From: Pyrenula massariospora | Taxonomy: Eukaryota > Ascomycota > Eurotiomycetes > Pyrenulales > Pyrenulaceae | Assembly (NCBI GenBank): GCA_021030905.1 | Contig: JAGFMI010000002.1 | Location: 1,922,001 to 1,986,000, forward strand | Length of the DNA: 64,000 nucleotides | Reading direction: 5' to 3' | Shown here: positions 1 to 64,000 of the stretch, one piece after another | How positions within the stretch are numbered: position 1 is the first letter of the stretch | Layout of the letters: the number at the start of each line of letters is the position of its first letter | Notes under the pieces: model-generated | Told to the model about the DNA's origin: nothing | Database searches by the model: none | What the model saw: the letters and a program-made list of their open reading frames with translations, nothing else | Translations under genes and position numbers: made by a program

Positions 1-2409
1 AGTGTCACGCTCGACGGCGAGTTGACGCAGGCGACCGTGGCCTTGCCGCCGCTATTGAACTTGGACTGAGCAATCAGGGCATCGGCCTCGTCGCGCGAGC
101 AGCCCACGGCCATCATACCGAGCTTTGGGCCCGTCACTTCATTGAGGAGCTTAGTCGCGGCTACTCCCCTAAAGTAGGCGGCCGCGATAGCGTCCCGGTG
201 GCTCAGGGCACCGATGCTATAGGCCGCAGCGATCTCGCCGCTCGAGTGCCCGACGACCCGCAACGGCGTTACGCCCCACGCCCGCAGTTCATCGACCAAG
301 GCTATCTGGAGCACCGAGCATATGGGTTGGCTGATCTCAGGCTGGCTGAGGCGGGAGCCATCTTCTTGGCTCCTGAGCAGCTCGGTGATAGGGTTCCAGG
401 TACAGCCCATGTCTTCGAGGAACTGGGCAGACTTAGCGATCGAAGCCCCAAAGACCGGGCGGTCCAACATCTCAACGCCCATACGTGCCCATTGAGCGCC
501 TTGGCCCGTGAAGACAAAGCCGATACGCGTCGGGCCGGAGCTCGGGCCAGTGTTCCGGTGGGCGTCCTCTCCCGGACGATCGGTCAGATAATTGCGGAGC
601 TCTAATGTATTATCTGCAACACAGGCGGCCCTCCACGAGAGGCGGGATCTTGCCCCGGAGAGGGTGTGGGCTAAGTTGGCTAGGTATCCGGGGCTTGAAG
701 CGGCTGGGCCGAGGCTGGCCAAGTGTTCGGCTAGCGCCGCGGCGTTGCGCTTGAAACCAGCCTGATCGTGGCTGCTGAAAGTAAAGAGCCTGGTCTTGGT
801 GTGCGGTTTGGCTCCGGCGTCACTCCTATTGAGCAGCTTCTTGTTGCCGTTGGTAGTGGCCCCGGGGGCTGAGTTGAAGGCTTCTAGCACCACGTGGCCG
901 TTTGTTCCGCCCATGCCGAAGCCGTTGATGCTCACGCGCTTGGTTTGGGCCACCGGCCATGGGGTGAGCTCAGTGGGCACCGCCATATTCCAGTCGTCAA
1001 ATGGTATAGCCCTGTTGGGGTTATGGAAACCGACATTTGGTGGGATCAGGTTGTGCTCCAAGGCCAAAACACTCTTGATGATAGCTGCTACGCCGGCAGC
1101 GGGCTCAAGATGGCCAATCTATTTTGTGTCTTGTTAGCGTTGGCCTCTTTATATGCCATATTAGGGTTGGAGACAGTCTCACATTGGGCTTGCCGCTTCC
1201 TAGCCATAGCTTCCCCTTTCTTTTTCCGGACGCCCCTTTCACGATGGTAGAATAGATAGCCTCGGCCTCGATGGGATCTCCGACTTTAGTGCCGGTACCG
1301 TGTGCCTCGACGTATTGAGTCGACCCGAAGTCTAGCCCGTGAGACTCATAGACATGCTTGATGAGGGCCGCCTGTGCCTCGAGAGATGGCATGGTCACTA
1401 CAAACAAAACAACAGACGGTTATATCAGCACTTGTCTTCTAATGCGCCTCAGCATGGGGAGGGAGAGCACTTACCGCCTTGTGTGTAGCCGTCCGAGTTG
1501 GCGCCAGTAGCTCGTATCACGGCGCGGATGCTGTCACCATCCGCGAGTGCCTTGTCGAGTCGCTTCAGAATAATAATACCACAGCCCTCGCCACGACCGT
1601 AGCCGCCGGCGCTCTCATCAAATGCCCTCGATTGGCCAGCAGGGTTGAGGAAGGACAAGTTGGCTAGGTGCGTGGTGAAGTCAGGTGTGAGAATGAGCTG
1701 GACACCGCCCGTTATGGCCATGTCAGCTTCACCTGACTTGATGCTTTGCACGGCCATGTGTGTGGCCATAAGGCTCGACGAGCAAGCCGTCGCGACGGTA
1801 GCACTAGGGCCGTGGATATTGAGGAAGTGGGAGATACGATTGGAAATCATCTCCTCACCAGTTCCAAGAAGATGGTACTTTGGGTTCTGCATAAAGTCCC
1901 GTATCACGGCGTCGCGGTAGTCACTCACTGCGGAGCCGATGTAGCACGTCGTCTGGGTGCCCCAAATGTCCTGCAGACTGAGGTTGGCATTCTCGAGCGC
2001 CTCGTACGTGACCTCCATGGCGAGGCGCTGTTTGGGGTCCAAGGCAATGGCCTCGGTCGCTGTGATGTTGAAAAAGGCCGCATCGTAGACATACGGGTCT
2101 TGGTTGAGGAAATGCCCACCCTTGGTGGGGATGGTGTTGGTGTGAGAGGTGTTGGGGTGGTAGAAGGCGTCAGAGTTCCATCTGCTCGACGTTGGGGAGT
2201 AGGCATCTGCATATATTATCTTGTCAGCGTAGGCTCAAGGGGCCCTCGACTAGGGGTCTGTCGACGATTCATGTCCCCTACTCACCCCTGCCCGCCTTCA
2301 GCATGTCCCAGAACTTGGATGGGGTGCTGGCGTCTCCGGGAAAACGGCACGCCAGACCTACGACTGCGATGGGCGTGTCGTTAGTCATCCCTGCAGAACG
2401 AGAAGGCAT
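1..2409 (-). CDS. Highly reducing polyketide synthase, N-terminal part (KS and start of AT)
   Basis: Iterative type I PKS that would build a reduced polyketide chain, probably as starter for the adjacent NR-PKS. I read four exons: 2409-2286, 2206-1475, 1397-1183 and 1118 to the window edge. Introns are GTGAGT..GCAG, GTAAGT..GTAG and GTGAGA..ATAG, and the frame is kept across all (729 codons visible). The KS begins at [12 protein letters not shown]. Its nucleophile is Cys183 in TACSSS, its histidines lie in EAHGTGT and the IGHLE motif, and the AT nucleophile is Ser650 in GHSSGE. The residue three before the Cys is Ala180, where most family members have Asp (VDTACSSS). The start could be 2409 (MPSRSAG) or the in-frame ATG at 2388 (MTNDTP). 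The DH, ER, KR and ACP domains expected of the family would lie left of the window, so the HR class is inferred from KS/AT resemblance and from the neighbour. Confidence 0.9.
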
Positions 2410-3655
2410 CTTGAAAGTCCCCCTTCTTGGACTGCGATGGCGCGTGGTGTCCGGGAGGACAACTAGATAAGTGCGAGACGAGCGAAGAGCTATCTAGGCA
2501 TGTCTAGATAGCCCAGGGCAGCACATCCCGTATTCCAGTCCAGTACATCCTGCATACCATCACATTGCTGTGCCGGCGGGGTCGTTAGAGTCATGGCACC
2601 AGCATCCCCGAAAAGCGTGCATTCGGGCATCAGACGCCTGTTTCAAGGTCAACTCACGGCCGGAAACTTGGCTCTAAATCAGTTGAGGGCTTTATGATAG
2701 GAGTAATACGCGCGTGTCTGCGTAAGCTCATCTCTGGTCTGAAAGTGGCACGGCCTGAGGGATTAGTCAGGGACTGGCTGTCCCAACCGCCTGGAGACAG
2801 CCCCAGTAGTCTGGCCTATTCATTTTTGAAACCATTTGTTTCGCTGTCAAGCTACCAACCGGAGAATTTAGGCTCTAGGAAGGTTGATGCGTCCAAAGAT
2901 ACAAGATCCTGATTCAATTCGCGGTATAAAAAGATGAATTAAATGTGGAATCCTGTGAGGCCAAGGGCAGCCTTACACAACATCCCCGTCGGGGATCCTG
3001 TGGGCGGGGGTGGTGCAACGTGAAACAGACATCGGGGACTGGTGCGGCTGGAAGAACTCGGATTGATGACGGATGTTGTTCTGGAATATGTCACAGCGTG
3101 CGTACACGAGGGACAAGCAGCGAGACGCTTATCCTCTGCATATGCGCGCTTACCTCTCCATACCCACTATGCCTCTTTGGGACCCTAATAGCGCGCCATC
3201 TCGGCGCTCGTTTCACATACCTACCTCGGGTCGTCAATGAGAACAACCCGGTACTTCCTATGCTACAATGCTCTACGCAGCAAGATCTGGGCCGAATCAG
3301 CGCCAGCGAATAAGCCGCAGTCAGGGTTCGTTCCCATTAGGCGATAAAAATAGTCTGAGAGAAGGAGCAGGATTGCTGCTTTTTAGAGCCTAAGCGAGAC
3401 CTGAGGACCGTTCGGATACGGTACAGCGGTCGACCAGCAGAAGCATCGGGAATAAGATAAGACGATTAGATATGACAAAGCTAAGAGGATGGCGCGAGGG
3501 CAGACGCAAGAGGAGACTAATGATCATCAACAACTACATATGGGCGCAAATACTGCACCTCCCCTTTCATACCTTATCCTTGATTGTCTGTTGTACTCGA
3601 CGTAAGGTGAGGCCTGGAGCGATTCATTAATCGCATTCATGATCCACCAGCAGCA
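2410..3655. promoter_or_regulatory. Shared divergent promoter region between the two PKS genes
   Basis: This 1.25-kb gap separates the starts of the HR-PKS (leftward) and the NR-PKS (rightward) and holds no convincing gene. It contains a TATA-like GGTATAAAAAG at about 2921-2931 and several CGG/CCG triplets. The layout allows co-regulation by one factor, such as the Zn2Cys6 protein encoded at 13.9-15.2 kb. That link is inferred from position only. Confidence 0.6.
3406..3431. promoter_or_regulatory. Candidate Zn2Cys6 binding site cluster
   Basis: Four CGG/CCG triplets fall within 26 bp, bounded by the inverted pair GACCG (3406-3410) and CGGTC (3427-3431), about 225 bp before the NR-PKS start. 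Zn2Cys6 regulators typically bind paired CGG triplets. Such triplets are common by chance, so this is only a candidate. Confidence 0.2.
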
Positions 3656-6600
3656 ATGGGTCTTCCTCAGCCTCATCCCGCTGTCCTCCTCTTTGGGGAC
3701 GTCACAGACGCGTGGGTTCCTGGCATCGACTATATCTACGGACAAGCGATCACCACGCCATGGCTCCAATCCTTTTTGCGGGACCTCTTCTCTGCCTTCG
3801 AGGCCGAGGTGAGGGTCATGGACCACTTCTTGCAGGAGAGCTTTGGGATCGGGGCCTGTTCCAGCTTCCAAGAGCTTGCCCAGAAATATCGCCATGCAGG
3901 CGACCAGGTCGGCATGGTCCACGCCATGCTTCTCTACACCGTGAGAGCGGCGTTGCTGTTGCAGTGCGTCCATGCCCACCTCCTGAGTCTTACTCTGACT
4001 CTTACCCGCCTGCTAACATCCGCTCTCTAAACTTGAAGGACCGCAAACCGCGAGCCACTATTGCTTGTTAGGCCCGGCGAGGGTAGGCCCGATTCGCATA
4101 CCCATCTAATCGGCATCTCTGGCGGTCTATGGAATGCTGTTGCTGTGCCGACTTCTTCCAACTTCGCCACCCTGTACGATGCTTGCATCGAGGCTGGTCG
4201 CGTGTACGCCCGACTCTGCAACCTCACCTTAGTTCGTTCAAGAGCCATGGAGAACCGCCCTGGAATCTGGGGCTGGGCTATCATCGGCACCGCGGCAGAT
4301 GAGCTCGACAAGATACTGGAACAGTTCCAACGCGCCATGGTATGGGATGCTTCACCCTACGGGCTTAAATGCTCGAGGTGAAAGGGAGATGATATGCTAA
4401 CCTGAGATGCGTGACTAGGGCGTCCCTTCTTCCAAGAGAGTCAAGATTGCCATTACAGGAGACCGATGGAGCACTATCATAGGACCGCCTTCGGTCTTGG
4501 AGCTTGTCTTCGCTCAGTGCTCTGAGTTGAAGAGACTTCCAAAGAATGAGCTGACTGGCATCCGCGCCATGCAGCACACCCTCGACGTCTCGGAGGCTGA
4601 GATCGACTACGTCGTCGGGAGTTCGCCACTCTTGTCCACCCAGCTTCGCCCAGGATACAGGTTATGGGGCATGGACGCAGATAAAAACGATGTCAATATA
4701 AACGCCACCTACTCCAGCTGGGGTCACCTGCTAAGAGTTGCGGCGTTGCAGACTCTGTCGCAACGGTTGGATATTGTGCAAACCGTTGGCAAGCTCAGCG
4801 CCTACCTTGGGACGTCACAGCACATTGACGTGAAGATGATGGGCCCCAGCGGTCACGGCACGTACCTTGTCAATGTTCTGAAAACTGGTGTCGGTCCCAC
4901 ATTGACAAGACACGTGTCGGTCGATGATGACCTGGCAGCCGCTGCCCATTCTTCGAGCCACTGTGAGCGTGTCCGAGAAGGTGCCATCGCCATCGTGGGC
5001 ATGTCAGGCAAAGGACCTGACAGCGAAGATCTAGACGAGTTTTGGAATGTCATCGCAACTGGCAGAGATTGCTACCAAGAGATTCCCCCTGACCGCTTCG
5101 ACCTAGAAGAGTACTACTGTGCCAACAGGCACAGTCCAGGCGGCCCGGGCAAGTGCACCATGACTTGCCGACACGGGTGCTTCATTAAGAATCCAGGCCA
5201 TTTCGATGCCAAGTTCTTTCACATCTCGCCACGTGAGGCCCTGTTGATGGACGCAGGCCACCGGCAGTTCCTGATGAACGCCTACGAGGCCCTTGAGACG
5301 GCCGGGTATTCGGCCGGCCGCACCAAGATGACGGACCCCAACAAGATGGCCGTCTTCTTCGCTCAGAGCGCCGACGACTGGCACAAGGTCACCCATCACG
5401 CGCTAGGATGTGACGCGTATACGATGCAGAGCATCCAGCGCGCCTTCGGCCCGGGCCGGCTGGCCTTCCAGATGAAGTGGGAGGGGCCGACCTATGCGCT
5501 GGATTCTGCATGTGCAGGCGCCACTTCGTGCATCCACCTTGCTTGCATGAGCTTGCTCTCACGGGATGTCGATATGGCTGTTGCGGGTGCCGCAAACGTG
5601 CTATCGGACCCCCATTCCTTCACCATCCTCAGCAAGGCTGGCGTGTTGTCCGAGACAGGCAATTGCAAGACGTATCGCGACGACGCTGACGGCTATTGCC
5701 GCGCAGATTTCAGCGGCGCCGTTGTTCTGAAGCGGCTCGAGGACGCCATCGCCCACAATGACAACGTCCTGGCTGTCATCGCATCGTCGGCCAGAAACCA
5801 CTCTGGTAACGCGACGTCCATCACGACATCAGACGCTAACGCCCAAGAACGATTGTTCAACAAAGTCCTCAGGAACGCGCGACTGAGCCCGAATGATATC
5901 TCGTATGTTGAGATGCATGGAACAGGGACCCAGGTTGGGGACAAAGCAGAAATGGGGGCCGTTTCTAAAGTCTTTTCACCAAGACCCAATGGACAGCCTC
6001 TGCCAGTAGGAGCCATCAAGGCAAACATCGGCCACAGTGAAGCTGTAAGTGCCCCTTGCTTTGTGCTGCGAGTCATTCCTCGATCGATGCTGACAGTGGA
6101 ATATACAAGGCTGCCGGAATGTCTTCAGTGCTCAAGAGCATTCTCATGCTCCAGAAGGGTGTCCTTCCCCCCCAAGCTGGCATGCCGCATAGCATGAATT
6201 CTAACGTGTTAAAATTTTTGCAAGATGACAGTAGCATTATGATTCCCACGGAAGCCACCGAGTTTACAGGAGTAGCTGGGGAGCCTAAGCGCATTCTTGT
6301 TAATAATTTCGACGCGGCAGTAAGTTTCTCATGTCCATGACCCCTCCATCTTCACACTGTACTAATCGTATGTCTTATCTCCAGGGCGGCAACGCATGCG
6401 TACTCCTCGAAGAATATAAGCAGGATCCGACCCAGCAAAGACAAAGGGGAGCCAATGTTCGACCGACCCATGTCGTCGCGACCTCAGCCAGGACGCCATC
6501 GTCGCACCTTGCTAATATGCAACGGCTCGCCAATTGGCTCCGAACGCATCCCAATGCCGGGATCCAAGATATCGCCTACTCGACCACGGCCCGGAAGATA

Positions 6601-9600
6601 CACCACCCCATCAGGTTCGCGCTTACTGCATCCACGCCGCAAGAGGCTATGTCCAAGATTGAGACCGAGATGAAACGTGTCGGCTCTGGCACTGCCAGGT
6701 CCGCTCCCAGCGACGTCGTCTTCATTTTCACTGGCCAGGGCTCCCACTACGCAGGCATGGGCGCCGAGCTGTACCATACAAGCCCCATCTTCCGCAAAAC
6801 GGTCGATTTGTGTGTCGCGCTCTGTGCCGCCAATGACTTCCCGCCCTTCCTAGACATCATCACCGACAGCGACGTCGACGTATCAGCCAAGGGAAAGAAT
6901 GCCGCGCAGATCCAGCTCGCAATTGTCACGCTGGAAGTGTCACTCACTGCCTTCTGGCAGTCCGCCGGCATAGTGCCTACTGTAGTCATGGGCCATAGTT
7001 TGGGAGAGTACGCTGCCCTGCATGCTGCAGGAGTCTTATCGTTGACCGACACCCTATACCTTGTCGGCCAACGCGCCCGCCTACTTATGCAACGATGCGA
7101 CCCCGACTCTTGCGCCATGCTCTCGGTGTCAGCTTCGGTGGAAACTGTACGAGACCACCTCGCAAAGCTCGGGAACTCGTCCTGTGATGTCGCATGCATC
7201 AACAGCCCCAGCGCTACCGTTATCAGCGGGACGGCCGAGGATTTAGCACAGATCCAGGCGAATATAGCGTCTCAGGATGCAGATACGCGCACCAGAATGC
7301 TGTCCGTCCCGTTCGCATTCCACTCGTTCCAGATGGATGACATACTGCACGACTACGCAGCTCTCGCAAGCGGTGTGACCTATCTACCACCCAAGATCCC
7401 CATGGCATCAACACTGCTCGCATCCCTGGTCAATGAGTCAGGCATCTTTGACGAGAACTACCTCGTCCAGCAGACGCGCCAGGCCGTCGATTTTTGCGGC
7501 GGCCTTAATGCTGTCAAGTCAGTGCTCAAGGACCCGGTCTGGCTAGAGATCGGCCCAGCACCAGTTTGCACATCGTTTGTGCGCGCCACGCTCTCCTCGC
7601 CGTCTGCCAAAATCAACCACACCATCGACGCAAACGTCAGCAATTGGGCATCCATTTCCAAGAGTCTTGCTGCTGCGTACACGAGCGGCGTCGACGTAGA
7701 CTGGCTCGCATTGCACGCACCATACGAGAGCGACCTCGAGCTGTTGCCACTACCGACCTATGCGTGGGACGTCAAGGACTATTGGATCACCCACACTGAC
7801 AGGAACACAACGCTGGTCCCTGCCAAGACCCAGGCTGCAGCCCCATCCGAACCCTTCCTTACCACGACCGCGCAGTACCTCGTCGAGAAGACACTCTCCC
7901 CTAAGGTCCAGGTTACTTTTCGAGCCGGCATTTCGGACCACGGCTTCATGGGCCTTATTGATGGCCACAAGATGCAGCATATCGGGCTTGCTTCGGGGAG
8001 TGTATTTAGCGACGCCGCTGCGACAGTGGCCAAGTATACGTTCGAGTACAGCTGCAGAAAGGGCGTGACGGCGACTCACCTGACGTTCCACGACCCCGAA
8101 CTACTTGCCCCCCTGACGAGGGATCTTGTTGACATTGACGGCGAGCTGCTCTCCACGGCCACCATGGAGAGTGCATCAGCCGATAATATTTTGGTCACAT
8201 TCAAAGCTACCTCAAAGCGTGGCGAGTCCCATGATCTTGGGTCAATGAGAGTTAGGTATCGTAGCCCCGAGAAGGCACAGACTAACTTAGACCGCGTGTC
8301 GTTCTTCATCAAGGAAAAAATGGAAGAGCGGATCCGGCTTTGCAAAGAAGGCTCGGGCCACAGAATCCAGCCTGACATATTTTTTGCGCTCTTCGCCAAC
8401 GCCGTCGAATTCTCCCCCGACTTCCGGGGTATCCAGGAGGCGTATGTAGCCAGCGACTTTCAAGAAGCCGCTGCGACGATTGTACTGCGGCCAGACCCGG
8501 CAGGCACTCGTTTTACATCCTCACCGTACTGGGGCGAGGCTTTGCTGCACCTGGCGGGCTTCATGGTGAACGGGAATCCGAACAAGTCGCCTAAATCGAC
8601 CTTTGTCGTCATGGGCTACGACAGCGTCGAGCAGCTGGCCCCCATCGAGCCTGGCAAGCAGTACCAGACGTACACGCGGATCTCGCGCTGGGAAAAGGAC
8701 ACGGCCTTCTGTGCCGGTTACGTCTTCGATCCGCGGACGTGCAAGATTGTCATGCAGGCCATTGATCTGCGCTACCAGGAGTTCAAAACAGCTACCTGGC
8801 GCCACATTCTTGATGGGCCACACGCTGCAGGACCCCATCATGGGACCGTTGCCTCACAAGCTCACAAGTCAACTGTGGAGGAAGCCAAAACCAACATCCA
8901 CAACGGCCAATCTGCTGTTTTGGCCGCAGTGCCCGTGGAACAGAAATTGGGCAAAACGCAGGACGGCTACGAGGCTCCAGATATGGGAGAATTCCAGGTT
9001 ATCGTGGACAGCCTCGCCACGGCTACCGGAAGCGATGCATCTGAGTTTACAGACGACACTTTAATAGCCGACATCGGCGTCGATTCAATCATGGCTATCG
9101 AGGTCGTTGCCGCCGTCAATGAGTTGGGCGTCGATCTACCCGCCAATTTTGTCTTTGACTATTCTACAATCGGCGAGCTTCGTCGCGCGTTTAGTGGGCA
9201 AGACGCTGAGACCCCAAAGGACGATATCAGCGAGCCGTCTTCTAGTGAAGATGAAGATGTTCTATCTCCAACTCCAGATGAGGACTTTGCCCCCATCTCA
9301 AAACCGGGATCAGTCTCTTCCTTTTCTTCCTTAGCCTCCAGCCTGGCGCAGGTCGAAAAAGAGCCCGCAACTCCCGCACCGGAGGCGGATGACGACACGT
9401 CGCCGCCTCCTAGCGTCAGAATCACGCTGCTGCAGGGCCGGCCAAAGTCCAGCAAGACGCCGATATACCTAATGGCTGACGGCACCGGCACCGTCGCGTC
9501 CTTCATACACCTACGACCTTTCAAGTCCAAACAGACCGTCTACGGCGTCGACTCGCCTTATTTCCGCTGCCCGTCGCGCATGACTAGCAAGGTCGGCATT

Positions 9601-10287
9601 AAGGGCGTGGCCAAGCTAATCGTCGACGCGCTGATCAAAGCGCGAGGCACGGGGCCCTTCCTACTCGGCGGCTACTCAGCCGGCTGCCTCGTCGCCTTTG
9701 AAGTCTCACGCCAGCTGGCCGCCGCCGGGCGCACGGTCGACGGCCTCCTGCTGATCGACATGTGCTGCCCACGGCCGCCGCGGGCGGACCAGCGCACCCT
9801 TCTCGCCGAAGACAAGCTCGCCTACGAGGTTTGCGAGGTTGCTGCCAACAGGGACGGCGTGTGGAGCTCTCTCGGCTCCAGCCGCGACCACCTGCGCGCC
9901 TTTTTCGTCGCCATGAACGAGTACACCCCCGGCCCAATGACATCCGCCGAGCGGCCCGCCAAGACGGCCGTCATCTGGGCCGAGCGCGGCTTGGTCAACC
10001 GCGTGTCTGACGACCCGGCGCTGATGCGGAAGCTGGCGGACCAGGGGATCCCCACAAGGCCTTATCCGGGATACATGGAGGATGCAAAGCTCGGCACGTT
10101 TGCGTGCATGATCCCGGACAAGGGCGGGAGCGAGAATCTTGGCCCTAACGGCTGGGACAGGTACACCGGTGGAGAAGTCCTGGCCCTGTCGGTGGCGAGA
10201 GATCATTTTGAGCTGCCCACACCTCAACACGTTTCTCTTCTCCAGGCACAGATGGAAAGGGCTTTTACGTATTTCTTCGAGAATTAG
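3656..10287 (+). CDS. Non-reducing polyketide synthase, SAT-KS-AT-PT-ACP-TE (RAL-type candidate)
   Basis: Builds and cyclises an aromatic polyketide from malonyl-CoA, probably extending a chain delivered by the divergent HR-PKS. Deduced exons are 3656-3963, 4039-4339, 4419-6044, 6110-6319 and 6385-10287, all in frame, giving 2115 aa. SAT: Ser130 in GISGG, with His256 as the likely partner. KS from about residue 392: Cys568 in DSACAG, histidines in EMHGTGT and NIGHSEA. AT: Ser1020 in GHSLGE. PT: His1343 in DGHK, with Glu1533 where the catalytic Asp is usual. One ACP: Ser1716 in GVDSIM. An acidic Ser/Asp/Glu/Pro linker follows, then TE with Ser1913 in GGYSAG and His2089 in RDHF. There is no C-methyltransferase and no reductive-release domain. 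This order, beside an HR-PKS, is that of resorcylic or dihydroxyphenylacetic acid lactone synthases; the actual product is unknown. 3656 is the first ATG after an in-frame stop. Confidence 0.93.
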
Positions 10288-11640
10288 AATTTTGTTTTTT
10301 TATTATTTACAATGGTGACAGGAAACGCTGTTACCGCGTTAGACGTGCTAATCAATAGATTGGATTTATCATGATAGCCTTCTTGAGAATTCTAAGATCG
10401 ACCTACGGAGATAGTCATAGAAGTAAGAATGCATCCTTACGCCCTACCTATCTTCGAGCATAAAATAGTAGAAAATTCCACAAATCCCGAGAGAGACAGA
10501 AGACCTGAGATAGCAAAACTTAGCTTTTTACGTAATCAACCAGCTTAAAGCCCATCTATCTCTCCCCCTTAACAGCTCTCTCGTAAATCGCACCAGGCCA
10601 GAACCCCTAGACTCGCAATCCGCGCTGCATCCCTTACCTAAGCTTCTCATCACAGGCACAGCTTACTCCGTCGTAGTCTGGCGCGAGAAGCTTCCTTATT
10701 CTGGATCGGGGGGTTCCGCAATATTGCGTGCGAGGTGGGTTTCGGTGATCCTGCCTTACCTTATGTCAGCTCACGGTGACTTACTTACATTGCCGAGCTT
10801 TTCTTGCGTTTTCTCCGCGGGATGGTGGGGGATGACATGACAAGTGGAGAGCGGGGGAATGATAGGTAGGTAGGTGTATTCGTATATCTCGTTGGTGAAA
10901 GATGAAGAGCTTGGAGAGCTGTGCGAGTATACGCAGCGAGGGTGGGGGTCTTGGCAGGGCTTGGCAGGGCTTGGTGACAGGGGACTGAGATGGGGAGGGT
11001 GACCTGGACCGGTCTTGGGTTTGAGATGTGGATTGTTCCTTAAGGTCTCAGGATGGAAGGGATAGTCCGACTGTAGAATCGGTGAGAAGAGAGTGCGAAT
11101 TTCGATAAGCAAAAGTTTTACCGGGGGTGGTATTGACTGTGGTTACAATGCTGTACGACGTGTGGTGTTTGGGATAGCCGAGCCGTCGGTGTCGCGCACT
11201 GAAAGCTTGATCGGGGAGGAGCGCGCGAAATACGTCCGTTTTGGCTGGTTAAGCTGAATGCCCTGGCTGCAAGGGGGTAAGATGTCTTGGCGATTATGAT
11301 ACTGTTTACTATTGGGTAATGTTTAACAAACCGCTTCCTCTACGCCTTCCGAGCCCATCCATGACACCTGGTCCACGGGCCGTCGCGCCTAATTTGCCTA
11401 AATGATATATCCCTTCGGATATCCAAATTGCGATCTTACGTCCTTTCACACGGTTGCTTGCCTTCTAATACGTCAAAGTCACAAAGACCACCGTCCCCGA
11501 CAGCCGCCCTGGACGCAAGACAGGGGATGCAACTCGGCATTGCCTGGTCGGCCCAGCGGCGACACGCGGGTTACATAGTCCTCGGGTGTGAGCTGCGCTG
11601 TGTGGTGGATCTCTCAGATGGATACGTTGCGAAGCCCTAC
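10288..11640. other. Intergenic region downstream of the NR-PKS
   Basis: A T-rich stretch just after the stop (about 10290-10312) would suit a 3' UTR. A 10-bp unit (TTGGCAGGGC) is repeated head to tail at 10951-10974. A minus-strand open frame at 10771-11112 is Pro/Ser-rich and resembles nothing I know. I see no supported gene. Confidence 0.5.
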
Positions 11641-11649
11641 GTCAGCTTT

Positions 11650-12420
11650 TGTTCACTAGCCCCTGGAGTCATTACCTCCATGGGGGACAGATACTCACAC
11701 CCGTGCACGATGACGTTGGACTGGATTTTGTACGTCGTAAGCTGCTTGGCTATGTGAGTTACCGCGGCGCTTGCTGGTATAGTTACGCAAAATGCGCCCT
11801 AGGGGAGACACGCCGAACTCGCCGAACAAGCTGGTGATGATGATGATCTGGCTGCTCTGGACCATGTTGCCCGCGTCTAGGAGTGGCAGGAATGCCGTGA
11901 CGCCGACGTAGACGGAGCCTACGTTGTTGCGCAATATCTGGTCGAAGGCAGCGGGATCAAGTGTTCCCGAGGTCCCGCTGGAAGGCGTAGAGGGGGGATG
12001 CACGACTGGTGTTGGGAGCCGGAGACACCTGCGTTAGCGATGAGGAGGTTGATATAGCCGGTTTCTCTGGTGATGTGCGCTCCGGTGCGCTCGAGGTCGG
12101 CCTTGGAGCTTGGGTCGCCATGTAGGGGATGATGTTGCTGTGCTTCTGCTCTTTGGTATCAGCACTCGGCCCCGCGGGGTCGAGCTCTATTGGATTTGAA
12201 CGCTATGGCTTCATTCAAATAATCTAGGCAAGCCGCTTCTTCCTTGGCTACCTTCTTGAGCACCTCCCGGCGGCATCCGACGATGTATACCTTAACGCCA
12301 ATCTCCTCTAGGGCCTTCACTATTAGGACCATATTTATGCGCATGAGAAAGCGTTTCTAGCAGGGTAAAGGTTGAGGGACATGGCGATGCCGGTGGTATC
12401 AGACTTGTGGAAGAGGTTGA
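11650..12420 (-). pseudogene. Decayed short-chain dehydrogenase/reductase (RhlG-like SDR)
   Basis: Pieces of one Rossmann-fold SDR lie in order on the minus strand but in different frames. Near 12300 is a cofactor-binding strand (KALEEIGVKVYIVG). Near 12060 is the conserved INLLIANAGVSG. Near 11930 is NNVGSVYVGVTAFLPLLDAG, followed by a strand with SSQIIIITS. An active-site-like NYTSK at about 11795 is followed by a one-base frame change, after which QLTTYKIQSNVIVHG appears in another frame. A further frame break lies near 12130. The glycine-rich TGxxxGIG loop is lost or scrambled. Fungal SDRs of this type are about 290-310 aa and often act in polyketide clusters, so this may be a dead tailoring gene. 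A minus-strand frame at 12454-12690 could be its displaced N terminus; I could not confirm that. Confidence 0.65.
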
Positions 12421-12699
12421 GGAGGTACCTGCCGATCCGGGTTACGGTTGCTTTCAATGCGAAGGCCATTGGAGGCTAGGTGACAGAATTCGTCGCGCCA
12501 CTTGCCGGGTAATTATCGGGACAAGGTTTGTCACTACTTCTGTTACCGAGCCTCGATTTAGTAAGATGTCCGTAGTAATTTTGTGGGCTTTAAAAATTTG
12601 GCGGTCAGATTGTGAGTCTGACATTAAGAACGTATCGATCGCGTCGTCCGTAACGACAGCGATGAGGCCATTGACAGTGAAGTGGTCCACAGCAAAGAG

Positions 12700-13868
12700 G
12701 GATGGCGCAATGGGACCAACTATGACGCTCTTATCGGCGATGAGTATAATCGGTTGTGGTCGGTGATCTCCCTACTTCAAAAGAATCTTATGATTGCTTT
12801 CGCTTGTATTACTTTTTTCTGAGACAAGTTGCGAACGAGCCGCCGATCTCCGTTTATGTAACTTCGCATTCCCGAGCACGGATCGGTAACGTCTTACGCG
12901 GTGATAGGGAACGCTCAGACGATTATAGATGCAGATTACCCGAGCATACGTCTCATCGTTTCTGCCACGTGCATCCCTTTCCCGCTATGCGACGTGTAGT
13001 TCTACTGGACTTGGAGTAGCAGGGTAAGCTCTGAACCATAAGGAGCAGGGCAGCCAGAAAGATTATTTATAAATAAGACTGGCATGAAAATCACAGGTGT
13101 CTGGTATTCTAAACATGTGATAAGTCACCCCTCTTATAAATAGATCCACGGATCATTTAATGAATAATAGGAAATGTCATATCAGAAATTACAACGAGAT
13201 GAGAGATAAATAAATATTCTATAGACGCAGAGACCTTTACAGTACGACATACTTAGCTCAAGAATTCATGGGACACGACGAGCCGTAGAGCTTATTTCTA
13301 TAACACCACTGCTTTTCGCTCCTGAACACTGAGACATATGTCCACCAGGTTTTTAAGAAGTCTGCATGGAATCAAAAAGTAGGGAGAGGAGGGTATTGGG
13401 GGAGGACGATGGTTACGACATTGAATGTGGGGAAAGTTCTTTGAACTGAAGAAGAGAGGGCTAGTACCGGGCTCGTGAGGCGGTAATGTTTTGAGAGACA
13501 TTTAAGAGTGGCGAGTGTGGATGCATGAGTTTGTGGTAGATTTTACTAAGTCTACAAATTCTCGCGGGCTGCCGGCTGGATGAGAGAAATGAATAGAAAT
13601 GCGAGATGATGGAGGTAAATAATTGAGACTTCGGATCTTTATAGAACAGTCAGGGCTCTTACTACTCATCTTTTCTATTTTCACACGACTTGTAGAGCGT
13701 ATTGAGGGTTTCATGTACATTATTTGAGATACGTGAATCACGAGTGAAAAATCAGTCATCTGGCAATCGAAAATTTCAATGCCTCTCTACTAGCTTATAT
13801 TAGAGTTCTTTCATCAGGACTTTGTCTTTAACATTAAGAGCTGGTGATGGCCCAGCAAAGGTTTTTTA
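12700..13868. other. Intergenic region
   Basis: No gene recognised. Short open frames exist on both strands, but none shows domain features. AT-richer patches occur around 13060-13220. Confidence 0.5.
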
Positions 13869-15227
13869 TTATTCTATGTGGTATGTAAGTGCTGGATCTC
13901 TCATCGAGAACAATCTCTTGACGTCCTCGGTCTTCTTCTCTAGCCACAGGTACGTATAATTACAGGCCGTCACAAATGCCATATGCCGCAACGGATCTGG
14001 GAGACTGGTCCGCGCATCGTGTAGGTTCTGTAGATACTGCTTCAGCTGCGATAGCAACCTCTCCAGCTTGCGGAATGACAGTAGGTATAGCATCTGCCGG
14101 AATTCCACCTCCTCGTCGTCCTCCAGCTCGAGTATACCCCACGATAGCCGAGGCTCTAAGCGGGTCCCTGGGGACACATTGGCGCTCCTGTCGACTATGC
14201 CGGACATGGACTTGTCTAAACCTGAGGAAAGACTGCTCAACTTCTCGGTGTTTCTAAATGCTGCCATATCGTACGCCACTGTTGCCGCCGTCGTTAACGG
14301 CGACCTTTGCGGTCGGGACTCACTGGCAAGCATCTCGAAGTCCGTGATGACATAGCCAATGAGCGTGACGACGGCCATTATATGGATGGGCTCAGCGTCC
14401 TCGCGGTCGTGCGCACATCCCAGTGACATTTCGGATGACACAATGCACCGCTTCAGCTTGACGAGGTGCGCATCGAGTGACAGCTGCTGGTCACCGTCGC
14501 CACGCATCGATGCCAGCAGCTCTGTGACACTCGCATGGCACGTGCACTCGCCGCACGCTGGTGACGGAGGCCTTGTTGTCGGAGCCGCTATTGCCGTCTG
14601 TTGCGCCCAAAGCATGGCCATGTCGGTAGCCCAGAGGTCGGCGTTTTCCGCGCCTGGAGACGAGAAGGGCGTCATGACCCGGCTAAGTGGGTCGTTCAGC
14701 CTGCCGCTACTACTGCTAGTGGTGCCGGTACCGGTGACTTCTTCCAGGCTGCTGAAATCTAGAGACGGCGGCCCAGCGCCGTGTCTTGGGTCAGCTATTG
14801 CTGCTGGTGTTGTGTCATTTTGTCGTTGCGGCGCTATCACGAAGTGCGGCTCGGCTGGGGACATGTAATCACCAAAGAAGGTTGCGTCCTGCGTCCTTGC
14901 GTTATTGTTGGAGGTGGGCTGGGTCCCAGTGACGTTCTTCAGGGTCGACAAGCCGCGGGGGTTGCTGTTGCTCTTGCTGTTGCTGTTGCTATTGGTCATC
15001 ATGTTGCCGTTGTGTAAGGACCGCGATGGGCCCCGTGGTCGCCGCGATGCGAACGATGGTGTCGAGATGGGCGGAGCGTCTTTGTGTGTCCGCCGCGACA
15101 GGCCGTAGATGCACTGGTTTCCATTGCGCTCGCACCGCGCGCACGTTGGCTTGTGCTGGCTGCACCGCACTTTGGACTCATTGCAGGAATTACATGATGC
15201 CCGTAGCTGGATCGTTTTTCCGCTCAT
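13869..15227 (-). CDS. AflR-like Zn2Cys6 transcription factor
   Basis: Probable pathway-specific activator acting in the nucleus. The frame is open from 15362, but I prefer the ATG at 15227 (MSGKTIQL), which puts the binuclear zinc cluster right at the N terminus as in AflR-type regulators and gives about 452 aa. The cluster is read as [11 protein letters not shown] followed by CARC and a final Cys in NQCIYG. Next come a basic linker and an Asn/Ser repeat ([11 protein letters not shown]). A mid-region (CGECTCH, then a Leu-rich helical stretch around [17 protein letters not shown]) fits the AflR C-terminal regulatory domain, and the end is rich in Leu/Arg helices. It sits 3.6 kb beyond the NR-PKS, with a broken SDR between, so a role in controlling the two PKS genes is plausible but inferred. 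Confidence 0.85.
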
Positions 15228-16366
15228 TGCTATCGAGCGAGTTCGGTCCTGATATTGATGTTGTGCTGGTGAGGGTCTTTGCCTCTTCGTAATTAGCCAT
15301 CTGCGGGCGCTTTGACTAAAGTGAGCCGTGGCATTCGTAGATATTAAGGACTCTGGTAGCATGTGGAATATAAGATCTATCGGGGTGAAATTGCATGCGA
15401 GTAGGATGCAGATTACTTACAGTGGAGACCTTCAGCTGCCATTGACACAACCGGGGTATCATTCTAGAATGCTTCATTTAGACCTGCCAAGGATGTCATT
15501 TTCCTCACAGTCTTAAGAGCCTCACAGCATCTTGATAAGCGGCGTTCATGTTGAGCTCTGAGCTGGCCCTAAGGCGGCGAAGTCGGAGACGAGACCGCCT
15601 AATCGTATTAGGCGAGATGACGCTCCACAAATAGGGCTTCGACGATGTAATCTAGATGTAGTCATTTTCTTAGGATAATTAAATGTTTATGGGAGAAACG
15701 GCTAACCAACTGACTAACTAATACTCTAAGAAGGTTTAGCTTGATTTCTTACATTGATCGACTGAATAGAGTTGCTTAAAACGGAGGTATTATAGATGAT
15801 GCGTCGGGGTCGCCTGCTAGCACACCTCGGAGAGAATCAAGTGTTCGTTTTGCAATATTGTCCGTGCTAGCACTTTGAATCCCATTGGGTCATAGGCAGA
15901 CAATCCTGCTATTCCTTTGCTGCCTTTACCTTCGTTTTCTCTCTATTCGAACCTGATTTAGTGCTCCTATTCCGTCATTCTGTAGCTGCAGCGCTGACAA
16001 GATGGTCGATGGAAGCAGGGGTATCCTGCAGTGTGACTACACTATGCGTCTTGGCTTTTGGAAAGCTGTACAGCTCACGAGAGGAACGTGGCGCCACTTT
16101 CAGCGTAAGCTGCAAGACACCTCTCGGTATTTCCCGCAAGGCGTCGCCGGGTTTGCTGCCCGAATCCTGCCGCGTCCAAGATACCGCCCTAAGTTAGTCG
16201 TTAAGGTTACTGTATCCGGGCGGGACACTATTTATATGGTGTCTTGGGATCTAGGCGGGATTTTTGGTTCCCTCTACTTATCGCACCCTTCGAACAGACA
16301 CTGATTTGACTCAGCGTCCCGTTCCCTTCAGATTTGCTAAGCCTCATATCATACACTTCCTCAGAG
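15228..16366. other. Intergenic region upstream of the regulator
   Basis: Holds the presumed promoter of the Zn2Cys6 gene (leftward). A plus-strand open frame at 16002-16304 has no features I recognise. No supported gene. Confidence 0.45.
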
Positions 16367-17065
16367 ATGCTGATGCTCGTATTGGGCGCAACGGGCCGCA
16401 CGGGCGCTCTCGTATCACTTAATCCCTCCAGCGCGGATACGTCGTCACTGCACTCGTTCGCACGCCCTCTTGGCTCGACAAAGTCAGCTCTACCCTCCAT
16501 CCCACGCAGAAATCCAAGCTGACTCTTGTCCGTGGGTCCCCCCTTGATGTCTCAAATGTCGCCAACGCCGTCAGCATCGCTTCCAGTGCAGACAGCCCGC
16601 ACGTGGTAATCTTGGCTCTTAATTCGCGTCGTATTTCCGAAAGCTCTTCAGCGCAACCGCACCCCACTGACTCTCCGCCACGGATCATGGCTGACAGCAT
16701 CGCGAATGGGCTCTCCACCCTCAAAATAATTACGATTGCCGGAACGGAGAAGCCAAGGTGGCACATGTTTCTGCAATAAGGGTGGGAGCGTCGACGTCCA
16801 GCGCTCACTCGGTACCGTGCTTTTTGATTGCGCGTAGCATCATAAAACTCACATATGAGGACCACTTCAATGTGGAGTCGGAGCTAAAGACCGTTGGTCC
16901 GGGCTTAACGAAGGGGATGACGGAAGTAAGCCTAGGGTATGGCCGGCGGGGAAGAGAATGATAGGACTAACCGCGAAGGTTTCACGGGGAGCGATGGCAA
17001 GATTTGTGCTGGATGCTCCTGAGGGAATCGAGCGGGATGGGAAAGGTCCTATCATTCTTAGTTGA
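16367..17065 (+). pseudogene. Frameshifted NAD(P)-binding reductase (NmrA/NAD(P)H-binding type)
   Basis: The start is a clear Rossmann motif, MLMLVLGATGRTGALV, at 16367. About 50 bp on, the frame changes, and the protein resumes as QRGYVVTALVRTPSWLDKV, then LTLVRGSPLDVSNVANA and VVILALNSRR. A second break near 16765 leads to IKLTYEDHFNVESELKTVG in another frame. A third near 16935 leads to KVSRGAMARFVLDAPEG and a stop at 17063-17065. The order and spacing of pieces match one protein of about 230 aa in the family of small NAD(P)H-binding reductases, so this looks like one gene broken by at least three small indels. The gaps are too short for normal introns. Sequencing errors are an alternative for any single break but not for all three. 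Confidence 0.65.
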
Positions 17066-19765
17066 GCCCAAACGCGGATGGAAGCACCACTCGGTATCTG
17101 GATGACATTTTTACGAGGGTGTCTTGTCGGAATATTTTACAATTTTGCGGTATTGGAATAAACGATCTGCTTGATACACAGCGGCCGACGCTTTCGACTC
17201 GAACGCGCCTTATGCCCAAAATAACGACTCTCGCCAACGGAGGATCTACTTTACATCTTGGATTCGAAACATCCATAGAAAGGCTAGCTTAGCCGATTCT
17301 TATCCACAGTCCCTCTAGTACGAGCTTCATAACCGTCAAGATCAACCATGAGCATAATAATAGCGCGTATGCGAATGATATCAACGTCGTCTCCGATCGA
17401 CTCAACGTCCTCTAATGTCAATACTATTTCTATCGCGAAGTCAGGGATAAACTACCTATTCAAAATTGATGGCGCTAGAGTCCTTTAATGATCATTCCAC
17501 CTGGCTGTCCGCGCAATGTAAATATCCAACAAGTTGGTGCTGGTCATTGGGATGTGGATCAGTGGAGGGCTAAACCATTCCTTTCCAGCAAACTTGTCCC
17601 GAGTATTTTCTAGCAAGGCCCTCTAGACAGCTAACCAGCCCGCTAACACCTGTATTTGGCATATTCGGATGGCTTTTCATGTATTTTGTGCAGCATTTTG
17701 TCCCTTTTGATTCACAATCTATACTATTTCAGCCCAATCTTACTATACTTTACTCTGGACCTCGTTGCGCCGTGGACTATGTTATTTTACATCATTTCGT
17801 CATCTCGCCCCCATCGATTCTACTACCGCCTACTTTGCAGCTACTTCTTTACGAGGTGGGATATGGGCCATCGCGGGCTTCACGAAACAAGATTCATGTC
17901 ATCTCTCATACAGAATTCTATGTGTGATAAATTGCCGGGCTAGCTGCCCAGAAGATGCTTGCTAGTTTCCACCCTCTGCGGGACGTTAGATCCCCGGGGA
18001 TTGGCTGGGCTAGTAACGAGACTGCTGTAGTCCACAATATTTTTGCATACGGTCTGTCTGTCCAATCCGGAAAAGTCTCGAACGGACTGTGTGTCCGAGA
18101 TATTGGACCCTAGACTATGATGAAAGCTTGAATGGACAGGACTTGTACCTACAGACCATGTTTGGAACATGTATGAACTTCTTGTCGTGCCTCCCACGTG
18201 AGAGGACAATCGCTTGGCATACCTGCTCGATTAAATTTTGCCAGAGACTATGTCAAGTAAATGTTCACCCGTGCGGCCCCTACGTAGCACATTATAGTAT
18301 TAAGTTAGGTCTATATGGCGGTAGGACTTTATATCTGATTGCTAGTAGAGATCTTAACCCGGTGAAGTTTGTATGACATGGCTAGAAAGTTCCAATACCT
18401 CCATATTGTCGAAAGATGACGAACATAGAATATAAAGACCACTGTACTTGCAATCTTCATCATGGAGGGAAGAGTTTCTGACACAGATTCTCTATAGAAA
18501 CACGTGGGACTGATTATATGACCATGGATCCAGCTCTGCATGTTTAAAATGGCCTATCATGACTGGCTGCAGGTTCTGGTAGGCCGGAATGACTATTTAC
18601 ACATATAGTCCTACCTAACCCTTCTACTCTTCGTGTAGTCCAAAGTCTCTTCATTACCGTAGGATGCACACTAGAAAACGCTCGCTTCTGTCTTTGCATC
18701 GAGGAACCCAGGTAGAAACTTACTCAGTCCCAATCAAGCAGTTAGGGCTTAGGGCGTGATTTATTCCGCCGAGGTACCCGAAGGCGCGCGTGTACACCTA
18801 TCATTCCAGTTCTACAGAATATATCATTAGTGACATTGCGCTGCCAAACAGCTGTTCCTAGAGCCATTCCCTTGCAGTTCCAACATGGCTAGAAAACGCT
18901 TTTGTTCTTCGATAAGGCATGAGCCCTTCGGCCAGTGAGAATGCTATTATGTGAAGGAAGTGGCGTTTCTACCAACAAGGGGTCTTTATAGACTTGAGAT
19001 AAACACAAGATCGAATTTTTATCCTTATCGACACACAGCTTCCATACCCCTAAGCTTCTAGGAACAGGAGCATACTCTTTACGCTATAGAATCCTCAGCA
19101 GTATCTACAGCAGGAGACTATCCAGCACACCAGGACGAGTTTTGGCAAAGAGAAACTTCTTGGATACTGGGTATTAGGCTCGAAAATGACGCTTTGACGC
19201 ATAAGAACGTTACGGCTATTTGGAAAAGTAACGCGGGATTTCCAGCGGGCGACCGAAGAAAGCCACTCAAGAACTGATATAAGGCTGGTCCAGCAAGCTC
19301 AAACCAACCGGTTACTAGACACACTCCCAGCCGCACAAAACACCGAGCAAGTTCCATAACACTCCCATGCTTGATAGATGTCGCGAAAACCTTCAAAGCT
19401 CACAAGCTATCTATGCTAAGATACTTGGCCAAAAGATTTGGGGGTTTCGATCCTCGTTGCGGTTTCTAAGCTGAGGTGGCGCTGCTTTAGCCCGAGGTGG
19501 ACCAGGCAGCCCCCTCACAGCCATTACCTGAGAAGGAAACTTGAAGGTTCAGGGACTCCAGACTTTAAATCACGCGTCAGCCTGTAGGCTGCTGCTTGTT
19601 GCTGCCCCACCCATTCGTTCGACTGAGAAACTCGCTTTAAATTCCAAGAAGCGTCCAGAATTCACTAGGGTGATTGATCAAATGGTTCTTGAATTACACT
19701 AGATCCGCGCACTATAAACCTTATCAGATGTCGCGAAGTTTTGGTGAGCAACTCTCTAGGGGACT
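17066..19765. other. Gene-poor interval
   Basis: 2.7 kb with only short open frames and no recognisable domain on either strand. A Ty or transposon origin cannot be shown by eye. The promoter of the HET-domain gene should lie at the right end. Confidence 0.5.
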
Positions 19766-22564
19766 ATGGATCATCTACCCCTGCCGCAAAACCCATTCTC
19801 GGCTTACCCCCTCGTCGAATGCTTGTGTGCAGCGGAAGCTGGCCCTGATGAATCATTTCGCGTTCAAAAGCTCACGACTTTTGGGTTTTCTCAGGAGCAA
19901 TTCACCGAGAGTGTGATCGAACCAGCTTCGTTATCTCATGCTGCGCCTTTCCTTCAAGCATGGCTATGGTTTGGGACGCTCCAACGCATCTTCGACATCG
20001 TGAATGTGCACTTCAATCCAAGTGAGTTCGTTGTACAAGAAGGTGCCAACGGCCTCCAGCTGTGCACTCGAGCCTTGCATGAATACTTCTGGTACTGGAC
20101 GGCAGCGGAGGCACAAGTCACCGATGACGAGAAAATTCTGCACTGCAGATTGGTTAATGACTGTCTGGACCAGGTGTTTGAAGCTTTGCTGTGCTACGAC
20201 ACCACGGAGGAGAATTCCACATCTCAGATTGAGGACGTTTTCGTATTCGGCCCTTTGTACAAAGACATCGCCTCGAATGTGCTCCTGGCTATCACAGTGC
20301 TAGCCGAAGCTTTGGACTTTGCCCAAGAGTGCATCTACAACGACTTGGATATTGGACGTAGTCGGACATGGAACGATACACTATATATTCGAAAATCTTT
20401 GCTTGAAGCAGGCTGGTGTATCAACGAGCTTGCATGGTTGAACGATCAATTCACCATTGCTCGCGCGACTTCACTCCTCTTTCTCAGCCGCATTGACCGC
20501 AATGTATTCTCAAGAGATCACAGCAAATGCACCGTGGGCTCTTGTGTGTATGAAGAGATTGATTATTCCACCTACCGCCCGAGCCATACCTCCAATGACT
20601 GTATCTGTCACGATGTTGGACTCAGATATGACCGGAACAAGCAGCTGGATTCTATTATCTGTCAGGACAACATACCACTACTAACTTATGAGATGACCGA
20701 CAACTACGGTCCTCAGCTGTGTGTTCATCGATATTCAAACGCAAATGTTAACGTCCCCTATGTCGCAATATCACATGTGTGGTCTGACAGATTAGGTAAT
20801 CTTCGTGACAACGCCTTACCAGATTGCCAGCTCAAAAAGTTGCAAGACAAAGTTAATGCCCTATATCCTTCACGTCAGTGCAACGTACCATTCTGGATTG
20901 ATACCATCTGCGTTCCCAGAGAAAAGACAACACGAGGTCTCGCCATCAACAAGATGAGGGCAGTCTACGAGAGCGCCGAAAAGGTTTTGGTTCTCGATGC
21001 TTCTCTACAAGCGCTCGATTCATCTATTCCTCAAACTGAGCTCTTACTTAGGATCATGATTTGTCCCTGGTCGACACGCTTGTGGACTTATCACGAAGGT
21101 GCTCTCGCGCGTCGCGTGTACTTCCTACTCCAAGACTGTGCGGTGAATGGAGATGGCATCGAGGGACGTTATCATTCTCAGAACGAACAGGCCGTCGGCA
21201 GCGTGAGTGTTGCGGATCTTGTGAAGACTAAAATGAATGAAGAGTATCGACGTTCATTGCTTCGTGCCATTTCACTTAATGAGGATGGTGACACTTTTAC
21301 ATATGGTCAAGAAGAAGCACCAAACTCCCTTTCGGCAGAAGAGCCCGGGTCAAAAGCACGGAGCTCCCAAGACAAAGCGCCCACCATCAATTCAAACTCA
21401 GATGACGATGAGTCTTCAGACTCGTTAGATGCTGAAACATACTTGGATTTCGATGATGAAGAAGCTCTTCATAAGCTCGAGCAGGAGTCCATCGCTAGGA
21501 CCCAAGCTATGCGCGAGGAGAGCGAACGCTTAAAAGCAGAGACTGCCCGGATGGAAGCCCAAGCTGCGGAAATAAGGGCCAAAACACAATCTTTGGCTGA
21601 CGAGGCAGCCCATCTGAAAATGACATCGCTCGGCGGATCGAGACATCACCAAATACCACCCAAAGAACTCCTGACAGACTTACCCGTGGACTTGTTTAGC
21701 TCTCCACCCAAACCAGCTGACAAGAAACTCGCTGCTAATATACAGCGAATCACCATGAACGACGGAAAGTCCCGGTACTGGCTACGCGCATTTAACCCGC
21801 TCTTCCTAGAAGGTGTCGTATCATACATGGATCTCCGCACGTCCTACAAGCGCCTGAACTTGCATCTGCGCACTGGATCCGTCCCCAAGGCCATGCAGAT
21901 CGCCGAGATCATAACGGCCATCCGATGGCGGACAACTAGCTGGAAAAGCGACGAAGCTGTATGTTTCGCCATCATACTAGGCTTAGACGTGGCGAAGGTT
22001 CAAGCTGCGCCTACCGACGACAGAATGAGAGTTTTGGTGAGCCTATGGGAAGAAGTGCCTAGCGCACTGCTGTTCTGCACACCAGATAAAATAGACGCAA
22101 AGGGCTTCAGATGGATGCCTAAGTCCTTTTTACAGACGGGGCTGTACTCCTTGGTAACGAGGCTCGGAGGAAAGGAAGCAGCATCGAGGACTGAAAAAGG
22201 CCTACTTCTCGAAGCTGAAGGTATCATATTCAAACTCACTACAGCGGAGCCTATTGGGGAGATTCTTGCCGTCAAAATGAATGAATACTACACACTGACT
22301 ATCGACAGAGGAACAGAGGAAGACACATGGGATGACCTCCGAGACAAGACAGTCGCAGTATTAATATCCGAACCCTTACAAAAGCGCCTATATCAACGGA
22401 GGATATCCAGTGTCGTTACGAAAGTGATCGAGGAACTCGAGGGGATAACGTACGTCCAGCGAGTTTTTGACGCGAGGATCAACTCTACAGACCAGCTGGA
22501 TAACCTCGTTCTCATTGACAATGTTCGACATGTCGACATCGCTCACCAATGGTGTGTTGATTGA
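19766..22564 (+). CDS. HET-domain protein with C-terminal coiled coil
   Basis: A single uninterrupted 932-aa reading frame. The heterokaryon-incompatibility (HET) domain is marked by YVAISHVWSD at about residue 331, FWIDTICVP at about 377 and INKMRAVYESAEKVLVLD at about 394-412. HET proteins trigger cell death or allorecognition after hyphal fusion, and in this family the domain is the killing module. N-terminal to it is about 320 aa of mostly helical sequence with many Cys and aromatic residues (CTVGSCVYEEIDYSTY, DCICHDVG). C-terminal to it come an acidic Ser/Asp stretch (about 540-570), a charged Glu/Ala/Arg coiled coil (about 572-625) and about 300 aa with no domain I can name. Partner and specificity are unknown. 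The gene is isolated by non-coding DNA on both sides. Confidence 0.85.
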   Translation: MDHLPLPQNPFSAYPLVECLCAAEAGPDESFRVQKLTTFGFSQEQFTESVIEPASLSHAAPFLQAWLWFGTLQRIFDIVNVHFNPSEFVVQEGANGLQLCTRALHEYFWYWTAAEAQVTDDEKILHCRLVNDCLDQVFEALLCYDTTEENSTSQIEDVFVFGPLYKDIASNVLLAITVLAEALDFAQECIYNDLDIGRSRTWNDTLYIRKSLLEAGWCINELAWLNDQFTIARATSLLFLSRIDRNVFSRDHSKCTVGSCVYEEIDYSTYRPSHTSNDCICHDVGLRYDRNKQLDSIICQDNIPLLTYEMTDNYGPQLCVHRYSNANVNVPYVAISHVWSDRLGNLRDNALPDCQLKKLQDKVNALYPSRQCNVPFWIDTICVPREKTTRGLAINKMRAVYESAEKVLVLDASLQALDSSIPQTELLLRIMICPWSTRLWTYHEGALARRVYFLLQDCAVNGDGIEGRYHSQNEQAVGSVSVADLVKTKMNEEYRRSLLRAISLNEDGDTFTYGQEEAPNSLSAEEPGSKARSSQDKAPTINSNSDDDESSDSLDAETYLDFDDEEALHKLEQESIARTQAMREESERLKAETARMEAQAAEIRAKTQSLADEAAHLKMTSLGGSRHHQIPPKELLTDLPVDLFSSPPKPADKKLAANIQRITMNDGKSRYWLRAFNPLFLEGVVSYMDLRTSYKRLNLHLRTGSVPKAMQIAEIITAIRWRTTSWKSDEAVCFAIILGLDVAKVQAAPTDDRMRVLVSLWEEVPSALLFCTPDKIDAKGFRWMPKSFLQTGLYSLVTRLGGKEAASRTEKGLLLEAEGIIFKLTTAEPIGEILAVKMNEYYTLTIDRGTEEDTWDDLRDKTVAVLISEPLQKRLYQRRISSVVTKVIEELEGITYVQRVFDARINSTDQLDNLVLIDNVRHVDIAHQWCVD

Positions 22565-23996
22565 GATCACTGCCAGTGTGCTCCGAAAGCTTAGTATGCT
22601 AGACACAACGTCAGCGAAAGCATCTGCATGCAACCAACGTCTCACTTAGAGCAGGATCTCTACCATCTGTCCTCACATTCGTGACGACGTGAGTGCAATT
22701 GGTGCATCGAGCGTGCTCACACGCTGTGTCGCCGCATCGAAAGATCTGCGTCAACACCTGTCTAGCGCCGTAGATATAACACTTCCATCCACCACCTTGC
22801 TAGCGCCTGTCAGGATTTATAGTAGAGGTCAAGGTATTAATTTGCCAGGAGATGATGCCCTTGATGCACGTTGAAAAAACTGCTGAAGTTCTTGCTCCTC
22901 TAATTCGAAGACTGCTTCAGATTTGATGTCAGCTCTCAACCAGAATCCTGATTCTTCCTTTGTGATAGCTTCTGTGAGCATATTGCAGGACAAGGCAAAC
23001 TTTGTGAGCCACTATTTCACTATCCGAAAAACCTAACCAGGATCCCGCAAAGGATCTACTAGCATCTTTGCGACTCGCTTGACAGCTCATCGGACGTCTC
23101 CAACTCTAAGACTGGCGGCAAACAGGCCGGAACAGCATCCGTCCACCGAGCTTGCGATAAGTCTCGCTCCTGGTCTTCAACTTCGGCTATACTTCCATCT
23201 CAGGCTGCCCAAGAGGCCGAAGAGATATCGAGATTATCTCTTGCATCTACGGCTTGTCAACGTCCGGATCCTTTCATCTTAAAGAGTCCCGGCATCTCGT
23301 CCGGGATAGGTATCCCACCTCTTTGCGCGTAAGAGTTCTGAAGATACATGACATGAGTGTCTACCTGCTCTCTCTCGCTTTCTTGCGGGTCCAAGACGTA
23401 TCCATTCCATCTCGATATTCGAAGGTCGTCCAATACATCTAACCTTTAATCAATTTCCGCATTCCTGTACCTATTTAAATTTCCCTTACAAACCTCTTGG
23501 CCGTACTGTGAAGAGATCACCACCGCGGAACACTGGGATTACATTAATAGTCAACAAACGACTTGCTATCTAGCTGCTACAGCAGCTACTTCTCCCAGCC
23601 AAGGCGGCGCCTGTGTCGCTTTCGTCTCGCTGGTGCCTTGGAGCGATAGACTTAACTCCCCCACAAGTATCGAGTCTCCAACGATGATCGATCTTTAAGT
23701 ATAATTCTTGTGGATTGAGATTGGCGTTCTTGGCGTTTCGCATGGCCAAGAGGTCGGTGCACCTTCCCGTCAGTCCGCGTTGCTTGGCCTGCATCCTAAG
23801 AAATCCTTTAACTCCTAGTGGATCCTTAGACGCGAGTGACGATCTTTACGAGCCTGATTGGACCCTTTCAGCAGAACATGTTCACATCCTCAAGTCAGCT
23901 TTACCGGCACAATTCCGCTTTTTTGAACAATCTTAAGCTCTATCTAATCCAATCCCAACACCAACAAACCCCCACCCAGCATCCCACAACCCAAAA
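22565..23996. other. Intergenic region
   Basis: Only short open frames, none with recognisable features. A CA-rich pyrimidine/adenine leader (about 23940-23990) directly precedes the next start codon, as is common in fungal 5' UTRs. Confidence 0.5.
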
Positions 23997-24650
23997 ATGC
24001 CCTTCCCACCCGAACCCCTCGAACTGAGCGGCGGCTGCAACTGCGGCGCCCTCCGCTATAAAGTCTCCGTCCCGCCCTTCGCCTCCCGCGCCGCGAACCC
24101 TTATAGGAGCGTTGGCGCCGACATCGGGGACCTACGCATCCCCATGTGCGTCGTGTGCCACTGCAACGACTGCCGGCGGGCGACGGGCGCCTCGGTTCTC
24201 CCGATGGCGCTCGTCACGGAGACCAGGACCGTGTGGGTCTGTGTTCGTCCCAAGAAAGCGGAGGGAAAGAGAGATGAGTATTGGCAGCCAGCGGGTGAAG
24301 TTTGGACGAGTGCCAATCCCGCGCTTGGAGACTTGCATCTGAAGTACTACCGTAGCTCTGAAGGGTGCAATAGGTGGTTCTGCGGGCAGTGTGGGACGAA
24401 CTTGGGCTACTCGCTCGAAGACGGGGTCGTGCCGAGCGGGTGGGGGTGGCCAAAGATGTTGGATATCTGGCTTGGAACGGTGGATCGCGAGCACCTTGAG
24501 AAGGAGTGGATGAAGCCGGAGAGGAGGTTGTGGTGTGATATGGGTATTGATTGGGTTAAGCAGTTTGCATATGAGGGAACTGGACATGCACCAGCGCACC
24601 CGCTTTTTCAGATTGATAAATTTGTCGAGAACGAAAATGAGATAGTATGA
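23997..24650 (+). CDS. GFA/CENP-V domain zinc protein
   Basis: A 217-aa protein of the glutathione-dependent formaldehyde-activating (GFA)/CENP-V family (Mss4-like fold). The zinc ligands are visible: Cys14 and Cys16 (GGCNCGALRY), Cys54-His55-Cys56 and Cys59 (CHCNDCRRATGA), and Cys129 and Cys132 (WFCGQCGTNLGY). The family binds zinc and is linked to S-(hydroxymethyl)glutathione or other thiol-adduct chemistry, although many fungal members have no shown activity. No introns are needed, and the ATG sits in a good context. No functional link to its neighbours is apparent. Confidence 0.9.
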   Translation: MPFPPEPLELSGGCNCGALRYKVSVPPFASRAANPYRSVGADIGDLRIPMCVVCHCNDCRRATGASVLPMALVTETRTVWVCVRPKKAEGKRDEYWQPAGEVWTSANPALGDLHLKYYRSSEGCNRWFCGQCGTNLGYSLEDGVVPSGWGWPKMLDIWLGTVDREHLEKEWMKPERRLWCDMGIDWVKQFAYEGTGHAPAHPLFQIDKFVENENEIV

Positions 24651-25030
24651 GACGAATACAGTAACAAGTCTATGAACTCACTAGCCCGGCTGCACGCTGC
24701 AGATGATCGATAGGAACAAGGAGAAACTGGATACATACATACCAGGTTTTGAGAAACTTACTGTACAAGATCAAGACAGCGGCATGCCAAAAGTTTTGGC
24801 CGATATTTTCATTCAAGAAAAGAACGCGCTTTCGTTGCCGTACTCAACGCTCAATCTCTAGTTCGATTGGCTTAAGAAGCGACTCTCACTTTCAGACGGC
24901 CAGGTGCCTTAAAAAGAATCACATACCCGGATTATTTACCTACCCATCATCATGGATCACAAGCTTTACGGCTTCGGGTGTGATACTTCTGACTTAGTGT
25001 CTTATATGATTTGAAATATAGGTGAAATAA
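24651..25030. other. Gap between convergent genes
   Basis: 380 bp holding the 3' ends of the GFA gene and of the Cwc25 gene. No gene or repeat seen. Confidence 0.6.
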
Positions 25031-26041
25031 TCAATCAGGACTCCGATGATGACGATGACGATGCTTCGACCGATGGGTAGAGCGGTGAGATTTAGAACGA
25101 CGCTCTTCCAGATCTGTGTCGCAATGATTAGACTTGTCTGTAGACTGTCGATGCCGAGACCGGCGATCTGGATTGTCAGGATCAATACTACGCCTTCGAT
25201 TATGCTTGCGACGCTTGCTGTCGCGCTCCTCTTGGTCAATTGCGGCAATTTCTCTTTGACGATCGTCTACCCAATCCTGGCGCTGCTTTTCGACTTCACG
25301 TAGCTGCTTGACGCCTTTCTTCATGGCAGCAAGAGGGTCACTGGTGCTCAGACGAGCTTGTTCCCGTTCCCGACGTAATGGGTCTTCGTTTCCCCACACG
25401 TCTTTGCTAGATATATCCCTTTTTTGGATGCTAGCTTGGCTCGTGGAGTACCAAGGGTTGTCAAGAGACTGTTTGAATCCAGCAGCGTTGGAGAAACGCA
25501 TCGTGTATTGATCCTCGAGCTCGCGATTTCTTTTCGCCTTCTCCGATTCCGCTTCAGCGTTCTTCTCGTGTTTGTGGCGATGCTCCATTGGGATAAGGTT
25601 GATATGACCTGCCGCATCCGTAATCGGTGCGTCACTAGTCACCCTTTTCCCAGATTCCACCTTTGAGAGACGATCCACGGCATCTTCCTGAGCATAACGT
25701 ATATCCCGATCTGTGTCGTCTTCTCCGGCAAGTCTCTTACGCTTACGAGAATGGCTGTGCCGATCTCCAGACCCTTTATGAGAACCTTGGTCATCTCCTA
25801 ACACAGGTTCGGGTTGCACAGAAGCTAGGGTCTCGCCATTGAGCAGCCGTATTCGCCTTTCCGAGTCCACCTCTTGCATGCGCCGTTCGCGCTCTTCCTC
25901 GAGAGCCTTAGCCTCTGCTTCATCACGGCGGACCCGGGCGACATTGTCTTGGTTATAGACGTTCCATGATTTCTTGCCTAATAGATGTCTGTGAATAATC
26001 AGCAAGAGATGAGAAGCGAGGCGAGATACTTACAAAGGCAT
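25031..26041 (-). CDS. CWC25: Pre-mRNA splicing factor Cwc25 homologue
   Basis: Spliceosomal protein that joins before the first transesterification step. The first exon is only 8 nt (26041-26034, encoding MP plus two bases of Leu). A 45-bp intron (26033-25989, GTAAGT..CACAG) follows, then exon 25988-25031, together 321 aa. The joined N terminus reads MPLHLLGKKSWNVYN, the hallmark of the Cwc25/CIR N-terminal domain. Next is a charged coiled coil (RRDEAEAKALEEERERR). The rest is a long Lys/Arg/Glu-rich region ending in an Arg/Ser/His-rich tail (HRSTHRSKHRHRHH), typical of splicing factors. The neighbouring housekeeping gene SEC18 is divergent. Confidence 0.93.
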
Positions 26042-26682
26042 TTGGAGTGTGTTGCGATACCCTTATTGGTTACCCGAAACAAAGAAGTTTGAGGTTACGC
26101 AACCTGCGACACCGCTGAAGCCACTTGTTCTCTATTCAGAGGAACCCTGTTTTCGCTCAGTTACTGCTCATATCGACGTTCCATCCTTTTTTCGGGTCAG
26201 CAGCAAGTTCAAGGTGTCAGCTAATCAGTCTCAAAGGAACGCGCATATGTCCAAGAGAACAGAGAGCGGACGCTCAGAAAGTTTCTTGGTGCTGCGGAAC
26301 CGGGAGCGGCTTGGCGGGGTCCAAACAGTTGCTGACTGGCTCCCATCGTTCGAAGATCGCATTCATTACAACAGCTGCCTAGATTGTCTCGATATAATGG
26401 AAATGAGAATACTTCTGCCTACACCGTAATCAAATTCCTAGTATTTGACACACTGTCAAGATCATGCCGACGTGAAACTGCGACACTTCCCCGCATCAGT
26501 AGCCTCAGACACATACTTAAGCAAGACACTCTCCCAGCATCCTCCAGGAACAGGGTTCAATAAAATGCAATAATTAGACATTCATTTCATTATAGCCGAC
26601 CTTTGAGAGATTTTCTAGCTTTGAAAGCCTATCGACACAACCAAGATCCCTCTTTCACCTACTACGGCCTTCCTATCCTACC
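26042..26682. promoter_or_regulatory. Divergent promoter region of CWC25 and SEC18
   Basis: 641 bp between the two divergent starts. An open frame at 26049-26429 shows no domain and probably is chance. A pyrimidine-rich stretch precedes the SEC18 ATG. Confidence 0.55.
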
Positions 26683-29067
26683 ATGCAAGCTCCACGATCT
26701 CAATATTATAACCCCCCAATGGGGGGAGGTATGCCTGCACGGAGGGCAGTCGGATCCGGAGGGCAGACAAAGCAGCTGAAGACGGAGAGGAGCCCAAACA
26801 CAACCTATACATTTCAAAACTTGTGAGCCCTTCTGGTCCGGCTCATAGGATCTATGCTAACGCTGCACATTAGAGTTGCCGTCTCCCATCTCGATTACCC
26901 ACAAGAAACTCTCCTTTTGCTGAATGGGCTATACGTGGTCTCGGCTCGTCCTCTCGATGGCTTCCCGCCAGGTCATATCAGCTTCAGCGATCCCCAGAGG
27001 ACATGGATGCAGATTGCCATGACCGACGTTGTCACAGCTGAACCATTCGACCCATTCCGCCAAGGCGGGCAAGCTTATCTCGGAGACATGGACATCGAAG
27101 TTGGTTTCGCGAGCCAGAAGAAAAGGATTGAAACACCATACGATCAAGATGAGCTAGCAAAAAGAGTGACGCGCGCCTTCGATGGTCAAGTTTTTGCGCC
27201 AGGACAGCGTTGGATGATGGACATCGCTAACGTGCCTCTAAAGCTACTTGTGAGAACAGTACAGGTAGTGGATCTGACGGAAAAGGGCGCTGGTCCAGCA
27301 GCTCCGACCTCGAGCGACCCAAGGACTCGCGGTATTATGACCCAGCACACAAGTATCAACTTTTTCAAGGATCCAAGAGATGGTGTCAATTTGAAAGCCT
27401 CCAGCAGAAGACCGGCCGCCAACTCTATCATTGCCCCTGATTTCAAATTTGAGAATATGGGTATTGGCGGCCTCGATTCTGAGTTCAGCACAATCTTCCG
27501 AAGAGCGTTTGCTTCAAGAATTTTCCCGCCGGGGCTAGTTGAAAAGCTTGGTATACAGCACGTGAGAGGAATCTTACTTTATGGACCTCCTGGAACAGGG
27601 AAGACCCTCATAGCCCGCCAGATCGGCAAAATGCTGAATGCAAGGGAGCCTAAGGTTATCAATGGTCCTGAGGTTTTGAACAAGTATGTTGGCGCGTCCG
27701 AGGAGAATATTCGTAAACTTTTTGCAGACGCAGAGAAGGAACAAAAAGAGAAAGGAGACGAGAGCGGTCTCCACATCATTATATTCGATGAGTTGGATGC
27801 TGTCTGCAAGCAAAGAGGTAGTGGCTCTAGTGGAGGTACTGGCGTGGGCGACAGTGTGGTCAATCAGCTTCTCTCGAAACTTGACGGTGTAGACCAGCTC
27901 AACAATATCCTTCTCATTGGAATGACAAATCGTATGGATATGATCGACGATGCTCTTCTTCGTCCAGGTCGTCTGGAAGTTCACATGGAAATCTCCCTAC
28001 CAGATCAAAACGGCCGCGCCCAGATTCTTAAAATTCATACCAAGAAAATGCGAGACAACGATGTCATGGATACGGATGTTAATCTCGCCGAACTCGCACT
28101 GCTTACGAAAAACTTCTCTGGGGCTGAAATTGGCGGCCTTGTCAAATCAGCGTCATCATTTGCCTTCAATCGCCATGTCAAAGTTGGTACCATGGCCGGC
28201 ATCAGCGACGACATTGTGAACATGAAAGTCAATCGGCAAGATTTCCATAATGCTCTCGACGAAGTCAAACCTGCCTTTGGTGTTTCCGAGGAAGAGCTCG
28301 CAAACGCCATTCACGGCGGCATAATCCATTACAGCGAATTCATCGACAATATCCTTGCTGAAGGCAAACTCTTCGTGGAGCAGGTCCGCAAACCCGACTC
28401 TACGCCACTTTTCTCTGTTCTCCTTCATGGTCCGCCTGGCAGTGGCAAGACTGCACTTGCCGCCAAGATAGCTCTCGACTCGGGCTACCCGTTCATCAAG
28501 CTTGTTGCCCCTGAGGATATGGTTGGCTACAACGAAATGTCCAAGATCCAGCACCTGTCCAAGGTCTTCATGGACGCTTACAAATCGCCAATGAGCGTTG
28601 TAGTCCTCGACAATATCGAGAGGATCGTCGACTGGGTGCCCATCGGCCCGCGATTTAGCAACAGCGTTCTACAAACCCTCATGGTCCTGCTCCGGAAACG
28701 GCCCCCAAAGGGAAGAAGGTTACTCATCTTGGCAACGACTACAGAACGCTCAGTCCTCCAGCAGCTTGATGTCTTCAACTCATTCGATTCGGATATCCCC
28801 GTGCCGAATGTTATGACATACGACCAATTAGGGTATCTCATGCAGGCGAGCCGTGCATTCAGTAGCCGGGACGAGCAAAAGGCGCTCACGGAGATCAGGG
28901 AGATGACCAGGAGCGAGAAGGTGGATGTCGGAGTCAAAACGATCCTTTTGGGAATCGAGACGGCGAAACAGGATACGGATATGGCGAGCCGGTTTGCTGG
29001 CGTCATTGCAAGGGCGGTCGCCGAGAGAGCTTACCAGGGTGTTGACAGAGGGTACCAGGGTGCTTAA
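26683..29067 (+). CDS. SEC18: Sec18/NSF vesicular-fusion AAA ATPase
   Basis: Hexameric ATPase that disassembles SNARE complexes after membrane fusion, acting with alpha-SNAP/Sec17 in the cytosol. Exons are 26683-26822 and 26874-29067; the 51-bp intron has a CTAAC branch site and CATTAG end. The product is 777 aa, normal for the family. The N domain includes PLDGFPPGHISFSDPQR. The D1 AAA domain has Walker A GPPGTGKTLIARQIG, Walker B IIFDELDAVCKQRGS and a GMTNRMDMIDDALLRPGR sensor/arginine-finger segment. The D2 domain has Walker A GPPGSGKTALAAKIA with the weaker Walker B VVVLDNIERIVDW, as expected for the structural D2 ring. The exon 1 ATG at 26683 opens a Gly/Pro-rich leader followed by NTTYTFQN, which joins VAVSHLDYP across the intron. 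Confidence 0.96.
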
Positions 29068-29584
29068 GTGTAGCGTTATGATATTGTTTGGGACGGCGGG
29101 GGGTCTGAGAAATGGGTTTCAAGGCGCTGAAAGAGGACTTAGAACGGGCACTGTCTGCTTGGATAAAAGCTTTGTAGAATGTAACTTCAATGTAGAACTC
29201 CCTCAGACATTCCGCCACCGCTTGAAGATCTTATTTATAGGACAGTGGTTACCCCTCGTCCGTGCGCGTCGCGGCTTTTCTTAGATTTTGCTGGCGATGG
29301 TGGGAGACGGAGGGGATGGAAAGAGGAGGGATGTTCGACGTTGGATGACGCGAGGGAGGAGAGAGGGGCAAGGGAGCGGTGGGTCTGGGGTCAGTCTCAT
29401 TGGGGGAGGTTGAGTATGAATTAAGTTTGTTTTGCGGAAACTAGATGGTCAGACGGAATTTACGAAATTTTCTATCCAGAGAGCATGAGCATACACAAAA
29501 CGAGAAAAAACAAGACCCCTCCACAACGCACCTTTTCCTTCTCTTACATCCCCACCCCCTCCTCCCACCAACCATCACGCCCCC
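29068..29584. other. Gap between convergent genes
   Basis: Contains the 3' ends of SEC18 and of the Eaf-type gene, with a purine-rich patch at about 29295-29380. No gene seen. Confidence 0.55.
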
Positions 29585-30958
29585 TCACTCCTCCTCACTA
29601 ACCTCACTCTCCTCCTCATACTCCACCCCCCCGCCCAACCCCCCGCCCATCCCAACCTCCTCATCCTCATCCTCCGCCTCAAGCGCCGCCTCCATCTGCG
29701 CCCTCAACTCCTCATCCTCCTCATCCTCCTCCCCCTCCACATCCACCTCCATAATCCCCAAACCCCTCTGCTTAGGGCTCCCCAGCCTCAGCGAGTCAAC
29801 ATCCGAATCCTCCCCCTTCTTCCCCCCATCACCATCAGCATCGAGCATCATCTCATCGGAGGAGGGGGACGAGGGCTCGACCTCAGAGTGCGAGGCAGAC
29901 GCAGAGGCAAAGGCGGCCGGGTCGATGCGGTGCAGGGCGCGGGGGAGAGGGGGTGGGGGGGAGCCCATGTCGATTATGAGGTCGGAGGCGGGGTCGATTA
30001 CTATGTTGGGGTTTGGGGAGGGGGCCGCGGCGGGGGGAGAGGGGGAAGGGGAGGGGGAGGATGAGCGCTGGGGCGGCGGTGGGGGGAGCGCGGGGCGGGG
30101 TTTGGAGGTGGAGGGTTTGGTGGTGGCTGGTTTGGGGTTTGGGAGTGAGCGGGCGGGTTTGGAGGGGTTTGAGGAGGCTGCTTTGTTTTGGGTGCGGGCG
30201 GTGGATTTCGGGATCGGGGGGGCCTTTGTGTTTGAGGGGTTGGCTTTTGGTGTGGAGAGGAGGGCGGCGGAGCTGGGTCCGGTCTTTCCGCTGAGGGTTG
30301 GGGAGGAATTTGCGCCTGCGTCGGATAGCGGTGTCATTGAGGACGCGTTGGCGTCGGACTTGGCATTGTTCTTCGCCTGCTGGAGGAAATGCCGGTAGTC
30401 GAACGGGTTGTTTTTGGGAGGAGCCTCGTCTTCGCTGTCGTAGCCTTTTGCGCCGAAAAGGTCTTCCTCGTCAGAACCATGGCCTCCGCTGCCGCTGTCT
30501 TCGAGAGTCTTCAAGCGGGCTTGTGACAAGCGTGCTTTTTGTCCAGGTCCGGAGGTGACATTAAAATTAAGCTCAGTGGACAGTGGCTGTGCGATAAACG
30601 CGTTCTTCGAGGGGTCATAGACAAGCGCTAGGGAAGAAAGACCCTTGCGTGTTTTTTTAATATCAGGGTCGGCACTACCGGCATAGGTGTATGTGACTGG
30701 GTTCTGTGCGTCACTAGAGCTATCTTCTAGTGTCAATTTGTACGTTGAAGACGACGGCGAACTTTTATTGATTTTGCCCTTTTGCTTTGGCGTATGCTTT
30801 GGCCGATAATTATATCGCACGCCAAAGGAACGAGAGTTTTTAGATTTGGCCTTTTGCGAAAAAGCATCGCCGAGAATGACTGGAATCTCAGCTTGTCTAG
30901 TTGGATCAACGTGGCCGCCGGGAGTTGGTCGAATGCTGGGGGATACCGAGAGATTCAT
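29585..30958 (-). CDS. Eaf-type RNA polymerase II elongation factor
   Basis: A 457-aa protein with an N-terminal EAF domain (about residues 20-150): IPVILGDAF, SFGVRYNYRPKHTP, YKLTLED and LALVYDPSKNAFIAQPLS follow the order of the ELL-associated-factor domain, whose known members stimulate Pol II elongation. The middle is low-complexity Pro/Ser/Thr/Lys sequence with a proline run. The C terminus is strongly acidic (long Glu/Asp runs ending ESEVSEEE), as in other Eaf proteins, where the acidic tail acts in transactivation. Codon-level G/C bias of this low-complexity part opens a long antisense frame at 29445-30398, which I regard as an artefact. No intron is needed. Confidence 0.85.
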   Translation of the reverse strand: MNLSVSPSIRPTPGGHVDPTRQAEIPVILGDAFSQKAKSKNSRSFGVRYNYRPKHTPKQKGKINKSSPSSSTYKLTLEDSSSDAQNPVTYTYAGSADPDIKKTRKGLSSLALVYDPSKNAFIAQPLSTELNFNVTSGPGQKARLSQARLKTLEDSGSGGHGSDEEDLFGAKGYDSEDEAPPKNNPFDYRHFLQQAKNNAKSDANASSMTPLSDAGANSSPTLSGKTGPSSAALLSTPKANPSNTKAPPIPKSTARTQNKAASSNPSKPARSLPNPKPATTKPSTSKPRPALPPPPPQRSSSPSPSPSPPAAAPSPNPNIVIDPASDLIIDMGSPPPPLPRALHRIDPAAFASASASHSEVEPSSPSSDEMMLDADGDGGKKGEDSDVDSLRLGSPKQRGLGIMEVDVEGEEDEEDEELRAQMEAALEAEDEDEEVGMGGGLGGGVEYEEESEVSEEE

Positions 30959-33459
30959 GACGGATGGCCGTAAATATAATCGCTCCTTGCCAGATCACCA
31001 ACGGCAACAGAATCTCAAGGCGACCGCATCTGACCACCATTCAGATTGTGATGCCGATTATTCCATCCCAAACAGTCGATGACAAAGCGCTGCCCATGTG
31101 GCAAAGTTTAATAAACAAAGATCTAGATGTCGGCAGGCCAGAGTCACATTGTATGTGCTTTTGATACGACAGGGAAAGCAATCCAAACAATCAAGAATTA
31201 CTCAAACAACGATAAAGGGAAAAGGCTACAAGGGAACAATTCGCGTCGTACGAGTGTAGGAAGGGGATTGATGGATTTAAGGTTGCATCTCCAGAATACG
31301 AGCCGGGCAAACCACCGTCGTCCACGGTCCCATCTTTTGCATACACTCCAAATGATATCATCTGTACTTTAACTTTGAACGATTCCCTTCTGATTAAAGT
31401 ACCTCGAAATAGAAACAATAAAATTTATATTATTTCATGGAACAGAACACTCTGTCCCGACGATAGGACAAACTATTAGTGCTGCATTATACGCGCGAAT
31501 GCGTCATTCGCGGTATTCTGTGTACCATTTTGCCTGAGCCGGCGCAAGTGGCATCAAATGAACGCAAGCAACACTTTGTGGTGTTAGAGTGTGCATCAGA
31601 CATGTGGCACTGTCCAAGGCCTTGTATTTTTGAAGCCCGGCGACTATTGATTAGGGTCTCCCATTGACTCTACGATCACTCACAAGGGTAAAGCCCGTCT
31701 CTTCCCAGACCTGTGTCTCATGTCACGGCTCTTGACATTTCTTGGAATGACCTAATCAGTTTCTGAATAGGTAAGAATCTAGCGACAAAACTGATGCAGG
31801 AGCTCATAATATGCTTGGTAGCTTGATGAATGCATCAACCGTGGGTTCGCTTGAGGATCGTCCCCTCGAAACCATAGGTTCGGAGTCTTTGAGTCCCTAA
31901 AGGTCATGTAGGTTTCTATCGTAGCCAAGACGCAATAAGCTCGCGCTGGCTTTCGAATCAGCTGTACTGTCCCTTTCTTGTGGGCCGGACCAAATACACT
32001 GTGTCTGGGATTGCACGGTCTGCCTAGGGCTGGCACGGCTGCTCCCAGACCAGTCAAAAATAATGGACATGAATAGCAGCTTGACCAGTACCGAGCCATA
32101 CTCCTTTTCTCCTAATAAGGCTCTGTCTTTTTGCTAGATGGTCCATCGATTGCGAGTCAGTTCCTATATACAAGTCATGCTAATGAAGCAATCGCTTGTT
32201 GGCCAACGTTGAGGTCATCCTACGGGCTCCTGCTCGCAGCTCACGCTCATGCCGCCAGCGGCAAGTGCCAGGTCCCCGATGCGTCCGCGCACGCGGCGTT
32301 AATCTCTTATAAGAACGAGCCGGCAACGATCAGCGGCGTTCTGGTCGACGTGATCCAGACCGAAGTTGTCGCCGCGACGGCAAACCCGTGGACATGCTGG
32401 AACTGCCCGACCATACCGGCAGGTATTAGCACGATCAGCAAGCCATCTGCGGACTTGAAGGTGACGGGAATGGTCAGTGTGCAGAGGCGGAAATACAGGT
32501 AGGTGGATAAGACCAGGGGTCGAAATTGGGGTTCGCCTAGCATTCTAGTCAGTTGGCAGGATGGCGGAGCTCGTGGGCTCAGAAGCTTCTTTGGTCGAAG
32601 CTCATTTGCATTATGGTATTTAGGACCTGCATTAAAGGTGTACATGGCATTCACAAATATAGAAGGTTGGAGGAAGAAGATCGGCCTGGACGGATCCTGC
32701 ATAATAGTGCATTCGTCAGGGCACACTTAAAAAGCAAGGTCTTCTAACTCACGAATACACAATTCTGCTGCACAAAGCCTAGTGTCATGTCTTTCAATAT
32801 GGCCGCGGGTCGTTGCTCCTCTGCTGGAAACGAGAGCTCTGAGCCTCTGCTGCACTGCCGCAGCATCCAACTCCTCCCAAACTAACAAGCAACTCGCTTG
32901 TCAAGCACGTGAGTTGGGTGTTTGAATTACGCTTGTCCCAATGCAGGAAATGAGGTCTTTCCTTCATTCAAAAGAGCTTTGCGGCGGAAAAGGACCTCGT
33001 GCAGCGTTACCCTAAGCGGAAATGATACGTCATATCAAGCGGGCGTTGCGCCGATTTGGATACATGTCGAGGGTGTACTCGCGCTCCACTTCGCCCCCAT
33101 TTCCGCTTGAGCTTGTCTTCACGTAAAAAAGCCTCCCTGCTCTCCCACAAGTTCGAGCAGAAGACAAGAAATCTGCGCAATTTGGAGTAATTTCAGGGGT
33201 TCCTCTTGATGGACCATTTGGTGACTTTGACTATTTAAAATTGCTTAGCTGCCAAAACCTCCTGATTGGCTTACAACATTATCTTTATCAGAGTGTCGCA
33301 GTCCAGAAATGTTTTCTATCTTGCGAGGTGAAGGTCTGCTGGGCGGAGGAAGAGAGGGAGAGCCATCTGCTTCAAATATAAGCATTGCTAACCTTTCTGT
33401 CTCTGCTTCTTTCCGTGTTAATGACTGCGTCTGTCTAAAGCCTTATTCCCTTTATCACG
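30959..33459. other. Gene-poor interval
   Basis: 2.5 kb without a supported gene. Open frames at 31779-32099 (minus), 32131-32502 (plus) and 32307-32726 (minus) are mutually overlapping and show no domain I can name. The plus frame has a short conserved-looking Cys/Trp/Pro stretch (NPWTCWNCPTIPAG), so a small unrecognised protein cannot be excluded. The promoter of the S28 peptidase lies at the right end. Confidence 0.4.
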
Positions 33460-34890
33460 ATGTTTCTCTCAACGCTCATCTTGCCCTGCCTCTTGGCCCC
33501 TCTAGTCCTAGCACAAAATAAACAGTGTAAAGATGTCAAATGGTTTGAGCAGAAAGCATGGCATATCGACACGCCGAAGGATCCTGTTCCGAAGGCCAAT
33601 GCAACCTTTTCTCAACAGTATCAGATCCAAACAGAACACTTCAAGCCGGGCGGGTCTATTCTATTTTATCAAGGTGGCGAAGATAAAGAGATGCAGTGTG
33701 TCGTCAGTATTTCCCTGTTTAGTATCTTCCACGTGATCACTAACTTTCACTAGGAAGACATGATTCTCCCAACCTGGGCTAAGGAGCTGAAAGGCGTGTC
33801 GGCTACACTCAGGCACCGTTTCTTTGGCTTAAGCAACCCGACCAATACCACAGGCTCCGATCGCTACCAAAGTTTAACCCTCGAGAACGTTATGGGAGAC
33901 GCTGTTGCCTTTGTAGATTTTATCAAACAGACAGTCCCCGGGGCCGGAAAAGTCATCGTTTTCGGAGGGTCGTATCCCGGATTTCTGAGTGCTGTGCTTC
34001 GCCTCAATCACCCTGAGACATTCTTTGGCTCGATTGCTTGGTCTGCTCTTATGAAGGGATTTGGCGTCGACAGCCAAAATCCTTTCCGCTACGACTATTA
34101 CATAGCTACCTCGAATCTCTATCTGGATGAATCCGCACCTGCAGCTTACAAAATCCGCGACGCCTTCCGTGCAGTCGACCATATGTTTGAGGATGTGAAA
34201 TACGCTCAGAACCTCACGAAGACCTTCAATCTCTGCCAACCTCTCAATACCACCGACGATGTCCAAAAGTTAAAACAGGCCATCACGCAGTCCTATGCCC
34301 AAAACGCCCGGGATAACATACACAACGAGCGCCTCGGCCTCCTGATCCCCTCAACGCTCGCCGTATCTACAACCCTAGAAGTCCTCAACCTAAGTTTCAG
34401 CCTCGAATTCTCCACCGGCAAATGCAACTCCCTCTCCAGCGGCAGCGCCCAAGAAGAACCGTACACCTACCTCAAATGCGTCTACCACCCCACCTCCAAC
34501 GCCGAGAACCCCAACGGCACCATCTTCCCCCCCTACACCGCCGACAACGACGGCGCCGGCCTCGCCAAATGCCGATCTGAATTCGGCTTCCAATCTCTCC
34601 CAACGGCCGCCGCGCTCGCGGAGAAATACCACTACACGCGCGCCGAGGTGGAGCAGATGCCGCGCCTGTTCTTCACGTATGGGCAGTACGATCCGTTCCG
34701 CGCGCTGGGCGCGACGTGGCTATACGGGGACCGGCCGAGCGTGGAGAGGGGGAGGAGCCGCGCGGTGCTGGTCAGTCAGATGGCGCACAGGGAGAATCAG
34801 GGTCCGTCGGTGGAGGGGGTGACGAAGGAGTCGGTGAGTGATATACAGAATGTGGAGCTGCAGAATATTAAGGAGTGGCTGGGTGTTTAG
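33460..34890 (+). CDS. Secreted serine peptidase, family S28
   Basis: Secreted serine carboxypeptidase of the S28 (prolyl carboxypeptidase/DPP-II) clan, expected to cleave proline-containing peptides outside the cell. A signal peptide is evident (MFLSTLILPCLLAPLVLAQ). Exons are 33460-33702 and 33754-34890; the 51-bp intron starts GTCAGT, has a CTAAC branch and ends CACTAG (a donor 3 bp earlier is possible). The product is 459 aa, slightly shorter than most S28 enzymes (about 500-550). The nucleophile is in VFGGSYPGFLSAV, with LRLNHPETFFGSI following as usual. The likely acid residue is Asp in YGQYDPFRALG and the likely His is in VSQMAHREN. Several NxT/NxS sequons fit glycosylation. Confidence 0.88.
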
Positions 34891-35722
34891 GCGGCGTTGA
34901 CGGTGAAGACTTAGGAGCGAGCAGAGCGATGCCCTGCCCGGTATCCGATGTACCACTCGAGGCTGTGCCGTTTTGACTTTCTTCCAACCCCTTTTCTCTC
35001 CCATAGCCGCCCACTTCTCTAGATAGAAATATTGTAATAACCTACTCACCTGAATATGCCTTTTTCATCTAGACCGTCATTGCGCATAGCGCCCTTTCTG
35101 CACGTTCCTTCTGCTAAGTTACATTATTCTTCCGTACCTACAGCACCATTCTGCGTCAATGCCTGGAATCGGAAGGCCCCAGGCTCAGACTGCGCCAATA
35201 ACCTTCCGCAGACAGCCAATCTTCGCACAGGATTAGTCAACGCCAGCAGCATAGTTACAAGAAGTAGGATGAGGAGACAAGCTTGTGACCGATGTGAATG
35301 AGTAATCTGTCAGGGGCAATGGGAATATCATCTGTAAATGAGTCCTCTACCTAGTCAGTGACAGTTCATATTGATCAACGCGTCCTATCTTCTTCATCTG
35401 TCATAGCTTAGGTGAAGTAGTTTTGAAGGGAGGTTGGATCTAATGTTTGAGACTTTGGCGAGAATCAGTACGAATAATGGACTATGTGTCTGAGTAAAGA
35501 GAGTTTTCTTTAATATAGCGACACACAAAAAGTTATACCCGGCAGTCTATGTCTTGGGATTCCCCGCGTGTGGTTCGTGCACTGTTGCAATAGAATCTAC
35601 TGAGGTCCATTCTGTGAATAGCTCAAGGTAAAAGACTTGGGAGGTACGCCTCAGCTCAGACCGATGATAGTGCTCTGTCGATAGATTTGTGCTGACGTTT
35701 TGAGAATGCTACACATCAGATC
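34891..35722. other. Intergenic region
   Basis: Non-coding as far as I can see: 3' end of the S28 gene, then AT-richer DNA. No gene or repeat recognised. Confidence 0.5.
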
Positions 35723-36293
35723 TCAATTGTCTCCACAATGCAAAATTGTTTTTCGCCTAGAATCTTGCTTTACAAAGAGGAGCCGCGTTGCTAGTCTAAC
35801 TTTCTCCAAAACTTCACGGGCCTGTCTCAGATGTTTCGGGGCCATCCTTAAATATTTGCCGTCGTGTATTATTGTCTCCAGCGGAGTCAGGTCAGAGAGA
35901 CACACATTCCTCCATGCAATGGAGCGGTATTCTCATACCGTAGCAATGCATTATCTTAGCATGGGCTTGTTTCCCGTTTCCCGTCGTCATCGTTCCCATG
36001 GCCATTGCATTAGGAGTGTAGATAACAAGTACTTTACTTTCCATGGCTTCGTACTCGTTTCCGCGGTCAGTACTTTCGATGGAGTCAATACCAAGAGAGT
36101 AGAGAGCGGATACCAGACAGTAGACGTCACTTGAAGTAGTTTCGAATCGTTTCGAGTTCTTCTGCCCTTTGGCTCCAGCAATCCAAGTAAGAAAGCGGAC
36201 TATTTCTCCGACATGTTGGCTTGGGATGTACCCATCAAGCCTCACGCCTCTCTCAAGCAAAGCTTGCCACTCAGTCCGAACTTTTGTGGACAC
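35723..36293 (-). pseudogene. Broken hypothetical fungal gene
   Basis: A minus-strand frame from 36293 encodes about 130 aa that look like real protein (RTEWQALLERGVRLDGYIP, SSDVYCLVSALYSLGIDSIE, KVLVIYTPNAMAMG) and ends at a stop after PLHCMEECVSL. The protein seems to continue in another frame at 35905 as LSDLTPLETIIHDGKYL and LRQAREVLEKVRLATRLL. The junction repeats CTCTCT and GTGTGT-like bases, so a slippage indel is likely. I do not recognise the family. An intron could also explain the break, but no good splice pair is evident in the overlap. Confidence 0.45.
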
Positions 36294-36323
36294 GTTTCGA
36301 ACGATAGCTGCCGAAATCCATCA

Positions 36324-36569
36324 TTAAACGTGTTGAGGAAGCTCTTGTGCGAACAGGTCGTAGACATCTTCAGCAGAGTAGTATTTTCCGTAATTCTTGG
36401 AATCAGGATCCGAGATATCCATCAATAGATCGTGACCCATGTCCATGTTATCGCCGAAAAGGCCAATCCTCATCCATTGACCATCGAGCGCAGAGTCTAA
36501 TGGTCCACGATCATATGGTCCATTCTTTTGCTCATCGACCATTCCTCGGTGTGCCAAGAACATGAACAT
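36324..36569 (-). pseudogene. Orphan sedolisin (tripeptidyl-peptidase) propeptide fragment
   Basis: An 81-residue frame carries WMRIGLFGDNMDMGHDLLMD and DPDSKNYGKYYSAEDVYDLF, characteristic of the pro-kumamolisin activation domain that precedes S53 sedolisin proteases. It ends in a stop right after this block, and no S53 catalytic domain (SGTSAS motif) was found nearby. It is therefore a remnant, not a working protease. It overlaps head to head with the cytochrome b561 fragment at 36562. Confidence 0.65.
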
Positions 36570-36849
36570 TTGGCTGGCTCATGGATTGCTGGGCTGCGCA
36601 GCACTACTACTCGTTTTCCCTTTGGGAATTGCATCGCTATGGTTCAAGAAAAGTCGCTGGTCGATTCCACACTGGAAGATACAAGCATGTGGTCCGATGC
36701 TTCTGGCACTCACCACAGGCGTGGGTCTGCTCAATAGCAGTCGGTTGCACCGCAAGCATCAGTCGCTAGGACTGGTCGTGTTCGGCATGGTGCTAATTCA
36801 GATGCCACTTGGATTCGTCGATGCGTTGGACAACACCCGCGGCTACAGG
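36562..36849 (+). pseudogene. Cytochrome b561-type membrane domain fragment
   Basis: A frame of about 96 aa begins MNIWLAHGLLGCAALLLVFP and continues with hydrophobic segments, the spaced histidines IPHWKIQACG and HRKHQSLGLVVFGMVL, the order seen in fungal cytochrome b561/ferric-reductase-like proteins. It reaches a plausible donor (GTATGT at 36850), but I could not find a convincing next exon, and no DOMON domain precedes it. It could be a partial gene or the 5' part of a gene with unseen exons. Confidence 0.5.
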
Positions 36850-37452
36850 GTATGTCACATGATCAGTGCGGTAGGTAGAAAATGGACTTCATGAGGTCGC
36901 ACACGCTGTGGATGGATGCGAGCTCCTTTGACGACGACATTGAGATGTGCATGGGAGACTCTTGGGATTACAAGATTCCCGATGACAGTCATCTGAAACC
37001 TCGTCGTGTCAAGATATGCTGGCCATGTCAAGCCCCGCTGACGGTTTGCGGTTGCGTTGTTAGTGCCGAGATGCTGGCCAACCATGCGGTCTTGTCATAA
37101 AGACCAGTATACTTGAGAACACAGCCGGTATTCCTATGCCATCGGCCACTATGAGTGTCGCAATCGGCACTGGCCATCTGCAAAACCATCAAAGGTCGAT
37201 TCGTGCGCAGGCCCGAGGCTATGTGCGCAATCGGAGGGCAGGGAGGCCGTAGCACATCTTGACTCAGCCGCGCGGTCTAGATTCACCCGAAGTACTTCAC
37301 CTGGTGCAATAAGCAAGACCTGAAGACCGAATTCCTCCAAAAAGACCTTCTAATTCAAAAGAAATAAAATAGTTGCCACGAATCCCGTCTTGCTTGCATA
37401 ACGCCCTACTACACTTCTAGTTATAGTCGACAAAGAGCCGTCGTTGTCTACA
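36850..37452. other. Interval with no clear gene
   Basis: May hold lost downstream exons of the b561 fragment. A minus-strand frame around 37149-37340 includes FGLQVLLIAPGEV, which slightly resembles an SDR C-terminal strand, but support is too weak for a call. The promoter of the isochorismatase-like gene lies at the right end. Confidence 0.35.
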
Positions 37453-38067
37453 ATGTTCCAATTCGACTCCACTCCAGCGCTCATAGTGGTCGACATGCAG
37501 AACGGCTTCTGCCACAAGGATGGCAGCTTCACAAGACTAGGAATACGGACTGACCCAACAACGATTGTTCCTCGTATCAATGAGCTACTCTCCGAGTTTC
37601 GCGCTACTGGTCTCCCTATCTACTTCCTGAAGACAGGATACAAGGCCGACTACTCGGATAGACGCGGTCGCGATAGACATGATCGACTCGAACAATTCCA
37701 AGGTCTTTTACGGGGGTCTTGGGATGCCGATATTCTAGACGAACTCACGCCTGAGCCCTGCGAAAATGTCATCAATAAGACAAGAAACTCTTGCTTTTTT
37801 CGCACGTCGCTGGAGAATACACTGAGAGAGCGAGGAGTCGACCATTTGATTTTGACTGGGGTGGGAACCGATGTATGTGTAGAGACGACGGCAAGAGATG
37901 CCTATCAATTGAACTTCGCCGTCACTACCATAAGTGATGCTACCGGGACATGCAATGAGTCGGACCATCTAGCCGCTCTGCACGCCCTGCGAAATTTTGG
38001 TGGCACAGCGTCGACATCGGAAGTGATTGAAGCCTTGGAGAAGCTACGAAACTCAAACCATGTGTGA
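37453..38067 (+). CDS. Isochorismatase-like cysteine hydrolase
   Basis: A 204-aa cytosolic hydrolase of the isochorismatase-like superfamily. The catalytic triad is visible: Asp in LIVVDMQNGFCHKDGSF, Lys in VINKTRNSCFF and Cys in LTGVGTDVCVETTARDA, with the usual cis-peptide GVGT before the Cys. Members hydrolyse small amides or isochorismate (N-carbamoylsarcosine, nicotinamide, ureidoacrylate and others); the substrate here is not deducible. The ATG at 37453 follows GTCTACA. It ends 250 bp before the convergent ferric-reductase-type gene. Confidence 0.9.
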   Translation: MFQFDSTPALIVVDMQNGFCHKDGSFTRLGIRTDPTTIVPRINELLSEFRATGLPIYFLKTGYKADYSDRRGRDRHDRLEQFQGLLRGSWDADILDELTPEPCENVINKTRNSCFFRTSLENTLRERGVDHLILTGVGTDVCVETTARDAYQLNFAVTTISDATGTCNESDHLAALHALRNFGGTASTSEVIEALEKLRNSNHV

Positions 38068-38317
38068 CGGCAGGAGCTTGGATCTTCGGTGCACGTGCTT
38101 ACGCGTTTGCCTAGTACTTAGCGCTCGACAGTGATTACACAGACTTTTCACCACTTTTCGATCACCCTACTTCGTGATCTCACACCATGGAAGAATGCCA
38201 TAGACGTGAGATGATACCATATATATTCCAACGTCGAATTGCGCCATCAGGAAGTATTTCTATGGCTTAAGTTTGATCCTGTAGACTCCACTCACATGCG
38301 TCTTCTCGGAGCCCATG

Positions 38318-40117
38318 TCACCATCCAAATTTCTCCACCGCGACCTCTACTTTTATGCCCTTTCTGATCATCCTGGCGCACTCGTTCCTCACTGTCCTAT
38401 TCAAACCATCCGGTCCACTTACGACAGCACTAACAATATCATTCTGCTCCTTCAAATCTTCAACCTGCTCCCTCAGAATCGCCCGTATGTCCGGTCGTCC
38501 ATGCCGACGAGTCGGTGACGGTACGACGAGATGCAGGCCAAGCTCTCTCAGCTCATCAAGCTTTTCTTGCCCAAGCCAAGAAACGTGCGAGGTGTCTTGG
38601 ACAATCCAGATCAGGCAGATCTGTTGCTCTCGTGGATGCGGGATTGCATTCTGATCAGGCGTGGCATTGTGATGCAGCAAGGACCACAGCAAAGGGTACG
38701 CGACTGCGATCCCCGCGCCACCGGCTACGATGATGCACACGTCGTTGTCACGGGCCATCTCCAGTGTGCGTAGAGAGCCATAGGGTCCATCGACACAGAT
38801 CCTCGTCGACTGCGTTTTCTCTGCGTAGTGGAGAAGATCTCTTGAGAAGCCTCCCTTAGCACGAATGATAAGATTGAACCAGCCGCATGTCTGTCCTGGA
38901 GCTGGCGCGGCAGAAGCAATTGTAAAAGGATGATATTGGAAGCGATATTTCCTGCCCATTTCAGGAATACTGATGAAAACATGTTGAGATGGTTTCCAGC
39001 CGTACTCCGTATTCCCGCCAAAGATCTTACGCCAGAAAGATGCGTCTCTGGATTTCATAGGCCAGTCTGCAGAAACCAATACCGTCTGTCCGTCATCCGA
39101 GACCTGCAGTCGCGCCTGGGTCACATGGCGCTTAATACACAATCTCAAGACAGATCTATCCAGTATAAAGATTGCGAGAGCAGCAAGGATGAATTGTCGT
39201 GAGGGGGGATTGTGCAGCCAAAGCATAATCAAGGCCCCGGCCTGCAACAGCACATGGAGCCCTAGAAAAGTCTCATACCACCATACCCTAAAACTTCGAA
39301 GAGCTGTCAAGTACAACGTCTGGTATGCAAGCCAAGTGCCAACACCCCAAAGGATGTATGGAATTAGCAAGTATCTGATAAGCCCTAGTCCTCTAGGACG
39401 ATGGAAGTCATACCAGCCCATGAGCATAGCTCCGACGTGGACTACTGCGAGAAAGCACATCCATTCTCCCAGCCGCCGGTGAAGGAGGTTCATGTTCTCG
39501 TGGGAGAATCCGAAAAGGAGCTTGAGGGGTTGGTTTTTGGCTGCGAAGAGGTATAGCCAGGGCAGGTTATTGATGAAAAGGAGGCCTGCGCGGTCGCCGA
39601 TGAGGTCCCCGCTCGAAGGTGGCAAGCCGACCTTGGAGAGGAGGTAAAAGCCTTGTAACATGAAGAGATCGAGGACGCAGAGGGTTGTGGAATTTTCGGA
39701 GAGGGCCCTGTGGACGATGGGCAAAGGAGCGGGTTGGTAGGTGAGGATGTATCTCGTCCACTTCGAAAGCATACTCATGCATGAGGTCTTCTTTGATGTG
39801 CGGTCTGTAGCGTGCTCCTCGTCGTGAAGTCTAGTCCCCTCGTCAGACTCTTCCGCTATTGCATCTACCCGCGCACCGTTGCACGGAATTGACCTTGAAC
39901 TTCTTTCATCCTCAAGAACGATGTGGTACTTCTCACATCTGCTTATGGCTTCCGCGTCTTCTCTCTTCTCGCCTACTGTCGCCCTTGCCTTGCGTCTCGA
40001 TCTCCCTCGTCTGCTATACCACTTTGCCACCGCAACAACGAGAAATATTGTAACGATCACGGGCTGATATGTGAGCAGTATCCAATGTTTCACCGTCCCA
40101 GGTGGTAGTCCGGGCAT
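38318..40117 (-). CDS. Ferric reductase-type transmembrane oxidoreductase (FRE/NOX superfamily)
   Basis: Integral membrane flavocytochrome that moves electrons from NADPH through FAD and two haems to an external acceptor, usually Fe(III). The frame is open from 40441, but the ATG at 40117 (MPGLPPGTVKHWIL) starts at a membrane segment and gives a sensible 599-aa protein. The ferric-reductase domain has paired haem ligands: His in LLHRRLGEWMCFLAVVH and in LGLHVLLQAGALIMLWLH. Then come the FAD-binding HPFTIAS motif, an NAD-binding segment (CVDGPYGS and IIVAGGAGIAVAYPLLWSL) and a C-terminal VVSGPDGLNRTVRNECA. A charged loop between the first two membrane segments is long. It may act in iron uptake or in oxidative chemistry with the neighbouring UstYa-like gene; the latter is a guess from adjacency. 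Confidence 0.88.
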   Translation of the reverse strand: MPGLPPGTVKHWILLTYQPVIVTIFLVVAVAKWYSRRGRSRRKARATVGEKREDAEAISRCEKYHIVLEDERSSRSIPCNGARVDAIAEESDEGTRLHDEEHATDRTSKKTSCMSMLSKWTRYILTYQPAPLPIVHRALSENSTTLCVLDLFMLQGFYLLSKVGLPPSSGDLIGDRAGLLFINNLPWLYLFAAKNQPLKLLFGFSHENMNLLHRRLGEWMCFLAVVHVGAMLMGWYDFHRPRGLGLIRYLLIPYILWGVGTWLAYQTLYLTALRSFRVWWYETFLGLHVLLQAGALIMLWLHNPPSRQFILAALAIFILDRSVLRLCIKRHVTQARLQVSDDGQTVLVSADWPMKSRDASFWRKIFGGNTEYGWKPSQHVFISIPEMGRKYRFQYHPFTIASAAPAPGQTCGWFNLIIRAKGGFSRDLLHYAEKTQSTRICVDGPYGSLRTLEMARDNDVCIIVAGGAGIAVAYPLLWSLLHHNATPDQNAIPHPREQQICLIWIVQDTSHVSWLGQEKLDELRELGLHLVVPSPTRRHGRPDIRAILREQVEDLKEQNDIVSAVVSGPDGLNRTVRNECARMIRKGIKVEVAVEKFGW

Positions 40118-40512
40118 CGTGATCTGGCCGGATGGTGATGGGTGGTTTCCGTCTTGTGACGACGAGACCACGGTGACAGAGTGGATAACTGATTGCTGGA
40201 GGAGATGAAGAAGGGGAGATACATGAATACCGTACCTTGTAGACCCTGACAAAGACCTATTTGTGTAGGTAATACGAGACTCCATTCTTTCGCTGCACGC
40301 ATGCTCCGAGTGAAACACGCCGAGCGGGTACCCGGTCAGGTACTGCTGAGCCTCTGCTCGGCAATGCAGCAGCCGTGCGTTGCAAAAGATAGCGTGGTCG
40401 TGACCTCTCTGAGTCGTAGCCAAGGGCGTTGAGCCGATCACAATCCTCGCGCTGCGGTAACCAAGCCTTGTTCCGTACCCGATTTGTTCGATATCTCAAA
40501 AGTACGCACTGA
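40118..40512. promoter_or_regulatory. Divergent promoter region (ferric-reductase-type and UstYa-like genes)
   Basis: 395 bp between the chosen starts of two divergent genes. The reading frame upstream of 40117 stays open here without membrane or domain features. I treat it as 5' UTR and promoter. Confidence 0.4.
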
Positions 40513-41506
40513 ATGAGTCCTGCGCCGACAGCATCGGAAATTGGTTCCAGTTGTCTTTCTGAATCATACGCTGGTTCGTCACTCCAGCATATTACGACAA
40601 ACTTGAGCAGAGCGAGACGATACTCGATGATACACCACCAAGAACTACAAACAGTACCGACAGAGCTCAGCGGGTTCGCTTCCTACTTTGGTCAACACTC
40701 ACCAGCTTATCGATCTTACTGAATGTTCTTCTGCTTGGGTTTGCCTGGCTTTGGACGGATACATGCAACGTGCATACAGGTGGTTACCGCAATGTCTCGA
40801 TGAATAAAAATTTCAAAGCAGCATCGGCATACTGTAGGAAAATCCGTAATCTGCCGACTTGCCTTCCATCAGCTAAACAGTTCCAGCTCCGATCTTTGAT
40901 AAGGTCGACATGCAAGTGGGTCTCACGACTGTCAACGGCGCAATGCACGACAACACTTCCATCTGGCGAATGCCACCATCACGCGAGGTCGATGCAGCGT
41001 GGGACAGCTTGACGAGGGGAGGCCTCGAAATTATCACTCTGTCGGCAGCCGACATCGAGCTCTCTGGCAAAGATCCGGCTCTCAGCGTCAAAGCGCCGCC
41101 TTCTTGGGATCAAGGACCAGATGCATATTTCGCTCAGATCGAAGTCTTCCACATCTTGCATTGTCTAGATGGAATCAGGAAAGAGATGTGGTCCGAGTAT
41201 TACTATGACGATCCATCGGATGCCATCCGTCGCGAGCTCAAGGCACATTGCCTGCACGCAATCCTGGAGAAGCTCCTGTGCACAGCTGACGTGGGCATCG
41301 TACAATACAACTGGATGCATGACGACAGATATCCAGAGTCAAGAACAATACCTGTCCCGGACTACAATCTGGTCAAACAATGCCGCAATTTCGATGCGTT
41401 GCTCGAATGGACTATTGACCGAAGCGTGCCTGGTTGGCAGAGCAAATGGAGCGAGCTGCAAGTTCCCGAGGATGCTGTAGTGTTACCGGGCGACATCATC
41501 TTGTAG
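40513..41506 (+). CDS. UstYa-like (DUF3328) membrane oxidase
   Basis: Member of the DUF3328/UstYa family, single-pass membrane proteins that oxidise or cyclise peptides (ustiloxin, cyclochlorotine pathways) and some other metabolites. Diagnostic motifs are FHILHCLDGIRK and, 30-40 residues on, HCLHAILEKLLC, matching the paired HxxHC-type motifs. The N terminus carries one membrane segment (WSTLTSLSILLNVLLLGFAW). My exon model is 40513-40543, 40588-40833 and 40881-41506 (introns of 44 and 47 bp, all phases fitting), giving 300 aa starting MSPAPTASEI. The first small exon is the least certain part. No RiPP precursor with repeated core and Lys-Arg sites was seen within 5 kb, so its pathway is unknown. 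Confidence 0.78.
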
Positions 41507-41902
41507 ACAGCGAATGCTAGACGCTTGTTACGAGGAAGGTTGTAACATATACTGTGTAGGGGGTTGCAGCTGTAGCGCAATGAAAGACTTAGCGCTCGAT
41601 CAGAGACTCGGCTCGGTGTTTCCGTCCGAAGTCATCATGGATACCTTAACGACGTTCGCAATTCTAGTGAGATGACTGTATTCAACGTCCGCGGCCTGTA
41701 TCGAATGCTCATGCCATGCTCAATTGAATAGCAGTCTATGCCGTGATTGCATTTATCGTGAATTTAGGGTCCTTTTTATATTAATTTAGGTTATAGGATG
41801 TCGTTGGTTTTATGGAAATCACGAGAGTAGGCTTCGAACTAGCGCTTCTTTTTTATTTACTCAGTCACGAGGTGTCGTAGGTTTTTTTATACAAAACCGA
41901 TA
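41507..41902. other. Non-coding DNA left of the MITE
   Basis: AT-rich sequence with no gene. Two similar short segments (GGATGTCGTTGG and AGGTGTCGTAGG, near 41797 and 41870) hint at an older repeat. Confidence 0.4.
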
Positions 41903-42070
41903 TCCCTTACTAGTCGGTAATAGGCCAAGTTTCCGCAGCTTTAGGTAACTTATCTGTATTCTCCCTGGCGATAGACTTATCGCCCCTATAATTTTAGGTC
42001 TCCACTACTCTACAGATATCTGGAAGTATAGGGACTGCGGAAACTTGGCCCATTACCGACTAGTAAGGGA
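41903..42070. mobile_element. 168-bp MITE with 36-bp terminal inverted repeats (Tc1/mariner-like)
   Basis: Left terminal repeat 41903-41938 (TCCCTTACTAGTCGG...CCGCAG) and right terminal repeat 42035-42070 are exact reverse complements except for one A/G difference. The element is flanked on both sides by TA (41901-41902 and 42071-42072), the target duplication of Tc1/mariner/pogo transposons. The 96-bp interior has no open frame but contains a small hairpin (GGCGATAGACTTATCGCC at about 41968). It is non-autonomous; the transposase source is not in this window. Confidence 0.88.
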
Positions 42071-42823
42071 TAGCTGCCCGCTCTGGCAACGAGCATTTGA
42101 ATGCGCGAGCAACGATTATGCTGGTTGATAAAGAACTATTGATGTCGGAATGAAGCCTATGACGATTGGAATAGCCGCGGCGCTGGAGTATTTTGAATGG
42201 GTAGCTCAACATTTGCAGCTTGATTACTCTCTAGTCTCCCTTAGGCGTAGTAAACAGAACTGTCTTAGCGTCTCCCGAAGCCCGGGTGCGTTTTGAAGAG
42301 CTCAAATGCTGGCCTACAGAAGCGCCCACCATTTTGGCACTGCCTATGCTGTTACGACTTGGAGTTTACACCCTGGAGCGTGGCATCATTGTGGCAGTCA
42401 GTCGCGGAGAACATCTATTGTTGCCAGCGATTCCGGGAGCTATATAAGGGGGTAATACAGGCATAGGGAGGCGCAATGATCGATGTACAAATCCAGACGC
42501 GGCCGGGCATTTCCGAAGATGCAGGTGACACGATGTGTTGAGATACGTCTAGATGCGTCCCACCCGACGCCGAAGGTGCAAAGTTGTCTGTAGGTAAACC
42601 TGCATCGCAGCTGCCTACTGACAATTCTCCTCAGACGCGCTGTAGTTCTCTCTCTCTCTCTCTCTCTCTCTAGCTAGTTTTACAATAAAGTCCATTCTTC
42701 CAGCAAAACCATGCTGTTGATTGATGTCGTCACACACAAAGTAGATTAGCTCAAAATCTCACAACTTAGACACTCTAATGTACATGATTGAAGATTTGAG
42801 TCGGGTTTGCTCGCTCTATTGAG
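42071..42823. other. Non-coding DNA with a TC microsatellite
   Basis: No supported gene. An uninterrupted (TC)12 tract lies at 42647-42670. A minus-strand frame at 42415-42624 shows no features. Confidence 0.5.
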
Positions 42824-43365
42824 TTACATACATTTCATTGTGACTGATTTGCTCCAGTTCATCAGATCAGGATCTATAGGGATATTATCCTGAGCATACC
42901 ACGATCCAGTATTGAACTCAGGAATGGCGTAACGAAGTCGTTGGTTAGGAAGAAGTTCGTTCTCACCGCTTAGTAACACATCATCTAGCAGATTCCTTTT
43001 TCTCTTGAGCTTCTTTACGAACTCTTCGGAGCTGCGTGCACTTTCATCCTGCTGGTCTTGTTGCAGCACTGCCGTCCCATTCAACTTGATTCCGTCAGTG
43101 GTTTCTGGCTCATCTTTTGAACGGGTGGTGGTCGTAATGGTTGCATCTTTGTGACTACCAACAGTGCAACTTATCATGCTTTCGCATGTCTGATGCTCGC
43201 GAATAGTGTGATGAATCCAGGCGTTTATGTTGTTAAATTGGCGTATGCATTGAGGGCATTGTAAAGAAGTATTCTTGATGAGCTCCTTGTAGGCGAGTTT
43301 AAAATGCTCTTATAAATAAGAGCGCTCATGGTAGTAACACTCGTAGAGCAAGTAGGGGTAATGCG
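42824..43365 (-). pseudogene. C2H2 zinc-finger protein remnant
   Basis: The minus strand reads YLLYECYYHERSYL, a TAA stop, then EHFKLAYKELIKNTSLQCPQC, FNNINAWIHHTIREH, a basic region KKLKRKRNLLDD and a Trp-containing tail to a stop at 42824. CPQC followed by a His pair (WIHHTIREH) is a C2H2-type finger, and a preceding half-finger (ECYYHERSYL) supports a multi-finger protein. The in-frame TAA sits where Gln (CAA) would be natural, a RIP-type C to T change. Upstream the sequence dissolves into an A/T-only patch (43366-43489), so the 5' part is lost or mutated beyond recognition. Confidence 0.5.
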
Positions 43366-43489
43366 AAATTATATTTGATAATTTAATAAATTCTTTTAGC
43401 TTGTATTTTTTAGCTGCTTTAATATTAATAATATTACTAAATAAATATTTGCTTCTTTCGAAAATACTTCTACCACATTATTATATAGT
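43366..43489. repeat. Short A/T-only patch
   Basis: About 120 bp with hardly any G or C, sharply bounded by normal DNA on both sides and resembling the large RIP-mutated island at 48.8-62.9 kb in composition. It may be a small relic of the same kind of process. Confidence 0.45.
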
Positions 43490-43525
43490 GGCGGAAATTA
43501 GGGGTCTTGGTAGGCAGTCCTGACA

Positions 43526-43567
43526 ACAATGCCCTGTAAAAGAGTGTGTATTTGCCTCCGAAAACGA
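43526..43567. repeat. Dispersed motif, copy 1
   Basis: A 42-bp segment starting ACAATGCCCT and ending CTCCGAAAACGA. It matches 47040-47081 at 29 of 42 positions with no gap, and its end matches 48493-48507. On the minus strand the conserved end would read as VFGG in all three copies. Origin unknown. Confidence 0.4.
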
Positions 43568-44346
43568 TAGCTCCACTGTTACTATAATCGAAAAGAAGTA
43601 TCGCCCAGAGGAATTTTCAAAGAAGAAAAAGCTTTGGCCTTTTGGAACGCGTAAAGGTTGTTTCTCGATTAGCCTAGTGGCTGCCTAATTGCATCGCTGC
43701 CTTGCTGCCTTGCCCCAATGAGCCACAGTTACACAACATGAGAAACAATTTTCGCGTCCTTACGTTTTGGACGGGCACTGGGTAGACTTAGGATTCTACC
43801 TTCCCCCAACCTCTCGCCGATCGTTCTCAAGTTTCATTACTTTCTCTTGTATTTTACGTCGCCAAGCTTCAACTTTAGTAAAGTTTTGTTGTCTTGCTCT
43901 TGCAGGCTTCCCAGCGTACTCTGGCTTTTATAATTGAACATCCAGCTCCCTCCACCCTAAGCGCATTACCCCTTCACTGTTCTTCTAGTCGTTCACTGTT
44001 ACAGTTGATTCACTATATTTTTACCCCTATCTTATTTCCTTGCCCTTGCTAGAAAGGTCTACCCGCCGTGAGCGCCGCCATATCGTGTGCCCGACCTCTC
44101 TGTTCTATTCTCCTGATCTTAGCTGTTCTTCTGGTCACGAACCTGTAAAGACAGTTCTCTTTGCATCTACGCACTAAGCCTTGGGCTTGTCACAGTAGAG
44201 TGCCAGCAAGTTCGAAGCGCACATTGAAAACTTACCTCTACAACCACAGTACAATTTTATCACTTAGCACCTCGACCCTTTTTTGTCTTGTGAAGAACCC
44301 CTCCCAACTAAATCGATCTAACACTCCCTCATTCCAACATCTGAAT
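43568..44346. promoter_or_regulatory. Upstream region of the membrane protein gene
   Basis: No gene seen. The stretch 43800-44340 is pyrimidine-rich on the plus strand (many CTTCT/CTCCCT runs), as in promoters and 5' UTRs of fungal genes, and it leads into the ATG at 44347. Confidence 0.4.
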
Positions 44347-46509
44347 ATGCCAACGGATGAGGCTAGCATCACAACCGCCTGCGGGGACAAGCCGCACGCT
44401 ATCACAAGCACAGCTCCCTCTGAGAGCCTTGTGTTAATGGACGAGGCTCACGAAACAAAGGGAGCAGGAAGGAGGCATATCAAGAGACGAGGCATACGTC
44501 AGCGCACTGGGATGTACGGACTTCTTGCGATACTTGGCGGGATCCCTCTATAGCTGGGAACAATATCTTTCCTAGGATATCTCTGGTCCCAGCAGAGCAA
44601 GCTCGATGTCGAGAACCCGACTCAGACGGTTTGGAGAACGATCGTTCTAAGCACTTGGATGGCGCCCACCATCACGCTCTCATCCTTCCTGATACACTTT
44701 ATCTTGGGATCTCAGCTCATCTTCTGCACTTCTCTGACAGCTGGTCTTCTTCTCGAGACAATCTCCGTCCGGTTTGAAGATGCGCCAAAGTTTTCCATTC
44801 TTCGGGCATACAATAGCGGGCCACTGGATGCTGTATTGTTGATGTCTCGACTCCCGCGTCACTTCTGTCGGTCTCTGCCCGGATTACTGATCACTCTTCT
44901 CTACGTCGTCGGTCTGGCCTTGCAATTCTCGTCGACCCTGTTGGTCTCCGATCTTGGAGATGCTTTCGTCGACTCGCACCCAGACACGCGGGAGGTGGCC
45001 ATCTCGGATAGTACGGGAGCCTTCGTGGTAGCACAAGGCAACTATCTGTAGACAAAATCTCTTGGGATCTGGCCTACCTTTGCTGAAGCCAGAGATAGCG
45101 ATGGTGCAGTAGGCGCCGAGGCAAGCGACACCGGGACAATCTTTAGAGCCTTCCTCCCATTTGAGGCTCAGAAACGGCTTCTACTACGATCGTATGATGG
45201 GATAGCCATCATGCAAGAAGCACGAACCGTCTGCGTCCCCGCAACTCTGGGTGAACCCCACTTCGTTCTCTATGCAGGCAGCGACCAGCTCGCTTTGAAT
45301 GGGGTGGTATCTGCTTCCTTGGACGCTTTCCACCGCGCGGGGTTTGTCTTCAATAACAAGACCTCGGTTAATTGGGAAGTGGACGAGAGCATTGAGATGG
45401 GGAAGATTGCATTCAATTGCCCTTTCATCCAGATCCCTAATCCATCCTCGGGCGTTAGGGGAGACAGCTTGGAGATGGCTATCTGCACGGTCGACGGAGC
45501 AGGATTCCAACAGTTCCTTCTCATCAACGCTATTGGAACATACCTCGACTGGTACAACCACATGGACAGTGGTGATGACCTTCAGTGGACTTCGAGCGAG
45601 AATGGTTGGACGAATTACGTCCCTGATGATAGTGAAGGGAAGGACAAAGGACTTGTCCTGAGTGCGTCCGTGTGTGGCTTCAAGTTCAACCACACTCTTC
45701 AGAAGATCTCGGCTTCCACAGCGGTTGAGCCGAAGGAGTTCTCCCTAAAATGGAATAACCAGACAGGAAGTTGGGACACAGAGCCCATCATGAGGCTTCT
45801 CGGTGTCATCGATATAACAAGTGATCCCGCTGTCCGCGGACTCCTGCGTCTCAAAACCCACGAGACCGTCTACGCCTCCGAGGCGACTGGGAGAGCAATG
45901 CAAGCCACCTTCGATCGAGGCGTGACCCCCAACAGGTACGACGTGAACAACAGAATCCAAAACACGTCTCTCAATTTCTGCACACGGTGCTCCGATCTCG
46001 CAAGCAACGATACCGTCCATCCAGCCCACGTACTCCTCATGCAAGCAGCGCTCAATGCGACAAACAACCCAGCCTCCGCGCTCGACGCGCTGTGGATGTC
46101 GTGGGCGTAGATGATGTACTCGGGCTCAATCGGCGAGTTTGATTTTATAGGAAACGTGAATGCCACGATGGTCTAGGCGACCACAGTCTCAGCGCCACAG
46201 CGATGGAGGGGATTTATTGCTACGGCGGCGCTGTTGGCGTGTCATATCGTCGCTATGGTTGCCGTGGTGGTCCTGTTTGCGATGCGTACTGCGCACTCGT
46301 TCCGCGGAGGTCCCTGGCATGCTGTTGCACAGGCGGTTGCGGGAGAGGAGATGAGGGAGGTCTTGGAGAATGTGACAAGTTTGGCGGATGAAGAGGTTGG
46401 GAGTTTGATCAAGGCTCGGGGGTTGAAGAGTGTGTATGTGGGCACGCAGGTGGACAAAGAGACCGGAAGGGTTGAGATAAAGCGAAGAACTCTTGTTTCG
46501 GGGCGGTAA
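44347..46509 (+). pseudogene. Multi-pass membrane protein gene with four in-frame TAG codons
   Basis: One frame of 721 codons runs from ATG 44347 to TAA 46507-46509 and is protein-like throughout, but is interrupted by TAG at codons 69 (44551), 235 (45049), 588 (46108) and 610 (46174). Membrane segments flank a large exposed domain. N-terminal ones are around MYGLLAILGGIPL, TITLSSFLIHFILGSQLIF and LPGLLITLLYVVGLALQF; a C-terminal one is FIATAALLACHIVAMVAVVV. The middle has NxT/NxS sites (FNNKTS, WNNQTGS, LNATNN) and Cys pairs, as in a large uncharacterised fungal membrane protein family. All four stops are TAG, the product of a RIP-type change in TGG (Trp) or CAG (Gln), and in the contexts GIPL*LG, NYL*TK and SWA*MM Trp would be natural. 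No indel and no intron is needed otherwise. I call it a recently silenced pseudogene. Confidence 0.75.
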
Positions 46510-47039
46510 GAAAGGAATTAATACGGAGCTTTCTTAACCTATTTAAAAAAATAATAACTTAAAAGGGGTGTATAAAGAACCAGAGGGACCTATCACTTAT
46601 TAGCTGGTTATTTCCTCCACTTCATCCTTATATCATTGTTCCGCGACCCCCTAAGTGCTATCAGTAATAGAGAACGCAATATTTTAATGACAGAATTTCG
46701 CCTACAGCTATTACTTATTTCAGTCTTTTACAGCGTCATCTTTGCACATTTACTAACCCTAAAATCCTTCTCTCAGCCCCCCCCCCCTGGCTCCAAAACC
46801 ACTGCTCTTAGGGCGGCAACGCTTACCCTTTTAAATAAGATAAATTATCACTCCCGGATTCTGCTCTTCCGATCCAGTTTGGAGCGAGGATCACTTTAAC
46901 TTCGCAGCGGCGCTTTAAGTACGCTTTTTCACTGTTACCCCGGTCACCCTGCCGCGGGCGAGGCCCGACCGTCGATCATAAGCCTCGGACAGCTCAGCAG
47001 GAGTGACGGGTGCTGCAATATATAATTCCACCACCGGTA

Positions 47040-47081
47040 ACAATGCCCTACGAAAAGCGCGGTCTGTACCGCCGAAAACGA
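47040..47081. repeat. Dispersed motif, copy 2
   Basis: Begins ACAATGCCCT and ends GCCGAAAACGA. Aligned without gaps to 43526-43567 (29 of 42 identical, with both ends conserved). Confidence 0.4.
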
Positions 47082-48492
47082 CGGAAATCGTCATCTGTTT
47101 TAACCTGAACGATGAGTAAGCCGACCTGAGCCGTAACTGTATAATTCTGCTTCCAGTTTTCACGTGTCTGAGCAAGCGCCCTAAATATTAGGAGATTTCA
47201 GAGTACGGCTCCTGGTCAGCCGGCACGGCTTCTTTCCGAGTGACTCTCCCTGGAACGAATAGTTTGGGCGTGGATTTCTGGTTCCCTGTTCCGACTTTCA
47301 AGACCAGTTCTCGCCTTACTGGTGCCCGATTATGGCACCGCGGACTCTACTAGTACTAGTCACGTTTCAAACTGTTTGCCGCCTGTCTGCTACCCCACTT
47401 ATTCAGCCGGCTGCCACACGGAGTCGCCCGGAGACCCTGCTATTTCGCCGTCGTCGTTAACGTAGGGTAAAACATATGCACGAGATGGTTTCGAGACGGC
47501 CATGCCCGCTGGGTCTGCGGCTTATGCCTAGGTGGATGCGTTAACCAGGAATAACACGATCCTCGAAGTTTTAGACATAATTAACATGCGATCTTAGCAG
47601 GTTGTAAGCGAGGGCAACATGAGCGTAACTTCTAATGCTTCACTCTTAAGGTCCTAAGTTTCAAGGTTTGAAAAGCAGTGCTATTGCTGTTAGTATCAAT
47701 TTCTCTCAAGTAATGGGAAATGATCAAAGGTGACAGGATGAAACAGGCTGCCGTAATAATCCACAGACAACCCTATAAAAAGAAGCCTCTGCATTGCGTG
47801 TAAACAGAAAATATACACAGCCATCGGCCATTTAAGGAAAAATTCGAATTTTGTGTAAGGTACCTACAGTGCCGTAAGACTAATTCTAGATCACAAAGAT
47901 CAATTAGATTTCTGATTCCGAATAATTAATCTTTTTAGGCGCGGTTTCTATCGTGCTTGAAACTGAAAAAGCGGGAGGTGCAAAGTAAATATGTCTCATA
48001 ATACACGCCACGATCCTAAATTGGGACATATCAACTATTATGTGGAAGCGAGGCACTTGGAAAATACTCTTCCGAGAAGGAACTTACAAAATCTAAAAAA
48101 TCTTTCATTTAACCACTACTTCTCTTTTGGCTAAAGTTGTAAATATATAAAATAGAAATAAATCTAGTGGTGTGAAATAATCCTACAACTACTGGAATCT
48201 GCATTTGCCTTAATAAGATGCACATGCAATGACAGGGTATTATTAGCCCCCAAGTCTTGACAGCAACATGCATATGCTGACGGCAGTGCATATATAGGGT
48301 CCATAAACCTCGTGAAATCAAATTTTTCACAAAGTGGGGTACTATTTTAGGATCAGCAAAACCTCGCAATTGTGAGCACTTTAGATATGTAAGTTTGTCC
48401 TACCCACACTTTTCGTACGTCCGTTGGACCTGAAAGTCTAGTCCCACACTGGGCTTAGTGACCCTTACCAAACGCAGCTTTATAGGGGTATC

Positions 48493-48507
48493 TACCGCCG
48501 AAAACGA
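48493..48507. repeat. Dispersed motif, copy 3 (short)
   Basis: TACCGCCGAAAACGA, identical to the end of copy 2 (15 of 15). The flanking similarity to copies 1 and 2 is not evident. Confidence 0.35.
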
Positions 48508-48753
48508 TGGGTTTATGCCCATGCTTTTGGCCCCATTGCAGGGTAACCAGCCTGCATTTTAGGCGGCATCCAGCCTCGGACATGGTCGTTTTACCTTACT
48601 ACAGTCTCCAGTGTCCCGCAACATCTGCTGTGTTATTCTGAGACCAATCGACAATTGAGATTGGGTGGTGTTGCTCAGGCTCTTTACCAATTCTCAGCCC
48701 CTCGCAGTCAACTCTTTTAAACCCTGACGGACCCAGAACAATACAGCCCGACG

Positions 48754-48773
48754 ATCTTGAGACGTCTCAAGAT
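48754..48773. repeat. Perfect 20-bp palindrome next to the retroelement
   Basis: ATCTTGAGAC followed directly by GTCTCAAGAT, an exact inverted repeat with no spacer, lying 11 bp before the ATTTT target duplication of the LTR element. It could be a protein-binding site or chance. No function can be assigned. Confidence 0.5.
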
Positions 48774-48789
48774 GATCAAGCGGGATTTT

Positions 48790-48937
48790 TGTAAAGGCAC
48801 CGTGTCAGGATACTTAGCCAGAATATTTTAATAATTCATTATACTAGTTTTTATTAAAATTAGTTTTTAAAATACTTTTATAAAATACTTTTAAATAAAA
48901 TAATTAATAATATTAAATTTAAAATAATATTTTTATA
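48790..48937 (+). repeat. Left LTR of the retroelement (148 bp)
   Basis: Aligns without gaps to 62733-62880: 111 identical positions and 37 differences, all transitions. The outer 33 bp keep G and C (TGTAAAGGCACCGTG...), while from about 48822 on the left copy is almost pure A/T. Confidence 0.92.
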
Positions 48938-51849
48938 ATTTAATAGTTCGAGCGCCACAAAAAGTTTTTAAAAATTTTTTATATTAAATTTTATACTTTT
49001 AAAAAGTTTATTAAGCTTAATATATTTTATAATATTTTAAAAATTTTTTCGACTTTTTTATCAAAATAATTATTATTATTTTAAAATATATTATTTTTAA
49101 TTGCGGATCTTCGCATTTTAAATATTATTAAATATTTTTATAAATTATTTATTTTTTTTAATTAATTAATTAAATTATTTATATTAACTATACGGATATA
49201 TTATTATTATTAAAATTTTAAAAATAATAATAAACTGAACGACGCAGATTTTGATTTAATTTTTTTTATTTTAAATATTTAATTATAATATATATTATTA
49301 TTTTTTTAATAAAATCTATTTCGAAGTTTAAAGTTTTAAAAAAATTTATAAATTTTATTATAAATCTATTTATAATATATTTAATTTTAATAGTAAATAA
49401 TATTAAAAAAAATAATTTAAATAGAAAATAATGAGAATATTTTTAAACCGTTAAAAATATAGTTTAAATTTAAAAATAAAAAAAGAAAAGAATAAAAATA
49501 TTAATATAAAAATTAAAAAATTTATTTTAATAAATTACTTTATAAAATTATTTTTAAAAATTTATTTTATAAAATCAATTAATTTATTTTTCCAGTTAAT
49601 TATTATTATTTAATTATAATTTTTTTAATTTAAATAGAATTTTTTATATATAATAATATTAATTAATTAAAAATCTGCTTTGACAATATTATTATTATAT
49701 TAAATTTAATTATATATAAATATAAATACTAAAAGGTTTTTATTATTATTAAAAATAATAATAAATAGATCGATAATAGATTAGGCTGTATTATTTAAAT
49801 AAAAAATTATAATTAATATAAATCTATAAAGTAAAATTTAATATTTGGTAAAAAAGTTTAATAAAAATATAATATTATTTTTATATTTTAAAAAATATTA
49901 AGATACTTTCTACGTAAATATAAATATTTATTTATTTATTAAAATAATAAATTTTATTAAAATAAAAAGTTTAAAATAGTTATTAAGTCCGAATAAAATT
50001 AATTAATATAAAAAAAAATTAATAATATATATTTATAATAATAAAAAATATAATTAGTTTATATAATTAAAAAATATTTAAATTTAATTAAAAAAATTTC
50101 GAATAGAATTATTATAATATAAAAAAAATTATAAAAATAGATAAATCTTTTTAATTATATTTTTAAATTTAATAAAAAATAAAAATTTAAATTTTTATAA
50201 ATTTACTTCGACAGAGTTTATTTGTATATAGAATTTAATTATATAAAAGTTATTTACAAGGTTTAAATAAAATTAAAATTATTTTTATAATATTACTTTA
50301 TAAGAATAGATTAGTAAATTTCTATTATTATATTTATAATTTATTTATATGGTTAATATAATTAAGCTATTATTAAAATTTATAAAAGTAAAATTATTAA
50401 AAATTTTGAAACAATAATCTATTTTATTTAAAATAGATATAAAGAAATATTTGAACGATGTTAGATTTATATAAAATAATATAATAAATATTATTTAGAA
50501 AATGCGAAAATAATATAATTAAAAATAATAAAATTAAAATTATAAACTAAATTGTTAAATATATATTTTAAAATACTATATATATTTCAAAAATATAAAG
50601 TATATTTATTTAAATAGCATTTTTAAAATATTATAAAATTATCTTATTTAAAGAGAAGTCGACTTAAACTAATATTATTTATAATTATATAAAAAAGAAT
50701 TAATATATTTATTAAAATTTATATTTATTTTATTAGACTGTTCGTCAAAAATATTTATTATTTAAAAATTAAATTAATTTCGCCAACCTTAACATAAAAT
50801 TATCTCTATAAAATAATTTTAAATAAAATATTAAATTTAAATATTAATTTAATTTTTTTTAATATATTAAATATATTATAAAACGCAGTCTATTTATTTA
50901 ATTTAAATTTAAATTTTATTAATTACAATAATAGTCTGTTTTACTTATTAATTTTTTAATAATAATTTAAAATTAAATAGAATATTTTTTATAATTATTA
51001 AATAAAAAACAGAATCTACAAAATAAATTTTATATTATATAAAAAAAAATTATTTAAATACAGCGAAAAATTTAAAAATTATAAAATTATTAATTAGTAA
51101 TTCAATTTATAAAAATATTTTAAACTATATAGATATTTAATGCAAGAAATATTTTTATATTTATAGTTAAAATATACTAATATAATTAAGATTATTAAAA
51201 TTATTTATAAATATTAAATATTTATAATTATTAAAATTTGCTAATTTAATAATAAATATTTTTTAAATATTTACAATAATTAAAATTTAAAGCTAAATTT
51301 AAAAAAAATAATAAAAATAATAATAAAAAAATAATTTTAAAAACGGAAATCAATATAATTTTTATTTTTTATTAAAATAAAATAATAATAAATATTATTT
51401 TTATAAATACAGCTACTATAGTTGGTTAAAATATAAATATATTTTTAAATTTTATAATATTATAATATTTAATAAATTTTAAAAAATATAAATTTTTATT
51501 AATTGAATTAAAAATATAATTAAAAATATAAATTTTAAACTAGTACTAAAAATATTATTTTATTATTTTAAAAATTATTCGGCTATATAGTATATAAATT
51601 TATTTAAAAAAATTAAATTAAATATATAATATTTTATTGCAGTTTAAATATAAAAATTATACTTAAAATTCGAATAAAATTTTATTAATATTTTAAATAA
51701 AATAAAAATAATAATTTTTTATTTTAATAAAAAATCTAAAAAATTATTTATAATATATTTGATAAAAAAAACTATTTTATTATGCGAGGCTTAAATATAT
51801 AAATTAATTATTATTATAAATAACTTGTTAAAAGGATTGGATTCAAAAT

Positions 51850-51950
51850 TATAAAAAAAAATATTAATTATTTATAAAAAAATATTAATTATTTATAAAA
51901 AAATATTAATTATTTATAAAAAAATATTAATTATTTATAAAAAAATTTTA
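51850..51950. repeat. Tandem array of a 21-bp A/T unit
   Basis: At least four consecutive, nearly identical copies of AAAAAAATATTAATTATTTAT. The uniformity of the copies stands out inside otherwise irregular A/T sequence. Confidence 0.75.
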
Positions 51951-54072
51951 AAATTTTTTAAAATTAAAATGCGCGATATATATTAATCTATTTTATATAT
52001 ATATTAAAAAAATATAAAATAATATTAATATTTTAATTAAATTTAATTAAAAATTCGAAATATATAGTTTCGCTTCTATAATTAATTATATAATATTAAT
52101 AAATTTTAAATAAAATAAACTATATAATATTAAATTACAATATTATAAAATAAAACTGAAATTAAAAAAATTAAAAATTATAAATATAAAAAACTGTAAT
52201 AAAATATTTTATAAAGTTAAAAAAAATTAAAATAAAACTATATACTTTAATCGAAATAAATATTAAAAATATAATAAAATAAAATATTAGGCTCGAAACT
52301 GTCCGAATAAATTAATAAAAATAAATAATTTAAATATTAATTTAAAGACAAATTAAAAAGAATTAAAAATTATTTTTTTTAAAAATAAAGACAACTTTTT
52401 AAATATATTTAATAAAAATAAAAAAATTGCAGCAGATTTTTTTTTTTAAAAAAATTAATTAAAAGAATTTAGAGTGATTAACTTTTTTTATTAAAAAATT
52501 ATTTAAATATTTATTTTTACTTAGTTTATATTTATTTTATTTTTAATTTTAATAAATCAAAAATCTATATATATTAAGTAAATATTAATAAAAAATTCTA
52601 ACTGAAAGTACTACCTAAAAATATTATTTAATTAATATTTAAAATTAATATAATTATTTAACCGAATTACGAATTTAAACAATATTTTTAAATTTTTATA
52701 TTATATTATTTTAATAAGAATTAGTTTATAATATATTATTTTAATATAAATTTACTAATTTTGATAATTAAAAAGCGAATTTTTTAATTATTTTTTTTTA
52801 ATATATAGAAAAAGTTTATAAATATATTAAAATTAATTATAAATAATATAGTTATTAGTAAGAAGAAATAAATTTTAATAATTTTAAAAAATTTTACAGA
52901 TCTAAATATAGTTTATTAAATTTTAAATAATAAATAATTAATAATATCCGCGCGATATTATATTATATTAAATTTAAATTATAAATTACTACTTAAGCTA
53001 AATATTATAATTTTATTATAAATAGAATAAAATTTTGCGCAGTATATTATATTTTAATTAAAATTTTATTTATATATTATACTAATTATATTTATAAAAA
53101 AAAGTATTTTCGATCTGTTGTAAATAACTATATTTTATTATAATATATTAAAAAAATATTCAGATTGAACAAAAATTTAAATTATTAAATATAAAAAGTT
53201 TTAAATTAGGTAATCGAAGTATTAATTTTTTAATATTAAAATATTTTAAATTATTTACAGAGTAATATAAAACTGTTTTAAAAAAATAATAAAATTATAA
53301 TTATTTTACAGATCGATTTAAATTATCTTAAAAATTTTAATTAAAAATAAAGAGAAAGTTTTACTAAATATATATAATAAAAAATAGAATATTAAAATTA
53401 AATTTAAAATATAATATTTTAATAAAATATTGTAAATTATTCGATTTAATAAAAAATATAATTTAAATATTATAATTAAAATTAATATTTAAATTTATTT
53501 TAAATATATTAATATTAATATCTTGTATTATTATAAAGTATAAATAAAAAATTATTTTTCCTTTAAATTTTGAAACGGCAATAGTTAAGGTTAAAAAAAA
53601 ATATTTATTAAAATAATTAATATTATTGAAATATAGTTATACTGTAAAAATAGTAAATAATATATATTTTTAAATTATATTTATAAATATATTAATTAGT
53701 ATAGAAAAGTTAGCGAATTTTTTATTAAATAATTATTTTTAAATAGAAATAGACTTGAAGCGTCTTTATAAATTATTAATTATAAAAAATAAGAAGTTGA
53801 TTGCGGAAGCAGAAAATAATATTTTTAATTATTTTAAATTAATTTTTATTATAAAATTATTATAAATAATTAAAAAGTACATTTATTTATTTTATAAAAA
53901 GATAAAAATTTTTAATAACAGTGTTAAGATATTTATATTCTTTTTAAATAAAAAAAATATAAAAAATTTAAAGCAAGTATTTTATAATCTTTCTCGAAAA
54001 AATTAAATAAAAATAAATAAAATATTTAATACTATATAAGCTACTAATAAAGTTAAATTAATATTTTTAAAA

Positions 54073-54642
54073 AAATTTTTAACGAGTACTAGTTCGGTTT
54101 TTATAATTTAAAATAAAAATAAATTTTATATAATAATTAATTTACAAAGAATAAATATAAAGCTTTATTTTAATATTTATTTTTTATTTAAATAAAATAA
54201 AATTTTAAAGACGCTCGGTAAGAATATAATATTTAATTTTTTAAATATTTTAAAAAAGTTTTTTTAACAGCCTCTGATAAATAAAAACAAATAAAAAATA
54301 ATTTTTATAATTTTATATAAAGATTATAAATAATTAATAATTATAATAATAGATTTAGTTAATTTACCTAATTTTTTTTAATACTGTATAAAAAATTTAT
54401 TAAAATTATATTTATAAATTTTTATACTGATCTATATAAATAATATTATTATATTTTTAAAATTATTAAAAAAATATTTTGAATATTTTAATTAAATACT
54501 TACTATTTTAAAAAATATAAATATTTTTTTAAATATTAAAAAGTACTTTTTCGATTTTTTTAAAATAAAATTATTAAAATATAAAATTTTAAGATTCGGT
54601 ATAAATACGCATAAGAGAAAATTAAAACTATATAAAAACTAA
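54073..54642 (+). pseudogene. Decayed Ty3/gypsy reverse transcriptase
   Basis: One frame of 190 codons, beginning near KFLTSTSSVF, follows the order of a gypsy RT. A YIINLQRINI segment aligns to the usual VDYRxLN block. Then come LGKNIIFNFLNILK (the LDL block), the remains of the GFFQQP motif, NLPNFF (the APxxFQ block), IYINNIIIF (YxDDIIIF with both catalytic Asp codons changed to Asn, GAT/GAC to AAT), and NIKKYFFDF with LLKYKI (the KCxF and LLG blocks). Eight or more TAA stops fall at positions where family members have Gln or Trp. Both features are expected from G to A and C to T mutation. No function remains. Confidence 0.8.
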
Positions 54643-55689
54643 ATTTTTTAAAAATTTTTATATAAATAGAAAGCGAACTAAGACTAATAAGTTATTATTA
54701 ATATTTTATATATTATTATATAATAATAGTAAATTTTATAGTCAGATTAAAAATAGTAAAATTAAAAATTTATTTAATAAAAAATAAAAAGCAATTTTAA
54801 TTTATAGAAGTAATTAAAATAATTTTAAATTCGATTCTAAATATAATATATAAAATTAAATAGAAAAAATTTATTTAATAAATTAAAAAAAGTCATAAAA
54901 ATTTTTAAAAAAGTATTAATTAAAATAACTATTCAAGTCTATTTTAATTTTTTAAAATTTTTTATTTTTTATATTGATAGTTTATATAAATTAAAGCTAA
55001 AAATTACTATTTATCAAATATAAAATAATAAAAAAATATTAATAATTTTTATATTTTAAATTTTAATATTAGCAGAGCGCAACTATTAAACTATTAAATT
55101 TAAAATTTTAATTTTAATATAAATATTATTTAAAATATTTTAATTTTATAATTTAAAAAATTTTATTGTGATAACAAATTATTTTATTTTAATAAAATAT
55201 TTTTAATTAAAAATAAAAAGTAGACAATTAAGATACTTAAATAAATAAATTTTATTTTTATTTATTTTTTTTTTTAAATGTGTATTATATATTGTTGTAA
55301 AAAATTATATATTAATATAAATATTTTATTTTATTTTATTAAAAAAAATATATCAAAATTTCTATTTAAAAAAAAATCTATTTTTATAAAATAAATAATT
55401 GAAAAATTTAAATTTCAAAGCTTTACAATTAATATATTAAATTAAAATAATAATTTTATAAAATATTTAAAAAAAAAATTTAAAATAATCAATAATACCG
55501 CGCTATTTTAATATATTTATAAAATATAAAAAAAAATATCGAAATTAAAAAAAAAAATAATTAAAAATTAAAAATAAACGCATCAAGACTTTATTTTATA
55601 TAATAATAAATTATTATATAATTTTTATAAAGAAAGAGAAAATATGTTTTATATATTATTTTCAATTTAATTAAAAATATTTATTTAAA

Positions 55690-55870
55690 TATATAAGAAT
55701 GCCGCTCATGCTGATATTTATTAACATTATAAAAAAATTTTTAAATTATTTTATATATTTAAATTGAAAGTTTATTTTTAAAAATATATTAAAAAATATT
55801 TCTTATACTAATCGACAAGATTATCTAAATAAAAATTATTTAAAAAATTTTAATTATTTTTAACCCCTTT
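55690..55870 (+). pseudogene. Decayed integrase zinc-binding region
   Basis: In a frame different from the RT, the sequence reads HADIY, stop, HYKKIF (a His pair) and then YFLY about 30 codons on. Integrases have a C-x2-C there, and TGT/TGC to TAT/TAC would give exactly this Tyr pair. The following KLFKKF and FLTPF resemble the start of the integrase core linker in fungal gypsy elements. Weak but in the right place, 1.1 kb after the RT. Confidence 0.5.
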
Positions 55871-58469
55871 TTGTTTATAGTAAATTTTATTTTTAAACTT
55901 TATAATTATATTACCAATTATTAAGAATTTTAATAGTATTATAAATAGTATATATTAATATATTAAATAAATATATAATATATTTAGAAAAGAAAACTAG
56001 TCAATTAAAAAATAAATATTTATATTTTTTAATTAAATTATAAAATATTAGAAATTGTCAAAATATATTTTTTTTAATTAAAATATTAAATTTAACTTTT
56101 TTTTTTAGCAGATATTATTAAAAAATATAAAATACATAAAATTATAACGACTATTTATTATTTATTAATAAATAATTAAATAAAACACAGTATTAAAACT
56201 ATAAAAAAAATTTTTTAATATATAATTATTAATTAATATAAAAAAATATAACTCGATATTTTTTTAAAAGTAAAATTATAATTTAATTTATTAATTAATA
56301 ATATTATGATAAAGTTAGTTTTTAAAATAATATATAATATTTTTTTTAATTTGAACTTTATATTTAGTTTTTTAAAAATAAAAAAAATAAATATTTTTAT
56401 ATAATATTAAAAAATGGTACGGCGAAATACTAAAAATATTATAATTATAATAAAAATAAAGATAGTTATTACTTTCAATAAGTATTATTAATCTGTAATT
56501 TTTAATAATTAAATTTATATTAAAATTATTCTATTCGATAAATCAAAATATTATTTATTTAATTAATTAATTTTATTAATAAGACAAGTTAATTTATTTA
56601 CTATTCAAAAAAAATATTTAATTTTATTTATAAGCTCGATTTATCATTCAGTTATTAAATTTATTTTATTATTTTAATTATTTATTTAAAATAATATAAA
56701 AAAGACAGACTAAATTATTATTTTTTATTATTATTTTTAGTAATTGAAGCGGGTCGAAAATTTTATATAATAAAAAAAATACTTTATCAAAAAAGACGAA
56801 ATGGAATAAATAGTTTAATTATTAAATAAAAAAGATATAAAAATATAATTTAAAAAAAACTAATAAATATTAAAGAAGATGTATTTAAATTAATATAGCA
56901 ATTTTTTTAATAAAAGTTAATTAAATATTTTTAAAAAATATTATTATTATTTAAATTATAATAATAAAAACATTCTCGTCAGAATAGTTATTCGTGTTAA
57001 TAAAAATATTTTTATAAATTATAATAATATGATAAAGTAAGAAAAGGAGTTATTTTTATATTTTAAAAATAATATAAATATTATATATTGTATTTTAATT
57101 TCGATTTTTTTTAGTATTAAGTTTATTGTTATTACAATATATAATTTAATAAATAGTAATTTTTATAAAAATTTTTCGTATTAATTAATTTCCGTCTTTA
57201 AATTTTTTTATTTTTATCTTTATTTTATATCTTTTTATAATTTTTTAATTTGATAAAAATTTTTAGTAGTTATAATTTAAATATTTTAAATATCTATTTA
57301 ACCTTTATATATTTAAAAAATTTTAATTAAAATTAATATAATTAATATTTTAAAGCGCTGATTAAAATTCGAGCTAATTAATAATTAAAAATTAATAAAA
57401 AAAATACATGGTTTTGCTAAACAGTATATTATTTTAATAAAATTTAAATAATTTTAAAATATTTTTATAAAATAAATATTTTATTTTAATCGTATTTTTT
57501 AAAGAGATAATATTTTTATATATAAATTTTTTCGACAAAATTAAATAAAAAAATTACTTTTTTATTACAAAAAGTACTTTTTTAAAATTATTTTTTATAT
57601 TAAAAATACTCTATCTGGTTATTTCGGCAAAGCTATTATATAAAATATATTTTATTAATAATTTAATAAATATCGTTGAATTAATTACTATTGATTTAAT
57701 AATTATTTTAATTTTTATAAATTTATTCTCGCCAAATAATGAAACGTCTAAATGTTAAAAAGTTTTATAAATTAATTACTTTTAATACTATTATATCGAA
57801 ATAGGATATAATTATAATTTAATAAATAAAAAAAAATATAATACTGATCAAATTTTATAAAATATTTAAAAAAAATATAATAAAAAAAGGTAAGGCAACT
57901 AAAGTTCTTTAAATAGTATTTAATATTTATAATTATATATAGATAGATACTAAACGATTTTAATTAGATTTTTAATTAATTTAATTAACTACTTTTCGAT
58001 ATCGGTTATTATTCAAATAATAATATTTTAACTTATATATATTTTACTTTTTATTTAATTTTTTAAATAAAAAAATTAAATACCTCTATTATTACTACTA
58101 TTTAAATTATAATTCTGAGTAAAAATATACCCTTAAAAAAATTATTTTATAAAATTTAAATAAAAAAATCGATTTAGTAAAATCTATTTTTTATATATAA
58201 ATATTTAAGTAATAAATATATTATTTTTATTATTTTTTCTAAATCGATATTAAAAAAGGACAATTTAATTAAAAAAATAAAAAATTATATTATACTAAAA
58301 AAAAAAGATTAAGAAGTATTATTTTTTTTTATAAATAATATATTTAAAAGTACCGATTAAAAAATTTTAAAAAAAATATTAAATAATAAATTTAATAACT
58401 ATTTTTATTTTTATTAATTTTTTTTTAAATTTCAATATATTATAGAAAATATTAAATTTTTTTTTTAAA

Positions 58470-59390
58470 AAACATTTTTTCTAACTGCTCACTATAATTA
58501 TAATATATAATTTAAATTTAAAAATCGAAATACAATTTAAAGTAAATAATATTAATATTAAATAATTTTATTATAGTATTTTTAAAAATATATTAAAAAT
58601 AGAAAGATTTAGTTATATTAAAAATTATAAATTATTAATATTAAATTAATTTTTTAAAATTTATTTTCAACTTATTTTTTATAATTTTTAAAAAAAATTA
58701 AAATAACTACTTAAAACGCGAAATAGTTATTTTATTATTTAAAATTTTAATTTTAATTTCGAAGCAGCCGAAAAATTTATTATTTAAAATTTAAATATTA
58801 ATTTAATAAAATTTAATCAGTTTACAAAAATATTTAAAAAATAAAAAGATAATTTTAATTATTTTATTTATTTCATTTAAAAAATTAATAAATTTAATTA
58901 ATATTAGAGAAAATTACAATATATTAAAAAAATTTTTATTAAATAAAAATTTTTCGTCGACCTAGATTGTATATTTTTTAATATTAATTATTAAATATTA
59001 AAATGATTAATAGGTAGTTAATTTTTTAATAATTTTAATATTTATTAATTCTTTTAATTTATTACTGTTATTTTTAAAAAATAATAAAAATTTTTTTTAA
59101 ACAGTTTTTTTTTTCTCTGCTTATTATAATTATAATTTAAATATTAATTTTAAAAATTATAATTAATAAAAATAAACTAAGTAATATAATTATTAAAATA
59201 TTATATTAAAATATTTTTAAAAAATATATTAAAAAAATTATTATCTTAAAAGTTATAAATTATTAATATTAAATAAATATTAATAACGAAGTACTTTTTA
59301 AATTATTTTTTATAATTTTTAAAGAAAAGTAAAATTTATACTAAGAATTTAAATTAAAAATTATTTTTTTATTATTTAAAACTTTAACTG
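58470..59390. repeat. Diverged tandem duplication inside the A/T island
   Basis: The segment around 58475-58760 resembles that around 59100-59390 (shared TTTTTCT..CT, ACTATAATTATAAT, AAAAATATATTAAAAA and TTATTTTTTATAATTTTTAA blocks in the same order, about 625 bp apart). A 24-bp unit repeated about three times follows at 59409-59480. Low base complexity makes by-eye alignment uncertain. Confidence 0.4.
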
Positions 59391-62300
59391 CTTCGACTGA
59401 ACTTATTTTAACTATTTTAATTAAATTTATATTAACTACTTTAATTAAATTTATATTAACTGTTTTAATTGAATTTGCTGAAAATATAAATATGTTATTA
59501 TTATTTATAACCAGTTTATTATTATTTATAATTAATTTATAAAAATTATAATATTTATTTAAACTAATTATTAAATTTATAAAAAATAAAATAAGCTATA
59601 ATTTTAATACTATTTAATTAAAAAATAAAAAAAAGAAGTTATTTAAAGTAGTAATTTTTTATATTTAATTAAAAAACTAATTATTTATACTTTATTTATT
59701 AATTAATTTAAAAAAAATAAAAAACTATTTTATAAAAATATTTATATTTTTAAAGATCGAAATAACTATTAAAAAATTTAAAATAAAATTATTTAATTTA
59801 ATAATATTTAAATTAATAAAATAAAAAAAAATTATTAATATTAAAATTAAAAAAAATATTATTAATTTAAATTTTAACTAAAAAAAACAACCTGTTCAAT
59901 TTGAAAAATTTATAAATAATTAAAATAAATAAAAACTCTTTTTCTTTAATTATTAAAAATAAATCATTTAATAAAATTTAACTTATCGAAATTAAAAAAA
60001 AGCTTAAATTATTAAATTTAATTATAAATTTAAAAAATAAAAATGTAAGCGACAATACAGTATTTATTATATTTATATATTAAATAAATAAAAAAATGCT
60101 GAAAACAGTTTATATTTTTATTAAATTTAATTAAAATAAATATAAAATATTAATTTATAAAAAAAAATAATTAAAAATACTGTAAATTTTAAAAAATAAT
60201 TTTTTTTAATTATTAAAAAGACAAGTTTTAATAAATAAAATATAATAATAAAAATAAATTAAAGTTTATATATTAATATTATTTAAATTATTTAAACAAT
60301 ATATTTTATTATTAAACCCTCCAATTATTAATATTATTTTATTTTATATAAATATTATTCGCTTAAAATATATTAAAGTTAAATAAAAATTTTAATTATT
60401 ATTAATTTATATTAAATTTAAATATTTCTACTAAAAAAACTGCTTATTATAAATAGTAAATTTTAAAATAATATTAGAGCCGATCAAAAAATTAATTTTA
60501 TATATATATTTTATAAAATTTAAAGTATTTTAATTAAATCTTTAAAATATTTATAAAGTTTTTTATAATTATTTATAATACAAATTAAATCAAAATTATA
60601 ATTTTTAAAAATAAATTAAAATAATATAATACAGTTAATAATAATAATATATTAATAAATATTAAACTATATTTCTACCTCATATTTATAAATAATTTTT
60701 ATAAAATAAAAATTTAAAAATTTATCTATTTATTAAATTTAAATTATTATTTAATAAATATATAATTTATACTGCTCCATAAAAATATTAAAATAAATTT
60801 TATATTAATTTTAATAATATAAATTTTAATTTTTAATAATATTATATTTATTATAATTTTAAATAATAAAAATATTCGATTCGCAATATATTAAAAATAA
60901 TTAATAATTTTAAATATTACTTTTAAATAAAACTTAAAATTATATAAAAAAATAATCAATTTATAATAAATAAAATTAGCTATTTTTATTTTATTTTTTT
61001 AAATAATTAAACTATTTCGTAAAAAGACTTTATTTAAAAAAATATATATAAATTAAAAATAATTTTAAAAAAAATAAAAATTATAAATAATATATTTTAA
61101 TTTTAAAAAATATTTTATTACAAAATAATTATATTAAAATAATATTAATAAAATAATTAATTATTATAAATAAATACATTACTAAATATATTTTTAATTT
61201 TATTAATTTAAATAAAATAAATTATCAAGTTGAAAGTAAATTTTATTAATTATTATTAAAATTTTATAAATAATATAATTATTTAAATTTTTATATTTAT
61301 TTTAAAACTAGCTTTTAAATATTAAATAAAAATAAATAAATATTATATCTTTTTGTACCGAAAAAGTATATTTTTAAAAAATAGATTAAAAAATAAAATT
61401 AATAATAAAATTTTAATTTAAAAAAAATAAATAAAATTTAAATATAAAAAAATTTTTAAATTTAATTATTAAAATTTTAAAAAAATATGTAAAAAAAAAT
61501 ACTTTAAAAAAATAAAATAAAAAAAATAAAAAAAATTCTATTTAGTAGCAAAATTTTATAAATTTATAAAAAAAATATTTAATATTAAAATTATAATATT
61601 TTATTATTAAAAATTAAAAAAAAATTTAAATTAAAAACCTAATCCGAATAAATATATAATTAAAATAAAATAAATATATTTAATTATTAAATTAAATATA
61701 TATATTATTTATAGAAAAAAATAATATTTTTTTTAAAATTTAAAAAAAAAAAAACTATTATAGCAAAAAATTTAATATTAAATATAATTAAAAAAATAAA
61801 TAAAGAAAGTAATATTAAAAAAAAAATAATAAAACAAAAAATAAAAATAAAAAAAAAAAATAAAAAAAAAAATAAAAAAATTATAACTGTAAACTGCTTT
61901 AAAATTTAATAATAATAAAATATTTATTTTATTAATATTTAAAAGTAAAAATAAAAAGTCGAAAATTATAATTAAATAAAATAATATATATAAATTATTT
62001 ACTTTATTTATAAAATATATAGATAAACAAATTAAAATTTTAAAAATTTTAATATTTATTATTAATTTTATATAAAAAGCTAATTTCGAAACCGATATAT
62101 TAATATTTATATTTATTAAAATTATTAATAATAACTAAATATACTCCGCGCTGAAATATATATTTAAAATAATTAAAATTTAAAAAAATTATAATAAATA
62201 AATTAAATATACGCGCATAATAAAAAAGTAAATTAAAAAAATAATTATAAAAACTAATTAATATATCGAAAAAGTAAAAAAAAAAATTAAATAAATTTAT

Positions 62301-62585
62301 AAAAATATAGATAGAACTATGCGAATAATTTATTAATTTAAAAAAATAATATAATTTATAAAATTGATAAAGCGAGTAATAAAAAATATTATAAAATATT
62401 TTTAAAATATAAACTGAAAACTATTTATAATAAATATAAAAATTAAAAAAATTAAAATTTATAACCGAATAAAAATATTTAATTAAAATTATATATTATT
62501 TTATAAAAAATTAGTTATACAGCCTATCAATAATAATAATAAAAATAATAAAAATAATAAAAAAAAAATAGATAAAAAAGTAAAA

Positions 62586-62640
62586 AAAAATAAAAAATAA
62601 AAAATAAAAAATAAAAAATAAAAAATAAAAAATAAAAAAT
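62586..62640. repeat. AAAAAT hexanucleotide array
   Basis: About eight head-to-tail AAAAAT units shortly before the right LTR. Probably a by-product of the A/T bias. Confidence 0.7.
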
Positions 62641-62732
62641 TAAATTTAAATCTATTTTAAAAAAATATATTAAATTAAAATATATTATAATAATTATTAT
62701 TATAAATAATAATTTTTTAAAAAAAAACAGAT

Positions 62733-62880
62733 TATGAAAATATTGTATTAAAATATTTAATTAAAATATTTTAATAATTTATTATATTAGTTTTTATTGA
62801 AATTAATTTTTAAGGTATTTTTATAAAGTGTTTTTAAATAGAATAACTAATAATATCAGACTTGAAATGATGCTCTTACA
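62733..62880 (+). repeat. Right LTR of the retroelement (148 bp)
   Basis: The inner part is A/T-only, while the last 60 bp keep G and C (for example CAGACTTGAAATGATGCTC). It ends CA, immediately followed by the ATTTT target duplication. It is the mirror image of the left LTR, which is intact at its outer left edge. Confidence 0.92.
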
Positions 62881-62885
62881 ATTTT

Positions 62886-63321
62886 TCTTCTAAGCTCAAT
62901 CGCTGACAAAGCGCTCAAACCCCCTAAAAGCAAGTCAGAACTGCTCAGAGAGCCAGGTACACCACACAGCAGCTGAATCCAATTGAGCCCCTTCATGAAC
63001 AGCCGAGTTTCATGTTTAAGCGCGTTGCGTTACCCCCCAGATTCGAGTATATTACGCCAGGCAGAGGCCACAGGCAAATACATTGAGCTGAATATGCCTT
63101 GAGACATATGATTGTTGGAGACAATTCGACATCTCGAGTTCTTAAAAGTGGCTATAAGCAGCCATTTTTCTGGCGTTATACTGGTCTGAATACCCTCTGA
63201 TCATGGTTAGCTTGCCGTTACGGTATGAAATCCACGGGAGATATTTGGCTCTTGTAAGAGAAAATCTTACAGATCAGGTATATACAAACACATCTACGAC
63301 AAATTACGCCTAGCTGTGTGA
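62886..63321. promoter_or_regulatory. Upstream region of the DUF6536 gene
   Basis: Normal-composition DNA resumes abruptly after the retroelement. No gene is seen, and it presumably holds the promoter of the next gene. Confidence 0.45.
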
Positions 63322-64000
63322 ATGTTAAGCGATAAGAGCAAAGCCATTTCACCCATCATGCTTGGAAGAAGAAAACTGTCGATCGATGTTCTCGAGAACC
63401 ACAGACCTACCAAATACCTGCTTCCAGCACTTGAACATAGCTCAAGAAAAAGCTCTATCCCTTTGCCAAAATTTAATCTCAAGTTTTCTAGCGTTGGATG
63501 GCAACTCGGTGTTCGGTTAGCAGCTGGCGCCGCTGCTTTTGTGCTCTTCGCTAATATTACTACAACGATATGTGTTGCTGCAAGATCAAAGTTTCACAAA
63601 GGACTTGCGACTATCTACAGCGGAGATTGCGGCAAGAATGAGTCTATTGATACATCTATACACCTGCTGATCAATATCTTCTCAACGTTATTATTGTCAG
63701 GAAGTAATTATACTATGCAGGTCTTATCCGCACCAACAAGACTAGAGGTGGATAAAGCTCATTCTAAAAGAAAATGGCTGGATATAGGCGTACAGAGCGT
63801 CCGCAATCTAACATACATCTCCCGCGGGCGAATCTTGCTGTGGTAGTTGCTTGCGCTTTCATCGGTTCCGTTACACTTAATGTACGGTTTGTGACATTGA
63901 AACAGTGAATTATTAACTTACAGTGCCTCAGGTTCAACTCCGCGTTCTTTGCCACTATTTCTTCCAACAACTACGATATCCTGTATGCCAATGAGGATTT
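63322..64000 (+). pseudogene. DUF6536-type membrane protein gene, 5' part, with one in-frame TAG
   Basis: The N-terminal part of a large fungal multi-pass membrane protein family (DUF6536) of unknown function. After a basic leader come WQLGVRLAAGAAAFVLFAN (first membrane segment), GLATIYSGDCGKNESIDT, LLINIFSTLLLSGSNYTMQV, LSAPTRLEVDKAH and WLDIGVQSVRNL, all family hallmarks. Codon 175 (63844-63846) is TAG right after TGG, where family members have a second Trp. The frame then continues as LLALSSVPLHLM, a 50-bp intron (63882-63931, phase 2) and FNSAFFATISSNNYDILYAN to the window edge. Apart from that single nonsense codon the gene looks intact. An alternative 89-bp intron (donor GTAGTT at 63843) would remove the stop in frame, but also the conserved third membrane segment. 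Confidence 0.75.

Follow-up and report, generated by a model that had tools for sequence, protein, structure and literature searches.

How RIP, a process of the sexual cycle, selects its cytosines and why it stops has, to our knowledge, no settled account. The window (the whole stretch of 64,000 nucleotides from Pyrenula massariospora analysed here) contains an LTR element with an interior of about 8% GC. If the survivors in saturated repeats hold a fixed minimum distance, the geometry of the mutating complex could be read from the sequences of RIP-active genomes without experiment.

Structure of the element

The element measures 14.1 kb (C22:1970790-1984880 in the genome) and all its parts are given on the forward strand. 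Its two 148-bp LTRs occupy 48790..48937 and 62733..62880 and enclose an interior of 13.8 kb (48938..62732). Direct terminal repeats, TG..CA ends and a target-site duplication were found, as in an LTR retrotransposon. In line with the initial annotation, the TG of the 5' border and the CA of the 3' border are both preserved, and ATTTT was read on either side (48785..48789 and 62881..62885). The interior, where gag-pol frames would be expected, displays 8.4% GC and a CpG observed/expected ratio of 5.05, and its longest stop-to-stop frame is a low-complexity stretch of 118 aa. The primer binding site and the polypurine tract region, inspected by eye, were too mutated to be called.

Re-alignment of the LTRs reproduced the gap-free pairing and the 37 differences described before, 37/37 being C/T or G/A, and CpA, CpT, CpC and one CpG were again present among the mutated sites. 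RIP keeps the purine/pyrimidine string intact. In these letters the LTRs are identical at 148/148 positions, compared with a mean of 74 (sd 6) for placements in 244 kb, and a match by chance is therefore ruled out.

Spared tips and sequence context

The differences at which the left LTR keeps G/C lie closer to the 5' end than those kept by the right LTR (Mann-Whitney, one-sided p = 8e-6). Losses were determined against C32, a solo LTR that belongs to this family, has escaped mutation and holds 63 G/C sites; from it the window LTRs differ by 41 and 46 transitions and 0 transversions. The left LTR has lost 41 of these sites and the right LTR 45; 25 are lost in both and 2 in neither. The LTR pair alone thus conceals 25 sites mutated in both copies, and it misleads on the left edge. 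In the left LTR, 7/23 sites are lost in the outer 33 bp (48790..48822) and 34/40 in the rest (Fisher p = 2e-5). In the right LTR the loss is 1/11 in the outer 45 bp (62836..62880) and 42/48 in the inner 88 bp (Fisher p = 1e-6), a test that excludes the 4 sites at positions 89-103 (2/4 mutated). The claim that mutation stops inside both edges was thereby borne out, while the sharpness attributed to it was too strong, the left edge being a gradient. LTR position 4 is an exception, with A in the left copy and G in the right; the solo copy C29 likewise carries A.

The description of the mutation as context-relaxed holds for the inner LTR parts, where CpA (19/21), CpT (26/32) and CpC (27/29) are nearly all lost. 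It does not hold for the interior, in which cytosines adjoining G resist strongly: C/(C+T) is 0.87 in GCG and 0.03 in TCA.

Assignment to RIP

A search of the genome for a RID-type methyltransferase gene, proposed in the initial annotation, detected one C5-methyltransferase gene (PF00145; C10:498353-499299). It is RID-like (RID/Masc1 type) and carries PCQ and EQT triads; EQT is given as a group mark in the available text of PMC6709928. The earlier reading, RIP of an LTR element with its outer tips spared, was upheld because only transitions occur, the outer parts are spared, solo LTRs are unmutated and a RID-like gene is present; two further LTR pairs agree with it. Judged from its sequence, the feature is a case of RIP of an LTR element, an already known kind of event.

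Five repeat pairs besides that of the window were inspected, and two of them (outer A and outer B) were tested for edge asymmetry. Both showed outer sparing, and 20/20 and 70/70 of their differences were transitions. The sequences flanking pair B, AAAAT and AAAAA, do not make a clear target duplication. The pairs A1, 1902313/1908466 and 1898201/1902313 were left out, their ends or alignment being unclear; at least one transversion each was seen in the matching part of A1 and of 1898201/1902313.

Five solo LTRs of the family were found, from which it follows that other insertions existed. Short repeats escaping RIP were seen in 5/5 of those found, although mutated ones are hard to detect with the queries used and the sample may be biased. 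Duplications of 5 bp flank C29, C6 and C32 and are absent at C33 and C28. The GC content of the five (41.6-44.2%) recalls the crapaud element of Podospora, in which, according to the available part of PMC10787394, RIP strikes the LTRs of full copies and mostly not solo or fragment LTRs. The window element differs in its 148-bp LTRs and its length of 14 kb, and that part of the crapaud account mentions neither a gradient at the tips nor a spacing of islands. The AT-rich elements of Aspergillus flavus, as presented in the accessible portion of PMC9910759, comprise RIP-degraded Gypsy copies and solo LTRs with very rare transversions. They resemble the present case in the degraded LTR copies, the solo LTRs and the near absence of transversions; edges and residual G/C spacing are not treated in that portion.

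A second copy of the interior, such as RIP would need as a trigger, was not found with the query 53500-57000. The non-self matches listed, on both strands and with 40 of 80 candidates scored, had 64-79% identity and were rejected as homologues, since they reflect AT-richness and a saturated copy would be expected at about 86% by our own estimate. The same type of search recovered copies of another saturated block, L045, at 88%. The block L047 was also rejected as a relative of the window element, because its 11 shared seeds gave alignment scores (200.5 and 243.5) lower than the null value of 266.5.

Spacing of the surviving G/C

The G/C letters that survive in the interior form islands with a median span of 8 bp, 3.7 G/C per island and a spacing of 44.6 bp at a GC fraction of 0.084. 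Examples lie at 48951..48968, just inside the left LTR, at 52939..52964, with several CpG/GpC, and at 55488..55506 and 62135..62162. An exclusion zone lies at distances of about 20-35 bp, and the spacing peaks near 50 bp. At lags 21-35 the G/C pair correlation of the window was 0.365, 14 sd lower than in block shuffles (0.997 +- 0.045); L045 and L046 gave 0.221 and 0.384. At lags 46-56 the values were 1.455 (window), 1.583 (L045) and 1.392 (L046). CpG pairs 18-36 bp apart numbered 0 in the window (20.9 expected), 1 in L045 (15.6), 0 in L046 (11.4) and 0 in L047 (2.2). In L044 (8% GC) this CpG exclusion was absent (3 vs 3.4 expected) and the spacing peak was within the shuffle range. The five saturated blocks together hold 4 such pairs against 53.2 expected; the exclusion is strong in three, consistent with few sites in a fourth, and absent for CpG in the fifth. 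In the tested saturated blocks, the dip appears for each of the four strand combinations. In blocks A and B (17-21% GC) the pair correlation was just 0.87-0.98 at 21-30 bp, and the shortage of CpG/GpC pairs was largely confined to 18-21 bp (29 vs 65.1 in one, 2 vs 15.4 in the other).

This quasi-regular spacing was not part of the earlier observation on the locus. As in the RIP of Neurospora crassa and other ascomycetes, changes are C-to-T/G-to-A only, long repeats are affected and a RID-like methyltransferase is present; unlike it, the window reaches about 8% GC, cytosines adjoining G survive best and a ladder of about 50 bp is left. For N. crassa, PMC7296669 reports that RIP hits are clustered. 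No description of island spacing was found in the available parts of the literature searched, which does not prove its absence, and the available text of PMC11969663 gave no matches for edge, periodic or spacing terms.

Four relatives of L045 were aligned and two analysed. In one of these, a less mutated relative, sites still G/C and located 26-35 bp from an L045 survivor had survived in L045 at only 0.06-0.08 of the mean (about 2/112 site pairs); the second (733 columns) gave no clear dip. L045 and L046 lie on different contigs and share about 2.6 kb, with a purine/pyrimidine identity of 0.97-1.00 per 200 bp. At 21-35 bp there is no mutual avoidance between the sites that L045 alone has kept and those that L046 alone has kept (0.99, 0.72 and 1.27), whereas each set avoids itself (0.26-0.48). 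The exclusion operates in cis, inside each DNA copy. The islands of both copies coincide 5x more than chance, and therefore sequence matters too.

Origin of the ladder

The account that we prefer, at about even chances, is a single insertion of the 14.1-kb retroelement, with a 5-bp duplication, followed by RIP to about 8% GC, in which a neighbour-dependent mutating step would have left a ladder of isolated islands. A resistant cytosine, adjoining G, would be mutated efficiently only with another unmutated target about 18-36 bp away. This distance corresponds to 2-3 helical turns, a geometry that a dimeric or processive methyltransferase might need. RIP would then continue until each surviving island is isolated, giving the spacing of about 50 bp, and the tips might be spared since homologous DNA ends there, and with it the neighbours on one side. 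That RIP as such obeys this rule, with the second intact target on the same DNA molecule and the island ladder as its end point, is put forward tentatively and at somewhat less than even chances. Counted against the neighbour-dependent step are the shallow dip in blocks A and B, L044, the 733-column relative, the patch fit described below, the islands shared by L045 and L046 and the tips, and it is drawn from the assembled letters of one genome. A working analogy may be seen in DNMT1, with a neighbour range of about 35 bp and isolated (solo-WCGW) CpGs that escape, as stated in the available text of PMC11662662: the range resembles the exclusion length in the window, and isolated targets escape in both. 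DNMT1 differs in performing human maintenance methylation, not mutation.

In simulations, a two-site rule (25 +- 6 bp) gave a GC of 0.08, 3.6 G/C per island and a spacing of 44 bp, close to those observed, and fitted the pair correlation with rms 0.112. At 20% GC it predicts a dip to about 0.76, deeper than that of blocks A and B. A rule accepting any neighbour within 35 bp was rejected (rms 0.303, 2.3 G/C per island). A both-sided rule was closer on the tips and was also rejected, its peak of 1.94 at 8.5% GC being too high. The fraction mutated at the tips was 0.61 under the two-site rule, and 0.08 then 0.65 per 10 bp under the both-sided form; neither reproduced the sparing of 30-45 bp.

The best fit to the pair correlation (rms 0.082) came from a protected-patch model with 42-bp exclusion. 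Such patches could arise if contacts between the two paired homologous duplexes, at least about 40 bp apart, shield 10-20 bp each, so that DNA between contacts is mutated and the tips outside the outermost ones are spared. This explanation, which we consider unlikely but deserving of weight, accounts for ladder and tips together, and a model mentioned in the available Discussion text of PMC4858203, with a paranemic relation, allows no more than one contact per about 55 bp, near the observed peak. Its five best unthinned fits are nevertheless too G/C-rich (18-22% GC and 8-11 G/C per island, vs 8.4% and 3.7), it expects contacts at homologous places, yet the sites specific to L045 show no dependence on those specific to L046, and saturation presumably needs many rounds, so the contacts would have to be stable. 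The further proposal that G/C-rich patches draw the contacts, thereby fixing the ladder, is equally unlikely. The same pair-correlation shape, with a dip in all four strand combinations, would result from an array of chromatin or DNA-binding protein footprints of about 40-50 bp guarding short cores during RIP. We regard this as improbable: the cores would have to be CpG/GpC-rich yet differ among copies, and we are not aware of a protein that leaves a footprint of this kind in a RIP setting.

A ladder due to chance or ancestral composition, left by plain RIP with its context preference alone, is very improbable. The strong context dependence speaks for it, as do L044 (for CpG) and the 733-column comparison. 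It is disfavoured by the block shuffles, by the loss from L045 of G/C that its relative has at the excluded distances, and by an unmutated flank which, thinned with the same trinucleotide survival, gave a pair correlation of 1.05 (21-35 bp). An artefact of assembly or polishing in extremely AT-rich DNA is as hard to credit. The islands are known here from the assembly alone, but the differences between LTR copies keep to transitions, L045 and L046 agree across contigs, and an assembly limit would bar long AT runs, not short ones.

If the two-site distance rule is true, RIP-degraded repeats would be a fossil record of the two-site geometry of the methyltransferase, and the spacing of about 50 bp may reveal how the RIP defence chooses its targets. 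With purine/pyrimidine recoding, repeats can be located and aligned even where RIP has brought them down to 8% GC.

LTR pair and solo copies

The window element is bounded by two 148-bp direct repeats, the left LTR at 48790-48937 and the right LTR at 62733-62880 (offset 13,943), and is flanked by ATTTT on both sides. Alignment confirmed the initial annotation: the LTRs differ at 37 sites, all of them by transitions, and when written as purine/pyrimidine letters their identity was 148/148, while placements in 244 kb averaged 74 (sd 6). The interior contains 5-11% GC (1-kb windows wholly between the LTRs), and its longest stop-to-stop frame is 118 aa. Just 5' of the right LTR, TAAAAAA-like units were observed in an A-rich run (62552-62650).

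A search of the genome (37.8 Mb, 33 contigs) revealed at least five additional copies of the LTR, which appear solo and are surrounded by ordinary-GC DNA. A 5-bp target duplication is present at C32:522540-522688, C6:454697-454845 and C29:1656679-1656798 (matched part); the copies at C33:623918-624066 and C28:546663-546809 are without a matching one. The GC content of these five was 41.6-44.2%, whereas the two window LTRs have only 14.9 and 12.8%. The five may over-represent unmutated copies, since the queries used would hardly detect mutated ones. The C32 copy is purine/pyrimidine-identical to the window LTRs. The C28 copy is 10-14 transversions away from the remaining solo copies and looks older. 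RIP of LTR elements, its sparing of solo LTRs and divergence by transitions only are already known; for crapaud of Podospora, PMC10787394 reports that RIP mostly spares solo LTRs.

Sparing of the outer LTR edges

G/C loss in the window LTRs was counted against the C32 solo LTR. In the left LTR, 7/23 sites had been lost from the outer 33 bp and 34/40 from the remainder; in the right LTR, the losses were 42/48 in the inner 88 bp, 2/4 at positions 89-103 and 1/11 in the outer 45 bp. The outer sparing described initially is therefore real (p = 8e-6), but its supposed sharp edges are not, as it forms a gradient over 30-60 bp. Three of six viewed repeat pairs were tested, and sparing was also found in the other two: a 104-bp pair that bounds a nested element of 20 kb (C22:1890045/1910039, p = 0.0015, GAGCA on both sides) and a 438-bp pair (C22:1997334/2003720, p = 0.0005), with transitions at 127/127 differences in the three pairs together. 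Thus, it is not peculiar to the window element. The 20-kb element (C22:1890045-1910142), whose 104-bp LTRs are flanked by the GAGCA duplication, is itself degraded and holds nested copies, also degraded, that are related to a family whose LTRs measure about 440 bp.

Ladder of residual G/C islands

The G/C surviving in the interior is grouped into 310 islands, which have a median span of 8 bp, contain 3.7 G/C each and lie 44.6 bp apart on average. The pair correlation was 0.26 at 26-30 bp and rose to 1.48 at 51-55 bp, with a similar curve in the two halves of the element. The window element and four other RIP-saturated blocks of the genome (L044-L047) were compared against 1000 block shuffles. 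At 21-35 bp, the values were 0.365 in the window element (shuffles 0.997 ± 0.045), 0.221 in L045 (0.992 ± 0.101), 0.384 in L046 (0.992 ± 0.074), 0.683 in L044 (0.991 ± 0.089) and 0.664 in L047 (0.993 ± 0.126). At 46-56 bp they reached 1.455, 1.583, 1.392, 1.265 and 1.80, respectively; only the L044 peak lay within the shuffles (maximum 1.409), those of L047 giving 0.99 ± 0.14.

CpG pairs 18-36 bp apart numbered 0 in the window element (20.9 expected), 1 in L045 (15.6), 0 in L046 (11.4), 3 in L044 (3.4) and 0 in L047 (2.2), in total 4 versus 53.2, the expectation being derived from density with clustering ignored. Under a null keeping CpG/GpC islands intact, gaps of 18-36 bp were 3 versus 25.6 ± 4.2 (window), 2 versus 11.1 ± 2.9 (L045), 4 versus 14.5 ± 2.9 (L046), 4 versus 5.9 ± 2.0 (L044) and 0 versus 3.2 ± 1.6 (L047). 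The ladder is strong in the window element, L045 and L046, and L047 agrees with few sites. CpG exclusion was absent in L044, also with its tandem-repeat part set aside. This saturated block (L044:3500-7700, C19) carries tandem repeats of about 15 bp near 4888-5466.

In the unmutated flank (16.0-48.7 kb) the curve was flat at ladder distances, either raw or thinned by the element's trinucleotide survival. Two of four aligned relatives of L045 were analysed. The first, aligned over 1893 columns, lies in block A and is less mutated. Sites that are still G/C in it had a mean survival of 0.274 in L045, falling to 0.08 of that mean where a survivor lay 26-30 bp away (46 site pairs) and to 0.06 at 31-35 bp (66 site pairs). 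The second, aligned over 733 columns in a less saturated part, showed no clear dip. L045 and L046 are related over about 2.7 kb and have G/C sites in common at 5 times chance. Sites unique to either copy avoid same-copy sites (0.26-0.48), and L045-only and L046-only sites do not avoid each other (0.99, 0.72, 1.27). Therefore, the exclusion rule works inside each molecule, and the choice of survivors is partly random.

Two classes of RIP-degraded DNA were observed: 6-10% GC with CpG observed/expected of 4-9 (window block, L044-L047), and 17-21% GC with about 1.1 (blocks A and B on C22). In the latter, CpG/GpC pairs showed a narrow dip at 18-21 bp (29 versus 65.1 expected in A, 2 versus 15.4 in B) and little beyond. 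This dip near 20 bp seems strand-order dependent (C..C and G..G near 19, G..C near 20-22 and, in block A, C..G near 25-26).

Possible mechanism

Neither the gradient at the tips nor the ladder of islands was found described in the parts of the open-licence literature that the searches covered. Under a possible neighbour rule, the rate at which a site is mutated would depend on how many intact G/C lie about 25 ± 6 bp away. When simulated, this rule matched the GC content, the size and spacing of the islands and the shape of the curve; it overpredicted the dip at 20% GC and gave too small a tip sparing. A simulation of shielded patches 42 bp apart fitted the pair-correlation curve slightly better, but each island kept too many G/C when no thinning was applied. 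The neighbour rule is tentatively preferred over such patches because DNMT1 is likewise neighbour-dependent, over a similar range of about 35 bp (PMC11662662). Its main rival is a duplex-contact model, which would give a single account of both ladder and tip sparing, and for which a limit of about 55 bp is mentioned in the Discussion of PMC4858203.

RID-like methyltransferase gene and other genes

The check for a RID-type methyltransferase gene revealed a RID-like one: the genome contains one PF00145 gene (two matches, C10:498353-499299), its catalytic part showing the PCQ triad and, instead of ENV, EQT, the mark of the RID/Masc1 group according to PMC6709928. The PF00145 search of the genome gave no second C5-methyltransferase, so that a DIM-2-like enzyme may be absent. 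An adjoining gene on the same strand encodes an HhH-GPD base-excision glycosylase domain (the pair lies at L024:3324-5194 and L024:6545-8185, a C10 locus), and a functional tie to RIP or to repair of RIP is conceivable. The window also contains polyketide synthase pieces (ketoacyl synthase, acyl transferase, ACP, thioesterase) and a HET-domain gene at 4419-10284 and 19760-22561.
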